This document shows, in pieces, positions 1 to 64,000 of a stretch of 64,000 bases of DNA. Below the pieces are notes generated by a model, which saw nothing but the letters and a program-made list of their open reading frames with translations, ran no database searches and was not told where the DNA came from. This DNA comes from a virus, in the IMG/VR virus record IMGVR_UViG_3300030090_006322, positions 1 to 64,000 of that record; one strand, written 5' to 3'. Positions within the stretch are counted from its first letter, which is position 1. Each line of letters starts with the position of its first letter. Both the position numbers and the translations under genes were made by a program.

Positions 1-1
1 T

Positions 2-3000
2 GGAAACATCTACTTCCAACCTGGAAATACCTACCGTGGTATTGTGCAGAATGATGGCAAAATGGGGGTCAATACTACCACCCCGAACTCTACATTACAT
101 GTCGAAGGAGATATTACTGGAGCGGGAGACGTTTTAGGAACAGGTGCTGGTAATCGTATAACTAATAACGGCACACCTTACCTCCTTTCAGGAGACTCTC
201 CTGCGGAGAATGACACTTTACAAGATGTTACGACTCGCGGCAACACAACAACGACTTCCATCCTTTCTACTGGACCGCACATCTCTGGAATCTCTGGATT
301 GTTTGGCGATAGAGTAGGTATAGGATTAAATAGCCCAGAAGACTTTAACAGTGAAGGGAATAGACTTGTAATTGGTGATGGAGTAGGAGCAGAAGGCTTG
401 ACAATCTTTTCTGGACCTTCTCATAGTGCGAGTGTACTTTTTGCTGACGGAACAGGTGGTAATTCATCTTACGAGGGTTTCATCCAGTATAGGCACGGTG
501 ATGAAGGATTCCGTATTGGTGCAGGTGGTGGTGCTAAGATGTTTATAGGCGCTAATAATACTGTAGGTATTGGCACTCTGGCTCCTAATGCAGAACTAGA
601 GATAGCTTCATCAGTTCCTACTCTAAGATTAACAGATTCTGATTTAACAAATCATTATAGTGACATAGAAAAAGCTGGAGTATATACTTATCTTTACTCT
701 AGAGCTAATGCTAGTAACGGAGGGTTTATATTCCTTGGAACCGCTGGAAGCACCGATACGGAGTTTATGCGTATCGATACCGATGGAGATGTCGGTATAG
801 GTAGTAATACTCCATCAGCAAAACTTGATGTCGCTGGAGGTATAAAATTATTAGATAATAATTACTTAACTTGGAATAGTAGTAACACAAGAATAGTTGG
901 TAACTCTTCTTACTTGCAATTTCAAGTTGGAGCATCTGACAAAGTTAGAATACAGAGTGATGGACATGTAGGTATAGGAACGACCACTGCACCAAGCGAG
1001 TTAACTGTCTTTAGCACTGATAGTAATAGTGCAACAGCAAGCGTCCATTGTATAAACAATAACGAAACTGGAGCTTTATTAAGGCTCATAGAGGGAGACA
1101 ACCATCAAGGGGGTTTTCTCCAGTATGATGGGTCAGCAAACAAATTTAATATTGGAGTTCATAGCACTAACGACACAACATTTGCGAATGATACAAAAGC
1201 AATTACGATTGACAGGGACACTGCACACGTTGGTATAGGAACAACTAATCCTTCTCATACATTAGATGTAGAGTCAGCAGATGAGACGGTAGCTTCCTTT
1301 AATTCTACAGATAATAAATGCGCCATAGCTCTTAATGATGATGATACAACAGTTTATGTATCTGCCGAAAACTCAAGGGGTGCATTGGGATTCCAAGCTG
1401 GATTACACGCAGATAATCTAAATATAGATACAGCAGGTAATGTCGGCATTGGAACGCACACCGCTACTGTTCCTGGGGGAACCGCAAAACTTTCATTACA
1501 AGCCTCAAGCGTCCCTTTGTCTTGGGGAGTAAGCTCTACCCAATTTGTTTATCATAGAACATTAAGTGCAAATAAATTCCAAATCCAAACACACTATGGA
1601 GGAAACGTAGGAGAGCTTCTCTTAAACTCTTATGGAGAAAATGACACCCCAGTTGGTATAGGAACTACTGATTGTATGCCAAATGTAAAACTCCATGTAG
1701 AAGGAGTTGTTTCTGGTTCGAATAGTTTCTTAGGCACTGGTGTTGGAAACCGTATAACGAACAATCATGTCCCATATCTCCTTTCAGGAGACGCGGCAGC
1801 AGCGCTTACGCTGCAAGACGTTTGTGATAATGGTAACACAACAACAACCTCTATTGGTATAGGGATAACGAGTCCATCTGAACAACTTGACGTTTCAGGA
1901 AATATTCTCGTAACTGGGGCTGGGAGTGCTGGCCCACACCTTAAATTAGCGGGGGCATACACTACTTGGGAGATCGAAAACCAATATGCTGGTGGAGCTA
2001 ATAATGACATGTTCCGCATTAGGAACACAGCATTAGGTTCAGATGCTTTAGTTATAAATAGAGGTAATAATAAAGTAGGAATAGGAACAACTGATCCCGA
2101 TCAAACTCTTCATGTTGTAGGGATTGGTATGATTGAAGATACCAGTTCCACTGCTTATGGAACACTTCAATTTGGAACTAATACCTCACGTTATATACGT
2201 GGTAATTCTGCTGAATTACAAGTTGGTTCTACGATACAGCAACTTCATTTCCAAAACACAAGTGCTGCTGGACAAATCGCCTCAAGCGCAGCAGACGGAA
2301 CAGACGCAATCCAAATACTTGCTAGAACTGTTCATACTTCTGCTAATATACTGGAAGTAGTAAATGGCAATGGAGCAGCGCCAATATTTGCTATCGATTA
2401 TACTGGTAATGTAGATATATCTGGACATGTCGGTATAGGAACCGAGAGTCCTCAAGCTGATTTACAAGTCACTGGAAGCGGTGTATTTGGCACAATCGGA
2501 TCTAATACCCCCAATTCTACTGTAACTGTAGCTGGATATGATAATTTTGGTCTTGATTTTAGAGCGCACGGGACTTGGACACACTGGAAAGCTAGAGTTG
2601 GTCACGGTAGAAACTTTGAACTCTATAACGATGGCACTGTTAACCAGAGACAAGTATTAGAATTAGGCAAAACAACAAAAGATAATGCTAGCGTATATGT
2701 AAGATCTACTGGTGCATTCATAGAAGCTGGCATGAATGCCGCCACAAGCATCCCTGTGGTTAGCATGGGTTGTTTGGCTGACAGCGATCATCTGGGAGGT
2801 GCTTACTTAGATGTTCGTGATGCTGTTGCTAGCACTCATAGATATGAGTTCAATAGAGACGGAACCTTTGTCGCCTCTGGAGTAAGTGTTTCTGGAGATG
2901 TCTTAGGAACTGGAGTTGGTAATAGAATTACGAATGACGGCACACCTTATCTTCTCTCTGGTGACTCTCCTGCGGAGACTCAAACACTGCAAGATGTTTG

Positions 3001-4723
3001 CGACAATGGTAACGAAACAACAACATCTATAGAAGTAGCGAATGGAACAATTATAAGCGGTAGCGCGGCCACCACACCCGCTGCCGATCTTTACGTTTTT
3101 GGATCTGGAAATGCTGATGTTATAAATGCAGTTAGAGAGCGTAACGATGCAAGTATTAAAGTTACAAGCCAAACCGCTGGAGCTTACTTTAGAACAAATT
3201 CAGCTACTCCAACCTACAATGGTATTGATCTTAATACTAATTGGTTTATTGGCCAATATGGATATAATGATCTAAGAATAGTTGATGGCACAGCGAGTGC
3301 AGGAGATGCCGCTGCCGCAGTTACAATCCAAGATTCTACTAAATATGTTGGCATAGGAACAACTAATCCTGATGTTATCTTGACAGTTCGTAAAAACGAT
3401 ACTGTTGGCCCGACGATAGGATTACATAATTCGGAATACCAAGCTTGGATAAATTCTTGGGGGTCCACTGCGGCAGCAGGTAGACAATCACGATTTGAAA
3501 TTAATGCTGGTGCTACAGATTTTGCAGCAGGTGCTACTACAATAAGATTTCAAACACCTAATGTCGGTGATTCTAATGAAAGAATGAGAATCGACGCAGA
3601 TGGTAATGTTGGTATCGGAACAAACGCACCTATAACAAAACTTGTTGTAGATACCCCTATGACTCGCGGTCAGACCAATCCAAGCGGTTTGATTGTGACC
3701 GACAGCGCAAATGGAGCGATGGCATTAGAGATGGGTGTAGATAGAACATCAAGTGCTTCTTACATTGAATCTCGGCATACTGGTAGCAACACTAATTATA
3801 CCTTATTATTAAACCCCTCTTACGGAAAAGTTGGTGTTGGAACAACCAGCCCGACTTCTAAATTTGAAGTTGGAACAGTTGCCTATGGGACTAATAGTAT
3901 CGCAAAATTCTGGGATGGGACAGATGGAGTTGAAATAACTAATAGAGGAGCTTCAAGACAACAAATTGATTTCTTAGGTTCTAATACTTCTGCTATAAAC
4001 GCAAAAGGTTCTCTGTTTATCAATTATGATTCAGATAATGGTGGATCTAATGATACTATAACATTTGCCAGAAACGGAGTAGATGAGGCTGGCACTGTTG
4101 ATATGGTTATCACAGAGGGCAAAGTAGGCATAGGAACCGCAACTATAACTCAAGGAGATGTAGAAATTTACAAGAACGGCGCTGACGCAGAGTTATGCAT
4201 ACATGAAGATGCTGGGACTCACGAAGCAAGGTTACATTTAAGAAGAGGGGGTTCTGATTGGGACATTATAAACAATAATCAACTTGCTATTGAGACAGAA
4301 GGCACCGAAGTCTTTAGGATTACGACCGTGGGTAATGTCGGTATTGGAACCTCATCACCAAGTAATGCTCTCGATGTTGTCGGTCATTTCTCTGCTACCA
4401 GCAAGTCCTTCTTAATCGACCACCCAACCAAAGAAAACAAAAAACTTCAATACGGCTCTTTAGAGGGACCAGAAAACGGAGTTTACGTCAGAGGGACAAC
4501 AGATGAAGAAACAATAGAGCTTCCAGAATACTGGTCAGAGCTTGTGCATGATGAATCTATAACTGTTGTTTTAACACCGATTGGCAAAAAACAAGACTTA
4601 TTTATAATTAAAAAATCAAATAAACTAATAAAAATAGGAGGAGTTGAGGGTTCTTTTGATTATGTAGTCTACGGAGAACGCAAAGATATAGATAAACTAG
4701 AGGTGGAACCATTAAAAGTGTAA
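2..4723 (+). CDS. Giant tail-fibre protein, 5' end cut by window
   Basis: Probable trimeric receptor-binding fibre. The frame is open to the left edge (upstream codons read GNIYFQPGNTYRGIV before the first possible GTG at 44), so the true start lies outside the window. About 16 copies of a VGIGT..P...LDV.G motif recur every 60-120 residues, typical of repetitive beta-rich phage fibres. A larger block (LGTG.GNRITN..PYLLSGD..., TLQDV...GN.TTTSI) occurs three times. The last ~105 residues (SFLIDHPTKE...EGPE..VYVRG...ELPEYW...VVYGERKDIDKLEVE) form a conserved marine-phage fibre C-terminal domain, shared with the next gene. No S74 chaperone triad is visible. Ten bases separate its stop from the next start, so the two are probably co-transcribed. 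Confidence 0.85.
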   Translation, partial: GNIYFQPGNTYRGIVQNDGKMGVNTTTPNSTLHVEGDITGAGDVLGTGAGNRITNNGTPYLLSGDSPAENDTLQDVTTRGNTTTTSILSTGPHISGISGLFGDRVGIGLNSPEDFNSEGNRLVIGDGVGAEGLTIFSGPSHSASVLFADGTGGNSSYEGFIQYRHGDEGFRIGAGGGAKMFIGANNTVGIGTLAPNAELEIASSVPTLRLTDSDLTNHYSDIEKAGVYTYLYSRANASNGGFIFLGTAGSTDTEFMRIDTDGDVGIGSNTPSAKLDVAGGIKLLDNNYLTWNSSNTRIVGNSSYLQFQVGASDKVRIQSDGHVGIGTTTAPSELTVFSTDSNSATASVHCINNNETGALLRLIEGDNHQGGFLQYDGSANKFNIGVHSTNDTTFANDTKAITIDRDTAHVGIGTTNPSHTLDVESADETVASFNSTDNKCAIALNDDDTTVYVSAENSRGALGFQAGLHADNLNIDTAGNVGIGTHTATVPGGTAKLSLQASSVPLSWGVSSTQFVYHRTLSANKFQIQTHYGGNVGELLLNSYGENDTPVGIGTTDCMPNVKLHVEGVVSGSNSFLGTGVGNRITNNHVPYLLSGDAAAALTLQDVCDNGNTTTTSIGIGITSPSEQLDVSGNILVTGAGSAGPHLKLAGAYTTWEIENQYAGGANNDMFRIRNTALGSDALVINRGNNKVGIGTTDPDQTLHVVGIGMIEDTSSTAYGTLQFGTNTSRYIRGNSAELQVGSTIQQLHFQNTSAAGQIASSAADGTDAIQILARTVHTSANILEVVNGNGAAPIFAIDYTGNVDISGHVGIGTESPQADLQVTGSGVFGTIGSNTPNSTVTVAGYDNFGLDFRAHGTWTHWKARVGHGRNFELYNDGTVNQRQVLELGKTTKDNASVYVRSTGAFIEAGMNAATSIPVVSMGCLADSDHLGGAYLDVRDAVASTHRYEFNRDGTFVASGVSVSGDVLGTGVGNRITNDGTPYLLSGDSPAETQTLQDVCDNGNETTTSIEVANGTIISGSAATTPAADLYVFGSGNADVINAVRERNDASIKVTSQTAGAYFRTNSATPTYNGIDLNTNWFIGQYGYNDLRIVDGTASAGDAAAAVTIQDSTKYVGIGTTNPDVILTVRKNDTVGPTIGLHNSEYQAWINSWGSTAAAGRQSRFEINAGATDFAAGATTIRFQTPNVGDSNERMRIDADGNVGIGTNAPITKLVVDTPMTRGQTNPSGLIVTDSANGAMALEMGVDRTSSASYIESRHTGSNTNYTLLLNPSYGKVGVGTTSPTSKFEVGTVAYGTNSIAKFWDGTDGVEITNRGASRQQIDFLGSNTSAINAKGSLFINYDSDNGGSNDTITFARNGVDEAGTVDMVITEGKVGIGTATITQGDVEIYKNGADAELCIHEDAGTHEARLHLRRGGSDWDIINNNQLAIETEGTEVFRITTVGNVGIGTSSPSNALDVVGHFSATSKSFLIDHPTKENKKLQYGSLEGPENGVYVRGTTDEETIELPEYWSELVHDESITVVLTPIGKKQDLFIIKKSNKLIKIGGVEGSFDYVVYGERKDIDKLEVEPLKV
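118..3033 (+). repeat. Three-copy ~48-residue module within the first fibre gene
   Basis: Copies lie at about 118-261, 1711-1853 and 2888-3033. Each encodes LGTG[AV]GNRITN followed by PYLLSGD, TLQDV and GN.TTTSI. Nucleotide identity is visible but imperfect (for example variants of ggaacaggtgctggtaat), which suggests ancient internal duplication of a fibre segment rather than a recent tandem repeat. Confidence 0.75.
4717..4723 (+). promoter_or_regulatory. AGTGTAA motif before second fibre gene
   Basis: AGTGTAA, preceded by ATTAAA, contains the stop codon of the upstream fibre gene and ends 9 bases before the ATG at 4733. No Shine-Dalgarno sequence is present here. Same word as at other unit starts; role unknown. 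Confidence 0.35.
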
Positions 4724-4732
4724 TAAAATACG

Positions 4733-7700
4733 ATGTCTAATATTGTAATTAGCCCACAGTCAGGCGTAATAGAATTCAATAATAATTCTCCAAGTGGAGC
4801 AGCTATTGGGTCTGCTACAGCGCCCATAAGACTAGATGCCACTGGTGGTAATAGTTTTATTACTGGTGGTAATCTTGGTGTGGGGATGACTGCTCCTCTA
4901 TCAGCCCTTCATGTTTATGGGGATGGAGGAACTGCGGCGAGGATAGATAACGGAGCTTTAAAAATTAGATATCCAGGAAATAATGATGCTATAACTATAA
5001 CTCCCTCTGTTGGGAATGAAGGTAGAATATTAGCCTCTGATCCAGATACTGCGTCTCCTCACCCATTAAAGATAGCTGGTGATTATGTAAGAATTACTAC
5101 AAGTGGAAATGCTGCTGCAACTGAAGTAGCGAGATTTACAGCAGACGGTAAAGTCGGGATAGGAATAACTGATCCTGATGCTTTTCTTGATGTCTCTAGA
5201 GATAATAGCAACGCTGGTAATCAATTTGTTGTTGCCGACACTGAAGGTACTAGTGCAGCGATAAGAACTTACACACATGGTGGAGACCCAGCAGGTTTAA
5301 TATTAAATCACTACTATGCCGAAGCTGGAGGAGGAAATGAGTATGCACGTTACGCTGATTTTGTCTCAAACGTAGGAAATGGTGCTGGCACAAAAATACG
5401 ATTTATTACTAAAAATGCCGCAAATAATTACTTCGCGACTACCATAGATAAAAATGGTAGTGTTGGTATTGGATCAAGCAGTCCCTCTTATAAACTCGAC
5501 GTTAATGGAACAATACACGGCACAAGCGGTAACTTCGAAACAGCAATAACTATTAATGGTAATCCTGTTATTACTGGAAGTAGTGCGTCAGAAGGAGATA
5601 CTCTTCAAACTGTTACTGATAGGGGAGCGACTACGACTAATAGCATTCATTTAGATAGTGATTCAGCTCAATTACAGTTTGGTGATGCTAATAATATGCA
5701 GATCTCTCATAATAGTGCTAAAGGTGAAATTAATGTCGCCGCAGGTGACTTTGAAATCGATTCAGCAGGAGATATTATTCTTGATGCCGATGGTGGTGAT
5801 ATCTTAATTAAAGATGGTGGCACCCAGATAGGACAGATAAGTAAGGACATTAGTAGTTCAAACTTTGTTATTAAATCATCTGTCAGTGATGCTGATTTAG
5901 AGTTTAAAGGAGTTGACGGTGGTGCGAATATCACAGCCATGACCATTGATATGTCAGCAGGTGGTAATGTTGGTATAGGGACAAGTAGTCCAGACGGCAT
6001 CCTTAATACAAGTGGTGGTCACGTTTTATTTCAAGGACTCAATAAAGGTTATGTAAGAGTGCGAACACAAAGAGCAAACACTTCAGATTATGCTAATGTA
6101 AGCTCTTCTATTTTGACTTTAAACAATTACTATGCCACTCAAGAATATGGCCTTTACGCAACAAATAGTAATAACTTTAGAATTCAGCAATCAGGAAATG
6201 ATGGGTATTTAGAATTAGACACTAATGATTTTACATTAAGTGGTATTCGTCTTGTATGCGATATAGCAAACCAAGCGCCAACAAATTTAGCTATTAATTT
6301 AAGAGATGAAAATGCTGATGAGGTAGGCTTCTATTCCCCCGCTACAAATGAAATAGGTTTTGTTACTGACAGAACCGAAAGGATGCGGATTGATAACAAT
6401 GGCAAGATAGGAATAGGAACCACTTCTCCTGCTGATACTCTTCAGGTAGCAGGACAAGTAAGAATTGATGGTTCTACTACAGATGGACTTACAGTCACAT
6501 CTAATGCGGGGGCAAGTCAGGGATTATTAATTTATAATAATTCAAACACAGATACAGCTAGTATTATAAACTATTATGATGGACCATTAGTTTTGGGGCA
6601 GAATAATACAGAAGTCATGAGGCTTCATAGTAATGGCAATGTCGGTATAGGATCAAATAGTCCTACTGATACTCTTACCATTAATCAAACTGCTGATAGC
6701 AATGGTATTAGAATAAATGGATATGATGACCATTCATCTTCTTTTGCAAAACTTTTTGTAAAAAGTAATGGTCATACAGAACTTTCACAAAGCACAAATG
6801 GTGCTGATGGTTACCTTAAGTTAAGCGCAGAAAATTACCTTCAACTTGCTGCTGGGACATTTGTTTATACGGACGATCAGTTCAGAATTTATGATGCTGG
6901 TCAATTATCACTGGGCAATGGAGCAGATTTCTTCTTCAAATATGATAATTCTACTGATAAATTAAAGATACACTCTAGCACTAACGATGGTATCACAATG
7001 GATACCGCTGGCAATGTAGGCATAGGCACTAATAATCCTACAGGCACATTACACGTTTACAATACCAACACGACTTCAGATGGCGATGGCACTGCGACTA
7101 TGAATGCCACTGGGCAAGATAGTATTGTGCTTTATGGTCATGGAGGAGTTGACGAAGCAACTTACGGTGGAATCAGTTGGATGGGTGGGTCAACTCGCCG
7201 TCGAGCTATGATAACAGCAGTAGCGGAAAACACCGATCAAGATCACTTAGGATTAGCATTTTATACTCAAGGGACGGATGGCCCAGGAGACTTTAGTGAG
7301 TCCATGCGTATAACAAGAGACGGTGATGTTGGTATAGGAACTACTTCAGTAAATGCTGGCATAGGTTTACAGGTAGCTAATGGTAGCCTTTATGTAACTA
7401 ATGGCATTGGTTATATTAAGCACCTTGAAGCACAGTATTTTGGTAACGGGACAGAGTTAAAGTTATCCGCTGGTCAAAGTGCAGATCTCAAATTAATGCA
7501 CTACAATACTGTAGATGTTACTGTTAAGTCTGATGGTAAAGTGGGTATAGGGACTACAGGTCCATCAGGAGTTTTGGATGTTGGGGGAGATGGAGCAGAT
7601 ATATTTTTACATTCTAATGATTACAAAATAGCCCGTATACAGCCAAGAGGAACATCTGCTGATTTAGATAAAGGTTTATTCTCTTTGTTTTCCACTACAA

Positions 7701-10700
7701 CAGAAACGGTTAGAATTGATTCGGCAGGTAGCAGTTGGTTTAATGGCGGTAGTGTCGGTATAGGAACAGATAATCCACAATCATATCTAGATGTAAAAAC
7801 TCAAATCCGTGTCCGTGATTCAAATTCTGATTCTACTCATGTTCTTTTAGATTCTAATGCTAGTGAAGGTAGGTTAAGATTAAACAATGGGTCGAACTGG
7901 GGTTTGATAGCAAGAGGTCAAGCTAATAACCCATATTTAGGTGCTTACGAAGGAGGCAGTTTAAATATAGTAGGATTTAGCACTTCAGATGGAGCTAATA
8001 TAGATCACACGTTAACACAATTTGATTTTGGTAATCAAAGAGTTGAAATCGACCAATACACAGTAGGATCAAACGGAAGCCAAAGTGTTTATGGAAAGTT
8101 AAGTAGTTTCGCTAATAGTAATACTGATAATATATTTTTAGGATTAAAGAATGGATCTTATCCGAACAGGGGATTCGCGTTCAGAACCGTAGCAGATGGC
8201 GTTAATTGTGATTTTACTATTTATGAACACGGGCTTGGCTCGGCAGAAGTATTTAGAATAACCTCTGAAGGTTATGTTGGCATAGGAACCGATAATCCTG
8301 TATATGCCCTTACTATAGGAGGTAACGCCATTGGTAGCACAGGAGGTTTAAGAATAAACGATCCTTCAAATGCAGCATATGGCGCTCATTTTAGTTTTGC
8401 TGATACACCCAATGAAGTTCACATCGGTGGAATCACAAATAATGTTTATAATGATGCAATAGGCATATATAGGGAGTCAACTAGAACAATAACTATAGAT
8501 AGTTCACAAAGAGTTGGTATAGGGACAACTAGTCCATCGCAGTTGCTAGATGTAAATGGAGATGCCGCTTTCGCGCAATATCTCTACCATCAAGGAGATG
8601 AAGACACTAACATTAAGTTTGTTAATGATGACTTCATGATCAATGTTGGAGGAGCTACTTTCTTCAGGGCTACAGAGACAACACAAAACACAATAAAGCT
8701 TAATTCTGACAATGAAGATACAGACTTTTATCTTTATGGTAATAATGCCACACCCGCCCTCTTTATGCGGGGATCAGATAGAGAGATAGGTATAAATACT
8801 ACTAACCCCACAGCGAGTCTTCATGTTGTAGGAAACGCAAGTATTAATGGAGCTTCTAGTGATGGCGTATTAACAATAAATAACGCAGCGGGATCTCAAA
8901 GTCTTCGCATAGATCAAAACAGCATTAGAACTACCACTGATAATAATTTAACTTTATTTAGTAATGGGACTAGTTCACAATTAGTTTTAGAGAATGGTGG
9001 CAATGTAGGAATAGGAACAAATAATCCTGCTTACCAATTAGATGTCATTAATTCCGATGGTGGCACTTTAGCTAGGTTTAAAGATTCAGACAGTTCTCAC
9101 GCTGGTCTTATCATTCAAGGAGATACAAACGGAGGATCAATAACAAATAATACAGCATTTACATCAGAAGTTATTTATCTACAAAACAGTGCAAACGCTA
9201 TGCGTTTTTACACTGATGGAACTGAAGCAGTTAGAATAGATAGCTCACAAAGAGTCGGTATTGGAACAAACAGTGTTAATGGGTTTACTCACATTAATGG
9301 CAGAATGCTTGTAGAAAGCCCAACCGTTCCTTCTACTTTAGCAATATCAGACTCTGGAGATGCGACTAAAAATCTAAGATTAGGCTATGAGCCTACTTGG
9401 GACGTAGGAAGTATTTCGGCTTCTGATTTTGGTGCAGGTTGGAAAGACATCGTTATAGCACCCATTGCAGGTAAAGTTGGGATAGGAACAACTGCCCCGC
9501 ATCAAGCACTCTCTGTAAAAGGCACAATAGTTAGCTATAATAGTTCATATGTTCAAGTTGCTGGAATTACTAATTCCAGTGATGCTGGTAGACTCTATGC
9601 AAACAATGCTGGAGGAGTAACAAATGTTTTACTTGATTCTAATGGAGATAGTTATTTAAAGGGCGGTGATGTTGGTATAGGCACAGCTACTCCAGATGCA
9701 AAACTTGATGTTGAAGGGAGTATGCAAGTCAAAGGTGATGCTAGTTGGGCTGGAACAGATAGTCAGGCTGGCGCTATATTCATGGATACTGATGGTAGAG
9801 GATTGCTTGGTGCTTTCTCTACTAATTATGCAAGACCTCTAATTACAGCTAATAGTAATTACATAGATCTTGGTAGTGCAGGAACCAGTTTAATTAATGG
9901 TTTTAGATTTTACGCAGGAAGCGCTAGCTCTTCTGTTGGAACATATGATTTCTATACAAGTGGATCTAATAATAGATTACATATCGCAAAAGACGGAAGC
10001 GTTGGTATAGGTAGCGCTAGTCCAGTGCAGAAACTGGATGTTGCAGGAGTAATTAGATCAAGCGTTACATCTAGGATTCAAGCAGACACTTATAATAACT
10101 CTGCAAACAGCGCAAATATAATTTACCGTTCTAGCTCAAAAACTATTGTAGGTAATAACGCAAGCGCTTTGGTTATCGAAGACGGAGGAGATGTTGGCAT
10201 TGGAACAACTAATCCCGTTACTAAACTTGAAGTCCAAGACTCTGCTGGCGCACCTATGTTGCAACTGCGTCCAAATGCAGCCTCTACAGACCTTAATCCT
10301 ATTATATTATACAGGAGTCAGTTAGATGGTTCTGCAAACTATATGCTTTGCGAAGGAACTTCGACTTACTTTGGAACATATCATGGAGGTGTTCCAAGTG
10401 ATAAGTCCGAAATGATCCGAATACTTCCGAATTCTTCGGATTCTCCTTCTTTAAGAATAGGTGACGCAGGATCTACTGCCGCTAATTTACAAGTTGGAGG
10501 GAATATAAAATTATTAAATAATGGAGCCAGCTACATTAATGGTGGCGATGTTGGAATAGGGACAGCAACTCCAGCGCAAAAGCTTCATTTAGAGTTTTCA
10601 AATACTGATACAAGTTTTGCTGGAGGTGGAGGTGGATCTTGGGGCAGTGAAGGACTGTTGATAGAAAACACCAGTTCGACTGCTGATACGATGTCTATCA

Positions 10701-11614
10701 TTCAACTGCGGAATGGTGACGCAGATATTCATATAGCTGGTATTAGACAGGGAACAAATGATGGTGATTTAGGTTTCTTTTTTGAAGGCTCTGAAAAAGT
10801 AAGGTTTACAAAAGATGGTAGTGTTGGTATAGGCTCAAACACACCACAAGGATTGCTAGATGTTGAAGCTGATACCGATCAAAATGTTTTCTTGGGTAGA
10901 GCAAGGTTTGGATCTCATGTAACCGACTATTTATATTTATCTCATTATGATAATGCTACTTCGACAAGTTATGCTTTAAAGCAAAGCCCTGCTGGATCTA
11001 CAGCTATCAATGCTAAAGCTGGCATGAATGTTAGCATGAACGTAAACAATAGTGCTGTTGTTTTTGTTAAAGGATCTAATAGTAATGTTGGCATAGGAAC
11101 AGATAATCCAGCAAACAAGCTAGATGTAGGTGGAGGAGTAGCTATTGGAGCGAGCTATGTTGGAAACTCTGCCCCATCTAACGGGGCTATTATTCAAGGT
11201 AACGTAGGAATTGGAACAACCAGTGCATCTTACGCGCTACAAGTAAATGGCTCTATTGTTGGATCTTATAAATCGTTTTTAATTGATCACCCAACTAAAG
11301 AAGGCAAACAGTTAATGCATTCTTGTATAGAGGGTCCAGAACACGCAGTATATTTTAGGGGCAAGAGTAATTTAAATGTAATTAAAATGCCAGATTATTG
11401 GGAGGGTTTAGTGGATCTAGACACTATGACTGTAGAACTCACAGCAATAGGAGCCAACCAAAATATCTACGTTGACTCTATCGCAGAGAACGGAGAGGTC
11501 ACGGTTGGTTCAAATACAGATGAACCTTTGAATTATTTTTATGTCGTTTACGGAGAACGTAAAGACATAGACAAGCTAGAAACAGAAATTATTAAACCGC
11601 AATACGCAGATTAA
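4733..11614 (+). CDS. Giant tail-fibre protein
   Basis: A 2293-residue probable tail or side fibre. It carries roughly 23 VGIGT..P...LDV.G repeats separated by variable inserts rich in Asn, Ser, Thr and Gly, consistent with a long beta-structured trimer. One segment near residues 270-420 (SEGDTLQTVTDRGATTTNSI, then ISHNSAKGEINVAAGDFEIDS) diverges from the repeat pattern. The final ~110 residues repeat the C-terminal domain of the upstream fibre (FLIDHPTKE, EGPEHAVYFRG, VVYGERKDIDKLE) with different surface residues, so the pair may recognise different receptors or form a compound fibre. The ATG is unambiguous. The stop overlaps the stop of the convergent small gene by 4 bases. Confidence 0.88.
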   Translation: MSNIVISPQSGVIEFNNNSPSGAAIGSATAPIRLDATGGNSFITGGNLGVGMTAPLSALHVYGDGGTAARIDNGALKIRYPGNNDAITITPSVGNEGRILASDPDTASPHPLKIAGDYVRITTSGNAAATEVARFTADGKVGIGITDPDAFLDVSRDNSNAGNQFVVADTEGTSAAIRTYTHGGDPAGLILNHYYAEAGGGNEYARYADFVSNVGNGAGTKIRFITKNAANNYFATTIDKNGSVGIGSSSPSYKLDVNGTIHGTSGNFETAITINGNPVITGSSASEGDTLQTVTDRGATTTNSIHLDSDSAQLQFGDANNMQISHNSAKGEINVAAGDFEIDSAGDIILDADGGDILIKDGGTQIGQISKDISSSNFVIKSSVSDADLEFKGVDGGANITAMTIDMSAGGNVGIGTSSPDGILNTSGGHVLFQGLNKGYVRVRTQRANTSDYANVSSSILTLNNYYATQEYGLYATNSNNFRIQQSGNDGYLELDTNDFTLSGIRLVCDIANQAPTNLAINLRDENADEVGFYSPATNEIGFVTDRTERMRIDNNGKIGIGTTSPADTLQVAGQVRIDGSTTDGLTVTSNAGASQGLLIYNNSNTDTASIINYYDGPLVLGQNNTEVMRLHSNGNVGIGSNSPTDTLTINQTADSNGIRINGYDDHSSSFAKLFVKSNGHTELSQSTNGADGYLKLSAENYLQLAAGTFVYTDDQFRIYDAGQLSLGNGADFFFKYDNSTDKLKIHSSTNDGITMDTAGNVGIGTNNPTGTLHVYNTNTTSDGDGTATMNATGQDSIVLYGHGGVDEATYGGISWMGGSTRRRAMITAVAENTDQDHLGLAFYTQGTDGPGDFSESMRITRDGDVGIGTTSVNAGIGLQVANGSLYVTNGIGYIKHLEAQYFGNGTELKLSAGQSADLKLMHYNTVDVTVKSDGKVGIGTTGPSGVLDVGGDGADIFLHSNDYKIARIQPRGTSADLDKGLFSLFSTTTETVRIDSAGSSWFNGGSVGIGTDNPQSYLDVKTQIRVRDSNSDSTHVLLDSNASEGRLRLNNGSNWGLIARGQANNPYLGAYEGGSLNIVGFSTSDGANIDHTLTQFDFGNQRVEIDQYTVGSNGSQSVYGKLSSFANSNTDNIFLGLKNGSYPNRGFAFRTVADGVNCDFTIYEHGLGSAEVFRITSEGYVGIGTDNPVYALTIGGNAIGSTGGLRINDPSNAAYGAHFSFADTPNEVHIGGITNNVYNDAIGIYRESTRTITIDSSQRVGIGTTSPSQLLDVNGDAAFAQYLYHQGDEDTNIKFVNDDFMINVGGATFFRATETTQNTIKLNSDNEDTDFYLYGNNATPALFMRGSDREIGINTTNPTASLHVVGNASINGASSDGVLTINNAAGSQSLRIDQNSIRTTTDNNLTLFSNGTSSQLVLENGGNVGIGTNNPAYQLDVINSDGGTLARFKDSDSSHAGLIIQGDTNGGSITNNTAFTSEVIYLQNSANAMRFYTDGTEAVRIDSSQRVGIGTNSVNGFTHINGRMLVESPTVPSTLAISDSGDATKNLRLGYEPTWDVGSISASDFGAGWKDIVIAPIAGKVGIGTTAPHQALSVKGTIVSYNSSYVQVAGITNSSDAGRLYANNAGGVTNVLLDSNGDSYLKGGDVGIGTATPDAKLDVEGSMQVKGDASWAGTDSQAGAIFMDTDGRGLLGAFSTNYARPLITANSNYIDLGSAGTSLINGFRFYAGSASSSVGTYDFYTSGSNNRLHIAKDGSVGIGSASPVQKLDVAGVIRSSVTSRIQADTYNNSANSANIIYRSSSKTIVGNNASALVIEDGGDVGIGTTNPVTKLEVQDSAGAPMLQLRPNAASTDLNPIILYRSQLDGSANYMLCEGTSTYFGTYHGGVPSDKSEMIRILPNSSDSPSLRIGDAGSTAANLQVGGNIKLLNNGASYINGGDVGIGTATPAQKLHLEFSNTDTSFAGGGGGSWGSEGLLIENTSSTADTMSIIQLRNGDADIHIAGIRQGTNDGDLGFFFEGSEKVRFTKDGSVGIGSNTPQGLLDVEADTDQNVFLGRARFGSHVTDYLYLSHYDNATSTSYALKQSPAGSTAINAKAGMNVSMNVNNSAVVFVKGSNSNVGIGTDNPANKLDVGGGVAIGASYVGNSAPSNGAIIQGNVGIGTTSASYALQVNGSIVGSYKSFLIDHPTKEGKQLMHSCIEGPEHAVYFRGKSNLNVIKMPDYWEGLVDLDTMTVELTAIGANQNIYVDSIAENGEVTVGSNTDEPLNYFYVVYGERKDIDKLETEIIKPQYAD

Positions 11615-11826
11615 TCAGCTTCTTCTTCAGGAGCATTCTCTAATTCAGCGGGTTCAGCAAACATTGGAGAACTTTCTACCTCTTGCGGTCCTGTAGGTTG
11701 ACCTGATACTTTAGCCGCTAAAGTAGCGCCAGCTTGAGCTACATTCAAGCCCCCAGCTTTAATTGCGATATCAATAAGTTGCAATAATGCAGAAATTTCT
11801 CCGTCTGTAAATTCAATTGTTTTCAT
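11611..11826 (-). CDS. Small acidic phage protein
   Basis: 71 residues. The N-terminal half (FTDGEISALLQLIDIAIKAG) looks like an amphipathic helix; the tail is Pro/Glu-rich and strongly acidic (ELENAPEEEAD). No function recognised. The helix-plus-acidic-tail form and position beside fibre genes suggest a structural or assembly helper, but that is inference. It converges on the fibre gene with a 4-base overlap and is divergent from the glycosyltransferase at 11861, sharing a 34-base promoter region. Confidence 0.7.
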   Translation of the reverse strand: MKTIEFTDGEISALLQLIDIAIKAGGLNVAQAGATLAAKVSGQPTGPQEVESSPMFAEPAELENAPEEEAD

Positions 11827-11848
11827 TGTTTAAAAAATCTGTGTTTTG

Positions 11849-11860
11849 ATATAATTATAT
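11849..11860. promoter_or_regulatory. Palindromic divergent -10 region
   Basis: The perfect 12-base palindrome ATATAATTATAT holds a TATAAT on each strand (plus 11850-11855, minus 11859-11854). The plus copy has a weak TTGTTT 18 bases upstream and lies only 5 bases before the ATG at 11861, so a transcript from it would be nearly leaderless. The minus copy would serve the gene starting at 11826. Confidence 0.45.
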
Positions 11861-12547
11861 ATGCTCAATTGTATTTTTCTAGTGCCAATTGATCACAGAG
11901 GTGTTCAAGGCAAATTAATCAACAAATATCTTCAATTACAATCTTGGTGCGATAGAAATAATTCTGCCATTTTAACTATAAATGGATTGTTTCTTAACTT
12001 CGCTAGAAATTATTTAGCGACTGGTGGGAAAGGGTTTGTAGACACTTCGCCACCAGATGCCGAATGGTTGTTTTGGATTGATTCTGATGTTGATTTCACA
12101 ATAGAACAAGTGGAATATATGATGTCACTCCCAAAAGATAAAAAGTTTTTATGTGGCTGGTATAGATCTGATTACTCTGACAAAGCAATGGTTGGTAATT
12201 GGGATGAAGATTACTTTAGGCAAAATTATCACATGCCATTTACCTCTGTGAAATGGCTCGATAAACTCGCGGAGGAAGACCCAAATAAGCTAGTCGAAGT
12301 TGATTGGTGTGGATTTGGGTTTGTAAGAATGCATAGATCTGTATTAGAACAAATGAAGTATCCTTACTTCCCTTTAAATAAAGTATCAATTGAGGGGTGC
12401 GATGACAAAAAAGGAGGCACATTTGATCTAAATGACCTTAGTTTCGAAGATGTTAGCTTTTGTAGAAATTGTTACGAAGCCACTGAAATAAAGCCTTTAG
12501 TTGTGCCTAAACTAAGAGTCCCACATTTAAAATCATTTTTTGTATAA
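11861..12547 (+). CDS. GT-A fold glycosyltransferase
   Basis: 228 residues. The N-terminus (CIFLVPIDHRG) followed by a DXD-type motif in WLFWIDSDVDF around residues 69-79 marks a nucleotide-sugar, metal-dependent GT-A transferase. FLCGWYR and VDWCGFGFVRMHRS are typical acceptor-side segments, and a C-terminal His (VPHLKS) may complete the metal site. It lies apart from the large sugar cluster, directly after the fibre genes, so fibre modification is an attractive but unproven role. Donor sugar cannot be inferred. It starts five bases after a TATAAT, without a ribosome binding site. Confidence 0.8.
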   Translation: MLNCIFLVPIDHRGVQGKLINKYLQLQSWCDRNNSAILTINGLFLNFARNYLATGGKGFVDTSPPDAEWLFWIDSDVDFTIEQVEYMMSLPKDKKFLCGWYRSDYSDKAMVGNWDEDYFRQNYHMPFTSVKWLDKLAEEDPNKLVEVDWCGFGFVRMHRSVLEQMKYPYFPLNKVSIEGCDDKKGGTFDLNDLSFEDVSFCRNCYEATEIKPLVVPKLRVPHLKSFFV

Positions 12548-12550
12548 AAT

Positions 12551-12570
12551 AGTGTAATAAATTATATAAT
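12551..12570 (+). promoter_or_regulatory. AGTGTAA motif and TATAAT before the 139-residue gene
   Basis: TATAAAATAGTGTAA is followed by TATAAT (12565-12570) in a 34-base AT-only-like gap. The start at 12582 lies 24 bases beyond AGTGTAA. No Shine-Dalgarno sequence is visible. Confidence 0.35.
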
Positions 12571-12581
12571 AATATAAAATC

Positions 12582-13001
12582 ATGCCAACCGACGATACAC
12601 CAATTGAAGATCCTGAAGAGATTTTGGGAGATCCTATTCCTAGAGATGAGCCTTTTGTGGTTCCAGCCACGCCAGAACAAACATATGACTCTGTATGGTT
12701 AAGGAGTATTAATATTTACGCCCCGAACACTTCTGAAGCTGCCCCTACAGAGGGAAGTATTAATATAGAAATGTTGCCATACGATGGGGAGAACGAAAAA
12801 GTATTAGTAACTGCTGACAATGAGGGGGTTGAGTATGTCAACGTCCCAAATCGTGTCAACGGAAGAAAACCCTTTTGGCAGTGTATTGATGAAGTCCCTG
12901 AAGTCAAAGCAGCTATGGATGCGATTATTGCGGCTATCCCAGCTTTAAGAACTTGGGCTACTACACCTCCACCAGACCCTGATCCACCTACAGAGTTTTA
13001 A
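12582..13001 (+). CDS. Hypothetical acidic protein
   Basis: 139 residues. Acidic, Pro-rich N-terminus (DDTPIEDPEEIL), a central segment with alternating hydrophobics (INIYAPN, INIEMLPYD), a helix near 105-125 and a Pro-rich end (PPPDPDPPTEF). No domain recognised. Pro-rich ends and location next to fibres would fit a small virion or assembly protein. It is the last plus-strand gene before the long leftward block, with its stop abutting the stop of the convergent gene. Confidence 0.6.
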   Translation: MPTDDTPIEDPEEILGDPIPRDEPFVVPATPEQTYDSVWLRSINIYAPNTSEAAPTEGSINIEMLPYDGENEKVLVTADNEGVEYVNVPNRVNGRKPFWQCIDEVPEVKAAMDAIIAAIPALRTWATTPPPDPDPPTEF

Positions 13002-13226
13002 TTACTCACCCACGGAATAAATGTGGAAATGAGGAGTGTTTCCTTCTTGGTAATCATTTTTGAACATCAAGCAGGGAACCTTTTTGCCGTCGATAATTAT
13101 CTCTCCAGATAAGTATTGTCTACCATTACTCTTGTTTTTTATCCAAAACGATCCGACTTTGTTCTTTGTCCAAGTTGATTTGGGCGAAGGTTGATTCAAG
13201 GAGTTCGATGAAGTCTCTTTTTGCAT
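13002..13226 (-). CDS. Small conserved phage protein, single beta domain
   Basis: 74 residues. After a ~20-residue Ser/Asn/Pro-rich leader comes a compact beta domain: VGSFWIKNKSNGRQYLSGEI, IDGKKVPCLMFKND, FHIYSVGE. This GSFW..Y.SG...GK...FKN..K...P.F.IY pattern is a familiar small phage family of unknown function. Its first 100 bases overlap the upstream gene in another frame, unusual even here. The conserved domain begins after the overlap and I see no later ATG before it, so the leader may be non-essential. Confidence 0.6.
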   Translation of the reverse strand: MQKETSSNSLNQPSPKSTWTKNKVGSFWIKNKSNGRQYLSGEIIIDGKKVPCLMFKNDYQEGNTPHFHIYSVGE

Positions 13227-13335
13227 GGTGTGGTAATCTAGTGTATTGCCTCTTCAGCCTACGATAAACCCTTTTTGATACAGGGTCAATAGGGTTACAG
13301 ATTTTTCTAAGTTTTTTAGCTACTCTTTGGTTCAT
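13126..13335 (-). CDS. Small basic hypothetical protein
   Basis: 69 residues, highly basic and probably all-helical (VAKKLRKI, VYRRLKRQYTRLP..AKRDFIELL). It overlaps the GNAT gene upstream by 4 bases (ATGA), which supports it as real, and the downstream gene by 100 bases. The charge suggests nucleic-acid or polyanion contact; nothing more specific can be said. Confidence 0.55.
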   Translation of the reverse strand: MNQRVAKKLRKICNPIDPVSKRVYRRLKRQYTRLPHHAKRDFIELLESTFAQINLDKEQSRIVLDKKQE

Positions 13336-13790
13336 AGTTTAGCGATGTAAGTTTCAGAATCTTTTATAAAGCCCATTTTTTCATAGAAATTAGCTACTTT
13401 ACGGGCTTTGGGGTGAGCTGCCACACAGCTCATCATAACGTATTTAAATTCTTTTTCTCTAGCAAATTTCATGGCTGTTCCTAACAGTCTTTGGCCAACT
13501 CTAGGATTTTTAGAAAGCCAAATATATTCCGCAAAAATTTCCTCACCGAACTTCTCATTTTTATTATTTAAAAATGCGATAACGGCATCAAATTTATTTT
13601 CATTATTTAAGTTACCCCAAACAAAAAAATCCCACGCTAGGATAGACTTATCGGAGAAAGCATTAAAAATATATTCTTTATTGTGTTTTAAAAGAGCGTG
13701 TCCTTGCTCTTCATTTTCCATATCAAATAAATCAAAGATCTCATCCAAAAGCTTTTTAAATTCTTTAGGATCTAAAATGCGCTTAATCAT
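13332..13790 (-). CDS. GNAT-family N-acetyltransferase
   Basis: 152 residues. The GNAT core is visible in the C-terminal half: an IWLSKNPRVGQRLLGTAM segment resembling the acetyl-CoA pyrophosphate loop and following helix, then YVMMSCVAAHPKARKVANFYEKMGF, the usual motif B ending. The product would transfer an acetyl group from acetyl-CoA to an amine. Given the PLP aminotransferase in the sugar cluster, N-acetylation of an amino sugar such as perosamine is conceivable, but a protein target is equally possible. ATGA overlap with the upstream gene. Confidence 0.75.
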   Translation of the reverse strand: MIKRILDPKEFKKLLDEIFDLFDMENEEQGHALLKHNKEYIFNAFSDKSILAWDFFVWGNLNNENKFDAVIAFLNNKNEKFGEEIFAEYIWLSKNPRVGQRLLGTAMKFAREKEFKYVMMSCVAAHPKARKVANFYEKMGFIKDSETYIAKL

Positions 13791-14563
13791 TTATTTAGAG
13801 CGACAATGAGCTTTCGAGCTTCTTTGGCTGGAATGTCTGCGAACGAATCCCATTCCGCTGCCGATTCATTACGGTATTTGTCATCCTTCCATAAGTCTCT
13901 TAAAACCTTCTTACAAGACTCAAAAGAGTCAACCCCATGCTTTTCCCTAAGAGTCTTTTCGAGGAGGTCTACGGGGGTGATAGGAGTCGCAATAGCATCA
14001 GCCTCTACAGCTTGGCCAGAGCCTTGAGACTTGTCAATCTCATCTGCTCCGACAATGTGGATATTAAGATAATTACGAACACAACGGACAAAGGCGCGAT
14101 TACAAGCGATTGTTTCCAAGAATTTAGCACAGAAGTTATCTGTATTTGCAAGGGTGGCATTTGCGTAGTCTTGATAAACAACTTCGTCCTGTGTTTCGTA
14201 GTTTTTATTCCAACTAATTGTGCATTTAGCGGTGACATAACCATCTGAAGAATGAACCACATCAAAAGCCACAGTAGAATACCCGCGCATTTTAGCCAAT
14301 TCTTTAATTCCTCCAAGCATAATCAGAAGCTGTTTATCATCTAAGCCTTCTGTAGACGTAGGAACAGGTTTATTACGGACATCAAACCAGCCCTTGTTTG
14401 GATAAAGGAACTCTGGCTTAATCATAGCTCTCCAGTTTACTGTGCCGTCCTCATTAAACTCGTAGTCAACATTCTCTAACAAGCCATGCTCATTACGCTT
14501 GTAGGCATCGGGTCCATAGAATTTTTTAGCAGTCTTCTTTTTAGTAGTTTTAGTCGCGCTCAT
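13787..14563 (-). CDS. Possible recombination or annealing protein
   Basis: 258 residues with a basic N-terminus (TKKKTAKK). A central domain has a beta strand pair (GYVTAKCTISWNKN, DEVVYQDYANATL) followed by FCAKFLETIACNRAFVRCVRNYL and IVGADEID. The pattern of strands then a helix with ETIACNRAFVR is reminiscent of Rad52/ERF-like single-strand annealing proteins (their ETSAIGRAL helix), but this is weak. The C-terminal ~70 residues (LREKHGV.SFE..KKVLRDLW) look like a separate helical domain. It overlaps the upstream gene by 14 bases. An unrelated conserved phage protein is the main alternative. Confidence 0.45.
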   Translation of the reverse strand: MSATKTTKKKTAKKFYGPDAYKRNEHGLLENVDYEFNEDGTVNWRAMIKPEFLYPNKGWFDVRNKPVPTSTEGLDDKQLLIMLGGIKELAKMRGYSTVAFDVVHSSDGYVTAKCTISWNKNYETQDEVVYQDYANATLANTDNFCAKFLETIACNRAFVRCVRNYLNIHIVGADEIDKSQGSGQAVEADAIATPITPVDLLEKTLREKHGVDSFESCKKVLRDLWKDDKYRNESAAEWDSFADIPAKEARKLIVALNK

Positions 14564-15692
14564 AAATGTAGAAATGATCTGATTCGTTCCAATATTCAGG
14601 AGTATCTAATACTTTATTATTACTGTCAAGTCCTTTTTTCCAGTGAGCGTAACTTAAATATTCTTTACCTCCCTCAATTAGCCTTAAAGAAGACATAAAT
14701 CTAGCGTCTTCACTAAAATTACATGGAGCTTTTGTTGAGTCAGAATAAAGACTAACAGGTATATCAAAGTATTTATTCCTAATATCGTTTAAATATTTTT
14801 CTTTTTTTACAATCATACTTAAATTAATGTTCATATTTTTAAGTATATTAAAATAATTGTCGGGTATCGTGTCCCATTTTTCATCTATGAACAAATAAAA
14901 ATTACTTAAATTATGAGCAATTTTTTTTAGACCATGAGGTTGGATCAGATCTTTCGAAGAGATCATCACTGGGTATTTAAAACAATATTCTAAAAAAGCA
15001 TCTTCGTTGCAGCCATAGTCACAGCGAACCATTAGTCTTTGCTCTGGCAAAAGTCTTAAAGGGACAAATGAAGTTGGGATAACCTCCACCACAGGAGAAA
15101 GGAAAGATGGACCTATATATTTTGTTGTAAACCTAATTTTTTCTTTTTCTATTTTAAGATATTTTAAAACTGATTCAGCTATTAGTTCAGGTTTAATTGT
15201 ATCTATTTGTTTTTTAGGATCTTCACTATTAAAACAGGGTTTTTTGTCCCACTCTGGTTCTAGTGTGGTGTTTAACGAGCCACTAGAAAAAACAGGTTTA
15301 ACATTAGAAGCAAAAGCGTTACCACATAGTGTGACTGTTGGAATTTTTTTATGGCTAGATAACTGCGCCAAAGAACTATCGCAACCTAAGTGAGCCAAAG
15401 AGTTTGATAATACAAAAGCTTGCTGCTTGAATGAAATATCCAAAGCTGAATCTACGCCCTCTATTTTTTTATTACCTCCCAGTTGCACGATCTTTATTTT
15501 AGCTCTCTCTAAAAACGGCTTCAAAAGACTAATAACCACATCGTAATGAGAATAGGTTTTAGACGGCATATCAGAGGGTTGATGAATAGTTATATATTTA
15601 TCAAATAAAACAGGAAAGTAGTGATCTTTTAAAACTGGAGAAGATATTTTTACTCCTAAATTTTTAGCGTATTCTTCAATTAAATGAGACAT
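14550..15692 (-). CDS. Glycosyltransferase C-terminal half, GT9-like
   Basis: 380 residues. The first ~150 match the C-terminal Rossmann half of GT9 (heptosyltransferase-like) enzymes: YITIHQPSD, then IKIVQLGG and SLAHLGCDSSLAQLSSHKKIPTVTLCG, the usual donor-binding region. The N-terminal Rossmann half is missing here but appears at the end of the upstream gene; the two meet at a TAATG junction. Residues ~190-380 form a domain I do not recognise, ending in ESDHFYIYER. Together the two products may make one split enzyme. Donor and acceptor unknown. Confidence 0.7.
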   Translation of the reverse strand: MSHLIEEYAKNLGVKISSPVLKDHYFPVLFDKYITIHQPSDMPSKTYSHYDVVISLLKPFLERAKIKIVQLGGNKKIEGVDSALDISFKQQAFVLSNSLAHLGCDSSLAQLSSHKKIPTVTLCGNAFASNVKPVFSSGSLNTTLEPEWDKKPCFNSEDPKKQIDTIKPELIAESVLKYLKIEKEKIRFTTKYIGPSFLSPVVEVIPTSFVPLRLLPEQRLMVRCDYGCNEDAFLEYCFKYPVMISSKDLIQPHGLKKIAHNLSNFYLFIDEKWDTIPDNYFNILKNMNINLSMIVKKEKYLNDIRNKYFDIPVSLYSDSTKAPCNFSEDARFMSSLRLIEGGKEYLSYAHWKKGLDSNNKVLDTPEYWNESDHFYIYERD

Positions 15693-17584
15693 TATCTTAA
15701 AGAGAATTGATGTTTATTTACACCATTGTGTAGATAAGAAATAGATTTCTGTGTTGTAGTGTGTGGATAAAAAACCATTTCAAAAAACCCCTCATGATCC
15801 GATACCCCCTCCATAGTTAGCTGATTTTCGATAATTGGACTATAAGGTAACAATTTATGAACAGCGGGATTATCATCAATAAAAGGGTAAAATTGAGGTT
15901 GTGTAAAAATATACAAGTTGTGTTTTTTATACTGCGACTTTAAGTTTTTTAAAAGAGCGTTAATAAGAAAAACATCCACATCACTATGCGGTATGACAAT
16001 AGCTATCTTTTTTGAGCCTGACTCTTTAGATAAAAGTTGCTCTAAATCAGGCAATTCAATCTTTTGTTTTTCTTGGATAGCTACGTTTTTGAAATAATTA
16101 ACTATGTCAACAGGAGTTTTGCCAGCTTGTAGTTGAGTCATCCAGTGTTTAAAACCTTGAGAGTTTTCGTCAACGTCATCACATAAAATATTTTTATATA
16201 TATCTATAAGGAACTCTTGATGAGAAACATAATTTTCCTTGGGTTCGTAATCAGGATTGTAATCTAAACCTTTCGACTCAAAATCATAATCAACAGGAGG
16301 CATATTATCTATTATATCCTCTAGCTGTTTGCCAATAACTTCGACGCTGAAATTATCTATAACCCACTGCCTAGATTTCTTCTCTCTAGCTACCCTTTCT
16401 TCTTTATCCATAGATTGGACAAGCTCTAATTTTTTAGCTATATCATCAGCAAAAGTAGATGCTTTGATGAATTGAGTCCCAGGTTCTCTGTATTCGCTCC
16501 ACTCTAAAGGTAAACCTCCAGATTCTGGAGAACAACTGTCTTCTCCACAAGAATAATTAGTCACAAGAGTAATTAACTCTGTAAGTTTAGCTTCTTGAAT
16601 TGGAATCTCTTGACCGCCACTAGTAAACGGGTGACAATATACATCCATCAAATTATAAATTTCATTTAATTGAGCATCAGTTACGCCTCTGCCTGTATTA
16701 GTCGTGTTTACTGACCTTTGACTACCGCAAGAGACGCATGTATGCTCTTGGCCCTTAAAAGGAGAAATGTGATATATCCCACATTTGTTACAAACATAAG
16801 TAGTTAGCACATCTTCTGGATTAATTTGTTTCTCCTTCATTAATCGCGGGATATCCCAACCCTCTGACCAATGGGTATGCAATAGAAGTTTTGCCTTGGG
16901 GTTTTTTTGTTTAAATATCTTGAAACCCTCTAAAATATTAGGAACACTTTTTCTTAATTGATTTCTAAAAACAAAGCCAACAATATATTCGTCAGACAAA
17001 TTAAATTTTTCTCTTATAGCTTTTCTTTTTTCATCACTAAGTCTAAAGAATTTATTGGTGTCCAAAGATCCGCGAAGGGTTTTTACATTATAATAACCCA
17101 TTTCTTTCATTGCTTTTTCAGCGAAAGAAGCCCAAACATAATAATGTTTGATTTTAGGAGCATACTCTATAGCTTGCGGTAAAATAGGCAAACTGTCTAA
17201 AGTAGTCCAAATCATTGTATTTACTTTATTCCACCAAGGTTTAGTATGAAAAGTGTTGAACGCCCAAATGTCTTCCATACCAATGTAAACATCTGGCTTG
17301 AATTCTTTTATAGCTTTATCTACTAATTTAAGACCATAACCTTCAGCTCTTTGCTGTTCAGGGTTTAGTCCTTGCATTTCATTGGGTGGAGGCATTGATC
17401 CCCTGCATTCCCAAGGAAGAAGTTTTGTAGCGGGATCTTCCCATCCAACACCGTTAGCTAATTCAACAATATTGTATTTGCCAGTCTCGTAGAGATATCG
17501 AAGAATATTTTTTTTGTTTTTGCCAAAACCTGTATAAGCTCGGCAAAAATTAGAATGTATTAATACAGTCTTTTTTTTACTCAT
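15692..17584 (-). CDS. Multidomain glycosyltransferase: GT4-like, DUF4214-like, GT9 N-half
   Basis: 630 residues. Residues 1-430 are a GT-B group-1 transferase (HSNFCRAYTGFGK start; LLLHTHW; acceptor and donor helix CHPFTSGGQEIPIQEAKLT). It contains an inserted zinc ribbon: C265-x2-C268, C283-x2-C286. Residues ~453-505 (EFLIDIYKNILCDD....GFKHWMTQLQAG) resemble DUF4214. Residues ~525-630 (KIAIVIPHSDVDVFLINALL...LYIFTQPQFYPFIDDNPAV) look like the N-terminal Rossmann half of a GT9 enzyme whose other half is the next gene. Likely adds two sugars or acts as a scaffold; substrates unknown. Confidence 0.75.
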   Translation of the reverse strand: MSKKKTVLIHSNFCRAYTGFGKNKKNILRYLYETGKYNIVELANGVGWEDPATKLLPWECRGSMPPPNEMQGLNPEQQRAEGYGLKLVDKAIKEFKPDVYIGMEDIWAFNTFHTKPWWNKVNTMIWTTLDSLPILPQAIEYAPKIKHYYVWASFAEKAMKEMGYYNVKTLRGSLDTNKFFRLSDEKRKAIREKFNLSDEYIVGFVFRNQLRKSVPNILEGFKIFKQKNPKAKLLLHTHWSEGWDIPRLMKEKQINPEDVLTTYVCNKCGIYHISPFKGQEHTCVSCGSQRSVNTTNTGRGVTDAQLNEIYNLMDVYCHPFTSGGQEIPIQEAKLTELITLVTNYSCGEDSCSPESGGLPLEWSEYREPGTQFIKASTFADDIAKKLELVQSMDKEERVAREKKSRQWVIDNFSVEVIGKQLEDIIDNMPPVDYDFESKGLDYNPDYEPKENYVSHQEFLIDIYKNILCDDVDENSQGFKHWMTQLQAGKTPVDIVNYFKNVAIQEKQKIELPDLEQLLSKESGSKKIAIVIPHSDVDVFLINALLKNLKSQYKKHNLYIFTQPQFYPFIDDNPAVHKLLPYSPIIENQLTMEGVSDHEGFFEMVFYPHTTTQKSISYLHNGVNKHQFSLR

Positions 17585-18063
17585 TTATCTCTCAAATTGT
17601 TGTTCTTTGTGAGCCTATGAATATAAAGCTCTTGGAGATAAAATTTACAAAACTCTAGGAGATTATAAGCCTCTGACATTTCGACACCTATACCAAATTT
17701 ATTAGCTGAATTACGAGTTACGCCAAAAGAAAATGCGGCGCTGCCGTCTTTCTTTTTATAAGGTTTAAAAGAAATTGAAGTTTTATTGTCTTCGTAAGAA
17801 TGAAAAGCTGAAAACTCTGTGTATTTTTCTACAGCATGAATAAAACCACCAATCTCGTTTTCATTTAACTTAATGGAAATGGATTTGTCAGGATCTTTAG
17901 CATTTTCAGAAAAAGAGCCTGTACGAGTTTTATCGTTCCAAGAATGTTGCTTTACAGCCCGAATGTAAACACATGGCTCTTGGTTTTTATTATTAGCTCC
18001 GATATCAAAACTAAAAGCACAACCTGTATTCTTTGAATTAGGTTTATAATACTGAACAATCAT
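17581..18063 (-). CDS. Conserved phage protein, possible ssDNA binding
   Basis: 160 residues of predicted beta sheet with a C-terminal helix: IVQYYKPNSKNTGCAFSFDI, VYIRAVKQHSWND, IGGFIHAVEKYTEFSAFHSYED, FGIGVEMSEAYNLLEF. Four strands then a helix recall PC4/Whirly-type ssDNA-binding folds, and I have the impression of relatives in marine T4-like phages, but function is unproven. The start codon sits inside an inverted repeat (18062-18099) with no Shine-Dalgarno, which suggests translational control. Confidence 0.6.
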   Translation of the reverse strand: MIVQYYKPNSKNTGCAFSFDIGANNKNQEPCVYIRAVKQHSWNDKTRTGSFSENAKDPDKSISIKLNENEIGGFIHAVEKYTEFSAFHSYEDNKTSISFKPYKKKDGSAAFSFGVTRNSANKFGIGVEMSEAYNLLEFCKFYLQELYIHRLTKNNNLRDK

Positions 18064-18099
18064 GTAGAATACTAAGCAACTAAGGCTTTTTTTCTACAT
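18062..18099 (-). promoter_or_regulatory. Inverted repeat sequestering a start codon
   Basis: ATGTAGAA at one end and TTCTACAT at the other are perfect 8-base arms with a 22-base loop. On the minus strand the right arm contains the ATG of the 160-residue gene, and an A-rich run (GAAAAAAAG) adjoins the left arm. The hairpin would hide the start codon. Confidence 0.5.
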
Positions 18100-18102
18100 A
18101 AA

Positions 18103-18624
18103 TTAATTTTTTGCTTTTTTAATTTGTTCAGGAGTAGGAGCGCCTTTGTCGCCTTTTTTACGCATTTTTTCACCAGAGCCGCTTTTAATTCTTTCCCTCT
18201 TTTTCCTGATGTTTTCCCAAAGACTACTGTCTGATTCTTTTTCTTTTAGAATTTCCTCATGGCGTTTCATAAATGCCTCATGATTCGGCCCAGCCATGTA
18301 TAGAGTTTTACCAGTGTCTGTTTTGTGGCTATGAAAACCTTTCAAACCTAGTTTTTTGGCATCTTTTAAAGCTTCTTCTTTTGTTTCGAAGTAATGCTTA
18401 TCTGCATCTTTTGCTGAATTACTAAAAAACATAAAGTTTTGTGTTTCATCCCAAGGGTTTGTCACGATAATAGACGCTTTGCTTTCAGCTTTATCAAACT
18501 GTGAAGCGCACACAGCAGCCCTTTGTTTAACATCTTTAAATTCATTTTTAGCCGTGAGATCAACCATACAGCGACTCATAAATTTGGATTTTTTTTCTCC
18601 GTCTCTAGGTGATGGTAGTGGCAT
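18103..18624 (-). CDS. Conserved phage protein with LWENIRKKR tail
   Basis: 173 residues, basic. N-terminal MPLPSPRDGEKKSKFMSRCM and VKQRAAVCASQF match a short module often found at the ends of phage prohead-protease or core proteins. A central segment (FETKEEALKDAKKLGLKGFHSH) looks like a small alpha-beta fold. The C-terminus LWENIRKKRERIKSGSGEKM then KGDKGAPTPEQIKKA is a widespread phage motif of unknown function. It precedes the 39-base gap with the hairpin and lies 2 bases after the kinase-fold gene. Confidence 0.65.
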   Translation of the reverse strand: MPLPSPRDGEKKSKFMSRCMVDLTAKNEFKDVKQRAAVCASQFDKAESKASIIVTNPWDETQNFMFFSNSAKDADKHYFETKEEALKDAKKLGLKGFHSHKTDTGKTLYMAGPNHEAFMKRHEEILKEKESDSSLWENIRKKRERIKSGSGEKMRKKGDKGAPTPEQIKKAKN

Positions 18625-18626
18625 AC

Positions 18627-19691
18627 TTAAGCTTTTACACCAAAAATAGGCTCGCAGATCGTTTTCATGATAAAATCTCTATTTTTATTAAAGATTTCTA
18701 TCTTACAAAACCTTTCGTAACAATGCGAAAAAATATCAGCTATATTTAAGATATTGTCGTACCTGTAAGAATCATAAATATAAATTTCTTTTATATATTG
18801 AGAGATTAAATCTCCTAATTTTTTTCTTAACTGTATCTCATACAATTTTTTGAAAAACTCTCTATCTTCAGAAATTTTCCCATATCTACAAAATTGAGAA
18901 AAAAGTTTATATTGGATATCCTCTGAAATTCCTAACTCTAGTAATATATCAGTAAAATCAATGTAGGGGTGACCCATAAAAACACACTCAAAATCATCAA
19001 AATAAAAGTTTGTTTTATCAAAAAATATATTATCTAAAGATAATTTACCATGACACTTAAATCTGTAAGGGAGTTCGATATTGTTTGATAATGAAACGAT
19101 TTGCTCTTTTAAATGGCTCATAAATTCACGGCATAGAGCATAGTCTGTGTAATTCTTAAAAGCGTCCAAGGAATCTTTGGGTAGATAACTAGAAGGATCT
19201 AAATTTAACAAAAACTTTTTTAAAGAGCTATTATAAGTGGGTTTTACTGGTTTTGTATTTTGGAAATCAAAATAACTTTCGAAAAATGAATCCAAATTTT
19301 CTACTAAGCAAGATCTGCCATAATTCCTGATGCTCTCGCAAGGAGGTGTCGAGGTGAGTAAATAAGAAATTTCTTCTCCGACCTTGAGTTGACCATAACT
19401 TTTAAATTTAGGCACCGCATATGAAGAGCAATTTTTTATCATGCTAGCTTCTTTTTTTAATATTCCATCTGAATCATCTAAAGAAATTTTTAATCTATAT
19501 TCACTTTTATTTTTATCTTTTAGCAAAAACACATCATAATTATCTTGTATCTTTCCTATCGAAATCGCACTAACATCCAAATCGGGGGCAATTTCTCCGA
19601 TAACTTTTTCAGCAAAAGCTAAATCTTGGCTTTGATTTTGAGTTTGAGGGAAAGCGTAAACTTTACCTTTAAAAAGAGAAGAAAGCTTCAT
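18627..19691 (-). CDS. Aminoglycoside-phosphotransferase-fold protein, catalytic Asp replaced
   Basis: 354 residues of APH/choline-kinase fold. An N-lobe strand with candidate ATP Lys (YRLKISLDD, K68) and a C-lobe Brenner motif are visible. That motif should read HGDxxxxN but reads H214-G-K-L-S-L-D-N221: the catalytic Asp is Lys (codons CAT GGT AAA). The metal-binding DDFE (232-235) and GHPYIDFTDI remain. It may be a pseudokinase that binds ligand, or use the nearby D220. In this fold the substrate is usually a small molecule. It lies downstream of a terminator-like hairpin at 19705-19736, so it may have its own promoter. Confidence 0.7.
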   Translation of the reverse strand: MKLSSLFKGKVYAFPQTQNQSQDLAFAEKVIGEIAPDLDVSAISIGKIQDNYDVFLLKDKNKSEYRLKISLDDSDGILKKEASMIKNCSSYAVPKFKSYGQLKVGEEISYLLTSTPPCESIRNYGRSCLVENLDSFFESYFDFQNTKPVKPTYNSSLKKFLLNLDPSSYLPKDSLDAFKNYTDYALCREFMSHLKEQIVSLSNNIELPYRFKCHGKLSLDNIFFDKTNFYFDDFECVFMGHPYIDFTDILLELGISEDIQYKLFSQFCRYGKISEDREFFKKLYEIQLRKKLGDLISQYIKEIYIYDSYRYDNILNIADIFSHCYERFCKIEIFNKNRDFIMKTICEPIFGVKA

Positions 19692-19704
19692 GAATTATAA
19701 TAAA

Positions 19705-19736
19705 ATAAACCCCCCCTTTTTCAAGGGAGGGTTTAT
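19705..19736 (-). terminator. Rho-independent-like terminator, leftward
   Basis: A 12-base stem (ATAAACCCTCCC with GGGGGGGTTTAT, one mismatch) and an 8-base loop is followed on the minus strand by a T-rich run (TTTATTTTATTATAATT). It lies between the 74-residue gene and the kinase-fold gene, and could end or attenuate transcription of the replication genes. Confidence 0.6.
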
Positions 19737-19751
19737 CAATGAGCAAAACCA

Positions 19752-19766
19752 CCTCAATATTTGAGG
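19752..19766. other. Small hairpin beside terminator
   Basis: CCTCAA-TAT-TTGAGG, a perfect 6-base stem with 3-base loop, 15 bases from the larger terminator hairpin. It may strengthen termination; no T-run follows on either strand. Confidence 0.4.
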
Positions 19767-19785
19767 CGACTATTATTTAACAAGA

Positions 19786-20010
19786 CTAAAACACCTTGCC
19801 AAAATTCTTTTCTGCAATTCTAACGCCACACACACTAGTTTTTGCAAAAGTGCGTGATTTTTTAGAATTCCTATCATAAACTTGCACGTAGCTGTCGGTC
19901 TCTTTCATTAATTGAGCATTAAGGGACTCTCCTTGAGAAGTATATAGACCAAAAAACCTTCCTTTGGAGTTACGAATAGCCCTCATGACTCGCGTATTGA
20001 CTTTGTTCAT
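19786..20010 (-). CDS. Small basic hypothetical protein
   Basis: 74 residues. A beta-rich core (GRFFGLYTSQG, LMKETDSYVQVYDR, FAKTSVCGVRI) with a basic N-terminus; it looks like a compact SH3-like barrel and may bind nucleic acid, which is inference. It is the last gene before the 94-base gap with hairpins and lies 9 bases after the Clp gene. Confidence 0.6.
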   Translation of the reverse strand: MNKVNTRVMRAIRNSKGRFFGLYTSQGESLNAQLMKETDSYVQVYDRNSKKSRTFAKTSVCGVRIAEKNFGKVF

Positions 20011-20019
20011 GTCGTTATC

Positions 20020-22467
20020 TTATGCGAACTGGAGTGATTTGTCAACTACATTTATAGAAATTTTATCAATTCCTCTATTTTTAACAATATAGTTTGATAT
20101 CGGGACTTGAATCAAAACTTTAACTGCGCTTTTTATTTGTCTAGCGTGATTTTTTTCTAGTTTAATTTTATTTAAAATATAATTTTCCACGCTTTTGGTA
20201 AAAGATATTTCGATGTTTCTATCTTGTAGTCTTTCCTTTATTGCTATAAGTTCTGTTTTAATTATTTTCAAAAGTTCTTTTTCCCCTAACTCGTTAAAAA
20301 CTACTACTTCATCAACTCTAGCTAAAAGCTCTGGCCTAAAATATTTTTTTAAAGATTTTTTATAAACATCCGTGTCGCTTTCAGCGTCTTGAATAAAACC
20401 CATACTTCTCTTTGTTTTCTCTTTGTGACCCACATTAGAAGTCATAACTATCACTGTTTTAGAAAAATCTATCTTTCTATTTAAGTTATCTGTAGCATAT
20501 CCTTCATCTAAAATATGCAAAAGAATGTCTAAAACTTTAGGCTCACATTTTTCCACTTCATCAAACAAAACAACACAGTTGGGATTATTCCTGACATATT
20601 CTGTCAATAACCCTCCCTCTTCATAACCGACATAACCTGCATTTGCCCCCATTAGCTTTGAAATACCAGTTTTATCTTGGTATTCACTCATATTTAGTTG
20701 TAAAAAAGCCCTCTCGTTGCCGAAAAAATATTTAGCAATTTTCTTAGCAGTGAAAGTTTTACCGACACTTGTGGAACCCACAAATAAAAAGTTACTTAAA
20801 GGTTTACAGGGGTCATTTAGACCAGCTTTTACGCATGAAAGAGCATTGTGTATAATTTTTATATTTTCTTCTTGCCCGAAAATTTCGCCATTCATTTGAT
20901 TATAGAACTGATTAAAAGAAGAGGTATTTTTAGCTATGGTTTTAACTGATAAACCTGTTTTTTCTTTAAAGACGGACAAAATATCTTTCTGTCTTATTTT
21001 TTGTTTGCGCCCTTTTTTAGCTCCATATCTCGCCATGACCTCTAAATAATCTTTTAGAAGACTTGTGAATTTTTCTTCGTCTATTTTGTCTTCTTCAGAT
21101 GTCCCCATCAAGAATTCACAAAAAGAAGTTCTTACTTGCTCTACACTAGAGGGAACTTCATTGTATTTGATTTTTGTTCTAGCTCCTAACTGATCTATAA
21201 TGTCAAAAGCTTTATCTGGAAACTTTTTGTTGCTTAAAAACTTTTCACATAAATCAATAATTGTATCGATGTCTGATTCAGAATACTTAACGTGATGAAA
21301 ATCCTCATAATAAGATAAAGCATTCATTACTATTTTTTTAGTATCAGCTTTAGAGGGTTCTTCTACCATTATCTTGTCGAACCTTCTTTTCATGGCGGTA
21401 TCTTTCTCAAAAAACTTTTTGTATTCTTGAGATGTGGTTGCGCCGATACATTTTATATCACCTCTTGCTAAAGCTGGTTTTAACATATTAGATGCGTCCA
21501 CCGCACCTTCAGAGTTGCCAGCTCCAATTATAGTGTGTATTTCATCAAAAAACAAAATGATGTTAGATTCTTTCTCTACTTCAGCTATAAGGGATTTAAA
21601 CCTCTCCTCAAACTCTCCTCGATACTTTGTACCTGCTATCATAGCGCTTATATCCACAGCGCAAATTTGCATAAGAGACATATGAGGTGGGCTTTCTTGA
21701 CTGATAATTTTTTGGACAAGACCCTCTACTATTGCTGTTTTGCCAACACCTGCATCACCGACCAAAATAGCATTGCTTTTATTCTTTTTAGATAAAATCT
21801 CTATTAATTCATGTATTTCTTTGTCTCTACCTGAAACTTTCGACGTTTTTTGCGAAACAAATCTTTCGTTTAAGTTTACGCAATATTTTGACAGGTTTGG
21901 CAGTGGACCTTCTCCTTCTATCTTTTTACTTTTTATTTTTAGGCGAACATCTTCTATTTTTTCAGGATCTAAAAGAATGTTTTTTATTTGATCAGTAGGA
22001 GGTATGCTGGTTTCTAAAACATAAGTTTCAATTATATCTTTAGCGTGGATAGTATCTATGCCATTTGCCTTCATATATTCAACAAACGGTCCTTCCATGT
22101 CTAGGATGGTATAAAGAATATGTTCTATGCCAATAAAGTAACTGTCAAAATTATCTGAAAAATCTTTAGCAAAAAATATAATTTCATTTACGTCCTCATG
22201 CCAACCACCTTGACCTTTTGAGGCTTGGAAATAATCTTTATTCTTAGCGGCATATTTTTTAAACAATTTAATAAAACTTTGCCCATCGAAAGAAATGCCA
22301 TAACTTTTTAGTCTAACAGCACAGCTATCAGATATATTTATTAAACATCCGTAAACTAGATGTGCAGTTGTAACCAAATTGTGTCCATTAGCTTCTGCAA
22401 ATTTTTGAGAATCTTTTAGTCCCTTTTTGGCTTTTGGGGTTAAATTGAAATCGGTTAGACCCATCAT
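20020..22467 (-). CDS. clpA: ClpA/ClpC-type AAA+ unfoldase
   Basis: 815 residues with the full Hsp100 layout: Clp N-domain (1-150), D1 with Walker A GDAGVGKT (237-244) and Walker B FFDEIH (306-311), D2 with Walker A GSTSVGKT (564-571) and Walker B LFDEVE (634-639), and a D2-small domain. There is no long ClpB-type coiled-coil middle domain. At 689-691, M-G-F lies where ClpA has its IGL ClpP-docking tripeptide (aligned context TKRSMGF then ARVDEVVVF), so it could feed a host ClpP; no clpP is in the window. Possible roles: redirecting host proteolysis or remodelling phage complexes. The start is one of two adjacent ATGs behind AGTGTAA. ClpC is an alternative name. Confidence 0.85.
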   Translation of the reverse strand: MMGLTDFNLTPKAKKGLKDSQKFAEANGHNLVTTAHLVYGCLINISDSCAVRLKSYGISFDGQSFIKLFKKYAAKNKDYFQASKGQGGWHEDVNEIIFFAKDFSDNFDSYFIGIEHILYTILDMEGPFVEYMKANGIDTIHAKDIIETYVLETSIPPTDQIKNILLDPEKIEDVRLKIKSKKIEGEGPLPNLSKYCVNLNERFVSQKTSKVSGRDKEIHELIEILSKKNKSNAILVGDAGVGKTAIVEGLVQKIISQESPPHMSLMQICAVDISAMIAGTKYRGEFEERFKSLIAEVEKESNIILFFDEIHTIIGAGNSEGAVDASNMLKPALARGDIKCIGATTSQEYKKFFEKDTAMKRRFDKIMVEEPSKADTKKIVMNALSYYEDFHHVKYSESDIDTIIDLCEKFLSNKKFPDKAFDIIDQLGARTKIKYNEVPSSVEQVRTSFCEFLMGTSEEDKIDEEKFTSLLKDYLEVMARYGAKKGRKQKIRQKDILSVFKEKTGLSVKTIAKNTSSFNQFYNQMNGEIFGQEENIKIIHNALSCVKAGLNDPCKPLSNFLFVGSTSVGKTFTAKKIAKYFFGNERAFLQLNMSEYQDKTGISKLMGANAGYVGYEEGGLLTEYVRNNPNCVVLFDEVEKCEPKVLDILLHILDEGYATDNLNRKIDFSKTVIVMTSNVGHKEKTKRSMGFIQDAESDTDVYKKSLKKYFRPELLARVDEVVVFNELGEKELLKIIKTELIAIKERLQDRNIEISFTKSVENYILNKIKLEKNHARQIKSAVKVLIQVPISNYIVKNRGIDKISINVVDKSLQFA

Positions 22468-22473
22468 AATTCT

Positions 22474-22480
22474 TTACACT
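22474..22480 (-). promoter_or_regulatory. AGTGTAA motif before Clp gene
   Basis: CTTAAATAGTGTAA on the minus strand overlaps the TAG stop of the polymerase gene. Six bases separate it from the first ATG of the unfoldase. Confidence 0.35.
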
Positions 22481-25034
22481 ATTTAAGTTCAGATAGTTTC
22501 ATGTAGATTTTGTCTTTTAATGGGAAGATCTTGTCAATAAACACAATATCATCCCCTTTAGACCCGTATATTATCACAATATCCGACTTTTTGGGCAATT
22601 TTTTCCCAGAATTTAAATAATCTGTTAATCGAGCGTCTCTATTGCTGTCTAGAAAAAGACCCTCTAAAATACCTCCTTCGTCTTGCATTGTAAGGCGAGC
22701 GTATTTGTTGCCATTTCTGCTTGTTCTACGCATTATATCAGTAAGCACACCGACAAATTTTATATTAGATCGCTCATTCAAATCTTTTACTGTATCTGCT
22801 GAATGAAAATCGCCTTCATAACTAAAAACCTGTCTTATATTATAAGAATAACTATAACCCAAAAGCTTTTCTTCGAAAAACCAATTAGCATATTTTATAT
22901 GCTCTTTGTTCATCTCATAAATTTCTTTATATGGTTGGAATTTTTTACGAAATGTTTCGAATCTTTTATCTGAAAACATTTTCCTATTATCGTCACCAAT
23001 CATATCCTCTTGTTTGGCACTGTGGATAGCTGTGATTATGTCGTAATTGTATTTATCGCCAATAGATATAAAATTTCTTTTTTCTCTATCAGTCAAAATA
23101 TTGAATGTTTGAGCTTCTAGGACTAGTCTAGGTCTATTGCTTTTTACAAAGGAGTCTAGTAGACCCGCTTGAATTAAAGCTGAAAGAGTACCGATATTTA
23201 AACCAGCTTGTTTCGCTGATAAAAACACTTCATACTTGTTAGAGAATGACTCCTCTCTAAAATCAAGTAAAGACTGTAAAACCTTGGTCGATACGCCTTT
23301 TATTGAATTTAAGCCATATCTTATGTTTTTACCCTCTATTTTAAAATCTATGTCTGATTTATTTAAGTCAGGTGGCAAAAGCTTTATGTCAAAATGAGAA
23401 AGTTCTTGAGATATTTTAGCTATCTCCTCATGAGAATTAGGTTCAAATTTCGCGTATTTTAAAAGACTTAAAAAGAACTCTTGCGGATATGTAAACTTCA
23501 AATAAACAGTTATAGCAGCTAAGTGTGCATAACTAATCGAATGGGATTTGTTAAAAGAGTAATTAGCAGAGTCTTCTGCCACTCTCCATAAAACATCTCC
23601 AATAGCAGGGTCTAATTTATTTTCTTGAATCTTATCCTCGATTCTCGCTTTCCATGCTGGCATTTGATCGACTTTTTTCTTGCCGACAATCCTTCTTAGT
23701 TGCTCCGCTTCATCTAAAGTAAAACCTACCTTTACAGCCATTTTCATTAACTGTTCTTGGTAAAGAGGAATACCACCTGTGTAGCTCAAAATATCATCAA
23801 AAAACTCATGAACCGATTGGAATTCTCCAGTGCGAACGTATGCCGCATAACTATCTTTGAAATCTAAAGCTCCAGGTCTTGCTATAGCTACTACAGCAGA
23901 TAATTGTTCAAGATTTTGAGGCGCGATCAAACGACAAACTTTGAAGTTTGTCTCCGCTTCGATTTGGAATAATCCTTGTGGAGAGCGCAAAGAGGATAAA
24001 GCTGTATAAATAATTTTATCATGAACGTCTATTTCTGATACATCTATACCCACTTGTTTGCAAACGTCATGAACAACAGAAAGCGTTCTTAAGCCAAGGA
24101 TATCGAACTTAACACTAAGGCTCGCGACATCATTCATGTCATATCCAGAAACTAAAGCGCCATCATTAGTTACTTGAAGAGGCATAATGCCATCTAGATT
24201 ATAATATGAAATAGAAATGCCAGAAGGATGCACACCAGTATTTTTATTTAACCCTTCTAGTTTTTTGGCTATCTTAAAAACTTTAGGATATTTATCGGCA
24301 TAAGATCTAAAAGATTCGCTGTCATCATAAGCCGCATCTAATTTGGAAACAATTCCGAAATTCTTTGGTATAGTATCACTGATCTGATTAACGTCTATTT
24401 CAGACAATTCAGCGACAATTTTACCGCACTCTTTCATGCATAGTTTACCACTAAGAGTGTTAAGAGTAAGAATCTTGGAAGTTTTGCCCTGATATTTTTT
24501 TTCGATGTATTCAATAACCTCTGCTCTCCGATCATATGAAATATCATTATCCACATCAGCGAGCAAACTACCATCCAGAAAAACTTCACCATTGTGTTCT
24601 ATTTTCCTAGCTCGACTTTTTGATACAAATCTCTCAAAAAAGAGATCATATTCAATAGGATCTATATTAGTCACACCGATGACATACAGAACCAAAGAAC
24701 CAGCGGCGCTTCCCCTACCTGCTCCTGTAGGGATGTCGTTTTCTTTGCAAAAATTTATAATATCCCAATTAAGAAGAATGTAGTCAGTAAACCCAAGATC
24801 ATCAAAGATGGTTAATTCTTCTTTTAATCTATCATAATAAGTTTGTGCGTTTTCAAACTTATCAATACCTTTTTCTTTTAATCTGGCAAAGCAAAGCTTT
24901 CTCAAGAACTGGAAGTTATCCCCCAGGTCTACACAAGCAACCTCGTCATAATATTTTTTTTGTATTTTAATTTCTGGGAGCTTAACGCCAACTGGAAATG
25001 GCGTATTGTAGCCTTTAAAAGTATTAGAACTCAT
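22479..25034 (-). CDS. dnaE: DNA polymerase III alpha subunit, polymerase part (PHP-less)
   Basis: 851 residues of C-family polymerase. GRGSAAGSLVLYVIGV (106-121) is the palm signature; the paired catalytic acids lie in ADVDND (D160/D162/D164) and the third in KFDILGL (D311). TGVHPSGISIS, GLFQIE, ARPGALD, YQEQLMKMA and EAEQLRRIVGKKK are further family motifs. A helix-hairpin-helix region (IRYGLNSIKGVSTKVLQSLL) and an OB fold (FVGVLTDIMRRTSRNGNKYA) follow; the tau-binding tail is absent. The N-terminal PHP domain is missing and is encoded two genes upstream. All catalytic residues are kept, so it is predicted to be the phage replicase. ATGA overlap with the exonuclease. Confidence 0.93.
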   Translation of the reverse strand: MSSNTFKGYNTPFPVGVKLPEIKIQKKYYDEVACVDLGDNFQFLRKLCFARLKEKGIDKFENAQTYYDRLKEELTIFDDLGFTDYILLNWDIINFCKENDIPTGAGRGSAAGSLVLYVIGVTNIDPIEYDLFFERFVSKSRARKIEHNGEVFLDGSLLADVDNDISYDRRAEVIEYIEKKYQGKTSKILTLNTLSGKLCMKECGKIVAELSEIDVNQISDTIPKNFGIVSKLDAAYDDSESFRSYADKYPKVFKIAKKLEGLNKNTGVHPSGISISYYNLDGIMPLQVTNDGALVSGYDMNDVASLSVKFDILGLRTLSVVHDVCKQVGIDVSEIDVHDKIIYTALSSLRSPQGLFQIEAETNFKVCRLIAPQNLEQLSAVVAIARPGALDFKDSYAAYVRTGEFQSVHEFFDDILSYTGGIPLYQEQLMKMAVKVGFTLDEAEQLRRIVGKKKVDQMPAWKARIEDKIQENKLDPAIGDVLWRVAEDSANYSFNKSHSISYAHLAAITVYLKFTYPQEFFLSLLKYAKFEPNSHEEIAKISQELSHFDIKLLPPDLNKSDIDFKIEGKNIRYGLNSIKGVSTKVLQSLLDFREESFSNKYEVFLSAKQAGLNIGTLSALIQAGLLDSFVKSNRPRLVLEAQTFNILTDREKRNFISIGDKYNYDIITAIHSAKQEDMIGDDNRKMFSDKRFETFRKKFQPYKEIYEMNKEHIKYANWFFEEKLLGYSYSYNIRQVFSYEGDFHSADTVKDLNERSNIKFVGVLTDIMRRTSRNGNKYARLTMQDEGGILEGLFLDSNRDARLTDYLNSGKKLPKKSDIVIIYGSKGDDIVFIDKIFPLKDKIYMKLSELK

Positions 25035-25663
25035 ATTTCTAAATCAAATAATTGCTTACGAAAAACTTTAAAGTTCATCTCAATATCGTATAAAGCATCA
25101 TGCAACCTTTTAGGGTCGTGGTCAATATTATATTTCTTAAGAAGAGTAGCTTGAGATGTTTTTAAACCCCTCTCCTTATGATTTAAGAGCCTATACTGCC
25201 AACCAATAAAATCATCTTTATCTACAGGGATTTCTTTGGCTATAGCTGTGGCAAGAGATTTTGTGTCTATAATCCTAGAAACAAATGAGTAATCTGCTTT
25301 TTTACCCATTAGCTTTCTCCAAATGTTAACCATGTATACATCAAAACCCAAAAGATTTTGGCCGATAATTAAATTATTTTCGTCATAAAGGTCTTTTGAA
25401 AATTCCTGCCAAACTTGATTGGGGGCTTTGCATTTCTTATTGTATTCTTTCATGGAGAACCCCGTCACTTTAGCAGCTCCTTCTGAAACATCTAGATTGG
25501 GCCAATGTATAAACATATCATTCCGCGCCACAATTTTATCTCCCTCGACCACTAGCCAAGCGACCTGCCAAGGTCTAGAAGTGATTAAATTTAAACCTTC
25601 GGTTTCTGTGTCAAAGACTATGTATCTTTGTTTTTTATTAAATCTAAGCAGTGGTTCGTTCAT
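25031..25663 (-). CDS. dnaQ: DnaQ-like 3'-5' proofreading exonuclease
   Basis: 210 residues, DEDD exonuclease. ExoI is FDTETEG (D18, E20); ExoII is IGQNLLGFDVY (D108); ExoIII is HDALYD (H188, D193), making it DEDDh type like the Pol III epsilon subunit. All catalytic residues are present. Its position between the PHP and polymerase genes makes it the likely proofreader of this polymerase. It overlaps the PHP gene by 20 bases and the polymerase gene by 4, so translation is probably coupled. Confidence 0.92.
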   Translation of the reverse strand: MNEPLLRFNKKQRYIVFDTETEGLNLITSRPWQVAWLVVEGDKIVARNDMFIHWPNLDVSEGAAKVTGFSMKEYNKKCKAPNQVWQEFSKDLYDENNLIIGQNLLGFDVYMVNIWRKLMGKKADYSFVSRIIDTKSLATAIAKEIPVDKDDFIGWQYRLLNHKERGLKTSQATLLKKYNIDHDPKRLHDALYDIEMNFKVFRKQLFDLEI

Positions 25664-26414
25664 TTTCTAAATATGATTCAAAGCAAAATTCATTACTACC
25701 AAAATGATCTAAGTTGGGACAACTTAAAGTTGCAGCCCTCCCGAAGTTTCTATTACAGAGAATTTTATATGTCTGCAAAGCCTCGACATCGCACCTGTTC
25801 TTATAAAGAATGCTTTTAACTTTTCTTATTGGTCTATTTTCTGTAAAAAGATTACCCCCAGCAAACCTTAAAACTTTTTCTTTTAGGAGATGGTCAAAGG
25901 GCAGACCGTTATCTTCAATCCAAAATGTAGGAGTTATTTTGTTAAAATTTGGAACACACTTTTTTAAGTGAAAGTTGTTGTTGAATATAAAAGAATCGTA
26001 AAATGGAATAATTAATTCTACGCTATCATCCCAGACAGAGTTTAAGAATTTAAAGTCTACTTTTCCGTTGCCAGTATGGGCGTAAGAGTAAATTCTGTAT
26101 AGCAGTCTACATCCATCATCATTGTTTGCAAATATGATAATTTTGTGATCTGAATTATCCTCTTCAGAGATATCGTTGCAACAAGTCAACCTCAAACCAA
26201 AAACCAAATCAATCTCTCTCTCTTTACATTTATTATGAGCTGTAACAAAGCCAGTCATCGAGTCTTCAACAAGAACTAGTGATTTAATGTCGTTCTCTTT
26301 GCAAATAGTAAAAATGCTATCTGGCCCACCTTCCTTATCGCTATCATCAAGAGTCAATATGCTCTTTCCTATTGAGTAAGTAGATTTAAATACAGGTATC
26401 ATTACTGCTAGCAT
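25644..26414 (-). CDS. Stand-alone, degenerate PHP domain of DNA polymerase III alpha
   Basis: 256 residues resembling the N-terminal PHP domain of DnaE: FTICKENDIKSLVLVEDSMT then GFVTAHNKCKEREIDLVFGL, and KIIIFANNDDGCRLLYRIYSYAH, which parallels the usual llA.n..Gy.nL..l.s.a segment. The His metal ligands of an active PHP (LHxHS and TDH) are absent (VFKSTYS and LVEDS instead), so it should have no nuclease activity and probably acts structurally. Combined with the 851-residue polymerase gene it gives near normal DnaE length. Either M1 or M5 could be the start. Confidence 0.75.
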   Translation of the reverse strand: MLAVMIPVFKSTYSIGKSILTLDDSDKEGGPDSIFTICKENDIKSLVLVEDSMTGFVTAHNKCKEREIDLVFGLRLTCCNDISEEDNSDHKIIIFANNDDGCRLLYRIYSYAHTGNGKVDFKFLNSVWDDSVELIIPFYDSFIFNNNFHLKKCVPNFNKITPTFWIEDNGLPFDHLLKEKVLRFAGGNLFTENRPIRKVKSILYKNRCDVEALQTYKILCNRNFGRAATLSCPNLDHFGSNEFCFESYLENERTTA

Positions 26415-26433
26415 ACCTGCTTTTCTAGCTCTG

Positions 26434-27462
26434 TCAAGAAGAATGTGCTGGACACCCTTGATAATATCTTAATTCGCAAAAACCGCCATTTGGAACAAAT
26501 TTATCCATAAAATCTTCTTCAAAATAAGATTTAACAAATTGACCTTCAGCGTCATAGACTTCGTAATAAAAGAAATCAAACTTCATGGGGCAGTGCCACT
26601 TAGGAGATCCATCTTTTTTCAATTCTCCTTTTTTAGTCGCAAAGCCACACAAAAGTTTGCCGCTAAAAGAGTTGTCTTTTGGAAAGCCTTGGTGGGCTGC
26701 GAAATTGTATTTAGCGTCTCTTTCTGAAAAATTATCTAAATATTTTTGTATCTCTGTGAGTTGTAGCTCGAAACCTTCTAATTCATCAGAATCTAATGGT
26801 TTCATTCTGACAACGCCAGATTTAGCAGCGTTTGGATCAAGATCAAACTTTAAAAACAAAAACTCACTTATCCTATTGGAATACTCTGGGAAAAGTTCTT
26901 GGACAGCCAAGCTATACATCAAATCTTGCAAGTTGTCTGTTTGGTCTTTGCCTTTGAACACATCTTTACTTGTTTTGAAATCCCTAATTAAAGCAAACTT
27001 TTGTTTTTTATATAAAAATAGCTTGTCAATAAATCCTCTTATTTTATAAGCAATGTCCCCATCTTTTTTTATTATATCAAAATCTTTTTCGGAATACTCC
27101 TCTGTAGGCTTCGATAGATCTCCCCCAAAAAAGTCATAAGATAGACCATTAAAGATCATATCCTTCATTAAATCGATATTGTCTTTATCGTCCACGCCTT
27201 CTCTGGCAGCGTGTTTCAAAATTAATCTTTTTATAGATGGGACAGAGAAAACATCTTGGGTTTTTATTATTTTATTATAATATTTTTTTCTTTTTTTAAT
27301 GCCTAAAACCTCAAAAACTAGATGGCATATTGAACCTCTACGAGCGCCATCGTTTCCCTTTTCAGGAAGGCGCAATTTATATTTGCACCAATAAAGCCAA
27401 GAGCAAGATTGTGCAGTCTTTATTCTACTGGCAGATAGAGGTGTTTTAGGTTCAGGCATCAC
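26434..27462 (-). CDS. RecB/Cas4-like PD-(D/E)XK nuclease
   Basis: 342 residues. LSASRIKTAQSCSWLYWCKY is the usual opening of RecB/Cas4-type nucleases. The active site is readable as H47 (GSICHLVFE), D146 (IRGFIDKLF), D161-x-K163 (RDFKTSK) and a QxxxY motif (Q179, Y183). Cysteines occur near both ends (C20, C26; GCP at the end), so a Cas4/AddB-like iron-sulphur cluster is possible but not clear. It sits between primase and polymerase genes, suggesting DNA end processing in replication or recombination. There is no CRISPR context. It overlaps the primase by 11 bases. Confidence 0.85.
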   Translation of the reverse strand: MMPEPKTPLSASRIKTAQSCSWLYWCKYKLRLPEKGNDGARRGSICHLVFEVLGIKKRKKYYNKIIKTQDVFSVPSIKRLILKHAAREGVDDKDNIDLMKDMIFNGLSYDFFGGDLSKPTEEYSEKDFDIIKKDGDIAYKIRGFIDKLFLYKKQKFALIRDFKTSKDVFKGKDQTDNLQDLMYSLAVQELFPEYSNRISEFLFLKFDLDPNAAKSGVVRMKPLDSDELEGFELQLTEIQKYLDNFSERDAKYNFAAHQGFPKDNSFSGKLLCGFATKKGELKKDGSPKWHCPMKFDFFYYEVYDAEGQFVKSYFEEDFMDKFVPNGGFCELRYYQGCPAHSS

Positions 27463-28522
27463 TAAGTAATAAAGCGGTCTTTATTTCTTTTTTAGTGAAG
27501 CTTGAAGAGTTGTTTTTAACAAAATCGCAAATAAATTTAACTTGTGCTTTCTGATCTATTGATTTTTCCGACCAATATTTCCTAATGTCACAATTATCTA
27601 AATGAGCATCACCAAAATCATTATATGACTTAGGTGGAAATTTTACACTCAAAGCGTCAAGATCGAAGTAATTAGATAATTTTAAAAAGCTCTTTAACGC
27701 TGCAATAAACCCTCTATTTTTCCCACTATTTTCGTCGTTATTTGTTGAAATATATATATGGCTGATAGACCTACTACTAAGGTAATTAACAATATTATTA
27801 TTAACAGATAAGCCAAAAATGACAAGAACATTTCTAATATTTTGTTCATAAAGCGCCAATGCATCACCTATACTTTCTACTAAAATTACTTCTTTTTTTA
27901 ATTCAATCTCTTCATCGACACCAGTGTCTTTATTATAGGCTGGATAAACCCAATTATTTCGTTTGCCAATATGTTTCCACTTGGCGTAATCATTGTTGTT
28001 ATCAACCTTTCTTCCAGAAAATCCAATAATTTGGTTATGTTCATTATATACAGGGAAGACCATTCTTCTATACATCTTTCCGACACCTGCCAAACCTACT
28101 TGGAAAGCTTTTTGAGTTTTTTCTGATATCTTTCTATCTTTGTAAAAATTATAATTTGGGAATAATCGTTCTAATGAAGAATTTGGGTAAACTTTTTCCA
28201 TTTCAATTTTTTCTTTTGGATAATAAGTAACTACATCGTTTGTAGAAGAATTAACTAAAATTTCATCTATTTGTTTTTTGTCTTTAACTGTAAGTCTAAT
28301 CAAAGCCTCGAAAGGTTTGCAGCCCTTGTTTTCTACAAAATCCATCCATACGCCTGTATTTTTGTATATTTTTACAGCGGTGTTGTTATCGCCATCTCTG
28401 TAGAGAGCTTGAGTTCTCCAGTGATCTCCACAGTCTATAAGTTTATAACCTATTGACTCTAAAATGCCTTGGAAATCTTCAGAATTGATCGAAGTCTGGG
28501 ATTGTTTCTTGGATTCCATCAT
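27452..28522 (-). CDS. DNA primase, TOPRIM type
   Basis: 356 residues. The N-terminal region (YKLIDCGDHWRTQALYRDGD, VWMDFVENKGCKPFEALIRL) resembles the DnaG-type zinc-binding domain fold with few cysteines left. The TOPRIM core has VILVESIGDALALYE (catalytic Glu) and IYISTNNDENSGKNRG where DxD usually lies; its first acid is Asn, as in some other phage primases. It lacks a helicase domain, provided by the adjacent dnaB gene. It overlaps that gene by 44 bases. Confidence 0.85.
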   Translation of the reverse strand: MMESKKQSQTSINSEDFQGILESIGYKLIDCGDHWRTQALYRDGDNNTAVKIYKNTGVWMDFVENKGCKPFEALIRLTVKDKKQIDEILVNSSTNDVVTYYPKEKIEMEKVYPNSSLERLFPNYNFYKDRKISEKTQKAFQVGLAGVGKMYRRMVFPVYNEHNQIIGFSGRKVDNNNDYAKWKHIGKRNNWVYPAYNKDTGVDEEIELKKEVILVESIGDALALYEQNIRNVLVIFGLSVNNNIVNYLSSRSISHIYISTNNDENSGKNRGFIAALKSFLKLSNYFDLDALSVKFPPKSYNDFGDAHLDNCDIRKYWSEKSIDQKAQVKFICDFVKNNSSSFTKKEIKTALLLSDA

Positions 28523-29996
28523 TATCTAACTCTTCATGTCCCTCCAATACCCGAGCGATATCTCTAAGATCTCCTCTCTCTGTAATATTAAAATTATTAA
28601 AATCTAAATTAATTGCATTTTTTCTTAGAGAGTCACCTATTCTAACTGGTTCTATAGCTCCTGCTATATCACTACCTAAATGACGAGCCTTTACATTGAT
28701 TAGTTTATGAGTTCCAAATCTACCTCCCTCTGTTTCCATTTCATCAGAGGTTTTGCTACGCAAGATGAACATGTGAGAACAAAACTGTGTAATTCTATCT
28801 GATAGAGAAACAATAGATTCGTCATCAACTATGTTGTCAGAGCTTCTATTTGTTGTAATTCCATATCTATTAGACTGCACAGATGTAATCATAGGTATTA
28901 CGGGATTGCCATCATTTAAAATCTCTTTCTGAACACATTTTTTAAATTTATCAACCATCTCTCCAACAACTTGCCATTCTGACTTGTTGGAAATATTTTC
29001 AGATGTTGTCTTAATGTAATCGAAAGAGAAGACCATCTGGTTACCGCGCCCTACTTTTGCATAATAGAATCTTTTTAAAGTGTTGACCATCGAATCTACA
29101 TCCATACCTCCTACGTTGTAGTAATAGAATTTGAGATTTTTTATCTTTGGCCAAACAGATCTTACTTTCTCTACCACTTCTTCGCCAGCTCGCCTCCACT
29201 TACCGCTTTCTAGTAAATGCATAGGCACACCAGATAGGGCAGCACATTGCCTCATAATTAATTCTTCCTTGCTCATCTCCCCATTGTCGAAATGCAAAAC
29301 AGGGACATCATATTGTAAACTAACTTTAGTGGAATAGTCCATACAAAACTGTGTTTTGCCCACGCCAGATCGCGCAACAATCACAGTGATATTTCCAGCT
29401 CTTAAGAGAGATCCATAAATATCATTGATTTTTTGATGTGGACCCATCATCCCGAATTCTGTAACAGGATTATCTCCCCGCTCCTCTACAAGAGCTTCCA
29501 TCTCTTCATAAATGTTTTCTGGAGTATCGTTTCCTATCTCATAAAGGTTTATACGAGAGTTATAAACATTATCAGCTACCTCGATAATATCCCTGTAAGA
29601 AGATTCGGGGGCTATGTTTTTCATCTTCTTAGCTATCTCTTGAGATGATTCTAAAATTTCTCTTCTTATCGTATATTTTTTTAGCTCTTTAGCTGTCTTA
29701 ATAATATTACCTTTAGGAACTTTTCTTAAAGATAGGGACTTGATATAATCTGAAGGGTTTAAATTATCTTCGAACGAAAGCCCGACTTCGTTGACTCTTT
29801 GAGCCACAATGATTTCATCTATTTCATCTCCAGCGTTAATTGCTTGTTGGATGATCCTAAAAATTGCAGAATGTAAAGAGCTTTGTTTAGAATAAAAATC
29901 AGAGTTGCTAATAAAGTTAGAAATCTCTGCGAGACTCTCTGGCTCTTTAATAAGTCCAGCTAACAACTGCTTTTCTAGTTCGAAATTATATATCAT
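28479..29996 (-). CDS. dnaB: Replicative DNA helicase DnaB
   Basis: 505 residues from the ATG at 29996, chosen because it forms a TAATG junction with the upstream gene and starts the family at EKQLLAGLI; the frame stays open 28 codons further. The N-terminal helical domain (1-150) precedes the RecA-like motor with Walker A VARSGVGKT (208-215), LHFDNGEMSKEEL (H1a-like) and FSFDYIKT (Walker B), then SVQSNRYG. It would unwind DNA as a hexamer and recruit the primase encoded next. Confidence 0.92.
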   Translation of the reverse strand: MIYNFELEKQLLAGLIKEPESLAEISNFISNSDFYSKQSSLHSAIFRIIQQAINAGDEIDEIIVAQRVNEVGLSFEDNLNPSDYIKSLSLRKVPKGNIIKTAKELKKYTIRREILESSQEIAKKMKNIAPESSYRDIIEVADNVYNSRINLYEIGNDTPENIYEEMEALVEERGDNPVTEFGMMGPHQKINDIYGSLLRAGNITVIVARSGVGKTQFCMDYSTKVSLQYDVPVLHFDNGEMSKEELIMRQCAALSGVPMHLLESGKWRRAGEEVVEKVRSVWPKIKNLKFYYYNVGGMDVDSMVNTLKRFYYAKVGRGNQMVFSFDYIKTTSENISNKSEWQVVGEMVDKFKKCVQKEILNDGNPVIPMITSVQSNRYGITTNRSSDNIVDDESIVSLSDRITQFCSHMFILRSKTSDEMETEGGRFGTHKLINVKARHLGSDIAGAIEPVRIGDSLRKNAINLDFNNFNITERGDLRDIARVLEGHEELDNDGIQETIPDFDQF

Positions 29997-30238
29997 TAAT
30001 CTTCCTCTCTTATTTGTTCTGCTGGGTGTTGGAAATGATTCTCCAGAGCCTTTGTTAAAGCAAACTCTGTCATACCGCAATCAAATTTGCAATATATAAG
30101 TGGCTTACCATTTTCAGATGAAACAGCCATAATAACTCCTTTGTATTTATCTGCTCCTCCTGATAACTCATAAAGTTTATCGACCATTTCTGTTGGAATG
30201 CAAAATTCCCCATCATCACTTCCTTCTGGTAAATTCAT
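29996..30238 (-). CDS. Small hypothetical protein
   Basis: 80 residues, acidic: a helix (EMVDKLYELSG), a beta pair (GVIMAVSSENGKPLIYCKFD) and a helix (EFALTKALENHF). No family recognised. Sandwiched by an ATGA upstream overlap with the nuclease gene and a TAATG junction with dnaB, so it may assist replication; that is inference. Confidence 0.6.
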   Translation of the reverse strand: MNLPEGSDDGEFCIPTEMVDKLYELSGGADKYKGVIMAVSSENGKPLIYCKFDCGMTEFALTKALENHFQHPAEQIREED

Positions 30239-30642
30239 AGATAAATATCTTGTTCGCTAAATAAAGATGCTTGTATTTCGTCTTGAGGGTAAACTTCTGC
30301 TAATTTTATTTTATTAGCTTGGCAAAAATTTAATTTCTTCTCATCTCTTTTGAGTTGATCGGCATATTTAAAATGATTTTTATGAAAGTGTTTAACGAAT
30401 TTAGTATGTTGAGCGCCTTGAACTTCCACAGCTATTTTTTTATTAGCATTGTAGAAATCCAAAGTCAATCTGCTGCCAACAACTCTAAACTCTTCAAACA
30501 CAATATCATTCTCCCAATATGTTCGCAAAAATTTTTTTACGTTTGTTTGGAACTTACTCCTGCTAGGTTTGTCCCAATCAATTAAATATTTCTTTGCGTT
30601 TTTAAGGTTTCTTTCTTTTCCATACTGGTCAATGAACTTCAT
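30235..30642 (-). CDS. Small PD-(D/E)XK-like endonuclease
   Basis: 135 residues. SRLTLDFYNANKKIAVEVQGAQH contains D62 then E73-V-Q75, followed by DQLKRDEKKLNFCQANKIKLAEV. This is the pattern of DUF559/Vsr-like single-domain nucleases. Possible junction-resolving, nicking or host-DNA-degrading role; the substrate cannot be read from sequence. It is between the recombinase and helicase genes with ATGA overlaps on both sides. Confidence 0.7.
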   Translation of the reverse strand: MKFIDQYGKERNLKNAKKYLIDWDKPSRSKFQTNVKKFLRTYWENDIVFEEFRVVGSRLTLDFYNANKKIAVEVQGAQHTKFVKHFHKNHFKYADQLKRDEKKLNFCQANKIKLAEVYPQDEIQASLFSEQDIYL

Positions 30643-31748
30643 GCTCCGATTTGTTCTCTGAAATAATTTATCAAAAATTTACATAAATCCTCATCCTGAT
30701 CCAGTGTTTTGAAAAGATTATTGTCGCCTTGTATTTGATCTGGGAAAGTTAAGCTGTTTTCTTTTAAAAGCTCTTGAAAGTCTTCGGTGGGTTTAATCCA
30801 AGCACCCTTCTTTTCCACAAATTCCCAAGCGTATAACAAGTCTACGATTTCTTTCTCAATCCAAATAGAGTTGCCACCAGATCGATTATATCTGACAGGG
30901 TAAGTCAAGCTTACATTAGATTTTTCATTAGGAGATTTGCAGATTAAAACTTTTGCAAAATGACCAATGATTGGGTTTTTTTTCTCGTCAATAGTTTTTA
31001 CGCTAGGATTTTGAAGAATCAAATCGGATTTGTATCTAGGCTGAAATTGAATAACGCTGTTAGCGTAATGCTGCAAGGCATATCCCCCTGTTGCTACAGA
31101 CTGTCTAGGGGGTTCTTTAGAGTATTGGTCTCTCATTTCTGACCTTACCTGACTAATAAAAATAGCCATATGGCCCCTCTTGCCTAAAGCAATGCTGGTT
31201 TGTTTGCACCAAGTAGATGCGATGCTAGCTCCTGCGGCTATTTTGGCGAACTCATCAAAACCTTTAGACGCATCATTCTTGGCGACTAAACCATCAACAG
31301 AATCTAATATAAAACAATATTTATGTTTATTCTTTTCATTGTCAATGAGTTGTTTGATGCAAGTCATTGCTGTTTCATAAATATTCGTTTCTAAAACAAA
31401 ACAAGTGCCGTCTACCCACTCATCTGCTGACCACACAAATTTGACCCCAGACCTCTCTCTCACTTCTTTACCTAACCTGCCTTCAGCTTTAATATACAAG
31501 CCTCTGGGTTTTTCTATTGTGTTTAGAAAGTTTTTCATAACTTCTAAAGCCTCGGAAGTTTTTCCCCCTTCTGTTAGACCAGTAAAGCGATGTAACCCAG
31601 GTCCAAACCCTCCATTCATGCACAAATCAAATTGAAGAGAGCCGCTAGAAACTTTGTAATCGCATTCGTCTTCAAAATTGTAGTGGTCGCTTTTGTTGGA
31701 TTTCAAGAAATTACCTAGAATATCGTTTGGGTCTGGTCCTTCACTCAT
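30639..31748 (-). CDS. RecA/UvsX-like recombinase
   Basis: 369 residues. Walker A GLTEGGKTS (57-65) and Walker B YCFILDSVDG (144-153) are clear. AIFISQVRSEM resembles RecA strand beta4, and ATGGYALQHYANSVIQFQ matches the conserved SGG.AL.F.AS segment after loop L2. It would form filaments for strand exchange and recombination-dependent replication. UvsX is the phage-type name; I leave the symbol open. It overlaps the 115-residue gene by 8 bases. Confidence 0.88.
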   Translation of the reverse strand: MSEGPDPNDILGNFLKSNKSDHYNFEDECDYKVSSGSLQFDLCMNGGFGPGLHRFTGLTEGGKTSEALEVMKNFLNTIEKPRGLYIKAEGRLGKEVRERSGVKFVWSADEWVDGTCFVLETNIYETAMTCIKQLIDNEKNKHKYCFILDSVDGLVAKNDASKGFDEFAKIAAGASIASTWCKQTSIALGKRGHMAIFISQVRSEMRDQYSKEPPRQSVATGGYALQHYANSVIQFQPRYKSDLILQNPSVKTIDEKKNPIIGHFAKVLICKSPNEKSNVSLTYPVRYNRSGGNSIWIEKEIVDLLYAWEFVEKKGAWIKPTEDFQELLKENSLTFPDQIQGDNNLFKTLDQDEDLCKFLINYFREQIGA

Positions 31749-32088
31749 TTAAAAAATCTTTTATAGTTTTATTTTTACGGGATAAATTGCCGTCTTTACC
31801 CACCTTCTCGCCAAGATTATAAGTCTTGTATTTAGAAAAGTCAACCTTAAAATTGAAAGCCCTGAATTTTTCATCAAGAGTGGATTTAAGCTTATCGCTG
31901 ACAAGATAAGCTAATGAATCAAATTTTTTGTTAAATGACACTATCGCCATAAACTCTTGAGAATAACGATCACACAAATCGTTAAGCATTTTCATCTCTC
32001 GGGCAAAAAAAGGTCTTCTGCCTTTATCTGGAACCTCTAATAATCGGAAGAGTATTTCTCTTTTATTCGGTCCTTTAGATTTGCTCAC
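31741..32088 (-). CDS. Basic hypothetical protein
   Basis: 115 residues, Lys/Arg-rich, largely helical (KREILFRLLEVPD, FFAREMKMLNDLCDRYSQEF) with a basic C-terminus. No family recognised. It links the sugar genes and the recombination genes through ATGA and 8-base overlaps. Because it sits next to the recombinase, a role as a recombination accessory factor would be a guess. Confidence 0.55.
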   Translation of the reverse strand: MSKSKGPNKREILFRLLEVPDKGRRPFFAREMKMLNDLCDRYSQEFMAIVSFNKKFDSLAYLVSDKLKSTLDEKFRAFNFKVDFSKYKTYNLGEKVGKDGNLSRKNKTIKDFLNE

Positions 32089-33134
32089 GGAAAAGTTTGC
32101 AATGAAAATACATCACAGTCAACCATTTTTTTAATCAATTGTAAAAAATTAGTTTCTGGTTTCCAACCAAGCTCTTCTCTTGCTTTGGTTGAGTCTCCCC
32201 ATAATAAATCCACTTCTGCTGGGCGATAAAAATTTTCGTTCACCTCCATGAGACAATCAGGCCCATGAAAATATTTTTCTTCCATTCCTTTACCCTTCCA
32301 TTTGCATTGAGTTCTATGAAAGCCAACAAAATTAAAAGCTTCTACTACAAACTCTCTAATGGTGTGGGTTTCATTAGATGAAAGCACATAATCTTTTGGG
32401 TTTTCTCTATCTTGATTTAGCATAAGCCAAACCCCTTTCACAAAATCTTCAGCATCACTCCAATCTCTTTTAGAGTCGATATTGCCTAATTGAAGAGGTG
32501 TGGTGGTTTGCCCTGATTCATACTCTTTTAGGATTCTAGCAACATTTTTAGTTATTTTCCTTGTGACAAACTCCTCTCCTCTTCTAACTCCCTCATGATT
32601 AAATAGCCAACCCTGAACTGCATAAATATCATAAGAATCTCTATAAACCTTGACTAAATGTCTAGCAGACGCTTTAGACGCTCCATAAGGGCTTCTAGGG
32701 CGCAAGGGATGATTTTCTGATTGTGGAGACTCAATAACATCCCCAAACTCTTCAGAACTGCCAGCGTTGTAATAACGACAATGAGGAACATGGCGGCGAA
32801 TTGCTTCTAGCTGATGCAAAACAGACATACAGTTAGTTTGCATGTGATTAAAGGGCATGTCCCAACTACTACCGACAAAAGAATTCGCTGCGAAATTAAT
32901 AAAGTAATCGGGTTTATGTTCTGAAATAACTTTTTCCGTATTTTGCGGATCAGATACATCTAAATCAATTAGAAAAAACCTTGGGTTGTCTTTTAAATGT
33001 TTTATATTCTTATGGTTCTCGACACTAAGCCTACGCACACCACCAATAATATCGTGTTCAGTGTTTTTTAGAAGATAATCTGCCATCAGACTACCATCTT
33101 GACCAGTAATTCCTGTTATTAATATTTTTTTCAT
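32085..33134 (-). CDS. gmd: GDP-mannose 4,6-dehydratase
   Basis: 349 residues, short-chain dehydrogenase fold. GITGQDGSLMADYLL is the NADP-binding glycine motif of Gmd. NAGSSEEFG (catalytic Ser/Thr and Glu) and YGASKAS (YxxxK) form the active site, and LFNHEGVRRGEEFVTRK is the family-specific GDP-mannose motif. It converts GDP-D-mannose to GDP-4-keto-6-deoxy-D-mannose, the common precursor for the next three enzymes of this cluster. GDP-mannose presumably comes from the host. TAATG junction with the Fcl gene. Confidence 0.93.
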   Translation of the reverse strand: MKKILITGITGQDGSLMADYLLKNTEHDIIGGVRRLSVENHKNIKHLKDNPRFFLIDLDVSDPQNTEKVISEHKPDYFINFAANSFVGSSWDMPFNHMQTNCMSVLHQLEAIRRHVPHCRYYNAGSSEEFGDVIESPQSENHPLRPRSPYGASKASARHLVKVYRDSYDIYAVQGWLFNHEGVRRGEEFVTRKITKNVARILKEYESGQTTTPLQLGNIDSKRDWSDAEDFVKGVWLMLNQDRENPKDYVLSSNETHTIREFVVEAFNFVGFHRTQCKWKGKGMEEKYFHGPDCLMEVNENFYRPAEVDLLWGDSTKAREELGWKPETNFLQLIKKMVDCDVFSLQTFP

Positions 33135-34045
33135 TATTCGTTAATATACCAGTTGTAAGTTTTTTCTAAACCTTCTTGCAAGGTTGTTTCGGCGGTAAAG
33201 TTAAGCTCTTTTTTTGCTTTTGTTGTATCTAAACATCTGCGAGGTTGCCCATTTGGTTTGCTTTCGTCAAATTTTATTTCACCTTTGTAGCCAACAATAT
33301 CTTTTATTAGAGTCACTAAATCTTTGATTGATATTTCTTTACCAGTTCCGATATTCATTGGTTCAGGAGAATTGTAAGAATCTATAGAAAGCTCTATGGC
33401 TTTAGCACAATCACCTGCATACAAAAACTCCCGAGAGGCAGATCCATCTCCCCACACTTCTACAAATGGCGCATCCTGCTCTTTAGCTTCAATAAACTTT
33501 TTTAAAAGCGCTGGTATTACGTGAGATTTTTCAGGATCAAAGCTATCATATTCACCATACATATTAACTGGGATAAGATGTATAAAATTGCTGCCGTATT
33601 GATCATGGTATGCCTTGCATCCTACTAGAAGATTTTTTTTAGCTATCCCGTAAGGAGCGTTTGTTTCTTCAGGATAGCCGTTCCAAATATCATCTTCTTT
33701 AAATGGAACTGGAGTAAATTTTGGGTAAGAGCAAACAGTGCCTAATGTAATCAATTTTTTAATATTAAAAATATGACAAGCAGACAAAACATTTAAGCTC
33801 ATTTGAGAATTTTTTACAAAGAAGTCTGCTGGAGATTTTTGATTAGCACCAATCCCGCCGCACACAGCAGCCAAATGAATAATACAATCGGGCTGGTGAT
33901 AAAAAACATAATCATTAAAATCTTTAGAAGAGCAGACATCCAACCTAGACTTGCTAGGGGTGAGAAGTTTGTATTTTTCTTTAAGAAGCTCTGTGAGATG
34001 CTTTCCTAAAAACCCCCTTGATCCTGTTATAAGTATTTTTTTCAT
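33134..34045 (-). CDS. fcl: GDP-L-fucose synthase
   Basis: 303 residues. GSRGFLGKHL is the NADPH-binding motif. GTVCSYP carries the catalytic Ser region and conserved Cys, APYGIAKK the YxxxK pair, and SHVIPALL the conserved His that pairs with that Cys in epimerisation. The product of the Gmd reaction becomes GDP-L-fucose by 3,5-epimerisation and 4-reduction. ColC (colitose synthase) is a close relative and remains possible because a ColD-like gene lies two genes upstream; retention of both the Cys and His favours Fcl. Confidence 0.88.
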   Translation of the reverse strand: MKKILITGSRGFLGKHLTELLKEKYKLLTPSKSRLDVCSSKDFNDYVFYHQPDCIIHLAAVCGGIGANQKSPADFFVKNSQMSLNVLSACHIFNIKKLITLGTVCSYPKFTPVPFKEDDIWNGYPEETNAPYGIAKKNLLVGCKAYHDQYGSNFIHLIPVNMYGEYDSFDPEKSHVIPALLKKFIEAKEQDAPFVEVWGDGSASREFLYAGDCAKAIELSIDSYNSPEPMNIGTGKEISIKDLVTLIKDIVGYKGEIKFDESKPNGQPRRCLDTTKAKKELNFTAETTLQEGLEKTYNWYINE

Positions 34046-34046
34046 T

Positions 34047-34823
34047 TTATTTAGAGTTAATTGAACATGTTTTCCAATTTAAGAAAGGAAAAATGTTTCC
34101 ATGCCATTTAATATAATCATCAACATCAGGACAGATTACATTATCTTGGTTGCCCAAAAAACCTATCCACCAACTAAAGGTTCCTAAAGATAAAATCTTA
34201 TTGGTAAATCTAGAAGCAGTTAAAATAGTCTCTTGTTCTTTAAGGTCTAAAAATTTAAAATTATAGTCTGAAATTAAAGTTTTTACAAAATCATGTTCAG
34301 GAGAGTCACTAGACAATACAAGCTCTCCTTTTAAATCTGTTTCCTCTAAAGCCTTTTTATAATATTCCAACTCACAATATTTACCAGGAGTATCGAGAAT
34401 ATCCCCTAGCCTTAAATGAATATAAGTTCCTTCTATTGGCTCTTGTTCTCCTAAGTTATTAAATAGTTTTGATTTGTTTTCGTTGAATTTATTAATAACC
34501 TCTTCGGCTTGAAAAAAACCATTTAGGAAAAAATTTGATCTAGATTTATTTCCTCCTGTAAGGAAACCTTTAAAATTTTTATCGTCAACTTTTGCAAATT
34601 GTTTTTTATCAATACAGTCTAAATATAAATCATCTTCTTGTGAAGAGTTTATAGAAAAACGATGATGAAAATGTTCGTTGTACCAATGGTTAGTATTTTT
34701 ATTATTAATACTTGTAAATAAAGGATTGGCTACGGTTTGACCGTAGTTTTCAGATAAAATTACCGCTACAAAATGCTGGAATAATCTATTACCAAATCTG
34801 CCTTTATAATCTATATAAATCAT
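34047..34823 (-). CDS. GT11 alpha-1,2-fucosyltransferase-like
   Basis: 258 residues. YKGRFGNRLFQHFVA near the N-terminus and YIHLRLGDI (the HxRxGD motif for GDP-fucose) are hallmarks of GT11; LSSDSPEHDFVKT and SLGTFSWWIGFLG match its later motifs. It would transfer fucose from GDP-fucose, which Gmd and Fcl next door can make. Length is near the lower end for this family. Acceptor unknown. Confidence 0.88.
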   Translation of the reverse strand: MIYIDYKGRFGNRLFQHFVAVILSENYGQTVANPLFTSINNKNTNHWYNEHFHHRFSINSSQEDDLYLDCIDKKQFAKVDDKNFKGFLTGGNKSRSNFFLNGFFQAEEVINKFNENKSKLFNNLGEQEPIEGTYIHLRLGDILDTPGKYCELEYYKKALEETDLKGELVLSSDSPEHDFVKTLISDYNFKFLDLKEQETILTASRFTNKILSLGTFSWWIGFLGNQDNVICPDVDDYIKWHGNIFPFLNWKTCSINSK

Positions 34824-35974
34824 AATTCACCCACAACATCCTTAATATAATTAATATCTTCAGTCGTTATTTGATGATTGTTCGGCAAATAAAATCCATA
34901 ATCATCAACATAGTCTGCATTTTTCAGACTAACCTCTCCATAATTTTTTGTCCAAAAAGGTTGCTTGCCCAAAGAGCCACAAATTAAAGGTCGTGTCTCA
35001 ATATTATTTTCTTTTAACTTTTTAACTATTTCCGTCCTGTTTGGATGAATAACTGGATAAGCAAAACTAGAAATATACTTATCATCTGTAGACTTAGGAG
35101 GTACCCAAGTAGAGTTAGTAAAAGCCTCTCTATACAGAGCATAATTATCATTTCTTTTCCCTACAATCTCATCAAATCTTTTTAACTGGTTGATACCTAA
35201 AAAAGCCTGTAGATCTGTAGATCTAAGATTAAAACCCAAATGATAAAATTTATATTGTGATTCGAAATCATTATCGACAGAGAATTTTTGTTTCAAAATG
35301 GAGGAATGTTTAGAACTCATGTCCCTGTCCCAGCCGTGACTTCTTAAAGATTTAAGTAAATTGAAAATATCTTCGTCATCTGTGCAAACCATCCCTCCTT
35401 CAATAGTTGATAAGTGATGACCATAATAAGTAGAAAAACAAGACATTGTACCGAAGTTTCCTAGCTTTTTGTTTTTGTAAGAAGAGCCTAAAGATTCGCA
35501 AGCATCTTCGATCATAATGATATTTTGCTCTTCACAAAATTCTACAATCTCATCCATTTCTGGCACTAACCCTAAAACAGAAACTAAAATTAAAGCCTTC
35601 GCTTCTTCTGTCGCAGCAAGCTCTTTAAGGTGATTAACGTCCACGGAAAGATCTGTTAGATTGCAGTCACATAAAACTGGTTTTAGACCAAGCTGCACAA
35701 CAGGAGACAAATCTGTAGCCCAAGATAAAGCGGGGACAATAACAGTATCTCCCCTTTTTAAAGCTCCACTTTCTATTAAAGAGTAAACTGCTATTAGTAA
35801 AGCGGAAGAGCCAGAATTAACAAAAACAGAATATTCGCAACCTATTTTTTTAGACCAAAGCCTTTCATACTCCTCTGTTAACTCCCCTTTAGTTAATCTG
35901 GGTGAGGTTTTTAACCATTCACAAAGAGAGCTAATCTCCGAATCAGATATTGTGTCATAAGCTAGTTTAATCAT
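34820..35974 (-). CDS. PLP-dependent sugar 3-dehydratase, ColD-like (His in place of Lys)
   Basis: 384 residues, DegT/DnrJ aminotransferase fold. PLP-binding IEDACES (D158) is present, but the lysine that normally forms the internal aldimine is replaced: CFSTYYGHHLSTIEGG has H186 where aminotransferases have Lys. That substitution is characteristic of ColD (GDP-4-keto-6-deoxymannose 3-dehydratase, active His188) and of E1/RfbH. Gmd makes the ColD substrate, supporting GDP-4-keto-3,6-dideoxymannose as product. No dedicated ColC is obvious. Alternative: an RfbH-like enzyme or inactive homologue. Overlaps the aminotransferase by 8 bases. Confidence 0.8.
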   Translation of the reverse strand: MIKLAYDTISDSEISSLCEWLKTSPRLTKGELTEEYERLWSKKIGCEYSVFVNSGSSALLIAVYSLIESGALKRGDTVIVPALSWATDLSPVVQLGLKPVLCDCNLTDLSVDVNHLKELAATEEAKALILVSVLGLVPEMDEIVEFCEEQNIIMIEDACESLGSSYKNKKLGNFGTMSCFSTYYGHHLSTIEGGMVCTDDEDIFNLLKSLRSHGWDRDMSSKHSSILKQKFSVDNDFESQYKFYHLGFNLRSTDLQAFLGINQLKRFDEIVGKRNDNYALYREAFTNSTWVPPKSTDDKYISSFAYPVIHPNRTEIVKKLKENNIETRPLICGSLGKQPFWTKNYGEVSLKNADYVDDYGFYLPNNHQITTEDINYIKDVVGEL

Positions 35975-37067
35975 CGGGTTTAAATTTATTTATTACTCCG
36001 CAGATATATTTTAATTGTTTTTTGCTTATATTGTATGATGAAGGCAAAGATATTCCACTCTCAAAAGCTTTTTCGCTAATAGGTAATTTTGAATCTGTAT
36101 TGATAAGTTCAGAATTTAAATAGCAAGGTTGTTTATTCAAGGGATAGAAAAACTCTCTTGTTTGAATTCCATTATTTTTTAAATAAGAGATTAATTTTTC
36201 TTTGTGATCTGTAAAAAAAGAAGTGAACCAGTGGACTGGAGTGGTTTTGTGGTTTGTCGGGATTTGTTGTAAAAAAGAATTTTTTATGTTTTTATAATAA
36301 AATTCAAAAATTTCATTTTTCTTTTTGATGACTTTTTTAAGTTTATGCAATTGAGATATGCCGACTGCCGCTTGCATTTCTGTAAAGCAGAAATTAAAAC
36401 CTATTGATTCATGGACAAAAACACCTTTACCCGATCTGCCATGATTTTTCATTTTATAGCAATCCTTTATAACTTTTTCATTTGGGCTTAAAACCACCCC
36501 TCCTTCTCCACAGGTAATTGTTTTATTGGCGTAAAAAGATAATACACCTGCATCGCCAAAAGTCCCTACATGCTGCCCTTTGTATAAGACTCCCATGCCT
36601 TGGGCTGCGTCTTCTATAATTTTTAAATCATGGGATATAGCTAACTCTTTCAAGCTGTCCATGTCGCAACTTTTTCCATAAAGATGCACGGGCATTATTG
36701 CTTTAGTTTTTGAAGTAATAACTTTTGAAGCTTCTTCAGCAGACATGCATAAACTATCTTTATCAACATCACACAAAACAGGAGTTGCGCCAGCAAATAT
36801 GACTGCATTCGCTGAAGCAATAAATGTCATATTAGGAACTATGACCTCATCTCCCTCGCCAATACCTAGAGCTTTCAAAGCACAAAAAAGAGCAGCAGTG
36901 CCATTAGTCATAGACACGGCATGTGGAGAGGATGTTATTTTTTTGATTAAACTCTCAAATTCTTCGTTTAGCTTATATTCAGAAACAAAGGTGGACTTAA
37001 CAACTCTTTTTAATTGTTTGAGTTCTCTTCTATCAATCCAAGGCTCAATTTGAATTACTCTTTTCAT
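35967..37067 (-). CDS. Sugar aminotransferase, DegT family, GDP-perosamine synthase-like
   Basis: 366 residues. The PLP site is intact: IEDAAQ (D153) and SFYANKTITCGEGG with Schiff-base Lys K182. The motif SFYANKTITCGEGG is close to that of GDP-perosamine synthases (Per/RfbE), whose substrate is the Gmd product. Predicted product: GDP-perosamine, made with glutamate. The GNAT protein at 13332 might N-acetylate it. Other 4-aminosugar aminotransferases share this fold, so the substrate is inferred from context. It overlaps the DUF6165-like gene by 23 bases. Confidence 0.78.
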   Translation of the reverse strand: MKRVIQIEPWIDRRELKQLKRVVKSTFVSEYKLNEEFESLIKKITSSPHAVSMTNGTAALFCALKALGIGEGDEVIVPNMTFIASANAVIFAGATPVLCDVDKDSLCMSAEEASKVITSKTKAIMPVHLYGKSCDMDSLKELAISHDLKIIEDAAQGMGVLYKGQHVGTFGDAGVLSFYANKTITCGEGGVVLSPNEKVIKDCYKMKNHGRSGKGVFVHESIGFNFCFTEMQAAVGISQLHKLKKVIKKKNEIFEFYYKNIKNSFLQQIPTNHKTTPVHWFTSFFTDHKEKLISYLKNNGIQTREFFYPLNKQPCYLNSELINTDSKLPISEKAFESGISLPSSYNISKKQLKYICGVINKFKPDD

Positions 37068-37440
37068 ACAGTGAATCGTAAGCCTTCTGCTCTCTAATTT
37101 CAGAATTATAGTGTTCGTTTATTTTGTTTTTCATTATAAATCTTTCGTCATTATACCGAGCATTTAACCTAGCGAATTCAACAAATTGATTATCAAATTC
37201 TTTTTTAGATTCTTTGTCTCTAAAACCAGCTTCGGTTTCCCAAATTTTAGAATTAATTAAAAACAGTGGCTCATAAAGATGACTTTCAATTTCGATTCCT
37301 TCCTCTTTAAGAGCATCCAAAAGCATCTCCTTTTCAGCTTTAATGTAAGATAATCTATATTCGTCTTGAATGTTTTTTATTTTTAAATCAAGAATTGTAA
37401 TTCTATCGAAAACTTCTCCTATGGCTACTTCTACTTTCAT
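37045..37440 (-). CDS. DUF6165-like protein
   Basis: 131 residues, mostly helical: VEVAIGEVFDRITILDLKIK at the N-terminus is the DUF6165 signature (S.GE..DKITIL.IK), followed by heptad-like charged helices. This family often sits with glycosyltransferases, but its biochemical role is unknown. It overlaps the aminotransferase and is 4 bases from the methyltransferase gene. Confidence 0.7.
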   Translation of the reverse strand: MKVEVAIGEVFDRITILDLKIKNIQDEYRLSYIKAEKEMLLDALKEEGIEIESHLYEPLFLINSKIWETEAGFRDKESKKEFDNQFVEFARLNARYNDERFIMKNKINEHYNSEIREQKAYDSLYEKSNSN

Positions 37441-37444
37441 TTAT

Positions 37445-38113
37445 TTAGTCGCTTAAATATAAATATTTTTTTAAGTCTTTTCTTAGTTGTTTTTGTTGTA
37501 TATTTTCTTTTTTTCTAAAAACGTGTAAACTGTCAGCTTGATCAATTCTATCAAAGTATTTTTCTATTGCTCCATATGATCTTACCTTTGCATCAAAATC
37601 GTGAACCAATAGATATGAGTCTTTCTTCATTTTCCCAATAGATTGTAGGCAGCAAGCCACTCTGAATCTTCCATCAACTAAAATTAAATCGGGAAAATAA
37701 TTTCTTCTGCTTTTCAAAAAAGCTGAATATTTTGGCCACTCATCTATTTTTTCATCATTTTTAGGATGACCGTGATTTGAAGAATTAGCATTTATGTCAA
37801 CATAAAAAACTTTTGCTTTTTTAGGTAGATCATCTTTTACGTGTTCTATCCATTCTTTATCAGATTCAACCGAGTAAATTTTTTTTATATTTTTTTTAGA
37901 AGAAATATAAAGAGTGCTTCCTCCACAACCAAACTCAAAAACAGTTTTTACTTTTGAAATATATTTTTCTAGTAAATTGGTTTCTGCACTGTTCATAAGA
38001 GGCATAGGGTTTTTTTTGTTAAAAACCTCTAGTTCGATCTCTCTACGAACCCAATCTGTATTGAAGGCAAATTTAATTGCCTCTATCGCGTGATTACCTA
38101 CTACATCAAACAT
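37445..38113 (-). CDS. Class I SAM-dependent methyltransferase-like protein
   Basis: 222 residues. VFEFGCGGSTLYIS is the SAM-binding motif I, YSVESDKEWI motif II with its acidic residue, and LILVDGRFRVACCLQS a motif common in this subgroup. The N-terminal helix and C-terminal basic tail are unassigned. It may methylate a sugar hydroxyl in the island, or act without transfer. The ATG overlaps the end of the upstream gene by 8 bases. Confidence 0.75.
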   Translation of the reverse strand: MFDVVGNHAIEAIKFAFNTDWVRREIELEVFNKKNPMPLMNSAETNLLEKYISKVKTVFEFGCGGSTLYISSKKNIKKIYSVESDKEWIEHVKDDLPKKAKVFYVDINANSSNHGHPKNDEKIDEWPKYSAFLKSRRNYFPDLILVDGRFRVACCLQSIGKMKKDSYLLVHDFDAKVRSYGAIEKYFDRIDQADSLHVFRKKENIQQKQLRKDLKKYLYLSD

Positions 38114-38954
38114 TAGTTATTATATTTTTATAAGTCTGTATTTCTAAAAAAGCTTGGACATTATCAAAGCAGTAATTACCTTTAAATTCAACTTTGTTTA
38201 AAGAGTCCCAGTTTTCCAAGAATATCCCAGGAACTTTCCAATATTCAAACAATGCGGTTATAGAATTATCTATGGCTATTGGTATAGATCCTACTAGTAA
38301 AGTTTCATAAAATCGATGTAAGTCTTGCCCAGAACCCTCCAAACAAATAACAAACTTATATTCGTTTAACAAAGAAAGATATTTTTTAAAAGAGAGTTTT
38401 TCTTCTTGGACTTCTACGAAATCTAAAGAACTTAAGGTTTTAAGTAATGCCGCTCTATCTGGGTTTGTAGAAGCTGTGTGATAAGGTAATAATATTTTAT
38501 CTTTTTTGTTTTTAAAAGATTTTTTGTTTTGATATAGCTCTTTAATTGCATCTTGATTCCCTCCAGCCCTTTCTTTTTCCTCAAACCCAATTGGAATAGG
38601 GATTATTTTTTGACTTAAATTTCTAGGTGCATTAGTGCAATACCATTTTTTTAAAAATGGATTATTAATAATCGAACTAATTTCAGACCCCTTAGTTACA
38701 TCAAAAGATGAGATGCCAGAAATTAAAGTAAAGTTATTTTTAATTTTAGGTAGAATAACCTTTTGGAACTGTCCGTGGTAAATGTAATCAGTTTTTACAA
38801 AAACAATATCTCCATTTTCTATCTCTAGAGGGTTTATGTAATTTTTATTATGTAACCTACTGACTCCAGCACCTTTGTAAAAATCTTCACCAACATCCAG
38901 AACATGGTCTGCTATTGTCGGCATCCAATTGTAATTAATAAACTTAAGGTCCAT
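38106..38954 (-). CDS. Exostosin-like glycosyltransferase
   Basis: 282 residues from the ATG at 38954; a TTG one codon earlier is less likely because TGATG overlaps the upstream stop. IIPIPIGFEE then GGNQ, STNPDR and a C-terminal donor-type motif VICLEGSGQDLHRFYETLLVGSIPIA resemble exostosin/GT47-type transferases. The gene at 42642 has the same motifs in the same order, so the two are paralogues. Donor and acceptor unknown. Confidence 0.65.
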   Translation of the reverse strand: MDLKFINYNWMPTIADHVLDVGEDFYKGAGVSRLHNKNYINPLEIENGDIVFVKTDYIYHGQFQKVILPKIKNNFTLISGISSFDVTKGSEISSIINNPFLKKWYCTNAPRNLSQKIIPIPIGFEEKERAGGNQDAIKELYQNKKSFKNKKDKILLPYHTASTNPDRAALLKTLSSLDFVEVQEEKLSFKKYLSLLNEYKFVICLEGSGQDLHRFYETLLVGSIPIAIDNSITALFEYWKVPGIFLENWDSLNKVEFKGNYCFDNVQAFLEIQTYKNIITNV

Positions 38955-39664
38955 CAACTTAAACTTTTAATTGTTTGATCATCTTTTCTCGCTAAAATAG
39001 CCTGATATGGTCGAGGACAATCATCTGGTATTTTTTTGAATAAAGAATTGTTTGTTTTAAAAAAATCTCTTGAGAATTCTTTTTGATTTTCGTTTTTGCC
39101 CATCCACTCTTTAGAGGTATAGATGTTATAATTTAAATCTTTAAGAATAGACCTGCGGTGCCAATCCTCATCCCAGTGAAATTCAACTTGGAAAATAATT
39201 GAGTTATTAGACATGATTTTTCTAGCCCCTTCAAACACATCCCATTCAGCGCCCTCCACATCCAGTTTTATAAAATCAACTCTTTTGTCTTTAAAATAAG
39301 TATCTAAATTAATAGTATTAACTTCAAATAATTTTTCTTTATAGTCCGAAGAGTAAGCGTAAGGTGGTGCAGTTTGTAAATTACCCACGCTACAATCTTT
39401 TAAATCCAAAGAAAAAATCCCTTTACCGTTTTCTTTAGTAACAGCACAGTTATTTATTTTTAAATGTTTGTTTCTTACTAGATAAGAATATTTTTTTATT
39501 AAAAATTGATAATTTAAAGGAGAGGCTTCAAAAAGATGTCCAATTTTCATTTTGGGTAATAAAAAATCTGTCATGTCGCCTACACATGCGCCTATATCAG
39601 CGAAATGCCATTGACTTTGAATTAATCTTGAAAGTCGTTGTGATTGATTTTGTATCCAAGACAT
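38954..39664 (-). CDS. FkbM-family methyltransferase
   Basis: 236 residues. ADIGACVGDMTDFLL is SAM motif I, HLFEASPLNYQFL motif II, and the FkbM signature VDFIKLDVEGAEWDVFEGA is complete. FkbM enzymes typically O-methylate sugars or natural products, so this is a likely late modifier of the glycan made by the island. ATG overlaps the downstream gene by one base; 2-base gap to the upstream gene. Confidence 0.85.
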   Translation of the reverse strand: MSWIQNQSQRLSRLIQSQWHFADIGACVGDMTDFLLPKMKIGHLFEASPLNYQFLIKKYSYLVRNKHLKINNCAVTKENGKGIFSLDLKDCSVGNLQTAPPYAYSSDYKEKLFEVNTINLDTYFKDKRVDFIKLDVEGAEWDVFEGARKIMSNNSIIFQVEFHWDEDWHRRSILKDLNYNIYTSKEWMGKNENQKEFSRDFFKTNNSLFKKIPDDCPRPYQAILARKDDQTIKSLS

Positions 39665-39666
39665 AT

Positions 39667-40371
39667 CTAATATTTAATTTGTTTCCAATTTTTATTACTT
39701 TGCGAACCTAAAGGATGACCTCTAAAATCATGGAAGAACAATTTTTCTTGATCGCAATAAATATCTACTAATGTTTTAAAAGAGCTTTCCATACAATGCA
39801 CCTCTTCGGCTTTTTCTAAAATGCCTATAAAATGAAAAATATTTTCTGATGTGTCGTTTTCTATTATGTGCAATTCTTTGTTTTGTATATGGCTTTTATC
39901 TAATGTGAAACCCCTATCTTTATCGTCGTGGACAAAAGCAAAAGGTAAGTTTTCAGGGTTTAACTTTTGCAAAAGTTTTTTTTCTGCCTCCAAGTCTCTT
40001 TCGACATAGAAATAAGACTGTCTTATGTCATATGGGATTTTGACTTGATCATAAAATATTTCCCAGCAATTTTTTCCTACAGCCGCATGGTCGTAGTTTT
40101 GATGCCCGACTACTAACAAATTGTCATCGTGTTTAGCGTGTGTATTGAGAGCCTTTTGAACTTCTTCATGTTCTTTAGATCCATCTATTGCAATGATGTT
40201 AATTTTATCATTTTCTCTATACATGTAATCAACCATCTTATAATAGCTATCTTTAGAGAAGATTGTTACTTTTTCATAGCCCCATTTTTCTTCTATATAT
40301 CTTACCATTCCGTTGCAATCAAAATGGTCTCCCAAACCTAAATGATGATATATAAATAAATTATTTTTCAT
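39667..40371 (-). CDS. Probable GT9-like glycosyltransferase
   Basis: 234 residues from the ATG at 40371, which forms a TAATG junction with the upstream gene. The opening FIYHHLGLGDHFDCNGMVR resembles the GLGD glycine loop of GT9/ADP-heptose-type transferases, and ENIFHFIGILEKAEEVHCME with SSFKTLVDIYC resembles their C-terminal 'is/was visible to donor' region. It is shorter than typical GT9 (about 300-350 residues). The function is only assigned by fold. Confidence 0.6.
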   Translation of the reverse strand: MKNNLFIYHHLGLGDHFDCNGMVRYIEEKWGYEKVTIFSKDSYYKMVDYMYRENDKINIIAIDGSKEHEEVQKALNTHAKHDDNLLVVGHQNYDHAAVGKNCWEIFYDQVKIPYDIRQSYFYVERDLEAEKKLLQKLNPENLPFAFVHDDKDRGFTLDKSHIQNKELHIIENDTSENIFHFIGILEKAEEVHCMESSFKTLVDIYCDQEKLFFHDFRGHPLGSQSNKNWKQIKY

Positions 40372-41021
40372 TACCAAATTCTGTTATCGTTTTCATCCAC
40401 TGGTTCTCCAATAAAATATTTTGGATTACCATAATGATCTAACCCCTCTCTTCTGCTGATTGGGAATGGCTTTTTCTCAAAAAACTCGTCATGAACAAAA
40501 GAGTTGTTTTTTACTAGTGGATAGATTTTTTCTCTTAAAAATTGTTGATCCAACTCTCTGAAATTGTCTTTTTTGTATTCGTCAATTAACTCTCTCATTT
40601 CAGATATAGATCCTTGTTTAGCTCCCCACATTCCAGCTAAAATTGCTGTTCCATGAGCGGGGTGATCTCTCATTATATGAAATCCTTTGTCGCTAGATAT
40701 CCATTCGTCAACTGCTGCTTTTTCTCTAGCAGAAAGTCTACTGTCACTATCTCTACAGATCATGATCTCTACATCATCTTCAGAGGCTGGCAAAAACCTC
40801 CAAAGAGTGCTTAGATAATCTCCAGACTCTTTCATTAAGACAACCTCCACATTGTCTTTCCCCTCCAAACTATTGATAATATCTTTCGGGGTAGAAGATC
40901 CCAAATAATAACGACATATCCAATCAGGATATATATCTTTAGCTAAATCTGCATTTTTTAGCGCTCCAATAGTATATATGGGATTATCTCCCCACACTGT
41001 AAAACTTATAATTTTTTTCAT
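40371..41021 (-). CDS. DXD-type glycosyltransferase-like protein
   Basis: 216 residues. EIMICRDSDSRLSAREKAAVDEW contains a DSD metal motif in the right context for GT-A enzymes, followed by HIMRDHPAHGTAILAGMWG. N-terminal IISFTVWGDNPIYTIGALKN may form the nucleotide-binding strand. It appears in sugar clusters of various bacteria, function undefined. ATGA overlap with GT10 gene. Confidence 0.65.
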   Translation of the reverse strand: MKKIISFTVWGDNPIYTIGALKNADLAKDIYPDWICRYYLGSSTPKDIINSLEGKDNVEVVLMKESGDYLSTLWRFLPASEDDVEIMICRDSDSRLSAREKAAVDEWISSDKGFHIMRDHPAHGTAILAGMWGAKQGSISEMRELIDEYKKDNFRELDQQFLREKIYPLVKNNSFVHDEFFEKKPFPISRREGLDHYGNPKYFIGEPVDENDNRIW

Positions 41022-41959
41022 TTATTTAAGTTTTTTATGAATTTTTGCAGATACTTTAAAAGATTGTGTTTACCAAAATAATCTTTTTTGCATTGTTGGA
41101 TGGCTGGCAATCTCCAAGAAATAGGTTCATCCATTATTTGTTTTAGCTCTTCAATAACATTATCAGACTCTGGATCAAAAGTAATAAAAGCATTTTCATC
41201 ATAAGCTTCTTTGATTTTTGAACACCCATAATAAATTGGTATACAGTTGTTTAAAAATGCATCAAAAAACTTTTCGGAAATGTAAAAGTCTTCACAACTG
41301 TTTTCCATGCATATAGAATATTTGTAATCTTTAAGAGCTGTCTTTTTTAAAGGGGGAGCGCCTTTGTATCTGCGGTCATTTATGGACCAACCTTTTCCAT
41401 AAATATCTATCTCTAAATCTGAATTTAAGATTTTTAATAATAAATTTTCTCTGATATAGTAATTAGATTCTTGAGGTTGAGATGATCCCGCTAATGCTCC
41501 ATGATTTGCGACCATAAAAGACATCTTTTTAGGGTAATCGGGAGAATCTATATTTTCAGGGAAAGAGTCATTTTTTAAATATTCGCTTTTGGTTGGGCCA
41601 TATAGGTTATCGGTGTGAATATTGTTTCTAGAATCATGGGTGAATAAAAAAGAAAATGTATGATGAACATTCTCTCCTTGTATTTTTTTATCACAAGTAA
41701 TCACATGCTCGCAGTAATTACCAAGATCTTTTAATGAATTAACGCTCCATGTAGGCTCCATAGTAACAGCTATGTTTTTTTCTTTCGGAGACGAATACAT
41801 TTCATTGCTGTGATTTAGAATAATCAAATAATCATAGTCATCACTAGTCGTTAAATCGAAGCAATTGGGGAGTTTGCCCCAATTGTATAAAACGCGAGCG
41901 TTGTTTTCCTCTGGCGAATCCCAAGGAGAAGAAAATTTTAATTTTATTTTTTTAGACAT
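41018..41959 (-). CDS. GT10 alpha-1,3/4-fucosyltransferase-like
   Basis: 313 residues. The C-terminal GT10 motif is clear: YKYSICMENSCEDFYISEKF then NNCIPIYYG corresponds to the canonical F.NS...YvTEK...A.....P.v.G motif for GDP-fucose binding. The N-terminal half (acceptor side) is divergent, with VTMEPTWSVNSL. With the GT11 gene this gives two independent fucosyltransferases of different fold class in one phage. Confidence 0.85.
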   Translation of the reverse strand: MSKKIKLKFSSPWDSPEENNARVLYNWGKLPNCFDLTTSDDYDYLIILNHSNEMYSSPKEKNIAVTMEPTWSVNSLKDLGNYCEHVITCDKKIQGENVHHTFSFLFTHDSRNNIHTDNLYGPTKSEYLKNDSFPENIDSPDYPKKMSFMVANHGALAGSSQPQESNYYIRENLLLKILNSDLEIDIYGKGWSINDRRYKGAPPLKKTALKDYKYSICMENSCEDFYISEKFFDAFLNNCIPIYYGCSKIKEAYDENAFITFDPESDNVIEELKQIMDEPISWRLPAIQQCKKDYFGKHNLLKYLQKFIKNLNK

Positions 41960-42645
41960 TAATAAGAATCTCTTAATGTTGATTTAAGGTGGCTTAAGTT
42001 TTCTTCATCAACAGCTAATACGCTGCCATGTTTTGTCAATGCTTTACCCCAATATACTTGGAAATCCATTTCTTCAAAAGCAGTGTTGAATTCCCAATCT
42101 AAAGGTTGGGTAATTTTGGTTGATTGAAGATAGTCGTTTAATTTTTTTAATGCATCTTTTGTATATAAAACTGTGCATAATCCATTAGTGGCTGGATGGT
42201 CTTTTTTCCCGAAAATATCTCTATCGTCTCCTTTTCTAATCCAAGCTTCCCCTAAAAATACACAATCATATTTTAAGTTATGATCCCTGCATAGCTTATT
42301 CATTTTGCTAACATACAAAATTGCATCTTCTTTAAAAATTACATCGTCTTCTAAAATAAAAAAGTATTCTCCTTCATCAGATTTAACTATATCTTCAATA
42401 GCTTTTTTATATTTCATGCATAAAGACATTTCTGACTTTAACATTTTTCTTTTAAACTTTTGTTCAAAAACTTTTAAATCGAAGTTATTATTTATAGTTT
42501 CATCAGAAAGTTCTTCTTGATCAAAATCTTCTACGAATTCATGTTCAACTTTAGGAAACCAAGTTTCCATTTGTTTTTGCATGTGAGTTTTTCTCTCTTC
42601 TAGTTTCGTATAATGTATGATGTAAATTTTATTTATGTCCTTCAT
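41959..42645 (-). CDS. GT25-family glycosyltransferase
   Basis: 228 residues. IYIIHYTKLEERKTHM is the typical GT25 opening, YFFILEDDVIF its EDD metal-binding motif, and TNGLCTVLYTKDALKKL a conserved helix; related to LPS beta-1,4-galactosyltransferases. TAATG and ATGA junctions on both sides. Donor likely a UDP- or GDP-hexose, not determined. Confidence 0.83.
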   Translation of the reverse strand: MKDINKIYIIHYTKLEERKTHMQKQMETWFPKVEHEFVEDFDQEELSDETINNNFDLKVFEQKFKRKMLKSEMSLCMKYKKAIEDIVKSDEGEYFFILEDDVIFKEDAILYVSKMNKLCRDHNLKYDCVFLGEAWIRKGDDRDIFGKKDHPATNGLCTVLYTKDALKKLNDYLQSTKITQPLDWEFNTAFEEMDFQVYWGKALTKHGSVLAVDEENLSHLKSTLRDSY

Positions 42646-43487
42646 TTAAATAATTCAAAGTTAATTGACTTTGGATCAAAATCTCCCCATATTTTTGTAT
42701 ACAATTCAGGAGTCAAATCTAAATCTTTGAAATCTGACCAATCATCAATAATTAAAATAGGTATACCCAATTTTTTAAACTCTTCTACCCCATGCCAACG
42801 AGTCACAATTGGGATGCTTTTCATGTAAATAGCCTCCCAAGTTTTATGACAATCAATTCCGTTTCCAATTGGAGATAAAGTAAAATAAGAACTAGCTATG
42901 TCGGTTAAATATCTTTCTTGAGTTGATTCAACAAAGTTATCATGATCTTTAAGGGAAGATGCATCTGGATAGTTTTTTTCCAGTTGTAGATTATATGGAA
43001 AGCCTATTTTATCTAAACATTCTTGTCTTGCGCGTGGATTGGTGGAGATGTTAAAATTGACATATACATTTTGAAATTTATTTATTTTTTTAGATTGTAT
43101 CTCTATAAATCTATCTTGATTTCCATGAGACCACTTTGGATTAGCTATACCAATTGGGATAGGTTTTACTTTAGGATGTTCTACAAGTAAGTTTTGAGTA
43201 TACCAAAATCCAATATTCGGAAATAAATCTAAAACAAAATCAATTTTTTCATTATCAAAATTAGTGTCTGAATTATGAGTGATTAAATTAAATTGTTCAG
43301 GAAGTTTTACAGCCCCTATTTTTCTATAAGTATCTAATAAAGTTAAATGCTCTGGCTTACAGAATACATAGTTGTTATCTAAAGATTCATCTTCTTGCGG
43401 AAAAAACTCTGCCGTTCTTGGATCTTTATAATTACTTAGTTGAAGCTTACATTGATGCTTAAAATATGTCCCACAAATAAAATTCAT
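42642..43487 (-). CDS. Exostosin-like glycosyltransferase, paralogue of 38106 gene
   Basis: 281 residues from the ATG at 43487, which gives the ATGA overlap with the upstream gene; a start 6 codons earlier is possible. VKPIPIGIANPK, HGNQDRF, STNPRAR and SPIGNGIDCHKTWEAIYMKS then IPIV reproduce the motif order of the 38106 gene. Probable GT-B-type C-terminal donor domain. Roughly a quarter identical by eye to its paralogue. Substrates unknown. Confidence 0.65.
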   Translation of the reverse strand: MNFICGTYFKHQCKLQLSNYKDPRTAEFFPQEDESLDNNYVFCKPEHLTLLDTYRKIGAVKLPEQFNLITHNSDTNFDNEKIDFVLDLFPNIGFWYTQNLLVEHPKVKPIPIGIANPKWSHGNQDRFIEIQSKKINKFQNVYVNFNISTNPRARQECLDKIGFPYNLQLEKNYPDASSLKDHDNFVESTQERYLTDIASSYFTLSPIGNGIDCHKTWEAIYMKSIPIVTRWHGVEEFKKLGIPILIIDDWSDFKDLDLTPELYTKIWGDFDPKSINFELFK

Positions 43488-44332
43488 TTTACAACGGTCT
43501 CCCAAAATTTAGACGCAGCAGACTCACAGCGATCTTTAAATTTATCATATCCTATTTTTTCAAATTCTAAATACGAACCAATTTTAGATTTGTCACCTAT
43601 AATTTCTTCAACCCCACACAATAAGGCTTCTGCTACCATTCTGCAAAATGGTTCATTAACAATTGGAGAGTGGAAGATTGCATTAGATTTCTGAAAAACC
43701 TGTGCTATTTCAGAGTGATCTATCTGACCGTTGTGTTTTATATTAGGATATTTATCAAAAAAACCTTTAGTGCTAAAATCTGCCCATCCAAATATGTCTA
43801 TGTTTCTGTTAGGGTTTTCTTTAGCAAATTTAAGTAGATTGTTAAAGCCTTTTAGGTGGTGTAAATAACCACAGTAAACAACATCATATTGTTTATCACA
43901 ATCACTTTTTTTAAATACCTGTGTTTCTATTGGGTCATAGATTATTTCTACATCATGGAAATAATCTCCATAAAGTTTTTTGAAAAAATCAAAATGGAAA
44001 TCGCTTAAAAAATAATTTTTTTTAGATTTCGAAAATAACTCTAACCTAGTATCATCATGCAAATATGAACAAGAATCATGCTCAAGCCTAATTGAGTTAG
44101 GCATTTTAAGAATAAAAGGTAGCTTTTCAGGAGAGATTTTACTAATTACCTCAAGATTTGAGTTAATAACTAAATCGTAAGATGTTAGAAAATCAGTAAC
44201 TGATGAAGAATGGCTGTGTTCTTTTATTTCATAGCCAAGCTCTTTACCTTTTTTGATTAAGATATTATTGCTTACTTGAGCGCCACCTTCTCTCTGTTGT
44301 AGTGTGAAGTCAGATATAAACAATACTTTCAT
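43484..44332 (-). CDS. GT4-like glycosyltransferase
   Basis: 282 residues. N-terminal VLFISDFTLQQREGGAQVS is the glycine-rich start of group 1 GT-B enzymes; YCGYLHHLKGFNNLL and IFGWADFSTKGFF are mid motifs, and EPFCRMVAEALLCG is the EX7E donor motif. Somewhat shorter than usual (about 350-380). It starts at ATG 44332, inside a 14-base near-palindrome (CATGCA-AA-TGCATG). Confidence 0.8.
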   Translation of the reverse strand: MKVLFISDFTLQQREGGAQVSNNILIKKGKELGYEIKEHSHSSSVTDFLTSYDLVINSNLEVISKISPEKLPFILKMPNSIRLEHDSCSYLHDDTRLELFSKSKKNYFLSDFHFDFFKKLYGDYFHDVEIIYDPIETQVFKKSDCDKQYDVVYCGYLHHLKGFNNLLKFAKENPNRNIDIFGWADFSTKGFFDKYPNIKHNGQIDHSEIAQVFQKSNAIFHSPIVNEPFCRMVAEALLCGVEEIIGDKSKIGSYLEFEKIGYDKFKDRCESAASKFWETVVK

Positions 44333-44343
44333 GCAAATGCATG
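44330..44343. other. Perfect inverted repeat at a start codon
   Basis: CATGCA-AA-TGCATG spans the ATG of the GT4-like gene and its immediate upstream bases. A TATAAT on the minus strand lies just upstream (44349-44344). Possible operator or chance. Confidence 0.25.
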
Positions 44344-44351
44344 ATTATAGT

Positions 44352-45332
44352 CTATAATTCTTCTTCTTCAACAACTTCCTTAACTTCAGACAAAAATGGT
44401 AAAGAATTTAATAGGTCTTGTTGATCTGCAAAATTAGCATCATCCCAACCCCACTCACTTAAAACTTCTTCATCATCCCAAGCTACAACCTCACTTGAAG
44501 TCATTTTGTTTACAGGTTTTTTGCTCCAAAATCTACAAGACCAATATCTAGCCTTATGTTTTGGACCTGGGTTTGTATCGCACTGGTGACGCGCTCTGAA
44601 ATTTCTACGTCTGTCTGGATCATCTCGCTTGATCTCCATATTTGGATCTCCAAATTTTACCATGACAGTATTTCCTTTTGGGTTTTTTACATAAACACCA
44701 AATTTCTTTTTGGAACCAGAAGGTAATCTAAAGGGTTTATTTAGGGTTTTTTTTTCTGCTTCTGAATAATCGATATCCTCTATGTCTTGATCCATTTCGA
44801 CTTCAGAAATCCCCGCTTTCAACAAGTCTATTTTAGCTAGACCAAATTCTACTTCATTAAAGTCAACATATGCTTCTCCGACTGGCTCATTGTAGTATTC
44901 CTCGCTACCTCTAGCAATATCTCCATCAGCAGCTCTGTAAGATTCTTTGACTTTTCCCCCACGAACCATTTTTAAGAATGTATTTACGCGAGCCATCGCC
45001 CACTGACCCCTGCTTTTACCAGGTCTATGGCTACTTGAAAATGCTCCTGCACCCCTCCTATAAACCTTTTTAAGTTGTCCAAGAGTAACTTTTTTAGAGT
45101 GTTTAGCGTTATGCTCCTTGACTTTATTCTTAAGTGAAGTGATTACTTTTTCAGAAAAAGTAATAGAGGGAGTTTTTTTGCCTCCTCCAGCAGATCCTTT
45201 AGGATTCTTTTTCGAACCTTTTTTGCGCTCCGAAGGTTTAGCTGGTGTTTGAGCAGAACTTCTTGGTCCTTTGCGTTTTGCGCTTTGGCTTTCTAAAAAG
45301 TCTTTAGCTTGATCTGAAAAGTCGTATTCCAT
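44352..45332 (-). CDS. Conserved phage protein, DUF5824-like and RARHxC domains
   Basis: 326 residues from the ATG at 45332 (a TTG lies one codon earlier). Lys/Ser-rich N-terminus, then VTLGQLKKVYRRGAGAFSSS with RPGKSRGQWAMARVNTFLK, a DUF5824-like module. Later FRLPSGSKKKFGVYVKNPKG, VKFGDP, RRRNFRARHQCDTNPGPKHKA and YWSCRFW form a second conserved phage module with Cys/His residues that may bind metal. Acidic C-terminus. Such modules are often attached to phage prohead-protease or structural proteins. Function unknown. Confidence 0.65.
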   Translation of the reverse strand: MEYDFSDQAKDFLESQSAKRKGPRSSAQTPAKPSERKKGSKKNPKGSAGGGKKTPSITFSEKVITSLKNKVKEHNAKHSKKVTLGQLKKVYRRGAGAFSSSHRPGKSRGQWAMARVNTFLKMVRGGKVKESYRAADGDIARGSEEYYNEPVGEAYVDFNEVEFGLAKIDLLKAGISEVEMDQDIEDIDYSEAEKKTLNKPFRLPSGSKKKFGVYVKNPKGNTVMVKFGDPNMEIKRDDPDRRRNFRARHQCDTNPGPKHKARYWSCRFWSKKPVNKMTSSEVVAWDDEEVLSEWGWDDANFADQQDLLNSLPFLSEVKEVVEEEEL

Positions 45333-45342
45333 CAAGAAATTA

Positions 45343-45349
45343 TTACACT
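45343..45349 (-). promoter_or_regulatory. AGTGTAA motif after nrdA
   Basis: AATTAAAAGTGTAA on the minus strand in the 39-base gap after nrdA, 10 bases before the ATG at 45332. No Shine-Dalgarno sequence. Confidence 0.35.
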
Positions 45350-45371
45350 TTTAATTATTAAAAATGAATAT

Positions 45372-47018
45372 TTAACCCTCGCAAGAAGAGCAGTTTAGAA
45401 TAGATCTAGCTAGTTCTTGACTAGGATTAGCGCTTCTTTGATAATAAAAGCTTTTTACTCCTTGCTCCCAACCAAAAATCAAAAGCTCATTTACTTGTTT
45501 TGGTGGGCATTTAGGGGAAATCATTAAATTTAAGCTTTGTCCTTGATCAATATATTTTTGTCTTTGAGCTGCTTGGATAACAACTTCTTTTTGTGAAATC
45601 TCTCCAAATGTTTTAAATACCTCTTTTTCTTCTTCAGATAAAAAGTCGAGATGTTGGACAGAACCACCTTTAATTAAAATTGATTTCCAAGTTTTTTGAG
45701 TATTTTTCTTTTTCTCCTCTAATAATTTTTCTAGATAAGGATTTTTGTAAGTAAATTTACCTTTAGCTAAATCTTTGGTAAAATAATTACTATTGAGAGG
45801 TTCGATAGAGGGAGAAACTTGTCCCAGAATGAAAGAGCTAGAAGTTGTTGGGGCTATAGCCATTGTGGTCATGTTGCGCCTACCATAACCTTTTAAATGT
45901 TCTGGCTCACCCAATAAAACAGAAAGTTCTTTTGTAGCTTTATCACAATTGTCTCTGATTGTTTTATGAATTTCATTATTTATAAATTTAGCCTCCATAC
46001 TTTCGAAGCTAATCATTTTATCTTGAAGAAATGAATGCCAACCTAATACGCCAACTCCTAAAGCTCTTTGCCTTTTAGCAAAATTGTGAGAAGCCTCCAT
46101 GAATGGAATATCTTTAGTTTTGTTGATGTATTCCTCCATAACGGCATCAAGAAAATAAACAAGAGTTTGAATTGCGTCTGTTTCTTTTATCTCGTCCCAC
46201 TTCACAAGATTGAGAGATGATAAACAACAAACAAAAGACTCCTCTTCAGAAGAATGTAAAAATATCTCGCTACAAAGATTAGATGAATGAATCTTAAGTT
46301 TTTTATCTCTATATGCTTTGGGGGCATTTGCATTCGCCGTGTCTGTAAAAAACAAGTATGGATAACCAGTCTCAAACCTCTTTTTAATAATCGAGGCCCA
46401 AATAGATCTTTTCTTTCGGTCACCATCAATCATTGATCTCATCCATTCATCTGTAATGCAGACCCCAAAAGACATTTCTTGAATTGGGTTTCCCTCGCTA
46501 CGAATTCTTAAAAATTCAGTTATATCAGGATGTTCTACTGGAAGATATGCGGCAAACGATCCTCTTCTTACGTTACTTTGAGATACGACAGAAGAAACTT
46601 TATCAAATAACTCCATAAAGTGGACTGGACCGCTCGATGTTCCTCCAGCAGATATTTCAACTCCTCTACCTCTTAAATCACCAAAATAACCAGAAGTCCC
46701 AGCGCCATGTTTTGTTTGCATACCAACCTCCGCTTGTTTATCTAAAATCGCGTCCATTCTGTCTTCTATAAAGACACCATTGCAAGAAATAGGAAGACCC
46801 CTCTCTCTCCCAAAGTTAGCCCAGATTGGGCTTGATAAAGAATAAAAACCTTGAGCTAAATAATCAGAAAACTTTTCAGCAAACCCTTTTACTTTTAGTA
46901 TTTTTTCTGCTGCGAGAGCAATGTCTTCGCCTCTTTTTTCGGCAGTTTCACCATCTTGTAAATACCCTCTTTTGAGAAAGTCTCGGGCATCTTTATTTAG
47001 CCATTTGTATTTTTTCAT
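45372..47018 (-). CDS. nrdA: Ribonucleoside-diphosphate reductase, large subunit (class I)
   Basis: 548 residues, the catalytic barrel of class I reductase. PISCNG (first redox Cys), NLCSEIF (radical Cys with Asn and Glu), FVCCLSSLNL (second redox Cys) and FYYQRSANP (the tyrosine pair of the radical path) are all present, and the protein ends with a CSSC-type tail. The N-terminal ATP-cone of cellular enzymes (about 100 residues) is absent, so dATP feedback inhibition is expected to be lost, as in many phage versions. It makes dNDPs for phage DNA. One-base TAATG-type junction with nrdB. Confidence 0.95.
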   Translation of the reverse strand: MKKYKWLNKDARDFLKRGYLQDGETAEKRGEDIALAAEKILKVKGFAEKFSDYLAQGFYSLSSPIWANFGRERGLPISCNGVFIEDRMDAILDKQAEVGMQTKHGAGTSGYFGDLRGRGVEISAGGTSSGPVHFMELFDKVSSVVSQSNVRRGSFAAYLPVEHPDITEFLRIRSEGNPIQEMSFGVCITDEWMRSMIDGDRKKRSIWASIIKKRFETGYPYLFFTDTANANAPKAYRDKKLKIHSSNLCSEIFLHSSEEESFVCCLSSLNLVKWDEIKETDAIQTLVYFLDAVMEEYINKTKDIPFMEASHNFAKRQRALGVGVLGWHSFLQDKMISFESMEAKFINNEIHKTIRDNCDKATKELSVLLGEPEHLKGYGRRNMTTMAIAPTTSSSFILGQVSPSIEPLNSNYFTKDLAKGKFTYKNPYLEKLLEEKKKNTQKTWKSILIKGGSVQHLDFLSEEEKEVFKTFGEISQKEVVIQAAQRQKYIDQGQSLNLMISPKCPPKQVNELLIFGWEQGVKSFYYQRSANPSQELARSILNCSSCEG

Positions 47019-47989
47019 TAAAAAAGATCGTCAGCGTCGAATGTTTGTGAGTTTTTCGAATATTCTACAGGTCTAGAATGAAAGAAATCTGTGGCGTTAT
47101 TGCCCATCAGTTCCTCTTCGAACCACATTGTATCTTCTAGTAAAGAAGTGTCAACATCAAACGCTGAATCAAAACCTATTTTTTCTAGAGAGTCATTAAT
47201 TCTGTTTTTAATGAACTCTTTTAAAATTTCGGCATTGAGACCTTTTTCATCAAATCCATTTACCATCCAATCGACAATATTACTTTCTGCGACAAAAGCA
47301 GCTTTAGCTTCTGTAGCTATTCTTTGTTCAAGTTCTTCGTCAAAAAGCTCTGGGTGTTCGCTGCGGATTGTGTTTATAATTTTAATTCCAGCCAACGCAT
47401 GAATATTTTCTTCGTTTCTTGTATATTTTACCTGTTGACCAGTGTCTTTAAGTACATTGCGATAGCGGTTAAACCAATTGATAATGTAAAACTGTGAAAA
47501 CAAAGATACGTTCTCCACAAAAAGAGTAAACAAAATGATGGAATACACATATTGTTTTTTAGAATCTTTGTAAAACTTGTGATTATATTTACGCAAATAT
47601 TTTACCCTGCCTTCGATAAAATCGAGTTGTAGGTTTTTTTCAAAAATATCTTCTAGCCCCAGAACTTTTAAAAGTCTCTCGTAAGCATTATTGTGAATAA
47701 CCTCAATGTTAGCCATCACGTAGCCCAGATCGGTTAAACTTGGATGAGGGAGGTTGTCTCCTAATTTGCTCCAAAACTTTTTAACCGCTACCTCAATCTG
47801 ACCAATAGCAGAGAGAGTCCTCACGACCATCTCCCTTTCATCTTCCGTTAAGTTCACGTTAAAATCCTGAATGTCACTACTGAAACTAAATTCCTTGTCG
47901 GTCCAAAAACCGTTATGCATTGCCTCAATAAACTCTTGCGCCCAAGGATAATGGTCGGGCTTTCTCGATACTTGCTCTTCAAAAATCAT
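47018..47989 (-). CDS. nrdB: Ribonucleoside-diphosphate reductase, small subunit
   Basis: 323 residues of ferritin-like helices. Metal ligands: E66 (IGQIE), E96 and H99 (ANIEVIHNNAY), later E in FVENVS and E/H in NEENIHA. Y103 is the radical tyrosine position. The C-terminus TFDADDLF is the tail that docks into NrdA. It generates the tyrosyl radical needed by NrdA. It is the first gene of the long leftward block, reading from the divergent region. Metal (Fe or Mn) is not decided by sequence. Confidence 0.95.
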   Translation of the reverse strand: MIFEEQVSRKPDHYPWAQEFIEAMHNGFWTDKEFSFSSDIQDFNVNLTEDEREMVVRTLSAIGQIEVAVKKFWSKLGDNLPHPSLTDLGYVMANIEVIHNNAYERLLKVLGLEDIFEKNLQLDFIEGRVKYLRKYNHKFYKDSKKQYVYSIILFTLFVENVSLFSQFYIINWFNRYRNVLKDTGQQVKYTRNEENIHALAGIKIINTIRSEHPELFDEELEQRIATEAKAAFVAESNIVDWMVNGFDEKGLNAEILKEFIKNRINDSLEKIGFDSAFDVDTSLLEDTMWFEEELMGNNATDFFHSRPVEYSKNSQTFDADDLF

Positions 47990-48001
47990 GGTTAAAGGAT
48001 T

Positions 48002-48008
48002 TTACACT
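48002..48008 (-). promoter_or_regulatory. AGTGTAA motif before nrdB
   Basis: AAGTGTAAAATCC on the minus strand, 12 bases before the nrdB ATG. A TTGACA lies upstream (48033-48028) but no good -10 at usual spacing; the motif is 18-19 bases beyond it. Confidence 0.4.
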
Positions 48009-48061
48009 TAGCAGGGGTATGAAGCAATGTCAAAGAGAAAATTTCGGAAAAATTTTTTTTG

Positions 48062-48089
48062 TTGACAAAGTGGTTTCACGGCATATAAT
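48062..48089 (+). promoter_or_regulatory. Near-perfect sigma-70 promoter
   Basis: TTGACA (48062-48067), 16-base spacer, TATAAT (48084-48089) on the plus strand, both hexamers exact. Predicted start near 48096 gives a long (about 145 base) leader to the sigma-factor gene. Probably an early promoter recognised by the host polymerase. Confidence 0.75.
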
Positions 48090-48100
48090 AACCGTGAAAC
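48073..48100. promoter_or_regulatory. Inverted repeat operator around -10 box
   Basis: GTTTCACGG (48073-48081) and CCGTGAAAC (48092-48100) form exact 9-base arms on either side of a 10-base spacer containing the TATAAT. This geometry fits a dimeric repressor or other regulator blocking the promoter. As RNA it could also fold, but the predicted start lies in the right arm, so an operator is more likely. Confidence 0.65.
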
Positions 48101-48169
48101 GGGATAAACGCAATTTACACCTATTACGGTATAGATTAAGTAAAACGTAATACTATAAAGTATACGTTT

Positions 48170-48188
48170 TATAAATATTATATAAATA
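48170..48188 (+). promoter_or_regulatory. Tandem T4-type late promoter words
   Basis: TATAAATA at 48170-48177 and again at 48181-48188, 11 bases apart, exactly matching the late-promoter core read by gp55-type sigma factors. They lie 53-71 bases before the sigma gene, so the sigma factor may drive its own expression late. AT-rich sequence raises the chance of coincidence. Confidence 0.55.
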
Positions 48189-48240
48189 TAAATCAGAAAT
48201 TTTTTTAAATTCTGTGGAAAAAGGAAAGCCAGAAGATACA

Positions 48241-48825
48241 ATGGGGTCAGTGGAAAGCGATCTGACACTCATTTGTAAAATACAAGAGGATAATACCGAT
48301 CAAGAAAGCTTAATAGCTTTGGTAGATCGGCACTCTGGCATATTCCACACGATGGTAAATCATTTTATGTCTAGTCCTCAATGCGCTCTCGACAAAACCC
48401 AAATCGTTGAGGATAAAGAGATGACAATTTATGATTCAGCTCTTAACTACGACCCATCAAGAAACACTAAGTTCTCGACGCATTTAGCAAACCAAACAAA
48501 ATGGAAATGCTTGAATGCTCTTAATAAAAAGAAGAAAAATAAAGAGTGTTTTATTGATGATGAAAATAGTTACATCGAACCAAGTTGTGATTCGTTTATA
48601 AAAGACATCAACAAGGAAGAAGCATTAAGTGTGTTCGAAAAGTGTTTAAAAACAGAGGAAGATGATCGCGTTAAAAAAATAGTTGACATGCGCTATGGTT
48701 CATATAATAATAAACTCACTCCTTGGAGATTTATTGCTAAAAAACTTGACTTAAGTATTCAGGGCTGTATAAACATTCACAACAAATTTATTAACAAAGT
48801 AAAAAAAGAAGGAAATTATGTATAA
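48241..48825 (+). CDS. Late-transcription sigma factor, gp55-like
   Basis: 194 residues from the ATG at 48241; a GTG start at 48214 would add nine, but the ATG has a weak AGAAG at proper spacing. The sequence LVDRHSGIFHTMVNHF and YDSALNYDPSRNTKFSTHLA..TKWKCLNALNKKKK resemble sigma-70 region 2 (core and -10 recognition). No region 4 beyond a short helix near the C-terminus (WRFIAKKLDLSIQGC is HTH-like). Probably recognises TATAAATA late promoters. Translationally overlaps ssb by 8 bases. Confidence 0.8.
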   Translation: MGSVESDLTLICKIQEDNTDQESLIALVDRHSGIFHTMVNHFMSSPQCALDKTQIVEDKEMTIYDSALNYDPSRNTKFSTHLANQTKWKCLNALNKKKKNKECFIDDENSYIEPSCDSFIKDINKEEALSVFEKCLKTEEDDRVKKIVDMRYGSYNNKLTPWRFIAKKLDLSIQGCINIHNKFINKVKKEGNYV

Positions 48826-49180
48826 TTCTATCACTGCCGCAGCTTATCTCGTCAAAGATCCTGAAGTAAGAACTACCAATAATGGTAAAAAAGTTGTCAG
48901 CTTAAGAGCTGGCGTTTCTACATCAAACGCAAAAACAAAATGCTTTGTTGATATTGAATATTGGGATAAAACCGCAGAAATCGCTGAAAAATATCTTTCT
49001 AAAGGAAGAGAATTTATTGTTAATGGTGAACTCTGTATGTCTTCTTGGGAAAAAGACGGCAAAAAGTTTAGCAAATATTTTATTAGAGGAAAAGATCTTC
49101 AGTTTTTGAGTTCTAAAAAGTCAGAGAGTGATGGGTCAGAAACATCTGACGATGTGCAAGGCGACGATGTTCCGTTTTAA
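48818..49180 (+). CDS. ssb: Single-stranded DNA-binding protein
   Basis: 120 residues. OB-fold signature: SITAAAYLVKDPEVR, VVSLRAGVS, CFVDIEYWDK, YLSKGREFIVNGELCMSSW, FSKYFIRGKDLQFL. The C-terminus DDVPF is the acidic tail by which bacterial SSB recruits partner proteins. It protects ssDNA at the phage fork and in recombination. AAGGAAATT gives a good ribosome binding site ahead of its ATG. Confidence 0.9.
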   Translation: MYNSITAAAYLVKDPEVRTTNNGKKVVSLRAGVSTSNAKTKCFVDIEYWDKTAEIAEKYLSKGREFIVNGELCMSSWEKDGKKFSKYFIRGKDLQFLSSKKSESDGSETSDDVQGDDVPF

Positions 49181-50265
49181 TGAAATTATTAAATTTAGAA
49201 GCCCCGTTAAATGGCTTAAGTTTTGGTAATGTTTCTTACAACATTATCAGAGAATTAAAAGATTTAAAAGTAAAGTTGAGTCTGTTTCCCACGGGGGACG
49301 CAGACTTTTCTGCTTTTGATTTAGAGGACGATTTAAAAGAATATATAGAGGATGCTGTTAATAGAAGATGGGAAAGAATATCCTCTCGCGTCCCAACCTT
49401 AAAGCTTTGGCATTTAAACGGGTCTGAAAACAGGAAGACTAAAGATCAACATTTGCTTACTTTTTATGAGTGTAGTTCTCCAACCGATTTAGAGATTAAA
49501 ATCGGCTCAATGCAAGACACTCTCATATTTTCATCTAAATATGCCGCTGATCTTTTCAAGGAAAAAGGACTAGCAGATGTAAATTATATCCCGCTTGGTT
49601 TTGATAAAGATTTCAAAATAACTGGAAAAGAATATCTAAATAATATTATTCATTTTGGTTTGATGGGAAAATTTGAAAATAGGAAGCACACTAAGAAAAT
49701 AATTCAATCTTGGTTAAAGAAGTATGGGAACAATCCTAAATACCAACTTTCTTGCTGTGTTAATAACCCGTTTTTCAACCAACAACAAATGCAAGGAATA
49801 TGGAATGAGGTTACCCAAGGTAAGAATTATAGCAATTTAAATATTCTTCCACGGCTTGCCAAAAATTCAGAGGTTAATGAATTTTTAAATGCAATAGACA
49901 TAGACCTTACTGGCCTTTCAGGTGGAGAGGGTTGGAATCTGCCAGCATTTAATGCAACCTGTTTAGGAAAATGGAGCGTTGTTTTAAATGAAACTTCTCA
50001 TAAAGACTGGGCTACAAATGAAAATTCAATTTTGATTAATTCATCTGGTCAAATGAATTGTCAAGATGGAGTCTTTTTTACCAAAGATTCTGGTTTCAAT
50101 ACTGGCGTTTTTTACACTTGGACAGAAGATGAGGCTATCGCGGCTATGGAAAAAGCGGAATCTAAAGCAGGACAAATTAACACAGAGGGTGTCAAAATGG
50201 GAGACAATATGACGTACAAAAAAACTGTAGAGTCTATTTTATCCCTTATTTTTAGGGAAAATTGA
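49180..50265 (+). CDS. GT4-like glycosyltransferase
   Basis: 361 residues. GT-B fold: acceptor-side segment LSFGNVSYNIIRELKDL, linker, IIHFGLMGKFENRKHTKK (start of the donor domain) and GGEGWNLPAFNATCLGKWSVV (EX7E-like motif). It stands alone among sigma, SSB and Hsp20 genes, away from the main sugar island, with its start overlapping the ssb stop. Donor unknown. Confidence 0.75.
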   Translation: MKLLNLEAPLNGLSFGNVSYNIIRELKDLKVKLSLFPTGDADFSAFDLEDDLKEYIEDAVNRRWERISSRVPTLKLWHLNGSENRKTKDQHLLTFYECSSPTDLEIKIGSMQDTLIFSSKYAADLFKEKGLADVNYIPLGFDKDFKITGKEYLNNIIHFGLMGKFENRKHTKKIIQSWLKKYGNNPKYQLSCCVNNPFFNQQQMQGIWNEVTQGKNYSNLNILPRLAKNSEVNEFLNAIDIDLTGLSGGEGWNLPAFNATCLGKWSVVLNETSHKDWATNENSILINSSGQMNCQDGVFFTKDSGFNTGVFYTWTEDEAIAAMEKAESKAGQINTEGVKMGDNMTYKKTVESILSLIFREN

Positions 50266-50295
50266 AATGGCATAATAAATGTTAAGTATATAAGT

Positions 50296-50619
50296 ATGAA
50301 CACATTAATTAATCATATTCTTAACGACATTACTAACACACAAAAAACTACAAAACCTATTCCAGTCAAAGATTCGGGAGATGTTTATGTAGCTGAATTT
50401 GAATTGGCTGGATTTTCTAAAAAAGATGTACAGATCCAAGTTAGTGATAACACTCTAACAATTGAAGCTAAAAACGAACAAAGAAATAAATCATTTAAAT
50501 TATTTTTATATGATCTGGTTTCCGAGGAGCATATTACAGCTTCTTTAAAAAATGGGCTTTTAAATATTACTCTTCCTAAAAAAGAAGTTTCTGCAACAAA
50601 AAAAATTAATATTAAATAA
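50296..50619 (+). CDS. Small heat-shock protein, Hsp20 family
   Basis: 107 residues, one alpha-crystallin domain: DVYVAEFELAGFSKKDVQI, ITIEAK-type strand (LTIEAKNEQR), NGLLNITLPKKE. The N-terminal arm is short. Such Hsp20 proteins are known in T4-like cyanophages. Its role would be holding unfolded phage proteins during assembly. No clear Shine-Dalgarno sequence; gap of 30 bases after the glycosyltransferase, TAATG to the next gene. Confidence 0.9.
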   Translation: MNTLINHILNDITNTQKTTKPIPVKDSGDVYVAEFELAGFSKKDVQIQVSDNTLTIEAKNEQRNKSFKLFLYDLVSEEHITASLKNGLLNITLPKKEVSATKKINIK

Positions 50620-51005
50620 TGCCTATTTATGTTTACAAACATCCCGAACGAGAAGAATACCGAGAGGTGATTCAAGGGATGAATGATGAACATACATATT
50701 CAGAAGATGGCGTTGAATGGAGCAGGGTATTCCTTGCTCCCAACGCATCTATTGATAATTCTATTGATCCATTTAGTCAGCAACAATATATTGATGCGAC
50801 TTATAACAAAAAAGGAACTGTTGGCGACATGATGGATTTATCTGCTGAACTAAGCCAGAAAAGAGCTGAAAAAGCTGGTGGTTTAGACCCAGTAAAAGAA
50901 AAGTTTTATGATAATTATTCTAAAGAGAGGAATGGTGCAGAACACCCTAATAGAATAAAAGAAAAAGGATACGAAAGTAAAAATGTCAAAATTGATTTTG
51001 ACTAG
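50619..51005 (+). CDS. FmdB-like conserved phage protein
   Basis: 128 residues. MPIYVYKHPEREEY then VIQGMNDEHTYSEDGVEWSR, FLAPNASIDNSIDPFSQQQY and KGTVGDMMDLSAELSQKRAE match a family in marine T4-like phages annotated as FmdB/zinc-ribbon regulators. The CxxC zinc ligands of FmdB are absent here. DPVKEKFYDNY is also conserved. Function undefined; virion or regulatory. Its stop overlaps the stop of the convergent tail gene by 4 bases. Confidence 0.75.
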   Translation: MPIYVYKHPEREEYREVIQGMNDEHTYSEDGVEWSRVFLAPNASIDNSIDPFSQQQYIDATYNKKGTVGDMMDLSAELSQKRAEKAGGLDPVKEKFYDNYSKERNGAEHPNRIKEKGYESKNVKIDFD

Positions 51006-52102
51006 TAATTTGTCCCGCTTACTTGCAATCCTCTTGATTGAGTTACTTTAAAACTAAACTGTGCATCATAACTCATAGTCCCATTTACAGACATATTGTA
51101 GTTGTAAGAATCCAGTTTAGCGTCTTGTATCTTATAAATCATTTGTTTTCCACTAGCTTCTAGCTTTAATTCAAATTGATAATCTTGATCGGATATAAAA
51201 ACACCAGTCATGCCTCCTGAATCTAATCCCGACACCAGAGAGGATACAGAAAATGAACCATCAGCAGGAAACTGTCTTTTTCTGTTATATGCGTAGTCAT
51301 TACCAAACCCATATGAGGATACTCTTGGCATTGAGACATTCATTTCAACAGATTGCACTAGATGTTCTCCAGATATGGGTTGCCCTCCTACCTGTAAGTT
51401 TTGTAAAGTAACATCACTATTTGTATTATCTGGATTAACTAAAGGTGGTTTTTTTTCTAGCGTAGCGCTAGATAAATCTAAACCAAATTCGAATAGGCAA
51501 TTACCCACGCCATTATTGTTTCCACCTGTTAAATTTATAGCTGGCATTTGCATTGATGTCGCAGTCAAATTAGCAAAAACTGCGTTCGAACAAACATATG
51601 ATGTCGAAACCGTGGGTAAATTTCCGATTGAATAATTCAAAGAATAAGAAGAAGGAAAACAATTACCGAAAGCAATGGCTTCATCACCATTTAAATTTAA
51701 GCTAGATCCAAAAGACAATTTATTTAAAAAAGAATCTTCTGCGTTTTTGGTTATTAAAGCGTAAAAATTAGTAGAATCGTTTGTGTCAGAAGGGTCAAAG
51801 AAATTTTTAAAAGGACCACCCACAGGTTTACTGTCTATAAATCTACCCTGAACTTCATTAGAAAAACTAGGTTCAGGCATATATGTAATGTTTAAATTTA
51901 CATCTGGAAATCGATAAAGGTTATTAGAGGATAAATCTTGAGACCCAATCTGCTTCAATGGTTGTCTAGGATATTCAATAGAATAATCTAAGCCTTGAGT
52001 TATCTTATGTAATTTAAGACCTTGATTAGCTGTGGAAAAAGCCACTGTCGCATCTTGAGCTGCCACTATAGCATTAAAGCTTTTTATTATATTCCTAGCC
52101 AT
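51002..52102 (-). CDS. Tail protein, tube-like paralogue
   Basis: 366 residues from the ATG at 52102, chosen for its AGGA ribosome binding site 7 bases upstream; a start seven codons earlier is weaker. Beta-rich, Ser/Asn/Thr-rich; segments FPSSYSLNYSIGNLPTVSTS, IQDAKLDSYNYNMSVNGTM and YDAQFSFKVTQ match the gene at 53057 in pattern (SYS.N..vG..P.vs.S; L..G...SLNYI). Probable tail-tube or distal-tail component. Last gene of the leftward tail module. Confidence 0.55.
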   Translation of the reverse strand: MARNIIKSFNAIVAAQDATVAFSTANQGLKLHKITQGLDYSIEYPRQPLKQIGSQDLSSNNLYRFPDVNLNITYMPEPSFSNEVQGRFIDSKPVGGPFKNFFDPSDTNDSTNFYALITKNAEDSFLNKLSFGSSLNLNGDEAIAFGNCFPSSYSLNYSIGNLPTVSTSYVCSNAVFANLTATSMQMPAINLTGGNNNGVGNCLFEFGLDLSSATLEKKPPLVNPDNTNSDVTLQNLQVGGQPISGEHLVQSVEMNVSMPRVSSYGFGNDYAYNRKRQFPADGSFSVSSLVSGLDSGGMTGVFISDQDYQFELKLEASGKQMIYKIQDAKLDSYNYNMSVNGTMSYDAQFSFKVTQSRGLQVSGTNY

Positions 52103-52103
52103 T

Positions 52104-53060
52104 TTATGTTCCTGTTGGCACAACTCCTAAAGGATCTTCTACGAGCTGTATGGTTAAAGTATTTGAGTTAACATAATCCCAAGTATGAGTCCAACTTGGG
52201 CTATAATAAACTTTTGGCCTGTTGTAAACCGAAGGTATCTGATGTTCAAATCTTCTGTAACCCCCTTTGTTTTCCAAAAAGTGAATCATGCTTTTGGTTT
52301 GGGAATCAGAAATATTACTAAAAGTATAAGACATACCAAAAGTAGAAATATTATCATTTGTTTTCAGTCTTTGTTTGAAAGAGTTTTTATAATCAATTAT
52401 ATCAGCTTTGATTTTTACATCATTTTGCGTTCCGATATCGGGTTCAAAAAAGAATTTTTGACTCCACATAGTAGATGCTCCAATTGGGCTGTTAGAAGAT
52501 GAGGAAGTATGATCTCCTGTGCAATAATAAAAATTGTCTAATTTATTTTCATTTATTCCAGAATAAACAACATCATACTTTTTATAACTTTTACTTGGAC
52601 CCCATCCAGTGAAAGTTAAGTTAGAAAAACACCCCATTCCTGACCATTTTAAAATAGTCGGGGCGTGATCAACGCTTATGCTAGAAGCGACTTCGAATCT
52701 TTGATTGTTGACAAAGTTTATAGCGTAATTATTACAAAACCCCGTAACGGTTTTATATATGTTAGAAGAGTCAGGAGTAAATTCTATATTTTCTATTCCT
52801 GATTGAGCTTCAAAGAAAGCCGCTAATTTTTGCGCGTTTGTCTCATTAACATCATATCTAATATCAAACCTAGCTGTCAAACTATTAACTGAATATGGTA
52901 TTAAATTATAATAAAAATCATCAGTATCATAACTGTGATTGTTAGCCTGAAAAGATACCTTCGACCCATAAACAGGAGTTAGACCCAAGCCAGCGATGGT
53001 TGATGGAATTGTAATCCCAGAGATATTATCATCCCTATTATAAAATAAATTTTCGCTCAT
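52104..53060 (-). CDS. Minor tail protein, gpM-like, with chitin-binding-like insert
   Basis: 318 residues. N-terminal and C-terminal parts repeat a gpM-like pattern: FEAQSGIENIEFTPDSSNIY at one end, and MIHFLENKGGYRRFEHQIPS, YYSPSWTHTWDYVNSNTLTI then QLVEDPLGV at the other. Between, residues ~150-205 (GWGPSKSYKKYDVVYSG, FYYCTGDHTS, SPIGASTMWSQ) resemble a CBM5/12 chitin-binding fold with its Trp/Tyr pattern. This domain would be exposed at the tail tip or edge and could bind a surface polysaccharide. Confidence 0.6.
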   Translation of the reverse strand: MSENLFYNRDDNISGITIPSTIAGLGLTPVYGSKVSFQANNHSYDTDDFYYNLIPYSVNSLTARFDIRYDVNETNAQKLAAFFEAQSGIENIEFTPDSSNIYKTVTGFCNNYAINFVNNQRFEVASSISVDHAPTILKWSGMGCFSNLTFTGWGPSKSYKKYDVVYSGINENKLDNFYYCTGDHTSSSSNSPIGASTMWSQKFFFEPDIGTQNDVKIKADIIDYKNSFKQRLKTNDNISTFGMSYTFSNISDSQTKSMIHFLENKGGYRRFEHQIPSVYNRPKVYYSPSWTHTWDYVNSNTLTIQLVEDPLGVVPTGT

Positions 53061-53869
53061 GAATGACCAATATAGTTAAGGGTTAATCTTAGAGTGCCAT
53101 CTGCGGAAGCATTTAAATCTTCTGAAACAAGAGATGCTTTAGGAATGGAAAGGTTTTGTAAAGTTGTTCCATCTCTTCCTTTGATATTGAAAGAAACGGT
53201 TTTTTCTTCTCTTTCTTGATCTAAAAAACTAAACCCGCTTTGTAAAAAGGTATCATCAACTTCTATCTGAACAGAAGCTGTATATTGAATTGGATTTATA
53301 TGTTTTACCTCTGTAGGGACTTCGGAACCTATAGTATAATAAGGTCTTTTTGTTACTGCTAAAGAATAATCAAAACCTATAACCCTATTTGTAGAGCTAT
53401 TATCACAAGTGGCAGTTATAGAGCCTTGGCTTGGAATAAATATGTTAGTCGGAGCAGTTCCAGTGGCATTAGACCCGCTTTTCATTTCATCATAAACTAC
53501 AAAACTGGCATTGACTCTGGGAACAGACCCGACAGCACAATTGACAGAATAAGAATTTAGGTAACCACTTTCAAAACCATAAGATGAATTGTTGTCATAA
53601 TTAAAACTTCCCTTCATTACTTCCGAGTCTCCAGTGAACTGTAAAACTGGGTCATCATATATCAAAGACCTAGAGAAAGAAACTTTTTGGGTTACCGCTC
53701 CACCTACCGTTGTTAAACCAAGCTTACTTCCCAAAGGAGCTAAAGTGTTAGCTGCATTTTTGTAACCTAAATCAAGAGAGTCAATTCCAGATAACTCTCT
53801 AGCCGAAGGACTACCGTCTCGCCCAGATATAAAAAAATGGGTTTGGTAATTTAAAGTTGCGTCATACAT
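53057..53869 (-). CDS. Tail protein, tube-like
   Basis: 270 residues, beta-rich. Segments YLNSYSVNCAVGSVPRVNAS, VVYDEMKSG, GFDYSLAVTKRP and LRLTLNYIGHS match the pattern in the 366-residue gene. It is the first gene after the tape measure, so likely a tail-tube or tail-completion protein. The start is TAATG-joined to the tape measure stop. Weak resemblance only, no named family. Confidence 0.55.
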   Translation of the reverse strand: MYDATLNYQTHFFISGRDGSPSARELSGIDSLDLGYKNAANTLAPLGSKLGLTTVGGAVTQKVSFSRSLIYDDPVLQFTGDSEVMKGSFNYDNNSSYGFESGYLNSYSVNCAVGSVPRVNASFVVYDEMKSGSNATGTAPTNIFIPSQGSITATCDNSSTNRVIGFDYSLAVTKRPYYTIGSEVPTEVKHINPIQYTASVQIEVDDTFLQSGFSFLDQEREEKTVSFNIKGRDGTTLQNLSIPKASLVSEDLNASADGTLRLTLNYIGHS

Positions 53870-56800
53870 TATGCCCTAGCTTGTCTTAAAGATCCTCCGA
53901 GCCTTTTTTCGTCATCAATAACTTGTTTGACAACATCTCTTATTCTAGTCGCGAGATTTACTTCTTCTTCGTTTCCATTTCCGCTTTCATTAGATGTGCC
54001 ATCAGAATTAACTGTTATATTAATAACTGTTTCTCCTTCATTGTCTGAAACAGATATAAGCTCATCTAATTTTCCTATGATTGCTCCAGAGCCATTTCCT
54101 CCCCCTCCTCCAGAGTTAATAGATGAAAGAGTTCCTCTTCCTATCCTCTGTGTAGCGGCAGCATTCATAATAAATTCACCACCAGATAACATTGTAGGAA
54201 CCGTATCAACTCCAGCAGCGTAAGGTATTGAGCCACCAGTGGCTGACTTCTTACTAAATACATCAGTAAGTTCTTTAAATCCAAATCCCGCAATACCAGC
54301 TAATATAGATCCAGTTAATAAACTAGTAAGACCTCCACTTCTCTCTCTAGCTTCTTGCTCTTTTTGGACTTGTCTAGTATACAAATTAAAAGCTTTTCTT
54401 TTTGATTCTTGTTCTCGTTGATATTGTGGGCTGTTTCTCCTGCCAAACATTGTAAGAGCTGCACTTTGTGGTTCTAATGCGATAGAAGCAAAACCCGCCC
54501 CACTTCCGAATTTGTCAAATGCACCCGTGGTAAAGGATTGAGTAGCAAAATCTAACAAGCTTCTTTTGCCTCTCATAGCGCCTTGCCCAAATGTTCCTGG
54601 GGTGAATAAACCTCCTCTATTCATTGTCGGAACAGAACCTTGGTTTAACGCAGACATAAATCCTGCACCATACTTATCTACAGCTCCCCTTCTCATAACA
54701 AACTCTCCACCAGTCAATAAGGCTGGCACATCATCTCTGACTCCAGATCCTCCCGTGACCTTTCCCCCTGTATTTGCTTTAAATATATTAAATAAGTTAT
54801 CAAATCCCGCCCTAAAATTACTTTTAGCTTGGTCGAGGAAAAAGTCTGCTGCGGCTTGTTTTAGTATATCTCCTAAGTTTTCTCCTTTCGCTATAGCATC
54901 AGCTAAACCATCACTAAGTGTATCTACAAACTGTCTAGCTCCTTGCACTAAACTATCGTTTAGTTTATCCTGTATTTCTTTTTCTGAAAAAATGAATTCA
55001 TCTTCGAATTTAGCTCTTAGAGAATCATTAACCTGTAACCTCTGCTTTTCTAATTCTAGAATTCTCTCTTTTAAACTCTGTAATCTAGTTACATCAACAA
55101 CTTCATCTTTTTGTAGTTCAACAAATTGTCTCTTTAGGTCGAGTTGCTCTCTAACTATATCTATTTGTCTAGTAAACCCTCTAGCTTCTCTACTAGATCC
55201 AGCCAAACGTGCTTGGTCTTGTAATCCTGTTATAGCAAAAGCTGTTGACGCTTGAGCAATCCCTCCAGCGCCGCCACCTCTAGCTTGAGCAGTAAATAAT
55301 TGTTCATTTATATTAGATAAGATTGAAGATCCGTCTCTAGCTGTAACTAAATCTACTTTTAATTGTTCGGCCTGTTGCCTTAAGCTTAAAGTAAATTCTG
55401 CCAAAAGTTGACTGTAAGTTTGGAAGAGGTCTATATTATCTCTTGTAGCTTTAGCTAATTTAACTCTTGTTTCACCTTCCTCTCTTGCAAGCTTTACGCC
55501 TTCTTGTCCTTCGTCTCTCGTTTGCAAAGCTGACCTTATTGCGTCAGCTTGCTCGGGGGTAGGTTTGACTCCTTGCGCCCTAAGTTCATTGAAAAATACA
55601 GTATCTAAACCAGCTAAAGACGCAAATCCTCCAGTTTGAATAAGATCAACAATTGCCTTTATGCCTCCTTCGAATTCAGGCATAACGGTCACCAAATTAC
55701 TTATCTCTTGAGAGGTAGACTTAACCGCTTCTGCTTCTGCATCTCTTATATCTAAAATATTTTCCTCCTCTATAAAACCAACTTCTCTATTCGCTTTTTG
55801 TCTATCTGTTAATCTGGCATTCGCAGATACCAAACCTCTTCGTAAATCTAAATCGTTTCTATCCCTTCTTGATTGTGTAGAAGCATCAAAAGATGATCTT
55901 CTTATATCTATACCGAGATCTGATTGGCTATTTCTTACAAGCTCTGCTATTCTTGCTTGTTCTGTAGCAATTTTTGTAGTTATGCCTAAAACTAAATTTC
56001 TAGCAGCGACTTCTTTTTTAATGTTGGATACTGTCCCTTCTACATTTTTTGAAATTGCCTCTGTCTCTAAGACAGATTTTTGTTCTAAGCTTAATATGCC
56101 ATCTAAAATTTCAAAGAATTTTCCTTGTTCGCTAAGACCTTCTACTCCAGCCTCTCTGATTTTGTCTTGTAATTCTAAACGCTGATCATCATTTAAAGCT
56201 AATCTTTCAACAGCATCTATCTGTTTTACTAAAACATCAGCTACTTCTATATTTCCTTGTTTAATATTATTGCTACGCGCTATTTGACCTTCAAGTTGGG
56301 CTATTTGTTCTCCAGTTAAATTTTTATTTGATTGAGCTAATTTTAATTTTTGCTGGTCTGTGGTAAGAGCTGATGCTTTTATTTTAGCTATTTCTATTTC
56401 TGATTTTAAAGCATCCTTTGCTATATTTGCGTTAATTAAATTTATTCTTTTTGTCTCTTCTTCTTGTTCCGCACCTATTTCTTTTCTAATTGTTTGTAAA
56501 GTTCCAGCTCTACCTTCCGTGGTGACTTTTAATCTTTTACCCTCTGCTGTGAACTGTTTTTCTGCCTCGCTTCTTACAGCAGCATCATCGCTACCTAATC
56601 TCTCTCTTAATCCTGGAGTATTTTTAACAAAATCTTGTAGCTGGTCTTGCCTCGCAGAAAAATCTAAGTTAGCTAAATTTTTAAGGCTCTGACTCATTGC
56701 GTCAGCTATTTCATTAGAAAAAACTCTATCAAAAGTTCGCTGTCCCATTCTGGTTTGCCTTGTGAAGCTCCCAGCTTGAGCTTCACCCGTGCCAATTATC

Positions 56801-59800
56801 TTTTCTACCTCTGCGCTTGTTGCCCCAGCTTTGTAAGCTTGAGTTACAAGGTCTCCTAAACCCTGTGCTTGTGCTTTGTCTTTCGTGCCTTGGAAACCTC
56901 TATCTAAAAGCCTTTGTCTAGCTCGCTCACCTAAATTTTCAGATGTTTCTAAAAACGCCTCTCTTTCTTTTCTCCCCCCTAAATCTAATTCTTCAAATTC
57001 CCTTGTAGCATTTTTAGTAGCTTCAGCTAATCTTTCTTCGTTTTTTCTTAAATTGTCTGTGGTTCCATTAAGTTTATTAAACAATGAATTGATTGCTAAT
57101 CCAGCAGTTGCCGCTAGACCTACTGGCCCAGCGAAACGAAGCAACGCTCCACCAGCTACTTTTAATCCACCCATTAAAGCGCTAGGTGCAGCCCTAGCTG
57201 CTAAACCTGCTCCTCCCATAATTCCTCTTCTGCTAGTAGCCTTACCCACACCCGCAAGCATCGAGAACCCTCTACTACCTCTTCCTGCGCTCATCATAGC
57301 AGCACCCCTAGCCGCAACCCCTCCTCTTCCAATTGCAAATCTCCCTATATTTCCAAGTCCTCCAAAAGCTTGAGCTGCCAATGCTGCACTAACTGCTAGA
57401 TTTAATGCTGTTAAACTGCCAGATACAAGTTTGTTCTTTTCAGTTACTTCTCCTAATACTCCGCTTAAAGCAGAAAATCCAATTTGAACAGCTAGTAACT
57501 TACCGACCATACCTCCAAAAGCATCGTTCGCGTCAGATGTAGTCGATTTTTTTCTGAAGTTAGGTATAGCCCCTGTAGGCTCATCTCTTGTGTTTGTAAC
57601 AGCAAGACCCATTGGGTTGGCGCTATTTCTCAATGAGGCATCTTGGTTTATCCTTACCTGATTAATTGGTAAACCTGCGGCTGTTTCTCTTGCTATAGCT
57701 TCTTGCAGGGGACCAGCAAAATTAGGAATGTAACCAGATGCTCCTCTACTCCCGAAATTCATACCGACTCTGCTCCGCACAGCATCCATGCCAGTTAATT
57801 GTTTGGTCATCCCCATAGAGCCAACCGTTAAATTTTTGCCTCCTCCAGCGCCGAGCAATTCAGTCCTGCCTCTTGCTGTTAGAGTTTTGCCGCTAGCAGT
57901 GGCTCCAAAATACCTTTGTATTTTTTTAGCCATACTAAGATTTGTTTTGCTATTAGATCCAATTTTAGCCTCTAAAAATCTTACGGGACTGCTTCTTAAC
58001 GACGGAGATATATCTCCAATTTCTCTAATTGCGTTCTGTCCAACAAAATCAAAAGTTGCAGTTTCTCCAAAATCAAAATCTTTACTTTTTAATAAAGCAC
58101 TTAATGCTGTTTCAAAAATCGTCCCAGCTAAACTACCTACTGCTCCTTGGTTTCCTAGTTTTGATATCTTACCTGCTGTGGGTCTACCACCAGTCATTGT
58201 TTTAGCCTCTCTTGTGGCTAAACCTATAGCGAATCTTTTTACAGACTCTTTAATATCTTTTTCTTCTCTTACTTTTTCTCCTGCGGCATTTATACCAAAC
58301 ACAGGGAATTTATAAGTATTAGTACCAATTGTTGCTTGAGCGAAGCTTTTACCTATTCCTTTTTGCGGGACTATCATCCCAGCGAAATCAACATTTCTTA
58401 CTGTCTGTTTAGCAAAGTTAGGAATAAAGCCTCCAGCCGCGCCGATCTTTTTTGCTCCAGATGGAAGACCCATAGAAGCAACCATGTCTTGATTAAATAT
58501 AGCAGAACCTCCAGTGCCAGCGAAATTAGGAACCATGAACTCGCTAGTGTTCGCCACCATTGTTCCTTTTTGTCCAGCACCAAAATTAAAGTTTGGTATT
58601 GCTACTGGTCTTGCCGATTTAGGCGCTCCTCCAACTCCACGATTGATATCTGCTTGTTCAGAACCGTAACCAAGAACAGCGTTGTAATTTGGTATAAAGC
58701 CTCCAGCAGCCCTACCTCCACGCCTAGCCCCTCTTGTGCCAGCAAAAACCCCAGGAGCTATACTAGCTGATATAGCTTGCATTCTAGTCATAACCGCTAA
58801 CTGTTCATTTAAAGCGGTTGTGAAGAATTTTGTTTGAGCTGCTTTTTTTTGCTCTGTTGACAGTTGTGAATTTTCTATAGCTAAAATCTGCTTTTGGATA
58901 GTTGAATTACCAAGAAGAGTAGAAGCTATTTGTCCTTGTAAAGTGGCTTGTTCTTTAGCTGCTCTATTTAAACCAAAAAATGTTTTTAAAGATCCAGTTC
59001 CAAATTTAACTAAGTCAATAGTAAGTTTCGCGATTATAGCGCCAAAGATGGCTAACCCAGGACCAGAAATAACATTACCTATACCTTTTACTATACCTCT
59101 AGCGAAATCCCCACCTATACCTTCGCCTTCTAGGACTTTTTGTATATTAGTTACTAATCCACTAAAAAAGTTTAAAATATTTTTTAGACTATCGGTGACT
59201 CCGATTTTACCTAACTCGTTAGCTAACTCTTGCACACTTACAACTGTTGCATTTATAGCAGCAGATAGTGTTTGATTAAGAGCTTTATTACGTTCATAAG
59301 CTTCTGTTGTAGCTTTTTGGGAAATTGCAGTGACCTCGATAGCTTTAGAGGTTTTAGAGTTATAATCATCTAGGATAGCTAAGAATGGTGCAACTTGGAA
59401 TTTGCCTACTAGATTTTCTGCTATCTGCAATCGTCTTGCATCAGGCACATCTGAAAGAGCCTTGGCCAGATTTTCAATCAGTTTAGTTCCACTTAAAACA
59501 TTTCCTGAAAGATCTGTAATTTCCACGCCAAGATTTTGCATGGTCTGAAGTTTGTCGATGCTCTGAATACGAGTAAAAATTGTTTTAAAAGAGTTACCTA
59601 TAACAGCACCCCCTCGGGCAGTCTTTGTTTGCACCGCTGTGATAACACCGACTAATTCATCAAACGAAACACCAGCTTGAATAGCAACAGAACCAGAACG
59701 CTTAATACCTTCGATAAGATCTCTTTCTGAAACCGCAGCAGAAACCGCAGCGGCAGACAATTTGTTAAGCACCTCCGCACTAGTGATACCAGTAGAATTG

Positions 59801-60342
59801 AAAGAGTTTATCGCAGCAGTTAAACCAGCAACAGCTTCAGCAGCCCCCAATCCAGATAGACGGGCTAAAGTTAAAGAGTCCCCCAATCTTTTTGTGACTT
59901 CTTCAGCCTTAAGACCTTGACGACTTAATTCTAATGCTGCCTCTGCTACAGTTGAAAAACCTTGTTCTGTATCTCTAGCGACATTGAAAATTGTTTGCTT
60001 AAATGAATCTAATTGTTTAGCGGAGGTATTTAATATAGAGTTTATGCTGGCGAGTTGTTTCTCTACTTCTATAGTAGTTCTTACTAAATCTTGAAATCCC
60101 CTCGTCACCGCTGACAAGACACCCACCGAAGCTCCGAACGCTAACACACGGGCATTAGCGGCTTCCATAGACTTTGTGAACTGGTCTGCCTTTCCAGTGA
60201 TACGCCCCAAGGGTTGAGACAAGCCTTCGATACTTTTGGCGCTAGTACCCAAATTTATCTTGAGACTTTTACCTGCGCGTTTGGCAGCAGCCTCAATGCT
60301 TGCTTCTAATCCTGTTTGTGTGACTGGTACTTGAATTGGCAT
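53869..60342 (-). CDS. Tail tape measure protein with embedded nuclease-like domain
   Basis: 2157 residues. Residues ~90-300 are the TP901-type tape-measure core (EVEKQLASINSILNTSAKQL, ALELSRQGLKAEEVTKRL, GVSFDELVGVITAVQTKTAR). Hydrophobic stretches ~415-450 and ~985-1100 fit insertion into the host membrane. Six IPNF-type motifs (near 550, 582, 604, 640, 872, 926) punctuate 545-930, and a PD-(D/E)XK-like domain lies between motifs four and five. A long coiled-coil region (~1150-1850) sets length. The C-terminus has DDVPALLTGGEF twice (second copy DTVPTMLSGGEF), common in tape measures. The AAAGG site precedes the ATG. The protein determines tail length and enters the cell with DNA. Confidence 0.9.
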   Translation of the reverse strand: MPIQVPVTQTGLEASIEAAAKRAGKSLKINLGTSAKSIEGLSQPLGRITGKADQFTKSMEAANARVLAFGASVGVLSAVTRGFQDLVRTTIEVEKQLASINSILNTSAKQLDSFKQTIFNVARDTEQGFSTVAEAALELSRQGLKAEEVTKRLGDSLTLARLSGLGAAEAVAGLTAAINSFNSTGITSAEVLNKLSAAAVSAAVSERDLIEGIKRSGSVAIQAGVSFDELVGVITAVQTKTARGGAVIGNSFKTIFTRIQSIDKLQTMQNLGVEITDLSGNVLSGTKLIENLAKALSDVPDARRLQIAENLVGKFQVAPFLAILDDYNSKTSKAIEVTAISQKATTEAYERNKALNQTLSAAINATVVSVQELANELGKIGVTDSLKNILNFFSGLVTNIQKVLEGEGIGGDFARGIVKGIGNVISGPGLAIFGAIIAKLTIDLVKFGTGSLKTFFGLNRAAKEQATLQGQIASTLLGNSTIQKQILAIENSQLSTEQKKAAQTKFFTTALNEQLAVMTRMQAISASIAPGVFAGTRGARRGGRAAGGFIPNYNAVLGYGSEQADINRGVGGAPKSARPVAIPNFNFGAGQKGTMVANTSEFMVPNFAGTGGSAIFNQDMVASMGLPSGAKKIGAAGGFIPNFAKQTVRNVDFAGMIVPQKGIGKSFAQATIGTNTYKFPVFGINAAGEKVREEKDIKESVKRFAIGLATREAKTMTGGRPTAGKISKLGNQGAVGSLAGTIFETALSALLKSKDFDFGETATFDFVGQNAIREIGDISPSLRSSPVRFLEAKIGSNSKTNLSMAKKIQRYFGATASGKTLTARGRTELLGAGGGKNLTVGSMGMTKQLTGMDAVRSRVGMNFGSRGASGYIPNFAGPLQEAIARETAAGLPINQVRINQDASLRNSANPMGLAVTNTRDEPTGAIPNFRKKSTTSDANDAFGGMVGKLLAVQIGFSALSGVLGEVTEKNKLVSGSLTALNLAVSAALAAQAFGGLGNIGRFAIGRGGVAARGAAMMSAGRGSRGFSMLAGVGKATSRRGIMGGAGLAARAAPSALMGGLKVAGGALLRFAGPVGLAATAGLAINSLFNKLNGTTDNLRKNEERLAEATKNATREFEELDLGGRKEREAFLETSENLGERARQRLLDRGFQGTKDKAQAQGLGDLVTQAYKAGATSAEVEKIIGTGEAQAGSFTRQTRMGQRTFDRVFSNEIADAMSQSLKNLANLDFSARQDQLQDFVKNTPGLRERLGSDDAAVRSEAEKQFTAEGKRLKVTTEGRAGTLQTIRKEIGAEQEEETKRINLINANIAKDALKSEIEIAKIKASALTTDQQKLKLAQSNKNLTGEQIAQLEGQIARSNNIKQGNIEVADVLVKQIDAVERLALNDDQRLELQDKIREAGVEGLSEQGKFFEILDGILSLEQKSVLETEAISKNVEGTVSNIKKEVAARNLVLGITTKIATEQARIAELVRNSQSDLGIDIRRSSFDASTQSRRDRNDLDLRRGLVSANARLTDRQKANREVGFIEEENILDIRDAEAEAVKSTSQEISNLVTVMPEFEGGIKAIVDLIQTGGFASLAGLDTVFFNELRAQGVKPTPEQADAIRSALQTRDEGQEGVKLAREEGETRVKLAKATRDNIDLFQTYSQLLAEFTLSLRQQAEQLKVDLVTARDGSSILSNINEQLFTAQARGGGAGGIAQASTAFAITGLQDQARLAGSSREARGFTRQIDIVREQLDLKRQFVELQKDEVVDVTRLQSLKERILELEKQRLQVNDSLRAKFEDEFIFSEKEIQDKLNDSLVQGARQFVDTLSDGLADAIAKGENLGDILKQAAADFFLDQAKSNFRAGFDNLFNIFKANTGGKVTGGSGVRDDVPALLTGGEFVMRRGAVDKYGAGFMSALNQGSVPTMNRGGLFTPGTFGQGAMRGKRSLLDFATQSFTTGAFDKFGSGAGFASIALEPQSAALTMFGRRNSPQYQREQESKRKAFNLYTRQVQKEQEARERSGGLTSLLTGSILAGIAGFGFKELTDVFSKKSATGGSIPYAAGVDTVPTMLSGGEFIMNAAATQRIGRGTLSSINSGGGGGNGSGAIIGKLDELISVSDNEGETVINITVNSDGTSNESGNGNEEEVNLATRIRDVVKQVIDDEKRLGGSLRQARA
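57733..58422 (-). other. PD-(D/E)XK nuclease-like domain inside tape measure
   Basis: Residues ~641-870 of the tape measure. Signature elements in order: helix SLAGTIFETALSALL (E744), strand EIGDI (D777; D765 in TFDFVG is an alternative), RFLEAK (E791-A-K793) and a basic helix KKIQRYF. This order and spacing (D...13 residues...ExK) is that of PD-(D/E)XK nucleases, whereas usual tape-measure inserts are lysozymes or peptidases. Borders are GGFIPNFAK and GYIPNFAG. Confidence 0.55.
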
Positions 60343-60375
60343 AACCGTAAACCTTTAATGTAATTACACAAAGAT

Positions 60376-61359
60376 TTACACATCATGCCCAGCTAATCGC
60401 ATCATTTGTTCCATGTTTAGCTGACCTCCATGTTTTTTAGCCTCCTCTGATAAAGAAACTCCCCCCGCAGTTCCACCTAAATCTTCAACATCTTCATTAG
60501 TGGCACCAAAGACTGCTGAACCAGCAGCATCATCCCTTATTTGTGACTTGCTAGAATCTTTATTTCTCTGCGCTTCAGAAAAAGATAACAACTTTTCAGG
60601 ATCTTGCTTTATGTCCTCTGGTATATCCTCTGTAAATTGGAAAATGTTAAAAAACATTCTACCGAATAAAGCGACTCTTAATTGAAATATAGATAACTCT
60701 GGTATCGGTTTGTCGTAAAATCCTGATACATCTTCACAAAGAGATAAATACATGCTAAAAAAAGGTCTCAATACAGCTTTTTGTATATTAGAATCTGATA
60801 ATTTATCTTGAATATCTTTTTGAATCTTTCCCAAAGCTATGACTTGCCACGCTTCTAATTCTCCGAACTCCTCTTCAGAATACAAATGCTCTGTTAGATC
60901 TTTATTTTTAAACAATAAAAATCTTAATATTTCATCTCCACTTCTAGTTTCCGCATAATCGTCTGCGGTTTGTCCTATAACTTCTTTTCTTTTTTGTTGT
61001 AAAGAAAATAATTTTTCTCTACTCTCTTGTATTTGTTTGTCGATATCGTCTTTTTGGGATTTTAAAAATAAAGCCCTACGAGTTCTTTTAAGATTTTCTA
61101 TCTCTGAAGTTAAAGAGCTTATTTCTAAATCGTCTTTTGATTCCCAAATACCTTCTTCTATCACATATTTTAGTTTTTCCTCTTCAGATTGGAGACCTTT
61201 AGATAGTGCTATGTTTTTGTATTTTTCATGGTATTTATGTAAATACCTTTGATCTTTTATATTTATGTGTTTGATGTATACAGTACGATCTTCGAAAATG
61301 GCTTCTGTATAACCATCGAAAGCTTCGCCTATTAAAGAGATGTAAAACTGCTCATTCAA
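60376..61359 (-). CDS. Putative tail assembly chaperone-like protein
   Basis: 327 residues, mostly charged helix. It has HKYHEKYKNIALSKGLQSEE, VIEEGIWESKDDLEISSL, a coiled coil at ~80-130 and QTADDYAETRSGDEILRFLL. The next upstream gene has the same order (…KKGILTKAMLYKKYSD..GVWTENDAKDY..L, coiled coil, DHTADTKAQNRLLLWY), so they are paralogues. Position just before the tape measure is where tail assembly chaperones lie. No slippery frameshift is needed because they are separate frames with an ATGA overlap. Confidence 0.55.
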   Translation of the reverse strand: MNEQFYISLIGEAFDGYTEAIFEDRTVYIKHINIKDQRYLHKYHEKYKNIALSKGLQSEEEKLKYVIEEGIWESKDDLEISSLTSEIENLKRTRRALFLKSQKDDIDKQIQESREKLFSLQQKRKEVIGQTADDYAETRSGDEILRFLLFKNKDLTEHLYSEEEFGELEAWQVIALGKIQKDIQDKLSDSNIQKAVLRPFFSMYLSLCEDVSGFYDKPIPELSIFQLRVALFGRMFFNIFQFTEDIPEDIKQDPEKLLSFSEAQRNKDSSKSQIRDDAAGSAVFGATNEDVEDLGGTAGGVSLSEEAKKHGGQLNMEQMMRLAGHDV

Positions 61360-62111
61360 ACCTCACCTTTTTCGACATCCTCAATAAGTTTATTGAATTC
61401 ATCTGGGGAAGAGGCTTGGTTAAAGAACCAAAAAGCTAAAATTGTAGTTACTTTTTTAACTATCGCTTCATAAAGATCAGTAGTGTTATCCTCTTTATTG
61501 TAGTAATCTTCAATTTTTTCATCAAAATCATTTCCAATAAAGTAAGGAATTGGCTCTTCATCCTCCTCCCTTTGAATATGAGTCAGCATCAAAGTATACC
61601 AAAGAAGAAGTCTATTTTGAGCCTTTGTATCAGCAGTATGATCGAATAAAGACTGCATTGCCGATTCAGCATCTACAATTTGCCTTTTGGTAGAAGCCAG
61701 CTTTTCCTTAATAGACTCAAGTTTTTCTTTTTGTTTTTCAGTTTTTTTATCAACACTTTCTAGGCGAACATACTCATTCTGAATATCAAAAATTTCTTTA
61801 TAAAGCTTACCATAATCTTTTGCATCATTTTCGGTCCAAACTCCACCAGTATCGCTATATTTTTTGTATAACATGGCTTTGGTTAAGATACCCTTTTTAA
61901 CACACCTGCTCATTTCGACAGAATATTCTAACTCCGCATCTTCAAGATCTCGCCGCGAAGGTCTTTTTAGCTTAATCTGCACAGGTGATTTTTCTTTTAC
62001 TTTTTTAGTAACAGTAGTCTCTTCTCCTGTTTTTTTGTTTTTGCGAGTTGTTTTCTTTTCCACCTCTCTCTCTTCATCAAGGGTGAATGAATATAATTCT
62101 TTAAATGACAT
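61356..62111 (-). CDS. Putative tail assembly chaperone-like protein
   Basis: 251 residues. Basic N-terminus (EVEKKTTRKNKKTGEET..TKKVKEK), then PSRRDLEDAELEYSVEMSR. Shares the GVW-helix-coiled-coil-TAD layout of the downstream gene. In phages where this pair lies before the tape measure, products chaperone it during tail assembly. Ribosome binding site AAGGAAAAAGGTT at the ATG. Confidence 0.55.
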   Translation of the reverse strand: MSFKELYSFTLDEEREVEKKTTRKNKKTGEETTVTKKVKEKSPVQIKLKRPSRRDLEDAELEYSVEMSRCVKKGILTKAMLYKKYSDTGGVWTENDAKDYGKLYKEIFDIQNEYVRLESVDKKTEKQKEKLESIKEKLASTKRQIVDAESAMQSLFDHTADTKAQNRLLLWYTLMLTHIQREEDEEPIPYFIGNDFDEKIEDYYNKEDNTTDLYEAIVKKVTTILAFWFFNQASSPDEFNKLIEDVEKGEV

Positions 62112-62122
62112 AACCTTTTTCC

Positions 62123-62410
62123 TTATTTAAATACAAAACTTACTGTATAATTATCTACTTCTTCGCATAAATTTCTAATAGATTCATTACCAGCGTCTAA
62201 AATTCTTTTTCTTATCCAATTAACTTTATCAGGAGTGAAGTGATCAGCGGTGTCGATAATAGCATGATAATCCTCTGGGATGTTTTTATAAAGCTTTTGA
62301 TAATGAAAATCATGGTCCATTTTCATATCCTCTAGCATTTTAAGCATTGCTTTAAAAAGTCTAGACACCTCTTTTTCAGAGCGACTATTTAAATATTTTT
62401 TCGCGTCCAT
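62123..62410 (-). CDS. Small helical hypothetical protein
   Basis: 95 residues, helical throughout (SEKEVSRLFKAMLKMLEDM, NESIRNLCEEVDNY), with HDFHYQKLYKNIPEDYHAII in the middle. No family recognised. It begins the leftward tail module and is divergent from 62456; AGGATTAAGG gives its ribosome binding site. Confidence 0.65.
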   Translation of the reverse strand: MDAKKYLNSRSEKEVSRLFKAMLKMLEDMKMDHDFHYQKLYKNIPEDYHAIIDTADHFTPDKVNWIRKRILDAGNESIRNLCEEVDNYTVSFVFK

Positions 62411-62426
62411 GCCTTAATCCTATCTT

Positions 62427-62432
62427 ATTATA
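62427..62432 (-). promoter_or_regulatory. Possible leftward -10 for tail module
   Basis: TATAAT on the minus strand, with GTTGAT 16 bases upstream, overlapping the late-promoter word of the opposite strand. Would start the leftward tail transcript close to the 62410 ATG. Confidence 0.4.
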
Positions 62433-62447
62433 TAAATAAAAGTGTAA
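62431..62447 (+). promoter_or_regulatory. Late promoter word plus AGTGTAA
   Basis: TATAAATA (62431-62438) matches the T4 late consensus; AGTGTAA (62441-62447) follows and ends 8 bases before the ATG at 62456. Transcription would begin about where AGTGTAA lies, leaving a leader of ~10-15 bases with no Shine-Dalgarno sequence. Confidence 0.6.
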
Positions 62448-62455
62448 AAATCAAC

Positions 62456-62923
62456 ATGGCAGGATTTTTATCACAAGACCAAATAACAAAAATTAGGAAT
62501 TTAGCTGGGACTCTACATAATACTTTTGCTAGAACTATTACTGTATACAAAAACTCAAAGAAAACACTAATAGCTTCTAATAATACTTGGAACTCTCTTT
62601 ATAGAAAAACCAATACTGGTTCTAATAGCTCTGTTGAATACACTACAGAATCTCAAACATTTAGCGCTAGAATCTATTATGACAATATGGACACAGCCTA
62701 TTTAACAGATGATGGGCCAGCAGACCAAGCTGGCACTCAAAATAAAGTAGTTGTGGCAGATGGAACAGTTAGAATTGTAGTGGAGGAAGATGGCTACAAT
62801 TACATAAGCGAAGCTAGAAGAGTGGAATTTGATGGAACAAAATTTATTATTGAAAGTGATGGTCAACCTAGAGGCTTAACTTCTAATCAATTCTATACAT
62901 TTGTTCTTAGTCCCGTGGATTAA
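62456..62923 (+). CDS. Putative head-tail connector or neck protein
   Basis: 155 residues, beta-rich: TITVYKNSKKTLIASNNTWN, FSARIYYDNM, KVVVADGTVRIVVEEDGYNY, RRVEFDGTKFII. N-terminal helix (SQDQITKIRNLAGTLH). The form (short helix then beta barrel) fits head-completion or tail-terminator adaptors, and it is followed by a minor tail-type gene. No named family is certain. Confidence 0.5.
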   Translation: MAGFLSQDQITKIRNLAGTLHNTFARTITVYKNSKKTLIASNNTWNSLYRKTNTGSNSSVEYTTESQTFSARIYYDNMDTAYLTDDGPADQAGTQNKVVVADGTVRIVVEEDGYNYISEARRVEFDGTKFIIESDGQPRGLTSNQFYTFVLSPVD

Positions 62924-62924
62924 T

Positions 62925-63509
62925 ATGCCCAAATTACCGCTAGATGTGCAACAAGCCTTGCAAAGACAAGCCCCAAAACAGCTTAGAAGGGGCTTCGAAA
63001 AAGATATTAAAAATAAATTTAAAAACATAAAAGATGAATTAATAAAAGAATTTTTATCTGATCCAGTAACTATAGAAATACTGCAAGGTCCAAGCGGCTC
63101 TAATATAAGCGGAACATTAGGGGGCGTAAGTAATCTTTTCGCATTTATAGGTTTTGATTCTGGAGATCAGCCCATATCTCCGATCTTGCAATCTCTAGAA
63201 AACATACAACTTACTTACAGTAAAGAGATTAGAAAACGAGGTATAGGTGTTGAATTTAATGTATCTATACCTACAGCTCAAGACATATTCGCGATTACGC
63301 CTTTGCCTTGGGCCACGGGAAGGAGCTGGGCAGAAGGAATTGAACGAGGATTGTCAGGATTAGGTTATTTATTGCGTAAAGATGGAGGAAGATCAGGCGC
63401 AGCAGTCCAAAGTCGTGTAAACAAAGTAAGAGGCGGCAGGTTTCAAAATAGACCTTATATTTCTGCTTTAATTAAAAAATACAGAAAAAGATTTGAAGAG
63501 TTAAAATGA
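62925..63509 (+). CDS. Putative neck or tail-completion protein
   Basis: 194 residues from the ATG at 62925, one base after the upstream stop (TAATATG); a start eight codons earlier overlaps the upstream gene and is unlikely. Basic, with helices (QALQRQAPKQLRRGFEKDIK) and IPTAQDIFAITPLPWATGRS then WAEGIERGLSGLGYLLRKDG. Basic C-terminus. Position and size suggest an HK97 gp10-like adaptor. Confidence 0.5.
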   Translation: MPKLPLDVQQALQRQAPKQLRRGFEKDIKNKFKNIKDELIKEFLSDPVTIEILQGPSGSNISGTLGGVSNLFAFIGFDSGDQPISPILQSLENIQLTYSKEIRKRGIGVEFNVSIPTAQDIFAITPLPWATGRSWAEGIERGLSGLGYLLRKDGGRSGAAVQSRVNKVRGGRFQNRPYISALIKKYRKRFEELK

Positions 63510-64000
63510 TAGAACAATTCCAACACAAGTTAACCACATCTTTCTTTTTGTGGTTTGACAATTTCCTTTTAACCAAAGGACAAGCCTTTAGTAATAAAAC
63601 TGGACAGTTTTTTTATTATGAAGATCCAAGGCTAGACTCTAGGTATTTAGCTTATGGCAGTCCATATAAACAGTGGGTGACAGATTCGTCAATTGCTGGC
63701 GCGACAATACCCACAGGTGTTTCAGTTGTAGGAGCTGGGACTTCTGGAAGAGATGATGGAGTTGTTTTTGATTTTGATAATGGCAGAGCTTTATTCTCTG
63801 GAGACAACACTAACATGACTGTAACTGGTGAATTCGCAGTTAAAGACTTCAATGTATACTTAACAAACGATACAGAAGACGACCTAATAGTAGAAAACAA
63901 ATATGTTGTTAATTCAAGGTTGCCCTCTGGCCCTTTTACTTACATTCAACCTTATGACGATGTTGTTCCCGCCATATTTTTATCTGTTTCTCAAGCTGAA
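63506..64000 (+). CDS. Putative tail or neck protein, 3' end cut by window
   Basis: Open for 165 codons from the ATG at 63506 (ATGA overlap with the upstream stop) to the right edge, so truncated. The sequence begins MIEQFQHKLTTSFFLWFDNF; then FSNKTGQFFYYEDPRLDSRY, VVFDFDNGRALFSGDN, MTVTGEFAVKDFNVYLTND and VVPAIFLSVSQAE. Mostly beta with a helical start, as in tail-terminator or tail-completion proteins. I do not recognise a family. Confidence 0.6.
   Translation, partial: MIEQFQHKLTTSFFLWFDNFLLTKGQAFSNKTGQFFYYEDPRLDSRYLAYGSPYKQWVTDSSIAGATIPTGVSVVGAGTSGRDDGVVFDFDNGRALFSGDNTNMTVTGEFAVKDFNVYLTNDTEDDLIVENKYVVNSRLPSGPFTYIQPYDDVVPAIFLSVSQAE

Follow-up and report, generated by a model that had tools for sequence, protein, structure and literature searches.

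Three overlapping genes in a viral genome encode a PHP protein, a DnaQ-like exonuclease and a polymerase, and they raise the question of how this arrangement arose. The original prediction saw either the fission of a PolC-like enzyme or an independent assembly. We analysed the window, 64,000 nucleotides out of a virus record of 91,433 bases (IMGVR_UViG_3300030090_006322), and found that all three open reading frames lie exactly where they had been placed, on the minus strand:

25644-26414, minus strand: PHP protein (php), 256 aa; a complete PHP fold with all nine metal ligands lost
25031-25663, minus strand: DnaQ-like 3'-5' exonuclease (exo), 210 aa; DEDDh residues intact, no E. coli epsilon-type C-terminal tail
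22479-25034, minus strand: DnaE-type polymerase core (pol), 851 aa; palm, thumb, fingers, HhH and a C-terminal OB

The genes are transcribed in the order php, exo, pol; php and exo overlap by 20 bp, and exo and pol by 4 bp (ATGA). The proposed identities of the products also held, as Pfam, PHROGs and NCBIfam were concordant for all three. In Pfam, the polymerase matched DNA_pol3_alpha (2e-59), the finger domain (4e-29) and HHH_6 (7e-18), the exonuclease matched RNase_T (2e-14), and the PHP match was 3e-4 in the window protein and up to 3e-10 in relatives. The assertion that the genes stand in PolC order, however, was wrong. In the phage, a whole PHP is encoded first and the OB lies at the C-terminus; PolC carries its exonuclease within the PHP and has an N-terminal OB (PMC3919608).

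Conservation of the split and its surroundings

Scans of viral and bacterial genome contigs, with further loci added, yielded 180 family loci, some of which overlap on the same contig; 161 are complete, and the remaining 19 are end-truncated in the available sequence. Among them are 105 different polymerase proteins and 100 different PHP proteins. We found that the php-exo-pol order on one strand is kept in all 161 complete loci, with a 4-bp exo-pol overlap at 109 of 132 loci. The fused version for which the original prediction suggested searching related phages did not appear in any of the 161. Median pairwise dN/dS was about 0.13 for php, 0.14 for exo and 0.04 for pol, indicating purifying selection on all three genes, with the PHP diverging faster than the polymerase. 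Because the order is invariant and these ratios are low, the three-gene arrangement is not a chance one, and we conclude that the split is real and conserved. The PHP protein had no match in any phage isolate record of the collection searched.

In several relatives, unrelated genes separate php, exo and pol (L094:3472-5333; L005:5049-6014; L010:5382-5996; also L002 and L013, and L147 and L148), and php, exo and pol are therefore independent genes. Judged by eye, the intervening genes appear to encode an IMP dehydrogenase/GMP reductase, an FkbM methyltransferase, a cupin and a LAGLIDADG-type endonuclease. We considered two ways in which the products might nevertheless be joined. A programmed frameshift fusing PHP and exonuclease was rejected, since the relative frame of php and exo varies among relatives (shifted one way in 70 loci and the other way in 60, in frame in 2) and entire genes separate the pieces in some of them. 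An intein that might join PHP to polymerase was not seen at the borders of the PHP, exonuclease and polymerase genes.

An apparent split intein does occur within the polymerase of one relative that is 74% identical (L091:5995-8979), where the gene is broken at SFNK^SHS: the first open reading frame seems to end in an N-intein-like stretch, and the second to start with a C-intein-like one that ends in VTSN before SHSIS. This break would fall no more than a few residues from the split-intein site of cyanobacterial DnaE. This relative and other close ones (L085, L086, L088, L089 and L091-L095) were binned in bacterial and one archaeal metagenome-assembled genome; they are probably co-binned virus contigs.

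The three genes are embedded in a block that includes primase, helicase and recombinase genes:

20020-22467, minus strand: ClpA/B-type AAA+ ATPase, immediately following the polymerase gene in most relatives
26434-27462, minus strand: PD-(D/E)XK nuclease, conserved neighbour upstream
27452-28522, minus strand: DnaG-like primase, conserved neighbour
28479-30080, minus strand: DnaB-like replicative helicase, conserved neighbour
30639-31748, minus strand: RecA/UvsX-like recombinase, conserved neighbour

The ATPase gene was present in 135 of 165 loci, and 109 of them carry the full block of recA, dnaB, primase, PD-(D/E)XK nuclease, php, exo, pol and clp in that order. Among six family records, no beta-clamp or delta-prime match to a phage-encoded clamp or clamp loader rose above the cut-off; one weak clamp match was discarded, its open reading frame not reading like a clamp. 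Upstream of the replication genes, the window also holds sugar-nucleotide epimerase, glycosyltransferase and aminotransferase genes (32085-44332), and at 45372-47018 a ribonucleotide reductase large subunit of just 548 aa, which matches part of longer family profiles.

Polymerase and PHP of the DnaE type

The polymerase core starts at the PHP/polymerase junction and has neither a PHP remnant nor a recognisable tau-binding C-terminal domain. Its NCBIfam matches were to DnaE models (PRK05673, 2e-136) and to no PolC model. A profile of the polymerase family scored 179-389 bits on full-length DnaE references and at most 51 on PolC, and mean identity was 30% to DnaE1 and 19.6% to PolC. At 27 columns that discriminate DnaE from PolC, the family has the DnaE state in 21, the PolC state in none and neither in 6. 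An AlphaFold model (pLDDT 88) matched DnaE structures at E values of 9e-40 to 9e-27, and PolC at 4e-19 to 3e-17. In this model OB-like strands at residues 757-839 follow the HhH (550-633), a C-terminal OB in the DnaE arrangement; the Taq DnaE OB aligns to the window polymerase as a weak second stretch, and OB-fold proteins are among the fold matches. The catalytic acidic residues D160, D162 and D311 are invariant in the family alignment and align with the DnaE motifs PDFDVDF and KxDFLGL. No conserved sliding-clamp binding motif was found after the HhH; the window protein reads QEDMIG there, in a stretch that is not conserved in the family. Together, the profile, discriminating columns, domain order and predicted fold identify the polymerase as DnaE-type.

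In a tree with DnaE1, DnaE2, DnaE3-like, phage DnaE and PolC sequences, PolC stands apart as a separate clade (support 100), and the family forms a clade of its own (support 100). The place of the family within DnaE is not firm, as it groups weakly with phage DnaEs (support 80), and AU tests rejected neither a basal attachment on the DnaE side (p 0.26) nor one joining DnaE1/3 (p 0.16). Queries for intermediate relatives returned near copies only (L092) or, with Coruscant, only Coruscant's own relatives. The tree alone is indecisive, and the rejection of PolC rests on the order of the domains, the state of the insertion site, the discriminating columns and the fold.

The insertion site concerns the PHP. 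The php gene encodes a complete PHP that starts at the PHP itself, with no N-terminal OB. Where PolC carries its exonuclease, family members have 14-21 residues, against 211-213 in exonuclease-bearing PolCs; two reference PolCs without an inserted exonuclease have 23-24. The best-scoring PHP reference by sequence profile was a phage DnaE PHP, and the predicted model (pLDDT 88) found its best Foldseek match in the PHP of E. coli alpha (E 4e-11, TM 0.72), with PolC at E 0.15 or worse. An active PHP is recognised by the metal ligands HHDHEH(C/H)DH (PMC12926913). All 70 aligned family members keep none of the nine, and we therefore class the protein, on its residues, as an inactive PHP. The full set is retained in all six PolCs examined; of six fused phage DnaEs, five have eight or nine.

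The exonuclease has an active site of the DEDDh type (D18, E20, D108, H188, D193) that is invariant in the family alignment. Its affinities are spread: weak scores were similar for Flavobacteria DnaE1-fused, PolC and Microbacterium phage DnaQ exonucleases. Against eight bacterial genomes, its profile found a Flavobacteria DnaE1-fused exonuclease best (2e-8), followed by that of PolC (9e-6). The enzyme has no equivalent of the C-terminal tail with which E. coli epsilon attaches to the PHP, so any contact here must differ.

These results bear directly on the proposal that the three genes derive from an ancestral PolC that broke up with its order retained. The closest PDB sequence match of the exonuclease is indeed a PolC exonuclease, the PHP profile has its best, weak, PDB sequence match in PolC, and the AU test does not reject a tree in which the family shares one side of a branch with PolC. 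Against this stand the absence of any PolC-state column, the C-terminal OB, the whole PHP with an empty insertion site, the better DnaE folds of polymerase and PHP alike, and the exonuclease profile's preference for the Flavobacteria enzyme. A PolC origin of polymerase and PHP is ruled out by the domain order, insertion site, columns and fold, and we regard the fission of a PolC-like enzyme into these three genes as highly improbable. The other option of the original prediction, independent assembly, fits better, in the form of a phage DnaE fission at the PHP/polymerase junction combined with a separate exonuclease gene.

Comparison with known replicases

Like the phage, the E. coli Pol III core (DnaE1 alpha with DnaQ epsilon) combines a DnaE-type polymerase, an inactive PHP and a separate exonuclease, and there the PHP is the part that binds the exonuclease. 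In E. coli, however, PHP and polymerase form one chain, whereas in the phage the PHP is encoded separately, the epsilon tail is missing from the exonuclease and a tau-binding C-terminal domain is not recognisable. PolC of Firmicutes likewise unites a PHP, a DnaQ-like exonuclease and a C-family polymerase but, unlike the phage, does so on one chain, with the exonuclease in the PHP, an N-terminal OB and, in the six checked, active PHP ligands. The Flavobacteria DnaE1 with fused exonuclease (PMC3919608; L250, L251) resembles the phage in pairing a DnaE1 polymerase with its own exonuclease, but carries exonuclease, PHP and polymerase in that order on one chain.

Among phages, Cellulophaga phage phiST and Tenacibaculum phage Larrie (Cbastvirus) have a DnaE that is naturally split into two adjacent genes. 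In phiST, unlike in the family, the palm itself is interrupted, at a point close to residue 144 of the window polymerase; in both phages the first half keeps the PHP, and the two halves are not separated by an exonuclease gene. In Pseudomonas phage KPP12 (Pbunavirus) and Vibrio phage JSF39, an exonuclease or exonuclease-like protein is encoded by a separate gene directly upstream that overlaps DnaE by 1-20 bp. Their DnaEs (1036 and 987 aa) are each encoded by one gene, and 220-260 N-terminal residues precede the polymerase match. Splits of DnaE elsewhere in the chain (phiST) and an exonuclease beside a one-gene DnaE (KPP12) are already known. In this family an otherwise ordinary enzyme of bacterial type is cut at an unusual place, and a free PHP with an exonuclease gene between php and polymerase was not described in the open-access PMC literature searched.

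A probable split replicase and its alternatives

We propose that the replicase of this uncultivated phage family is probably a DnaE whose PHP has been split off as a separate, catalytically dead subunit, a scaffold that holds a separate proofreader at the polymerase. The PHP domain of a DnaE would have been parted from the polymerase core at a natural domain junction, and the gene for a DnaQ-like proofreading exonuclease would have come to lie between php and pol. The three products, made together from overlapping genes, would assemble into one replicase in which the 851-aa core copies DNA and the exonuclease proofreads, while the PHP, no longer binding metal, would keep the exonuclease beside the polymerase and support the polymerase fold. 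That the three proteins may bind each other, and that the PHP may serve as a scaffold, we infer by analogy with E. coli. There, a fragment of alpha limited to the PHP (residues 1-270) is soluble and fully exonuclease-binding (PMC3642679), and the phage break occupies the equivalent junction. The metal-less E. coli PHP also serves structurally, being coupled to the palm over a distance of more than 30 A (PMC3666897). That the change went in the direction of fission is likewise inferred, and on this reading php and pol would descend from one fused gene.

It is conceivable, though on balance improbable, that the module was instead pieced together, with php and pol taken from different DnaE genes (of a host, another phage or a duplicated copy) and joined with the exonuclease. 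The faster evolution of the PHP would suit such a history, as would the failure to find a fused ancestor within the family and the unrelated genes between the three in some relatives, by which the module can evidently be rearranged. Yet the order is invariant, the break coincides with the junction of PHP and polymerase, both proteins show similarity to phage DnaE sequences, and fission in place takes fewer steps. Less credible still is a PHP that works outside the replicase, for example by binding only the exonuclease or by targeting a host protein. The loss of all metal ligands and the faster divergence than the polymerase might be read in that way, but the gene always adjoins those for exonuclease and polymerase and is under purifying selection, and the fold is that of a polymerase PHP, not of a free PHP enzyme.

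The preferred reading, a DnaE replicase with a detached PHP scaffold, also has a bolder extension that we think rather unlikely: the PHP would be a trans-acting, purely architectural subunit, forming with the exonuclease a detachable proofreading module that joins and leaves a PHP-free DnaE core during replication.

These findings bear on why replicative polymerases keep the PHP after its catalysis is lost. The family offers a natural experiment, in which the PHP is dead in every aligned member and cut free, yet kept under purifying selection. Its putative scaffold role thereby becomes testable by omitting or swapping one protein, not by mutating one large chain. Together with the split DnaEs of other phages, the family further indicates that phage DnaE replicases have been broken at different places in different lineages.
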